NCBI GenBank assembly: GCA_934725655.1 | Contig: CAKVCJ010000006.1 | Coordinates: 1-20,544 of the forward strand | Length of the DNA stretch: 20,544 bases | Origin: an uncultured Brachyspira sp. | GTDB taxonomy: Bacteria; Spirochaetota; Brachyspiria; Brachyspirales; Brachyspiraceae | Direction of reading: 5' to 3' | In this document: positions 1-20,544 of the stretch, one piece after another | Numbering within the stretch: position 1 is the stretch's first letter | Layout of the letters: each line of letters starts with the position of its first letter | The notes under the pieces: generated by a model | Told to the model about the DNA's origin: nothing | The model's input: the letters and a program-made list of their open reading frames with translations, nothing else | The model's database searches: none | Translations under genes and position numbers: made by a program

Positions 1-193
1 TTATATTATACATTATTTACAAAAATTTGAAAATAACTTAAATTCTAATTTTTAATAATATTTATTTAAATATTAATAGAAAAATAAAATCATAGTTTTT
101 TAATATTATATTTTGAATTTGATTTAAATTAAGAAGTGATAATAAGATTTAAGTATTAATTGAATAATCGTAATCCTCTAAAAAATTATAATT

Positions 194-370
194 TTAGTTT
201 ATTAGTTTAGAATTAAATTTATTTCTAAAATTATCTCTCAACTTTTTAACGGGTATCCACCAAGCGATTTTATTTATCTTTTCAGGAGTAATTTTTATAA
301 TTATTTTTATTCCAAATATAACTGTCTTTAAAGTATTTGAATTATCATAAATATTAAAAAATTGAAATCG
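194..370 (-). pseudogene. C-terminal remnant of a surface-glycan glycosyltransferase
   Basis: An open stretch of 58 codons on the minus strand ends at a TAA at 194-196. It has no start codon and is closed upstream by a TGA at 371-373. It reads ...TLKTVIFGIKI... and then KINKIAWWIPVKKLRDNF before a basic tail. A 'WWIPV-K/R-K-R' stretch close to the C-terminus is familiar from lipopolysaccharide-type glycosyltransferases of low-GC host-associated bacteria, but I recall this as a pattern and have not aligned it. The rest of the gene is absent, so this looks like a relic left by deletion. The glycan-assembly genes that follow on the same strand fit this reading. Family assignment is tentative. 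Confidence 0.4.
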
Positions 371-506
371 TCAACATTTTAATTTATACTATTAGTTTAT
401 GAAAAAAATTAAAATTATTTTAATTAATATACAAAAATAAGTCAACATAATATTATATACTAAATTTTAAGGCTTTATATTTCGAATATATTAATATATT
501 TTAAAC
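371..506. other. AT-rich intergenic stretch
   Basis: No coding potential, RNA gene or clear hairpin is visible here. The same is true of positions 1-193, which lie beyond the glycosyltransferase remnant and contain only A/T-rich sequence with stops in all frames. Confidence 0.5.
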
Positions 507-535
507 TTGACAATTTTATCAGTTTAGAATATAAT
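507..535 (+). promoter_or_regulatory. Consensus sigma-70-type promoter
   Basis: TTGACA at 507-512 and TATAAT at 530-535 are separated by 17 bases, matching the consensus exactly. Transcription would begin near 542, about 30 bases before the GTG at 572. No strong Shine-Dalgarno sequence follows. The gene it serves is now broken, so the promoter has outlived its reading frame. Confidence 0.7.
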
Positions 536-571
536 TAAGTATAAATAAATAAAAAATTAACGGTAAACAAA

Positions 572-1539
572 GTGTTTAATTTAGAGCTAAATACAAAGTA
601 TTTCGATAAGAGCGAAGATTTAAATAAAGAATATCTTAAAGAATACTTGAAAATTAAAAAGAGCGATTCATTAAGTAGGAATAATGATGTTAAGGATTTA
701 TTCTTTTTTAATCCAGAAAAATTTGGCGAGGAGAATAGAGAAGAAATATATTCAATGAATCAATATATGTTAGCGGATTATATGGATATATTATATCTGG
801 ATAAAAAATCTAATATTAAATAAAACCATTGAATATTTTAAAAACTATGCAACTATTTTTAATTCTTTATTAGAAAATTCTTCTATAAAATAAAGAAAGT
901 ATTAGTTTTAAATATGGTAAAAAAATTAATAAACTAATAGAAAACTTTAAATATGATTTATTAAATCCTAATATAACTGAAATGTATATTAGTTCTGGTT
1001 CGGTTCATGCAATGAAATATTCTTTGGTATTCTATATTCTAACTGAAGAAGAAAAAGAAAAAATAAAACAAAATTTACAAAATAGAAAAATAACTATTAT
1101 TTACGGTCCTTTTGCCTTGCTTGAAGATGACAATAATAATAGATTTATAAAATTTTTATTTGAAGAATTAGACAATAGAGATAATATTTTTATACAAAGA
1201 GACAATAATAACGAATATAAAAGAATGCATTTTTCTTATAAAAAATATAAAGACTGTAAACAAACCATTACAATTGAAACTCCTCATAGAGAATACTTTA
1301 TGAGAAGAAACTATATAGAATTAGATATTACAAATTACGATTTTAATGATTTTAAAAATGAATACCTATTTAATGATAATATACTTAAAAATACAACCAA
1401 TATAAAGTCATACGAAAGATTTATAGAAAAAGTCTTCTGTGATAATTTAAAAGACTATTTTGCTTTTTATAATTCTTCTAATAGATATCTATACTTTAAA
1501 AAAGCTTTTAAAAAATACAAACTTGGTTTAGGTAATTAA
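572..1539 (+). pseudogene. Frameshifted gene of unknown function
   Basis: Three consecutive frames appear to belong to one former gene. Frame one runs from GTG 572 to TAA 821-823 (83 codons). Coding-like sequence (IEYFKNYATIFNSLLENSS) continues in a second frame to TAA 891-893. It resumes in a third frame from about 892 (KESISFKYGKKINKL) through the ATG at 982 to TAA 1537-1539. The last block alone gives a 185-residue product rich in Lys, Asn, Tyr and Phe, with no signal peptide, membrane segment or motif I recognise. At least two frameshifts separate the blocks, so the full protein (about 320 residues) cannot be made without recoding. The alternative is two small genuine genes (572-823 and 982-1539), but the coding-like sequence between them argues against it. 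Confidence 0.55.
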
Positions 1540-1541
1540 TT

Positions 1542-2286
1542 TTGGCAAAAGAATCTTCATATGTAATACCATTTATAATGCCTTGCTTTTACTCTAAAAA
1601 TATGGACAGAAACCCAGATTATTTTTTATGTTTATTCAAGCACATAAGGTATGAGTATGAAATTTTTGTAAAGGCGATATACTTGATAATAACACTATAG
1701 TATTTGGTTTTTTATTAATCTTTTATTATTGTTTATTAAAATCGACAAATCTTCAATTAAATGATGATATTAAATCATATTTTGAAAAATAATTTTCACC
1801 TATCAATAATGATATAAAAGGATTTGATTTAAATGAATTAAAAATTGAAATAGAAAATTTAATATATAATAATAAAAATACTAATATCATTAATACAAAA
1901 AAGACAAATACATGATGCAGATATTTTTGATAATGTAAATACTAAAAAAGGTATAGATTGGTTCTATGAAGAATTTTTAAATTACTGCAAAAAACAAAAA
2001 TTAAATTATAATAATAAAATTAGACCTCATATATTTGAATTAAAATAAAGTATATTTTGCAGCTTCTAAAAATTTTAAAAATAGTTGCAAATTTAGTTAT
2101 TTATCTAAAATTATTGATATAAAAAAAGATTTTAAATACTTATATATAGACGAATTAAATCTGAATAATTATACATCTTATGAATGTTCGTGTGAAGGAT
2201 ATGATTGCAAATGTATGATTGACTTATTTAATAATGAAGAAGTTGATATAATAGCTGAAGTAGGAAAAGATATAGAAAATATATAA
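1542..2286 (+). pseudogene. Second decayed coding region of unknown function
   Basis: Coding-like segments in different frames follow directly after the previous gene. They include AKESSYVIPFIMPCFYSKNM from a TTG at 1542, then a stretch containing NDIKGFDLNELKIEIENL interrupted by an in-frame TAA near 1790. A further segment contains GIDWFYEEFLNYCKKQK, and the last block contains NNYTSYECSCEGYDCKCMID and ends in TAA at 2284-2286. I count about three frame changes plus one nonsense codon. The final block has a Cys-rich patch (C-x-C-x5-C-x-C) that could once have bound metal. It may have been the 3' part of the preceding gene or a separate downstream gene; I cannot tell. I recognise no family. 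Confidence 0.5.
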
Positions 2287-2304
2287 AAATAATATTTATA
2301 CCGT

Positions 2305-3612
2305 TTATTTATTACTAAATTTTAATAATTCTTCATATAAAATATTTAACGCCATATACCCATTTTTTTCATCTGGTTCTAAATAAGTTCCTTCTCCCCA
2401 TTCATTCCAAGCGTTTATAAACATAAATCTTCTATCTTTATTAAAATTTTCTCTAGTATATTTTATATTATATTTAATCCATTCTCTATATAAATCAAAA
2501 GAAAAATTATCCAATATAGAATGTTTTTTTGTTCTCGGAGAATTATCCCACATTAAGAATAAATCTTTATATGATTTAATATTAGCAAAATTATCTAAAT
2601 TAACTATCTCATTTACAAATTCTCTATAACTTCTTACATTAGCTTTTCCGTTTACCCTTAATTTTCTTCCGTTCATTGCATTATGTATAGTAAAATCTAC
2701 ATATTCATCAAATCCAAAATATTTGGCTTCACATTTTGATTTATCAAAAAGAGCGCTTACTGTAAAAATTAAAAATAAATCTTTTCCTGTTTTCTTAATT
2801 TGATAATTTCTCCAAATTTCGGTAGTTTTATTTATGTTAGGAAATATAAAAGGTTTATAAACTAATAAAACAGGCTTATCATCTATTCTTATATATCTTT
2901 TATCATCTAAATAGGCTTGCAAGGATTCTATAAATTTTTTATCATTCTTTTCAGAATAATCTTGCTTTATTAAAATATCATTTTCAGCTCCGTCCCATTT
3001 TTTAGTCCAATTTTCATTGGCATAACTTAAACAAAAATTAAAATCAATATCCTTATATTTTATATAGTTATCAACCACTTTTTGCATAAGCCTTTTTCCA
3101 GAAAAATCATAATGATAAAAACAAAAACCGTATAAGCCATAATTTTTTGCTATTTCTACTTGCTTTCTCATAACATTTACATCAGATAAATCATAATAAC
3201 CGATATCTTTATGAGGAGTTCTAGGCTGATAATGTCCGTCATAAAGAGGCAAAGCTTTTTTTACATTTGTCCATTCCGTAAAGCCTTTTCCCCACCACTC
3301 GTCATTTTCTTTAAATGTATGAAATTGAGGCAAATACCATGCTATTGTTTTTATATCAGTTTCAAATTTATCTTTTTTATCATATTTTACATATATAGGA
3401 CGAAATTTTTCTAAAATTTCATAATCTATAATATATGTATTTCTAATTTCTTTACTATATATGTTTTTATCTTTGAAAAATAAGCATATACTTATAAAAT
3501 TAAAAAACTTGACAACTATTTTTACTCTGCTATCTTTAGTAATAAATGATTTTATGCTTATAATAATATTGCCAACTTCAAATATTTTATCAATTTCAAA
3601 AATTTGTTTCAT
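2305..3612 (-). CDS. WbsX-family (GH99-like) glycosyltransferase
   Basis: 435 residues. After about 88 weakly conserved N-terminal residues comes the full WbsX/GH99-like domain. Its landmarks in order are AWYLPQFHTFKENDEWWGKG, FTEWTNVKKALP, HYQPRTP, YGLYGFCFYHY, NENWTKKWDG and, near the C-terminus, NAWNEWGEGTYLEPD. This family occurs in O-antigen and other surface-polysaccharide clusters as predicted glycosyltransferases or glycan-modifying enzymes. The protein is probably cytoplasmic, since no signal peptide or membrane span is evident. The start is firm: its ATG shares a base with the stop of the upstream gene (TAATG at 3614-3610), so the two are translationally coupled. It is paralogous to the N-terminal half of that neighbour. 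Exact substrate is unknown. Confidence 0.85.
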   Translation of the reverse strand: MKQIFEIDKIFEVGNIIISIKSFITKDSRVKIVVKFFNFISICLFFKDKNIYSKEIRNTYIIDYEILEKFRPIYVKYDKKDKFETDIKTIAWYLPQFHTFKENDEWWGKGFTEWTNVKKALPLYDGHYQPRTPHKDIGYYDLSDVNVMRKQVEIAKNYGLYGFCFYHYDFSGKRLMQKVVDNYIKYKDIDFNFCLSYANENWTKKWDGAENDILIKQDYSEKNDKKFIESLQAYLDDKRYIRIDDKPVLLVYKPFIFPNINKTTEIWRNYQIKKTGKDLFLIFTVSALFDKSKCEAKYFGFDEYVDFTIHNAMNGRKLRVNGKANVRSYREFVNEIVNLDNFANIKSYKDLFLMWDNSPRTKKHSILDNFSFDLYREWIKYNIKYTRENFNKDRRFMFINAWNEWGEGTYLEPDEKNGYMALNILYEELLKFSNK

Positions 3613-6225
3613 TAATTGTTACCTATTTTACTATTATAAAATTTCATAATATATTCAAACATAGATTCCGCTGAAATATCTTCGGCAATATAACCCTTAT
3701 CATATTTTGAAACTCTTTCCGCTTGAGCTCCTAAATTAAAACATATTATAGGTTTTTCCATTAAAATAATTTCTTGCGTAGTGTATGAGAATGTTTCTGG
3801 ACATATAGACGGCATTATAAAAATATCTATATCGTATTTTTCAACAATTTCTACTAAATTCTCATGTTTATATTCTCCATGTATAGTAATATTATGATAC
3901 TCTATTATATCTGAATTAAGAATATCTCCAATTAAATAAAAATGCATATTGTTATTTTTAGACGATAAATTTAACAAATCCTCTAATATAGAATAGCCCT
4001 TAATTTTAGTTATTTTACCCAAAATTCCAATATGCAATTTATCTTTTTTGATTGAATTAATCGGAATTCTATTTATCCAATTAACTTTATGCGGAATTAT
4101 TTTTATTTTTTCTTCGTTTATAAAATATACTTTACTAAAAATATCTTTAGAAGAATTGGAGAAAAATAATATTTTGTTAGATGTATTAATCAAACATTGA
4201 AAAATCTCTCTAAATTTTTTAATATTTTTAAAATATAAACCTTTTATACAGCTATTACATATTTTTAAATCACTTGGTATATTGCAATAATATTTATTTT
4301 TATAAAGTAAAAAACAACGAGGACATATATAAAAATAATCATGAACAGGAAGAATAACATTAATCTTTTTTTCTTCTGAAATATTTATTACATAGTTAAT
4401 TACTTGATATAAATATTTTTTATACGAAGCAAGATTATTTACAAATATCTCTTCTATTAAAAACAAATCGTATATAAAATATATATTTTTTAAATCATAA
4501 AAATAATAATAATATTTATCATATTTATAATTTACTTCCATAAAATATTTATCATTATTTGTATATATAACGAAAGTTATAATGTTATTTTGTATATTTT
4601 CTTTAATTTTCTCATCTAAATATATATCGGCTCCGTCTCCTAAATTATGGTCAAATACGATTATAGCATTTTTACATTTTTTAGATAATGTATTTAAAAT
4701 AATATCATTATTAGATATATTATTATATTCGAAAATCTTTTCATAACTAAATGGTATTATTTTATTATATTTACATATGACTTCGTTATCCCCAATTATT
4801 GAATTAGAATCTATTAAAGCTCTAGCTGTAGCATCTAAATATGCATAACCGTTTCTTGAATCAGGCTCTAAATAAGCGCCTTCTGCCCATTCGTTCCAAG
4901 CGTTTATAAATACTAATCTTTCATATCCTTCAAAATTCTCTTTTGTATTATTTATTAAATGTTCAAGCCAAAATTTATATAAATACGGAGTCGAGTTTAT
5001 TATAGTTCCTCCTTTGCCTTCTGCTCTTCTTGCTTCGTTATCCCAATCGGGACATAAAGACCTAAATTCTTTATAATTTGGAATAGCCTTATTATAAGAA
5101 TAATCTATTATATCATTATAATCTACAATCCATGCTCCAGATGTGTAATTATTATTAAAAAGTTCTAATTTATTAATATCATAATTATTTACTCTTCCGA
5201 TTGCATATTCTATATATGCATCCGCTCCAAATTTTTCAGGATTTTCTACGCTATGGGTATTAGATATAGTAATATATAAATTAAAACCACCGTTATCTAT
5301 ACAATATTTTCTCCACATATTGATTGTTTTCTTCATATTTTGCATTAGCGTAGGACGATATATATTTAAAAGAGGCTTATTATTAACCCTTATATATCTA
5401 TTATCTTGAAAGATAGGAAATAAAAATTTTATTAAATTTAAATCATCTTCATCAGAATATTTCTGTTCTATTAAAATATCTTCTTGGCTTCCATCCCATC
5501 TCCTTGCCCAAGATTCATTAGTCCAAAATAAACAAAAAGGAAAATCTAAATCAGGATTATTTAAAACCAAATCTAAAGGTTGTTCTAAAAGCCTCTTACC
5601 ATCAAACCAGTAAAAATAATAATAAAATCCGTATATTCCATAATTTTTAGCTATTCTTACCTGTTCTTCATGAACTTCTTTTAATCTTAAATCATAATAT
5701 CCTAAATCTCCAGGTAATCTTGGTTGGTAATGTCCTTTAAATTGTGGAAGCGCTTTTACGACATTAGCCCATTCCGTAAAGCCCTTTCCCCACCATTTAT
5801 CGTTTTCAGGTATAGGATGAAACTGGGTAAGGTAATATGCTATAAGTTTTATATCTTTAGGTTTTATATTATAATTTGTATAATGCTTATAATAAAATGA
5901 TTTACCGCTATAAATATTTATAATACCTGTTTACTAATAAATCCTCTGGAATTAAAGCGAAAACTATATTAATTAAAAATAAAATCCTAAATTTTACATA
6001 TAACTTTTTAACTTCTACATTATTATAACTTGAGGATATTGATAACATATTATTTTGGGAATAGATAAATTTAGATTTATATGTTTTCATTTTAGAGCAG
6101 TTTTTTAATATAAAGCATATATTGATAAAAAATAATTTTATGTTGAGTAATATAGAGTTTCTATAGTCAACATATTCGGCATATATATCAAAAATATAAT
6201 TTTTCTTATTCTTTATAAATTTCAT
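3612..6225 (-). pseudogene. WbsX–GT4 fusion glycosyltransferase with an N-terminal frameshift
   Basis: The frame ending at 3612 is open back to a stop at 5931-5933, but between 5571 and 5930 it has no ATG and still encodes conserved WbsX sequence (IKLIAYYLTQFHPIPEN, WWGKGFTEWANVVKALP, YGIYGFYYYFYWFDGKRLL). The first usable codon, TTG 5570, would cut off that half domain. The missing N-terminus lies one frame over, from ATG 6225 to TAG 5908, and resembles the start of the downstream paralogue. The frames overlap at 5908-5933, so one extra base there restores a protein of about 870 residues. Domain order: variable N-terminus (1-~120), WbsX (~120-400, with NAWNEWAEGAYLEPD), a GT4 N-lobe with HDYFYICPRCFLLY, and a GT4 C-lobe (HIGILGKITKIKGYSI; MPSICPETFSYTTQEIILME). 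Likely role: surface-glycan assembly. Either a recent frameshift mutation or a sequencing indel. Confidence 0.75.
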
Positions 6226-6409
6226 AATAATTCTATGCTATTTAATAATGAGAATTAATTGTATAAATATGTTAGATTAGGGATAATAAGATATAGAAAA
6301 CTAAACTTCTAGAAAATATTAACTTAAATCATTACTAAATAATAAACTATAAAAATCAAAATAAATTTTATTTTATGTCTTTTATTAGTAATATTTACAC
6401 ACTTAATTA
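6226..6409. other. Divergent intergenic region between glycan genes and the radical SAM operon
   Basis: AT-rich, non-coding spacer separating the minus-strand glycosyltransferases from the plus-strand operon. An imperfect inverted repeat, ATTACTAA at 6331-6338 and TTAGTAAT at 6385-6392, flanks a 46-base loop just upstream of the -35 box. In such AT-rich DNA it may be chance. No other structure is visible. Confidence 0.45.
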
Positions 6410-6438
6410 TTGACATATTATTGTATTTTATGTATAAT
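6410..6438 (+). promoter_or_regulatory. Perfect consensus promoter of the radical SAM/UvrA-like operon
   Basis: TTGACA at 6410-6415, a 17-base spacer, and TATAAT at 6433-6438. Transcription would start near 6445, leaving a leader of about 34 bases before the precursor ATG at 6479. A strong Shine-Dalgarno GGAGG at 6465-6469 sits nine bases before that ATG. The promoter rules out the in-frame ATG at 6410 as the true start, because that codon lies inside the -35/-10 region. Confidence 0.8.
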
Positions 6439-6478
6439 ATATACATTCGTTAAATTTAAAAATTGGAGGTTTCTATAT

Positions 6479-6619
6479 ATGGAAAATGTTTCTGATGATT
6501 TAGAAATTGAATTAACTGAAAAAGAAGTAGATGACTTTATTAAATTTTTATCTGAGAAAAAAGAATATCTTGATACGGGATTAGGCGCTTTTCATACAGA
6601 TAATCATAGTAATTGGTAA
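6479..6619 (+). CDS. Candidate RiPP precursor peptide (46 residues)
   Basis: The start is set by GGAGG at 6465-6469 and the promoter just upstream. The N-terminal part is acidic and helix-like (SDDLEIELTEKEVDDFIKFL), as is usual for a leader peptide. The C-terminal part, LDTGLGAFHTDNHSNW, is Gly/His/Asn/Asp-rich and ends in Trp, as is usual for a core peptide. It has no Cys, so lanthionine or thioether chemistry is unlikely. Aromatic and His residues spaced with small polar residues (F-H-T, H-T-D, H-S-N) would suit side-chain crosslinking by SPASM radical SAM enzymes. It is first in a six-gene operon containing four radical SAM domains, and its stop is 14 bases before the next ATG. A precursor role is inference from position, size and composition; I know no homologous family. 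Confidence 0.65.
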   Translation: MENVSDDLEIELTEKEVDDFIKFLSEKKEYLDTGLGAFHTDNHSNW

Positions 6620-6633
6620 TTATATTTTTAAAC

Positions 6634-7734
6634 ATGTTACAAAAAAATATTACTTTTTATGATGATAAAAAAATATTAAATTTAATATTAAAAGTTAATG
6701 GTTCATATTGTAATATAGATTGCGATTATTGTTTTGAAAAAAATAAATCTTTAGACTGCAATATGCAAATAACTTCAGAGTATTTATTAAATTTATTAAA
6801 TAATATTGAAGGTAAAATAGTTGTGACTTTTCATGGTGGAGAACCGCTAACTATTGGTAAAGATAAATTCATTAGTTTGCTTGAAACTATAAAACCTTTT
6901 TATCCGCATAAGATAATGTATATATATTTACAAACTAACGGTTTGTTATTAGATAAAGAATGGATATATATTTTATTCGAAAAATATAAGAATTTAAACA
7001 TTGAAATATCATTGAGTTTAGATGGCACTTATTGTATGAATTCTTTAAGAACAGATTATAATAAAAAAAATACTTATAAAGATGTTATAAATGCTTATGA
7101 ATTATTAAGAGAAAATAATATATCGGCTGGTATGCTAAGTGTTATATCTAAAAATTCTCTACCGTTTTATAAAGAATATATAGAAATTATAGAGAGTATT
7201 AAAAATTTAAGATTTGTTAAAATAAACCCGTTATTTAATATGATAAATAATCACCTAACAAGCGATAGTATTACGCCAACAGAATTCTCTAATTTCATAA
7301 TTGATATCACAAAGCTATATATTAAGAAGAAATTATATAAAAGAGTTGCTATAGAGCCAATTCTAAGCATATTCCAAAAAATTAATAATATTGAATCTAA
7401 ATATTGCAATTATAATACTAATAAATGTTACCAATTTATATCGTTATATCCAAATAATATTATTTCTCCTTGTGATTGTTTTTCTACAGATGATTTTAGA
7501 ATCAATAATGATATTAATCTTATTTTAAATGAAAATATTTCTCATTCTATATTTAATGACGATAAAATTATAAAAAATATTTTAGAAGATTGTAAAAAAT
7601 GCGATATATTTTGTTTATGTTCAGGCGGTTGTATTTCTCAAAGGTATTATTTATATAAAAATAAATCGTTGTATCAAGATTATTGTAAATCTAAAATTAT
7701 ATTGTTCTCTTTTGCAAAAGATTTTAAGGAATAA
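6634..7734 (+). CDS. Radical SAM/SPASM peptide maturase (first of the operon)
   Basis: 366 residues from ATG 6634. A TTG at 6613 overlapping the precursor stop would add seven residues but has no better ribosome site. The radical SAM cluster is Cys26-x3-Cys30-x2-Cys33, followed by the SAM-binding FHGGEP at 66-71, LQTNG, and SLDG. The C-terminal SPASM region carries paired Cys around 257-285 and then Cys320, 323, 327, 329, 333 (in CSGGC) and 351, enough for auxiliary [4Fe-4S] clusters. Enzymes of this layout abstract a hydrogen from a peptide side chain and form C-C or thioether crosslinks in ribosomal peptides. Next to the candidate precursor, the same role is likely. No RRE/PqqD-like domain precedes the Cys motif. 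It resembles the minus-strand enzyme at 16515-17546 in the central 'NP-x-F' and 'EP/DP-I' segments. Confidence 0.88.
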   Translation: MLQKNITFYDDKKILNLILKVNGSYCNIDCDYCFEKNKSLDCNMQITSEYLLNLLNNIEGKIVVTFHGGEPLTIGKDKFISLLETIKPFYPHKIMYIYLQTNGLLLDKEWIYILFEKYKNLNIEISLSLDGTYCMNSLRTDYNKKNTYKDVINAYELLRENNISAGMLSVISKNSLPFYKEYIEIIESIKNLRFVKINPLFNMINNHLTSDSITPTEFSNFIIDITKLYIKKKLYKRVAIEPILSIFQKINNIESKYCNYNTNKCYQFISLYPNNIISPCDCFSTDDFRINNDINLILNENISHSIFNDDKIIKNILEDCKKCDIFCLCSGGCISQRYYLYKNKSLYQDYCKSKIILFSFAKDFKE

Positions 7735-7740
7735 AATATT

Positions 7741-9558
7741 ATGTTTGAATCTAATTTTTTTACAGACGCTATATATATCAATATTCCATTTTGTAATAAA
7801 AAATGTTATTTCTGCCATTATACAGATAATTTAGAATTTTCCGCTACAAAAATAGAGAATAATTATTTTTACACATTAATTAATCAACTAGAATATATTT
7901 TAAAAAATATTAGAAATAATAATTTAAAAAGTATTTATTTTGGAGGAGGAACGCCATCTTTGCTAAACAATGAACAAATAAATATTATAGAAAATATATT
8001 TAATCATTATGATATAATTGCTGAAGAAATATCTATGGAATTATATCCAACCATTTGTAATTTCGATTATACTAATAATAAGTTTTTTAATAGATATTCT
8101 ATAGGCGTTCAGAGTTTCGATAAAAGTCTATTAAAAAAATATAATAGAAAAAAATATAATTTTTACATTATAAAAGATATTATGGATAATATAAAAAAGA
8201 ATAATATTAATAATATTATTAATATAGATTTAATTTTTGATGAATTTATTTTAGAAGAAGATATTTTTAATGTATTAAAATTATGCCCAGATTCTATTGT
8301 TTTCTACCCTAACACTAAAGGGAGAGGATTAAAAAGATTAATAAATATATACGATTCTTTATATAAATTATCATACAACATAGATGGGTATAAAAGCTTA
8401 GGAAAATCTAAATTTATATTTCTAAAAGAAAATATAGAAGAGTCTAATTACTCAAAAGTTGAATATGGTTATATTGGAAATATAATAGGTGTAGGACATA
8501 ATAGCGTTTCATATATAAATGGCGATTCGTATTTATCTTCATTTAGAACTAAAGAATTCTATTTTTATAAAAGAATAAATAATATATCTAGATATCATGA
8601 TATAATTATAAAATCCTCAAATATAGGAGTTATTAAAGAGACTATTAATAAATACTTTAGCTCATTATTAGATTCTAATTTATTTGCAGAAGAAAATAAT
8701 ATATTATACATCCCAAAATATAATTATTCTTTGTTCTATAAATATTTATCGGGGAATTATGGCGGTAAATATGCAGATATATTTGCTTCTTGCGTTTTAT
8801 TTGGAGATAAAGACTATAATAATTTAGATTATATATCTGATAATTATTTAGATTATAAAACAATATATAGCTTAAACAAATTTGCTAGCGATAATTATTT
8901 AATTATTAATAAGAATTTTAAGAAAGAGACTTTACCAAATATGTTTATATTAATTGAAGGGATAGACGGCAGCGGTAAAGATACTTTTGCTAATTTGTTA
9001 GCAGTAAAAATAAAAGAAAGATTTAGGTATATAGAAAACTATCCATTATCAATCATTGGACAACCATATTCTAAATTTAAATACGGAGTGGAGGCAAAAT
9101 CATTTATAGAAAATTTAGATATAGAATATGGAAAAGAAAAAATTATTAAATATTTAACGGAAAATAGAATAGAATCAGAAAAATATGTAAATAGTTTAGG
9201 AGGTTTGGCAATTTGTATAAGGGGGGTATTAACGGATATAGCGACTTTTAATTACGCTTTTAATGAAAATACTAATAATGCTTTTGGTTTATGCTCAAAT
9301 ATAAAATACATAGATAAATTAATAATCATCGATATAGATGAAAACGAAGCAAATAATAGAATAGAAAATAGAAATATAAAAAGAACTTGGAGAGAATACT
9401 TGCCGCAATTAAAATATTTTAGAGATTTTTATCTAAAGTATAATTCTAATCATATAAAAGAAAAAATAATCATAAATAATAACGATTATAATAAATTAGA
9501 AGAATATTGCGAAAAATTATCTAATGAGTTATATTTTAAGGCATTAAAAAATGGATAG
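7741..9558 (+). CDS. HemW-like radical SAM protein fused to a thymidylate-kinase-like domain
   Basis: 605 residues; Shine-Dalgarno AAGGA at 7726-7730. Residues 1 to ~390 follow the HemW/HemN-like plan: YINIPFCNKKCYFCHY with Cys18-x3-Cys22-x2-Cys25, GGGTPS at 68-73, SIGVQSFD at 120-127, IIGVGHNSVS, and a C-terminal winged-helix-like part. HemW relatives act as haem chaperones, but HemN-like members in peptide pathways (class C enzymes) methylate with two SAM molecules. Residues ~401-605 form a P-loop kinase domain most like thymidylate kinase: IEGIDGSGKDTF (lysine 413), ENRIESEKYVNSLGG, ICIRGVLTDIATF in place of the usual DR-x motif (the Asp is Ile here), and a basic lid (NRIENRNIKRTW). The kinase joins the open frame at an internal ATG (8941) without its own ribosome site, so it is a true fusion. 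I do not recognise this domain pair. Substrate unknown. Confidence 0.82.
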   Translation: MFESNFFTDAIYINIPFCNKKCYFCHYTDNLEFSATKIENNYFYTLINQLEYILKNIRNNNLKSIYFGGGTPSLLNNEQINIIENIFNHYDIIAEEISMELYPTICNFDYTNNKFFNRYSIGVQSFDKSLLKKYNRKKYNFYIIKDIMDNIKKNNINNIINIDLIFDEFILEEDIFNVLKLCPDSIVFYPNTKGRGLKRLINIYDSLYKLSYNIDGYKSLGKSKFIFLKENIEESNYSKVEYGYIGNIIGVGHNSVSYINGDSYLSSFRTKEFYFYKRINNISRYHDIIIKSSNIGVIKETINKYFSSLLDSNLFAEENNILYIPKYNYSLFYKYLSGNYGGKYADIFASCVLFGDKDYNNLDYISDNYLDYKTIYSLNKFASDNYLIINKNFKKETLPNMFILIEGIDGSGKDTFANLLAVKIKERFRYIENYPLSIIGQPYSKFKYGVEAKSFIENLDIEYGKEKIIKYLTENRIESEKYVNSLGGLAICIRGVLTDIATFNYAFNENTNNAFGLCSNIKYIDKLIIIDIDENEANNRIENRNIKRTWREYLPQLKYFRDFYLKYNSNHIKEKIIINNNDYNKLEEYCEKLSNELYFKALKNG

Positions 9559-10501
9559 AGGAATAACAATAATTTTAAATCTGGCATCTAATTTATGCAA
9601 TATGCAGTGTTTATATTGCTATGAGCATAACTTTAGTAAATATAATAAAATAAATAATTTAACATACGCTAAATTAGATGAAGTTAAAGAGTATCTATCT
9701 CAATTTAAAGAATATCCATATATACTTATACTTTTCCATGGCGGAGAACCTTTGTTATTTGGAAAAGATAATTTAGAAAATATATTTTATTTTATAAAAA
9801 ATAACTTCAGAAATAAATATAGGATACAAGTTCAAACTAACGGAACACTAATAGATAATGATTTTATAGAAATTTTTCTTAAATATGGAGTTGAAGTATC
9901 CATATCTTTAGACCCGTATGGAATTAGAGATTTAAGAAAATCAGAAAATTTTGAATATAGAAATATAGTCATAAACAACATGTTAATGGCGTCTAATAGA
10001 TTAAGCAATATAGGAGTAGTTTCAGTGGCTCACAAATATAATTTAAATTATTTTAAAGAATTTATAGATGAGCTAATTAAATATAATATTAAATATTTAA
10101 CCATAAATAAAATAAGATATTCCGAGCATTACACAAATTTTTATATAACTGAAAAAGAATATAATGATATGCTAAAAGAACTTCTGTTATATTGGATAAA
10201 ACATAAAAAATACAAACTTATAGATATACAACCATTTATTTCTTTATTAACAGACCATAAAATTTGTATTTATTCATCAGACAAAAACAAATGCAATTAT
10301 TTTAGAACATTTTATAATAAAGAATATAACACTAATTATTGCAGTCATATTATTAATGATATTCCCACTATTGACAACAAATGTCAAAAATGTTATATTT
10401 ATGAATGGTGCGGTTCTGGTTGTTTAGTAGAATATAAAGACAATACTTTTTGCAATTCTAGAAAAGATTTTAAAAAATTTTTAGGCACGATACATTTATG
10501 A
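9551..10501 (+). CDS. Radical SAM/SPASM peptide maturase (second of the operon)
   Basis: 316 residues. Its ATG lies eight bases inside the preceding gene, which implies translational coupling; a weak AAGG site at 9538-9541 precedes it. Motifs: Cys16-x3-Cys20-x2-Cys23 (CNMQCLYC), FHGGEP at 62-67, VQTNGT, SISLD. The C-terminal SPASM cluster has Cys248, 264, 278, 281, 287, 291 and 301, with the CQKC-x5-CGSGC core intact, so two auxiliary iron-sulfur clusters are plausible. It is shorter than the first maturase and clearly distinct from it, so the two probably perform different crosslinking or oxidation steps on the same peptide. No RRE domain. The family is a confident call; the reaction is not. 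Confidence 0.86.
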   Translation: MDRGITIILNLASNLCNMQCLYCYEHNFSKYNKINNLTYAKLDEVKEYLSQFKEYPYILILFHGGEPLLFGKDNLENIFYFIKNNFRNKYRIQVQTNGTLIDNDFIEIFLKYGVEVSISLDPYGIRDLRKSENFEYRNIVINNMLMASNRLSNIGVVSVAHKYNLNYFKEFIDELIKYNIKYLTINKIRYSEHYTNFYITEKEYNDMLKELLLYWIKHKKYKLIDIQPFISLLTDHKICIYSSDKNKCNYFRTFYNKEYNTNYCSHIINDIPTIDNKCQKCYIYEWCGSGCLVEYKDNTFCNSRKDFKKFLGTIHL

Positions 10502-13500
10502 TAATAAAAAATTTAACGGCTAACAATATATTAAATTTAAATACTAATATAGAATTAGATTGTTCAATATCTATATCGGGACTATCGGGTTCAGGGAAAA
10601 CTACATTTTGTAAAGTTATAAGCGATGAATCTTTAAAGCGTATAGTTACATTATTGCCTAAAAGCGAATACAGATTTTTGTTTTCAGAATTTCTACAAAC
10701 AAATTTTTCAGCTCAAAATATTAAAGATATTCCTTTATCATTTTTTTTAGAAAAAACTTCTATGACTTCAAATGTAAGGTCTACTGTTGGAACACATACG
10801 ACAATATTTAAAAATATTAGAAAAATATTTGCTAAAAAATATAAATGCCCTTCAGAATTTTTTTCATTTAATAACTCTAGATTTTGGTGCAAAAAATGTA
10901 AAGGTAGAGGCTCTAATTCTGGAATTGAATGTAAAGAATGTAATTCCAATAGATATTCTAATGAAATTACAAAATATACAATCTTATGTAATGATAAAGA
11001 ATATAATATTATAGATTTTAACCGCATGAACATATTTACATTGATGAAATTGTCAGATTATTTAGGATTCACTTCCGATATAATAAAAATGCTCGATAAT
11101 ATGATTAAATTAAATATAGGATATTTGTCGCTCGATAGAATAGTTAGCACTCTTTCAGGCGGAGAATATGTAAGACTATTATTATCCGAATTTATGACAT
11201 ATAGCCATAGTTCTTTATTAATAATAGACGAAATATCTATAGGTTTGGATACAAATAGTTTATATAATATATTAAATAACATAGGAAATTTAGGAGTTGA
11301 CAATCAATTATGGTTTATAGACCATAGCGATACTGTTATAAATTCTGCTGAAAACAAAATATTTTTTGGACCAAAAAGCGGAAAATATGGAGGTGAAATT
11401 GTAAAAGAGTCCCCTCGACCATTGGAAGAGATGTTTGAAATTAACGTTAATGAAGTTGATAGCTATTATATACTAAAAAATTTACATAAACGCAATATAA
11501 ATATAAAAGAATTAAAGATACCTGAAAATAGACTAACCGCCATAATAGGAGAATCTGGATGCGGGAAGTCAACTTTAGTAAAAGATTGTATAGCTCCAAT
11601 TTTTGAAAAATTATATAAAAATTCTAAATTAATTTTGATAGGACAAAATAGAAATCAGTCTATAACATCAAAATCTACTATAGAAACATTTTTAGATATA
11701 AAAAATAATATATCAAAAATTAAAAATATTGATAATAATGCTTCTATAGAAGATATAATTAATTTTATACCGCAAAAAGATAAATCATATATATACCTTA
11801 ATTCTATTATAGATTTAGGATTAGGATATTTAAATCTTAATAGAAAAATTCAAACTTTATCTACTGGAGAATTTCAATGTATTCACTTAATATCAGAATT
11901 ATTTGTATATCCTAATAAAAAAATATTGTTTATATTTGACGAACCTTCAAAAGGACTTTCTCAAAATATATTAAATAAATTTATGAAATACATCAGAAAT
12001 ATTTTAAACGATAAAAATATTACCGCTATTATGATAGAACATAACGATTATTTAATAAAGAATAGCGATTTTATAATAGACTTTGGAAAAAGAACGGATG
12101 ATATTATATCTGAATTAAAATTTGTTAACAATTTTGAATTTTATAAAAATAAAAAATGTATAAACAAAAAACATATAATAATAAAATCGGCTATTCCTAA
12201 AAATAACGGCATAGAATATATAAAGGACAATATAGAAAACTATTTTAATAAATCCGAAAATATATTTCGAGGAGGCATATTAAAAAATATATCTCAAACT
12301 GCGAGATGGATATATGGAGATTACTATTCTGACAATGTAATTCCGGAGATAACTATTGATTTTGAAAAGCAGTTATATAGTAAAAATACATTTTTATATG
12401 AATGCGCAGGGTTAGTAAATAGAATTTTATTATTGAATAATAATAAATCCGAAAATATAGAATACTTTGACTATTATAATCAAGAAAATCTTTGTAAATG
12501 TTGTCAAGGAAATTCTAATATAGAATCTTTCGATATATCAAAAATAATAAAGAATGAAAATAAAAATTTATGGAATGGATTATTTGAAGACGATATAATG
12601 AAAGCTATAAAAAATTATAATTATCAGAAAATAAAATTCTTATTTAAAGAAGTAAAAAAAGAGACGGGGTTAGATTTAAATAAAGAATTCAGTTCTATGA
12701 ATAAAGAAGAAAAAACAATATTTTTATATGGATATTGGAAAACAGATTTCTATGATACCGATAAGAATACAAGGCGATATTGGAAGGGTATGATTTTTTT
12801 GATAAAAAAATATATGAAGCAATCTAATAGCAAATTAAAAGACATTATAAATAAGTCAAAAAACGAAATAGTATGCCCTATTTGTAATGGAAATATATTA
12901 AATCATGATATAAATTATTTAGTAAACGGAAAAGATATTAGAACAATATTATCAGATACTATAGAAAAAAATTATAAAATACTTTCTAATATAGATATTA
13001 TAAAAGATTTATCAGAAATATTAGGTAAAGATATAAAATTAAACGAGGATGTTTCTAAATTAGATTTTTATAAACAAGCTAAATTAAAGCTTATTGAATT
13101 ATTATATTCAAGTTTTTATGGTTTCAATATAGTATTAAAAAATATAAATCCATTTAAAGACTATGCAAATAAAATAATAGAAAATATATCGGTTAATAAT
13201 AAAGTTATAATTTGCGATTATGAAGGAATTAATAAAACTAAAGACGATATTTTAAGAGAATGTTTTCCTGATTCTAAATATTCATCTTTTGTATATGAAT
13301 TATTTGGATATAAAAAAATACATACAGATATAAATAAAATTAGAAAAGATTATCCATGCGAATATTGCGGCGGTAAAAAAGTATTAAAAGAAGAAGGAGT
13401 CTTTGAAGGCATTGATTATGAAGTTCCATGCGATAGCTGTAATGAAACGGGTTTATCCGAAAAAGGATTAAATAGTAAAGTAAATGGATATTTAGTAAAA

Positions 13501-13644
13501 ACATGGCTTAACGGTAAAATATCGGATTTTATAAGATACGATAAAAAAATAGAAAATATAAAAAATATACGCATTAGCATGAGAATAAAAGAACTTAATA
13601 AAAAAGAGTTGATAGAATTATACAACTATTTAAAGGCAAAATAA
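10498..13644 (+). CDS. Rearranged UvrA-like ABC ATPase
   Basis: 1048 residues; starts by ATGA overlap with the preceding stop. First ABC half: Walker A GLSGSGKTT (28-36), VRSTVGTHTTIF, zinc motif Cys131/134/145/148, signature LSGGE (219-223), Walker B IIDE (D244, E245), H-loop His276. Second half: Walker A GESGCGKST (351-359), a degenerate signature LSTGE (454-458), Walker B FDEP (D481-P483), His515. Residues ~545-1048 have no P-loop but match UvrA insert regions: CKCC near 664, GLDLNKEF...TIFLYG, RRYWKGMIFLIKKYM, CPICNGN, VIICDYEGINKTKDD, then PCEYCGG...EVPCDSCNETG. UvrA is normally about 940 residues with these zinc modules inside the ABC halves. Here they follow them, as if a third half lost its ATPase core. 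It is not housekeeping uvrA. Role: possibly resistance to a DNA-binding product (as UvrA-like DrrC of the daunorubicin cluster) or ATP-driven maturation. Confidence 0.85.
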   Translation: MIIKNLTANNILNLNTNIELDCSISISGLSGSGKTTFCKVISDESLKRIVTLLPKSEYRFLFSEFLQTNFSAQNIKDIPLSFFLEKTSMTSNVRSTVGTHTTIFKNIRKIFAKKYKCPSEFFSFNNSRFWCKKCKGRGSNSGIECKECNSNRYSNEITKYTILCNDKEYNIIDFNRMNIFTLMKLSDYLGFTSDIIKMLDNMIKLNIGYLSLDRIVSTLSGGEYVRLLLSEFMTYSHSSLLIIDEISIGLDTNSLYNILNNIGNLGVDNQLWFIDHSDTVINSAENKIFFGPKSGKYGGEIVKESPRPLEEMFEINVNEVDSYYILKNLHKRNINIKELKIPENRLTAIIGESGCGKSTLVKDCIAPIFEKLYKNSKLILIGQNRNQSITSKSTIETFLDIKNNISKIKNIDNNASIEDIINFIPQKDKSYIYLNSIIDLGLGYLNLNRKIQTLSTGEFQCIHLISELFVYPNKKILFIFDEPSKGLSQNILNKFMKYIRNILNDKNITAIMIEHNDYLIKNSDFIIDFGKRTDDIISELKFVNNFEFYKNKKCINKKHIIIKSAIPKNNGIEYIKDNIENYFNKSENIFRGGILKNISQTARWIYGDYYSDNVIPEITIDFEKQLYSKNTFLYECAGLVNRILLLNNNKSENIEYFDYYNQENLCKCCQGNSNIESFDISKIIKNENKNLWNGLFEDDIMKAIKNYNYQKIKFLFKEVKKETGLDLNKEFSSMNKEEKTIFLYGYWKTDFYDTDKNTRRYWKGMIFLIKKYMKQSNSKLKDIINKSKNEIVCPICNGNILNHDINYLVNGKDIRTILSDTIEKNYKILSNIDIIKDLSEILGKDIKLNEDVSKLDFYKQAKLKLIELLYSSFYGFNIVLKNINPFKDYANKIIENISVNNKVIICDYEGINKTKDDILRECFPDSKYSSFVYELFGYKKIHTDINKIRKDYPCEYCGGKKVLKEEGVFEGIDYEVPCDSCNETGLSEKGLNSKVNGYLVKTWLNGKISDFIRYDKKIENIKNIRISMRIKELNKKELIELYNYLKAK

Positions 13645-14642
13645 TGTTAACTTACGATTTAAAAGTCGGATATTCATGCAATAATAAATGCAAACATTGC
13701 GTTATAGCCGATAGCAACGATAAACTTATTAATAATAATATTAATGCGGATTTAACTACTGAAGAATGTTTAAATCTAATAAATGAAAACATTAATAAAG
13801 GCATAGATAAAATAGTTCTTACTGGAGGAGAAGTTACTTTAAGAAAAGATTTTGATATTTTATTAAAAAAATGCAACGATAATAATCTTTTTATAACTAT
13901 ACAAACCAACGGCAGAAGATTATATAAAAAATTTGTTTTAAATTCTATAAAAAATATTGATAATATAAAATTTGTAGTCGCTTTACATGGAGCGAAAGCG
14001 AAAACGCATGACAATATAACCTGTATTAAAGGAAGTTTTAATGAAACTATAAAAGGAATTTCCGCCATTATAAATATTAATAAAATTGTTATATTAAAAG
14101 TAGTTATATCTAAAATTAACGCCGAAGAATTACCCTATATAGTAAATGTAGCTAATGAGTTAGGAGTTAAATATATATGTTTTGCATTTCCGCATGGTCA
14201 AGGAAACGCCAGAAAAAATTTTAACGATGTTATACCAAAATATTCATATTTGCAGCCTATATTAGAAAAAATAATAGAAAATTCAAAAATATATAATATA
14301 AATATAGAATTTGAAGCCATACCTTTCTGTATAATATATAAACATATGCATTTAGTTGGGGAATTAAAATATTTAAAAAGCTCCGAAATATGTTCGCAGG
14401 TTCATGAAGATATTTTTGATTGGAATAAAATACGACATTCTATAAAATCCAAAGGCGCAAATTGTAAAAAATGCGCGTTATATTCTATTTGCGAAGGTCC
14501 TTGGTCGGAATATACGGATGCTTTTGGATTTGACGAGCTAAAACCAATAATAGTTTCAAGTTTGCAAAAAGAAAGAATACTAAACGCCTTGCATAATATT
14601 TACGCTAAAGGCGATTTAGAAATAGTAAATTTCAATCCGTAA
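13644..14642 (+). CDS. Radical SAM protein with twitch/SPASM-like C-terminus
   Basis: 332 residues; ATG shares one base with the preceding TAA (TAATG), with AAAGG at 13632-13636 upstream. The radical SAM motif is Cys12-x3-Cys16-x2-Cys19 (CNNKCKHC). It is followed by LTGGEVTLRKDFD (GGE at 61-63; Val where most relatives have Pro) and IQTNGR. The C-terminal cluster is small: Cys250, then Cys274-x2-Cys277-x5-Cys283 in a CKKCALYSICEGPW-type segment, consistent with one auxiliary cluster. It differs from the FHGGEP-type maturases of the operon and looks closer to MoaA/PqqE-like enzymes. As last gene of the operon it would do another redox step on the peptide or on a nucleotide-derived part. Its last 43 bases overlap the 3' end of the opposing gene. 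Confidence 0.83.
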   Translation: MLTYDLKVGYSCNNKCKHCVIADSNDKLINNNINADLTTEECLNLINENINKGIDKIVLTGGEVTLRKDFDILLKKCNDNNLFITIQTNGRRLYKKFVLNSIKNIDNIKFVVALHGAKAKTHDNITCIKGSFNETIKGISAIININKIVILKVVISKINAEELPYIVNVANELGVKYICFAFPHGQGNARKNFNDVIPKYSYLQPILEKIIENSKIYNINIEFEAIPFCIIYKHMHLVGELKYLKSSEICSQVHEDIFDWNKIRHSIKSKGANCKKCALYSICEGPWSEYTDAFGFDELKPIIVSSLQKERILNALHNIYAKGDLEIVNFNP

Positions 14643-16501
14643 GGGGCTTTCATATCGTTTTCAAATGCATTTTGCAACTCTTCTATTAACGATACAGGCT
14701 CTTTTACTTTTGGACCTATTATTATTTCTCTTAAAGCGTCATTTTCAAAAATATTTACATATTCCTTACATAAAGAATCTTTACCATTATCATAATATAT
14801 GTCGCTATCCGATAATTTAGCTATTCTTAATATTCTCATCTCTTGCTCTTCTACAAATGCGCTGTCTTTAATTAGATACCGTATATTAATCAATAATCTA
14901 TACGCCTTATTTAACGCTTCTTTATCATTTTTTAAGTCTTTTAATTTTTCAAAAATTCTATTAAATATATAACCTACTCTATCCCCTAATTTAAGATTAT
15001 CATCTTTTTTATTTTTCTTATTATTCCATCTATAATCCTTTTTATTTAAATCAACCTCTATGTTTTTGTAGTCGGAAGCGGTTGGATTAAATATTAATTT
15101 ATTCTGCTCTCTATTGTAATATAAAACAAAATATATAGGCAATAATTTATTCTGCTCATCGGCTATAGGCGTGGATGGATGATAGAAAAAAGTATCAAAT
15201 AAATTTTTATTGAATACTAGACAAACTCCAGTTCCTTCATCTTTTCCATCTATACTATATTTAGTATTTTTGCCATATAATCTAAACATCGTAAGCGAAT
15301 CTCTTAATCTTGTAAAAGATTCTTGCAAAATAGTGAACGATATATTTTTTTTCTTTACAGCAAAATTATTTTCTATATCGTTAGAATCTATATATATTAA
15401 ATTCTTATTTAAGATATCATGCAGTATTTTACCCTCTTTAGGGTCATTAACTTTAGATATACTAAACATTTTTAATTTACTTTTAGGGTCCTTTGTTAAA
15501 GCCTTTAATACTCCTATGCTCATGTAGGTGCTAATATCTTTTATATTCCCTTTCTTCTTAATAGATAATAAATCTAAAAGCATATATTGTAATATCCATA
15601 ATTCTTTTAATTCTTTTTTATATTTATCTTTATTACTTACTACAGAATTAAAATATTCTTCTTTTTCCCAGATATAATCAAATTTCGCAATACTTCCTAA
15701 AATATTATTAAATTCATCATCAGTAATATTGCCTTCTTTTTTAGAAATATATACTTTTTTAGAAATATATACTTTTTTAGAAATATATACTTTTTTAGAA
15801 ATATATACTTTTTTAGAAATATATACTATAACTCTATGAATTATAAAATGAATATCTATAATATTTTTGCACTTATCTTTATTAATTAAATTATCATATT
15901 CAAATATTTTTAAGAATTCATCTATATTAGATTTTTCAAACTCTAATATTTTTATATTATAATATCCAATAATTGCGCTTTCATATACGCTACTGTCATT
16001 ACTTTTAATAGCATTTTCATAATCTTCTATAATTTTACTATATTCAATTTCATTATCGCCTTCAATTTCTTTCAAATTATGCGATGCATTTGCTTTGTGA
16101 ACAATATATTCATACCTTTTATCATTGAAAATATAATCAACTTTATCGACAAATTCTATTGCCTTGTTATAATACTCTATTACTTTTCTATAATAAGATT
16201 TTATTTTTTTTTCATATTTTTTAGGTTCTAATAATTTAATTTTTTCATTGTAAATAGAAGCTAAAATAGAATATTCATTATAGGTTTTATCATTATCATC
16301 AATTTTATTTATGAAATTTTCCGCTTTATTTAGATGGTTTATATTATTCTCTATCCTAGCTAATTCATAATAAATTTCCGCCTTTTTGAATAATATGTCG
16401 TTTTTATCACCTTTATTATGATTATATTTTTTTTCTAAAATTTCCAGACATTTATCATACTGCTTTTTAGAAAAATATATCATGCAATCATACGGTATCA
16501 T
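14600..16501 (-). CDS. TPR-like protein with C-terminal DUF2971 domain
   Basis: 633 residues. The start is supported by GAGGAG at 16513-16508, six bases before the ATG. Residues 1 to ~230 are regular Lys/Glu/Tyr-rich helical repeats of TPR character (LFKKAEIYYELARIENN; YYNKAIEFVDKV). Residues ~226-256 are five copies of VYISKK, encoded by an 18-base tandem repeat. From ~330 on it resembles DUF2971: SKVNDPKEG near 350, SLTMFRLYGK near 407, GTGVCLVFN near 425, then EEQEMRILRI, EIIIGPKV and PYGLKFTISKSPLA at the end. DUF2971 has no established biochemical function. No signal peptide or membrane span is seen. It follows the radical SAM gene at 16515 by 13 bases, so both are likely co-transcribed. 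Whether it serves the peptide pathway is unknown. Confidence 0.75.
   Translation of the reverse strand: MIPYDCMIYFSKKQYDKCLEILEKKYNHNKGDKNDILFKKAEIYYELARIENNINHLNKAENFINKIDDNDKTYNEYSILASIYNEKIKLLEPKKYEKKIKSYYRKVIEYYNKAIEFVDKVDYIFNDKRYEYIVHKANASHNLKEIEGDNEIEYSKIIEDYENAIKSNDSSVYESAIIGYYNIKILEFEKSNIDEFLKIFEYDNLINKDKCKNIIDIHFIIHRVIVYISKKVYISKKVYISKKVYISKKVYISKKEGNITDDEFNNILGSIAKFDYIWEKEEYFNSVVSNKDKYKKELKELWILQYMLLDLLSIKKKGNIKDISTYMSIGVLKALTKDPKSKLKMFSISKVNDPKEGKILHDILNKNLIYIDSNDIENNFAVKKKNISFTILQESFTRLRDSLTMFRLYGKNTKYSIDGKDEGTGVCLVFNKNLFDTFFYHPSTPIADEQNKLLPIYFVLYYNREQNKLIFNPTASDYKNIEVDLNKKDYRWNNKKNKKDDNLKLGDRVGYIFNRIFEKLKDLKNDKEALNKAYRLLINIRYLIKDSAFVEEQEMRILRIAKLSDSDIYYDNGKDSLCKEYVNIFENDALREIIIGPKVKEPVSLIEELQNAFENDMKAPYGLKFTISKSPLA
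15736..15825 (-). repeat. Five perfect 18-base tandem repeats inside the TPR/DUF2971 gene
   Basis: The plus-strand unit CTTTTTTAGAAATATATA occurs at 15736, 15754, 15772, 15790 and 15808 without a mismatch. The unit is six codons long, so gain or loss by slipped-strand pairing changes protein length without breaking the frame. Its product is a repeated VYISKK spacer between the helical and DUF2971 parts. Confidence 0.95.
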
Positions 16502-16514
16502 ATAATACTCCTCG

Positions 16515-17546
16515 TTATTTATTTAAATAATATAATATATAATTTTTTATCTCTATTCTGTATTGACAATATTCTATCAATAAATCTCTATTATATTTTT
16601 TATAAATATTTATTATTGAAGGACAACCGCCAGAGCATAATTTTAGCATACTGCATTCTTTGCAATATTCTATTTCTTCTTCTATATATTTTGGATATGA
16701 ATCAAAAATTGTTTCGCTTTTTTCATAAGTATGCATTGCATCGCAATATCTTATAGAACCATCGGAATATATAGAATAAAATTTATTACATTTTATCATA
16801 AATTTATTTACATGCGAATTAAGTCCAGATATTATATCCGTTATTGGGTCCAATTTAAAATTATTATATGTTTTATATTTTATCATATAATTAAACGCAT
16901 TTTTTAGAGCTTTTAAATATTGTTTAGGTGTAATAGCCCACTCTTTCAAGCCATTATCATCTATATCAAAGCATGGATTAAGTTTTAAAAATTTAATATT
17001 TTTAAAACCGGAAAAATACTTCATTATACTATTTACCGAATTATATGATTTAGAATTTATAGTTGCTATACATCTAAATTTTATATTTTTTGAATCTATC
17101 GAATGTAAGAAATTATCCACTTTATTAAAAGAGTTTTCTTTATTTATAATTCTAAAATAATTAGATTTAAAATCACCATCTAAACTAACGCTTAAATCCA
17201 AATCATTTTTATTATGGTAAAAATAATCTACCCATTCATTATTTAAGTATCCATTAGTTTGTATAGACGGTTTCTTTTCAAAATTTAATTTTTTTATATG
17301 AGATAAAATCTTATCAATATTATCAATACCTATAAGAGTAGGTTCTCCTCCATGGAATATTATATGAGTATCTTTTGGAAGTGTAGAAATAATATTTATT
17401 ATATTATCAAAATTGAATTTTATTTGCTCATCTCTAAAATCTTTTATTATTTCTGAACAATATAGACAGTTCATATTACATTTATTACCATTCAACTTTA
17501 ATAAAACTGTTTTTGGGTCGTTAAAAGCATAAGAACAAACTTCCAT
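16515..17546 (-). CDS. Radical SAM/SPASM peptide maturase of the opposing operon
   Basis: 343 residues. Motifs: Cys23-x3-Cys27-x2-Cys30 (CNMNCLYC), FHGGEP at 64-69, IQTNGY, VSLDGD, and LKLNPCFDI. The C-terminal SPASM region has an early Cys pair (IKCNKFYSIYSDGSIRYC), then CKECSMLKLCSGGC and a final YCQYR, so the auxiliary-cluster ligands look complete. It is most like the first maturase of the plus operon (ITPTEF versus ITPKQY, IEPILSIF versus LDPITDII), suggesting duplication and divergence. No small precursor ORF lies upstream, so its substrate may be the 6479-6619 peptide in trans. The ATG at 17546 has no Shine-Dalgarno site and sits seven bases after a -10 box, pointing to a leaderless message. 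Confidence 0.87.
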   Translation of the reverse strand: MEVCSYAFNDPKTVLLKLNGNKCNMNCLYCSEIIKDFRDEQIKFNFDNIINIISTLPKDTHIIFHGGEPTLIGIDNIDKILSHIKKLNFEKKPSIQTNGYLNNEWVDYFYHNKNDLDLSVSLDGDFKSNYFRIINKENSFNKVDNFLHSIDSKNIKFRCIATINSKSYNSVNSIMKYFSGFKNIKFLKLNPCFDIDDNGLKEWAITPKQYLKALKNAFNYMIKYKTYNNFKLDPITDIISGLNSHVNKFMIKCNKFYSIYSDGSIRYCDAMHTYEKSETIFDSYPKYIEEEIEYCKECSMLKLCSGGCPSIINIYKKYNRDLLIEYCQYRIEIKNYILYYLNK

Positions 17547-17553
17547 AAATAAT

Positions 17554-17581
17554 ATTATACATTATATTGTAAATTTGTAAA
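17554..17581 (-). promoter_or_regulatory. Promoter of the minus-strand radical SAM/DUF2971 operon
   Basis: On the minus strand, TTTACA (17581-17576), a 16-base spacer, and TATAAT (17559-17554). Seven bases separate the -10 box from the ATG, so transcription would start at or next to the start codon. A second TTTACA at 17573-17568 is only eight bases from the -10 and is less suitable. Confidence 0.6.
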
Positions 17582-17820
17582 ATATTATATTTAGAATTTT
17601 TATAAATTTCTCTATGCAAATAATAATTATAAAAAATAAATTTAAGGATTAATATTAGATAAAAAATATGTTATACTAAACTAATTAATAGAATAAAGCT
17701 AAAATGAGTATTAAAAAACACATTTTTATTTAATAAAATATAATATTTTCTATTCCATATAAATAGTGATAATTTTTTTATATTCTTACTTTACTCCTTA
17801 TACCATTATTTATTTAAGCT
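17582..17820. other. Non-coding spacer upstream of the minus-strand operon
   Basis: AT-rich spacer between the radical SAM promoter and the 3' end of the DUF2142 remnant. The longest start-led frame noticed, from ATG 17704, has only nine codons (MSIKKHIFI). No terminator with a GC-rich stem is visible. Confidence 0.45.
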
Positions 17821-20168
17821 TTAATTTAAATAAAATTTATTAAAAATCTCATATAATATTCCTATATGAAGCATTGAAATAATTAAAAATAAAGATCTAT
17901 TTTTTAGATTAGGCTTAGCCTTAAAAGATTTGCAATTTGACGCCATAAATAATAGTAATAATATCGGAATAAAATATCTTCCTTGAACTACTTCTATGAA
18001 AATATATTTATGCGGAGTCCAAACTAAGTATAATGCTGTTAATATCATACCAAAAGTAATCACTATAATTATAAAAGACAATATCTTTATATCAATTTTT
18101 ATTTCCTCACTATAATCAAACAGTAAAAATACTATAAACAACAGAACAAAACAATAATAATAAAAATTTCCTATATCAATATTTAGCCATCCTAAATAGC
18201 AACCTATCATAGTAGAAAAATAAAAATTACTTTTTACAAACAAAGTATTAAGAAAAATTATAAAATATTTTACTGGATTAGTGATTATAAGATTTCTATT
18301 TAATTCAGAATCATTTACGCTAAACGAATATCCATACAAATCGTTAATTTTATTCCAAATAAAATAAAGCATAAACATAAAAAATATAATTAAAAATACA
18401 GATGTATATTTATTACTTTTGAATTTATTTTTAGGTATTAATAAAAGTAAAAAAGCTAAAAATAAATATACATTTTTTGTTATAAATATTATTAATAATA
18501 GAAATGAGAACAGTAGATAATTACTATATGACAAAAAATCATTTCTAGAATATCTTAAATATAGAATTAAAGATATATGATAAAGAAGCCCATATCAATA
18601 CGGAATCGGCAGAAAAGGAAACGGTTTATTGAATAACCATAGTAAGAAAAGATATAAAATATAAAGTCATTTTCTTAAAAGGTATATATTTTATAGACAA
18701 ATAAATAGAAAAACATGCTAATACCAATGCTGTAATTTTTGCAAAATGTATTTCAAGATAACTTTGTATTTTCAATAATCTCCCAAACAACATTCCTATG
18801 CATTGCGGAAAATAGGAGATTGTAGAATAAGGCCATGCGGAATTTACAATATGTATATTTTTATCACCAGGTTTTATTTTTATATTATCGAATATATCAG
18901 AATAAGATTCTATATGTTTTGTAAATATATAATACTTCACAAGGTAAATAACTGCCATTTTTATCAATTATAATTCCTTTAGATATATCATAAGTTCTTA
19001 TATAATGACTGCCTTCATCGGGTGCTTACATAGGAGGGAATATTAATATATATAAAATGCCTATTATAATAAAATTAAACAAAAATACTTTTTCTAATTT
19101 CAAATATTTTTTTCTGCTATAAAATTAAATATAAAAAATAATAATGTTGAAGATATGAAAGATATTATAAAAAACATAATAAATTCTTTATAAGAATAAT
19201 AATTTGAATAGTTTATAATATTAATGATAGTTAACAAAAATACAATTATAAATAAATATAAAATATTATTAAAATCTAAATCTAATTTTAATTTATTTAA
19301 TAAAACTATCCATAAAAATACAAAATATGCTATGGAAAAAATTATAAGATAAAAGCATACTAGTGAATATTTAAATTCTGTAGTATATTTAATTTCAAAG
19401 TGATTTAATAAATCCATATTATATAATGAAGTAAATATTATACGATTATCTTTTCCAATGAAACGAAATTTACCATTTATATTTTATATTAGGATAGATT
19501 CTATTTCTGTAACTCCGTTTGGAAATTTAAATACTAAATTTAAATTTTTTACAGATTTATTTAAAACGGTTTTAGTTTTGGTTAATATAATATAATCGTT
19601 TGATATTTGTTTATTTGTTATAGGGGTAAAATCCTTTTTTCCGTTAATATGACATTCTATTGTCCATAGTTAGGTATTTGTTTTACCAATATAGTTATTT
19701 TATATTTATCTCCTATAAATGTAGGTATTTTAGAATCGTATATATACGCATTAGTATATTAGAAGTGTCATTATTAATGATAAATGTACTATTTTTAGTA
19801 TAAGCCATATCTGCGCTATACCATGAAATATTTGGTTTATTTGTTATTTTTACTTTACAGCCGTAATTTATAATCAAATTATCATCTACAAATCTAATAG
19901 AATCATCTTTAATTTTGAATAATAAACTATTGAAATCTATTTTAGCTTCATAAACATACCCGTAATCACTTTGAGTTATTAAAAATAAATCTGTTTAACT
20001 ATATGAGTATTCCTTTCTTTGTAATTGATTATCTATTATAAATATACTCAATAGCATTGACATAAAAATCATAAAAGTTATTAAAAATATTATGAATGCA
20101 TATTTTCTATATTTATCATCCAAATAAAAATTTATTTTGTAGTGGCAAACCAAACATATAAAATGCAT
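17821..20168 (-). pseudogene. Decayed DUF2142 family membrane protein
   Basis: Fragments in changing frames follow the order of DUF2142, a polytopic membrane family found in surface-glycan loci. From ATG 20168 come an N-terminal membrane segment (YAFIIFLITFMIFMSMLLSI), a stop near 19997, and then a soluble segment with several frame changes to about 19430. Hydrophobic spans follow at 19417-19100. Next is the family signature FPPM-stop-APDEGSHYIRTYDISKG, where TAA at 19026-19028 interrupts the conserved PP-x-x-PDE stretch. Then come a YFPQCIGMLFGRLL segment (18967-18626), a stop after it, and a C-terminal membrane block with QGRYFIPILLLLF (18534-17821). The intact gene would have encoded roughly 780 residues. 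The number of independent lesions shows long-standing decay, not a single sequencing error. Confidence 0.75.
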
Positions 20169-20189
20169 ACATTATTTTTTAATGATTAA

Positions 20190-20217
20190 ATTATAACATA
20201 TTAATAAAAAATGTCAA
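20190..20217 (-). promoter_or_regulatory. Near-consensus promoter facing the DUF2142 remnant
   Basis: On the minus strand, TTGACA (20217-20212), 16 bases, then TATAAT (20195-20190). Transcription would begin about 15 bases before the ATG at 20168. It supports 20168 as the original gene start even though the frame is now broken. Confidence 0.6.
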
Positions 20218-20234
20218 TAGCATAAGTCATTTAT

Positions 20235-20544
20235 ATGATAAAAAAACCGATAATATTACAAATGGATAATATGGAATCTCAAATAATTCATAAGCCCGTT
20301 ATGATTAAAGAAGTTTTAAGTTTTATTCCCGAAAATTCAAATATAGTCGTTGATGCGACTTTGGGCGAAGGCGGACATACTAAAGCTATGTTAGATTTGA
20401 ATCTTGAGGTTCATAGTTTTGAAAGAGATAAAAATATTTTGGAAATAGCGAAAAAAAGATTGGCGGATTATAAAAAATTTTATTATTATAATAACACTTA
20501 CGATAAAATGATTGATTCGCTTCCAAAAAATATAATTGGAAATG
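20235..20544 (+). CDS. rsmH: 16S rRNA (cytosine-1402-N4)-methyltransferase, 5' part
   Basis: The gene runs off the window, so only the N-terminal ~103 residues are visible. They contain the RsmH opening IIHKPVMIKEVLSFIP and the SAM-binding loop VVDATLGEGGHTKAML, followed by FERDKNILEIAKKRL. RsmH methylates N4 of C1402 in 16S rRNA, near the decoding centre, and acts in the cytoplasm. Three in-frame ATGs (20235, 20262, 20271) could be the start and none has a clear Shine-Dalgarno site. Because the family motif begins just after 20271, a later start is quite possible. In many bacteria this gene begins the mraZ-rsmH-ftsL division cluster; no mraZ is seen upstream here. It marks return to core chromosome. 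Confidence 0.9.
   Translation, partial: MIKKPIILQMDNMESQIIHKPVMIKEVLSFIPENSNIVVDATLGEGGHTKAMLDLNLEVHSFERDKNILEIAKKRLADYKKFYYYNNTYDKMIDSLPKNIIGN

What the first reader, a model, noticed from the sequence alone, without database searches (positions are those of the whole stretch)
6410..14642. Undescribed-looking RiPP-type operon: precursor, two SPASM maturases, HemW–kinase fusion, UvrA-like ATPase, further radical SAM protein
Seen: a perfect promoter, a 46-residue peptide gene with a strong ribosome site, and five more genes joined by gaps of 14 and 6 bases and overlaps of 8, 4 and 1 bases. The genes encode four radical SAM domains, a P-loop kinase-like domain and a UvrA-family ATPase. Known: FHGGEP/SPASM enzymes next to short peptides are typical RiPP maturases. 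Inference: the operon makes a multiply modified peptide, possibly nucleotide-linked or DNA-acting. I know no described class that combines UvrA-like and thymidylate-kinase-like parts with several SPASM enzymes. There is no exporter, protease or RRE domain.
Basis: partly seen in the sequence, partly recalled or inferred. Interest (0 to 1): 0.88.

Follow-up and report, generated by a model that had tools for sequence, protein, structure and literature searches.

The report
New peptide pathway with fixed core
A gut spirochaete carries a six-gene operon that appears to rebuild the tail of a tiny protein with four radical enzymes and a kinase; in all 21 small proteins of this family that were found, in bacteria of different phyla, the last 16 letters are identical, which points to one fixed, undescribed natural product or cofactor.

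Summary
The operon is real: a 12/12 sigma-70-type promoter, a 46-residue ORF, then SPASM-A, a HemN-like/dTMP-kinase-like fusion ("HK"), SPASM-B, a UvrA-like ATPase and a further radical SAM (rSAM) gene, with gaps or overlaps of at most 14 bases. The strongest result is new: a database search with the 46-mer found 20 related small ORFs, and all 21 end in LDTGLGAFHTDNHSNW, with leaders averaging 35% identity. Two proteins, one named Cetobacterium, fuse HK to SPASM-B. This is the mycofactocin pattern (variable leader, invariant C-terminus, no exporter) with a different enzyme set. The UvrA-like protein is a compact two-ATPase UvrA plus what looks like a degenerate UvrA half; it also occurs without rSAM neighbours in 7 of 7 Bacillales loci read, so it is not peptide-specific everywhere. 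Most likely this is a new RiPP class with one fixed product. That the UvrA-like protein handles it on nucleic acid is inference; no chemistry is shown and no second operon could be read.

The parts
6410..6438 (+). sigma-70-type promoter TTGACA-17-TATAAT
   Evidence: 12 of 12 consensus match, the only one in 5500-18500
6465..6469 (+). ribosome-binding site GGAGG, 9 bases before ATG
   Evidence: read from sequence
6479..6619 (+). precursor peptide gene, 46 aa, acidic leader plus core
   Evidence: 20 homologous small ORFs of 43-63 aa in the protein search, alignment A2
6569..6616 (+). invariant core LDTGLGAFHTDNHSNW (residues 31-46, up to the stop)
   Evidence: identical in 21 of 21 sequences; leader mean identity 35%
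6634..7734 (+). SPASM-A: radical SAM/SPASM peptide maturase, sulfatase-maturase/YhhB/DynA-like
   Evidence: Radical_SAM 2.4e-13; TIGR03942 142.5, YhhB 101.2, DynA 98.4 bits, all below cut-offs; TIGR04085 SPASM 27.3 against 27; seven-Cys motif
7741..9558 (+). HK: HemN-type radical SAM domain (1-342) fused to dTMP-kinase-like domain (397-602)
9551..10501 (+). SPASM-B: second radical SAM/SPASM maturase, YhhB/DynA/XyeB-like
   Evidence: seven-Cys motif; fused to HK in P0191 (unnamed) and P0194 (Cetobacterium sp.), 45-47% identical over its length
10498..13644 (+). UvrA-like protein: two intact ABC ATPase domains (1-555) plus a probably degenerate UvrA-type half (557-1048) with invariant Cys pairs and insertion-domain-like sequence
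13644..14642 (+). rSAM-C: radical SAM protein without a full SPASM motif, nearest HxsC4 / AhbD
   Evidence: Radical_SAM 1.2e-16; NF038332 105.1 bits against cut-off 500; no C-x2-C-x5-C-x3-C

Best explanation
This is a new RiPP-type operon. SHOWN by sequence: a 46-aa precursor with a variable acidic leader and a 16-residue C-terminal core identical in 21 relatives, followed in this window by four rSAM domains, a kinase-like domain and a UvrA-like ATPase. INFERRED: the leader recruits the enzymes. SPASM-A and SPASM-B, among whose nearest curated families are cyclophane makers, cross-link aromatic residues of GAFHTDNHSNW to nearby residues (Phe38, His39, His43 and Trp46 are candidate donors). The HemN-type domain of HK adds or rearranges a one-carbon or similar unit with two SAM molecules. 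Its fused dTMP-kinase-like domain phosphorylates either the peptide product or a nucleotide joined to it. rSAM-C performs a further radical step. HK and SPASM-B act together, as they are one protein in two relatives. The product stays in the producer or leaves by general routes, since the operon encodes no recognised exporter or protease. The UvrA-like ATPase handles the product on nucleic acid, most likely as self-protection of the Ecm16/DrrC type. My own estimates: RiPP with one fixed product about 0.9; cross-linking by the SPASM pair about 0.6; UvrA-like role on nucleic acid about 0.45.
For: Core identical in 21 of 21 relatives, leader mean identity 35%, minimum 15%. Precursor, HK and UvrA-like clusters share a longest contig of exactly 94,822, 9,997 or 61,864 bases (3 of 20 precursor clusters; 4 of 20 match HK; of the 9 precursor clusters on contigs above 8 kb, 4 match); 17 of 120 listed UvrA-like clusters share a longest contig with one of 111 HK clusters; jitter control mean 0.44, maximum 4 in 2000. 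Distances of 16 linked pairs (of 17; the kinase-less P0207 pair was dropped) correlate, r 0.52, reached by 12 of 5000 permutations. HK + SPASM-B fusions. Motifs kept: CxxxCxxCHY and EG[IV]DGSGKD in 79 of 79 aligned HK (window plus 78 of 111 clusters, most fragments, fusions and kinase-less ones left out); both Walker A motifs in 50 of 50 aligned UvrA-like (window plus 49 of 120). Analogies: mycofactocin precursor (passages of PMC3023750); His/Tyr cyclophanes by YhhB and Trp-Asn plus His-Tyr links in dynobactin (passages of PMC11002830); two-SAM class C enzymes (passages of PMC12871812); UvrA-like self-resistance (passages of PMC10192343; abstract and one section of PMC10413001).
Against: No chemistry is shown. 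UvrA-like relatives without rSAM-motif neighbours or core in 7 of 7 Bacillales loci. Most clusters show no contig match: 103 of 120 UvrA-like, 93 of 111 HK and 16 of 20 precursor clusters (11 of these 16 lie on contigs under 4 kb), among them the Intestinibacter and Campylobacter UvrA-like clusters. Brachyspira intermedia's chromosome (3,304,788) has the precursor (P0244), but no listed HK or UvrA-like cluster carries that contig length. SPASM-A, SPASM-B and rSAM-C were not tested for co-occurrence outside the window except by the fusions. The 5-residue-word search favours relatives with an intact core, so more divergent cores would be missed. No RRE was found, so leader recognition is unexplained.
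Confidence: 0.6

Rival explanations
1. Peptide-derived cofactor or redox carrier of the mycofactocin/PQQ kind: the core is trimmed to a small cofactor used inside the cell, and the UvrA-like ATPase is a client or carrier rather than a resistance protein.
For: Invariant C-terminus in bacteria of different phyla and no recognised exporter or immunity gene, the same pattern described for mycofactocin (PMC3023750 passages).
Against: All 16 residues are fixed, more than a small cofactor needs (mycofactocin fixes seven of the last eight). No dehydrogenase or other obvious client enzyme is in the operon. UvrA-like proteins exist without the operon, odd for an obligate client.
Confidence: 0.2
2. Exported antibacterial RiPP that damages or binds DNA, with the UvrA-like protein as immunity; orphan UvrA-like genes (Bacillales; perhaps Intestinibacter and Campylobacter) would be resistance genes of non-producers.
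Against: No recognised exporter or protease. An antibiotic core usually varies between species (general knowledge), whereas this one does not. Some Bacillales genes look like stable chromosomal genes (next to a ylqF-type gene in L002 and L005; gene name recalled).
Confidence: 0.12
3. Signalling peptide (pheromone) with a conserved receptor.
For: An invariant short core fits a ligand that must be recognised.
Against: No regulator, receptor or exporter in the operon; an ATPase with UvrA architecture is unexpected; pheromones usually differ between species (general knowledge).
Confidence: 0.05
4. Not a peptide product: the small ORF is a regulatory or structural accessory, and the SPASM enzymes activate a protein (sulfatase-maturase-like, TIGR03942 is SPASM-A's best hit).
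For: TIGR03942 142.5 bits.
Against: Far below its cut-off (349.45); none of the eight proteins scanned matched a sulfatase family in the lists shown; an invariant C-terminal core after a divergent leader is the signature of a substrate rather than of a regulator.
Confidence: 0.03

Closest known systems
Mycofactocin / PQQ systems (MftA, PqqA precursors)
   Same: Short precursor, divergent leader, invariant C-terminus across phyla, SPASM radical SAM enzyme, no transporter or recognisable immunity protein (mycofactocin: PMC3023750 passages)
   Different: 16 fixed residues without Cys; two SPASM enzymes plus HemN-like/kinase fusion plus UvrA-like ATPase; no RRE found; no dehydrogenases in the operon
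Three-residue cyclophane RiPPs (triceptides; YhhB, XyeB, FxsB, GrrM) and dynobactin (DynA)
   Same: Among the nearest curated families of SPASM-A and SPASM-B; cores with aromatic-X-X motifs; YhhB acts on His and Tyr (PMC11002830 passages)
   Different: YhhB and DynA scores 98-101 bits (A) and 77-82 bits (B) against cut-offs of 445-450; the precursor matches no curated precursor family in the lists shown; extra enzymes
HemN-like class C radical SAM methylases NosN/NocN/TbtI
   Same: HemN fold and CxxxCxxC; profile of HK hits NocN at 4.2e-17; HemN-like enzymes bind two SAM (PMC12871812 passages)
   Different: Fused to a kinase-like domain; no thiopeptide machinery in the operon
Thymidylate kinase family
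   Different: TIGR00041 37.3 bits against 83.25; I, L or V before the invariant Arg494 in 79 of 79, where dTMP kinases have Asp (recalled); invariant WRE in the lid region (lid assignment recalled)
UvrA-like self-resistance proteins Ecm16 / DrrC, UvrA2
   Different: Much shorter ATPase half, plus a second half without Walker A or signature that keeps Cys pairs and insertion-domain-like sequence; 1048 residues; neighbours are rSAM genes

Membership tests
RiPP pathway | short precursor gene with leader and core next to maturase genes | tested here: met
RiPP pathway | precursor and maturase genes co-occur in other genomes | tested here: inconclusive
RiPP pathway | post-translational modification of the core | not testable with these tools
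   needs mass spectrometry
Mycofactocin/PQQ-type peptide cofactor | invariant C-terminus after a divergent leader, no exporter in the operon | tested here: met
   21 of 21; no exporter family among matches listed
Mycofactocin/PQQ-type peptide cofactor | MftC/PqqE-type rSAM above family cut-off | tested here: not met
   listed scores: mycofact_rSAM 67.2 (rSAM-C) against 265; PqqE 55.3 against 381.35
YhhB / DynA cyclophane maturases | score above NCBIfam cut-off | tested here: not met
   SPASM-A 101.2/445 and 98.4/450; SPASM-B 82.3/445 and 76.7/450
SPASM-domain radical SAM proteins | CxxxCxxC plus seven-Cys C-terminal motif | tested here: met
   SPASM-A and SPASM-B; rSAM-C fails the seven-Cys part
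HemW (TIGR00539) | score above cut-off | tested here: not met
   79.2 against 205.4
Class C radical SAM methylase | HemN fold | tested here: met
Class C radical SAM methylase | two bound SAM molecules and one-carbon transfer | not testable with these tools
   needs structure or assay
dTMP kinase | equivalog score (TIGR00041) | tested here: not met
   37.3 against 83.25
dTMP kinase superfamily fold | fold and P-loop | tested here: met
UvrA (TIGR00630) | equivalog score | tested here: not met
   264.9 against 729.8
UvrA / Ecm16 fold | two ABC ATPase domains in UvrA arrangement | tested here: met
UvrA / Ecm16 function | DNA binding through the insertion domain | tested here: inconclusive
   PF17755 at 679-779, 22.2 bits against cut-off 23.2; phmmer to 2r6f, E 0.0053 for the whole sequence, single stretches not significant; no binding test possible
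Prokaryotic viperin | score above cut-off (NF038283) | tested here: not met
   38.5 (SPASM-A) and 48.2 (SPASM-B) against 180

The most novel reading that the evidence does not exclude
A ribosomal peptide with one fixed 16-residue core is rebuilt by four radical SAM domains and phosphorylated, or joined to a nucleotide, by a fused dTMP-kinase-like domain, giving a nucleic-acid-acting molecule whose dedicated partner is a single-chain, asymmetric UvrA pseudo-dimer. That would be a peptide-derived DNA-acting agent or cofactor with its own UvrA-derived ATPase machine, unlike any RiPP I know.
Probability: 0.25. Interest if true: 0.93.

Novelty: new variant of a known kind. Interest (0 to 1): 0.82.

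Why it matters
A 16-residue core that stays identical while the leaders vary freely (named cases: two Brachyspira species and Candidatus Ventrimonas), with HK relatives also named from Treponema, Synergistaceae, Clostridiaceae, Cetobacterium and, without kinase, Pelosinus, means that one exact molecule is under strong selection across distant bacteria. The known systems with this pattern, PQQ and mycofactocin, make or are proposed to make cofactors (recalled). The enzyme set adds two combinations that I found in no paper listing searched: a HemN-type radical enzyme fused to a dTMP-kinase-like domain, and a UvrA-derived ATPase inside a radical SAM peptide operon. The core is short enough to be tested directly by co-expression and mass spectrometry.

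Tried and rejected
No related locus with the operon could be fetched. HK and UvrA-like in viral contigs: none; core DNA pattern in viral contigs: none; HK in plasmids and phages: 65 and 18 records, partial HemW-type matches in the rows listed, 0 records with 80% coverage; UvrA-like in plasmids: one record with 80% coverage, Niallia taxi; SPASM-A and SPASM-B in plasmids: only matches under 60% identity, distant maturases in the rows listed. Whole genomes, HK: 367 of 398 genomes matched at E <= 0.001, the best at 1.9e-22 over query residues 10-157 only, so no full-length homologue; no match at E <= 1e-40 in 10, 13 and 371 genomes or at E <= 1e-30 in 63 and 329, partly the same genomes. None of these samples held a genome known to carry HK, so the misses say only that it is rare there. 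UvrA-like: 2 of 398 at E <= 1e-120.

Viperin idea (rSAM plus nucleotide kinase): rejected, NF038283 scores 38.5 and 48.2 against 180, and the two enzymes have SPASM motifs. MADS defence (mad3 111.9 and mad8 50.5 bits, both to the UvrA-like protein): not pursued; none of the other seven proteins scanned matches a mad family. Precursor matches TcaA_2nd (0.0052, below cut-off), PRK05905 and SduA and the Rhizobium tblastn hit of E 4 were taken as chance.

Internal duplication of the UvrA-like protein is only weakly supported by profile comparison (hhalign probability 28-41% for the best pairings, under 1% for residues 311-556 against the second half). The degenerate-UvrA reading of the second half rests on PF17755 (below cut-off), on collinear phmmer stretches that are not significant singly (i-Evalues 2.7 and 25) and on Cys-pair spacing; it was not folded and searched on its own, and the structural list covers residues 1-556 only.
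Full report
What the window is. The operon's HK protein is 96% identical to a Brachyspira aalborgi 'radical SAM protein'. G+C is 21.7, 22.7 and 21.4% before, in and after the operon, so composition does not mark the operon as foreign. No whole genome is held for it.

Observation. The promoter at 6410-6438 is a 12-of-12 match, the only one in 13 kb, although promoter-like sites in general are about as common as in shuffled sequence. GGAGG stands nine bases before the first ATG. The convergent gene 14600-16501 overlaps the last 43 bases of rSAM-C, so the operon very likely ends there.

The precursor is real and its core is fixed in every relative found. Searching 5.8 billion proteins with the 46-mer, at E up to 10, gave 20 candidates, all matching: small ORFs of 43-63 residues, among them Bint_2588 of Brachyspira intermedia and one from Candidatus Ventrimonas. 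In the alignment of 21 the last 16 residues, LDTGLGAFHTDNHSNW, are identical in every sequence and end at the C-terminus, whereas the leaders average 35% pairwise identity, minimum 15%. A word-based search favours intact cores, but a relative with one changed residue would still share several words, and none turned up. Among the NCBIfam models listed (best 25 per protein), none is above its cut-off for the eight proteins tried except the generic SPASM domain model, which SPASM-A and the neighbouring SPASM-D just pass (27.3 against 27). Three strings from the core occur in no paper of the held library.

Co-occurrence. DNA neighbourhoods of HK relatives could not be fetched, so I compared the longest-contig lengths that the protein search prints. 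Of the 120 UvrA-like clusters listed (of 5762 matches), 17 have exactly the contig length of one of 111 HK clusters; jittering the HK lengths by up to 5% gave a mean of 0.44 and a maximum of 4 in 2000 runs. The other 103 show no match, which includes the Bacillales clade. Of 20 precursor clusters, 4 match an HK cluster and 3 of these match a UvrA-like cluster too (94,822; 9,997; 61,864 bases); 11 of the 16 without a match lie on contigs under 4 kb. For 16 linked pairs (one of 17 dropped because P0207 lacks the kinase) the protein distances correlate (r 0.52; 12 of 5000 permutations as high), as expected for co-inheritance. Two proteins of 913-916 residues, P0194 (Cetobacterium sp.) and P0191 (unnamed), join HK to a C-terminal part 45-47% identical to SPASM-B over its length, much closer than to SPASM-A (28-29%). 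Against this, B. intermedia's chromosome holds the precursor, but no listed HK or UvrA-like cluster has its length.

Mechanism. [quoted passage not shown] I therefore read the operon as a pathway to one fixed peptide-derived molecule. The UvrA-like ATPase suggests contact with nucleic acid: related proteins in gene clusters of antitumour compounds give self-resistance (abstract and one section of PMC10413001; passages of PMC10192343). Stand-alone relatives fit an orphan resistance role better than an obligate client role, but neither is tested.

Novelty. Of the held library (PubMed Central open licences only), one paper holds UvrA, 'ribosomally synthesized' and radical SAM together, a review of bisintercalators seen only as a listing; none holds three of thymidylate kinase, radical SAM, HemW, UvrA and peptide maturase. 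The rows listed for RiPP, radical SAM and UvrA-like (20 of 306) and for Brachyspira with radical SAM terms (15 of 223) showed no such system by title or abstract start. Subscription papers and most preprints were not searchable. RiPPs are a known kind; this is, as far as I could see, a new class within them, with two enzyme combinations I found nowhere.

Noticed in passing
window 16515-17546 (-): A third FHGGEP-type SPASM maturase (30% identical to SPASM-A) on the opposite strand; no obvious precursor ORF was seen just upstream.
   Followed up: partly
window 14600-16501 (-): 633-aa protein with a C-terminal DUF2971 match and a weak TPR-like N-terminus; an 18-base tandem repeat at 15736-15827 gives repeated VYISKK.
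   Followed up: no
window 2305-5570 (-): Direct repeats of about 140 bases at 71-74% identity (2356/4845 and 3220/5718) suggest a tandem duplication of a WbsX-type glycan gene (name recalled).
   Followed up: no
L001, L004, L006 around 8700-9900: In 3 of 7 Bacillales loci the stand-alone UvrA-like gene follows an ArsR-type regulator and an SRPBCC/AHSA1-type gene (names by eye), a possible hint to its function there.
   Followed up: no
P0244 (Brachyspira intermedia Bint_2588): Precursor with the intact core on a 3,304,788-base contig that no listed HK or UvrA-like cluster shares: perhaps an orphan or decayed operon.
   Followed up: no
P0207, P0214, P0216, P0217, P0219-P0222: Relatives of HK of 362-408 aa match only its HemN-type part; P0207 shares its contig length with the UvrA-like P0010, so the kinase may be separate or dispensable in some lineages.
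   Followed up: no
L028 (Cetobacterium somerae plasmid, 9413 bases): Small plasmid carrying a radical SAM gene followed by an MFS transporter, with a RelB/RelE-type pair; possibly another small peptide system.
   Followed up: partly
window 6479-6619: Weak match of precursor residues 17-46 to phrog_17255, unknown function, E 0.0007; may be chance.
   Followed up: no
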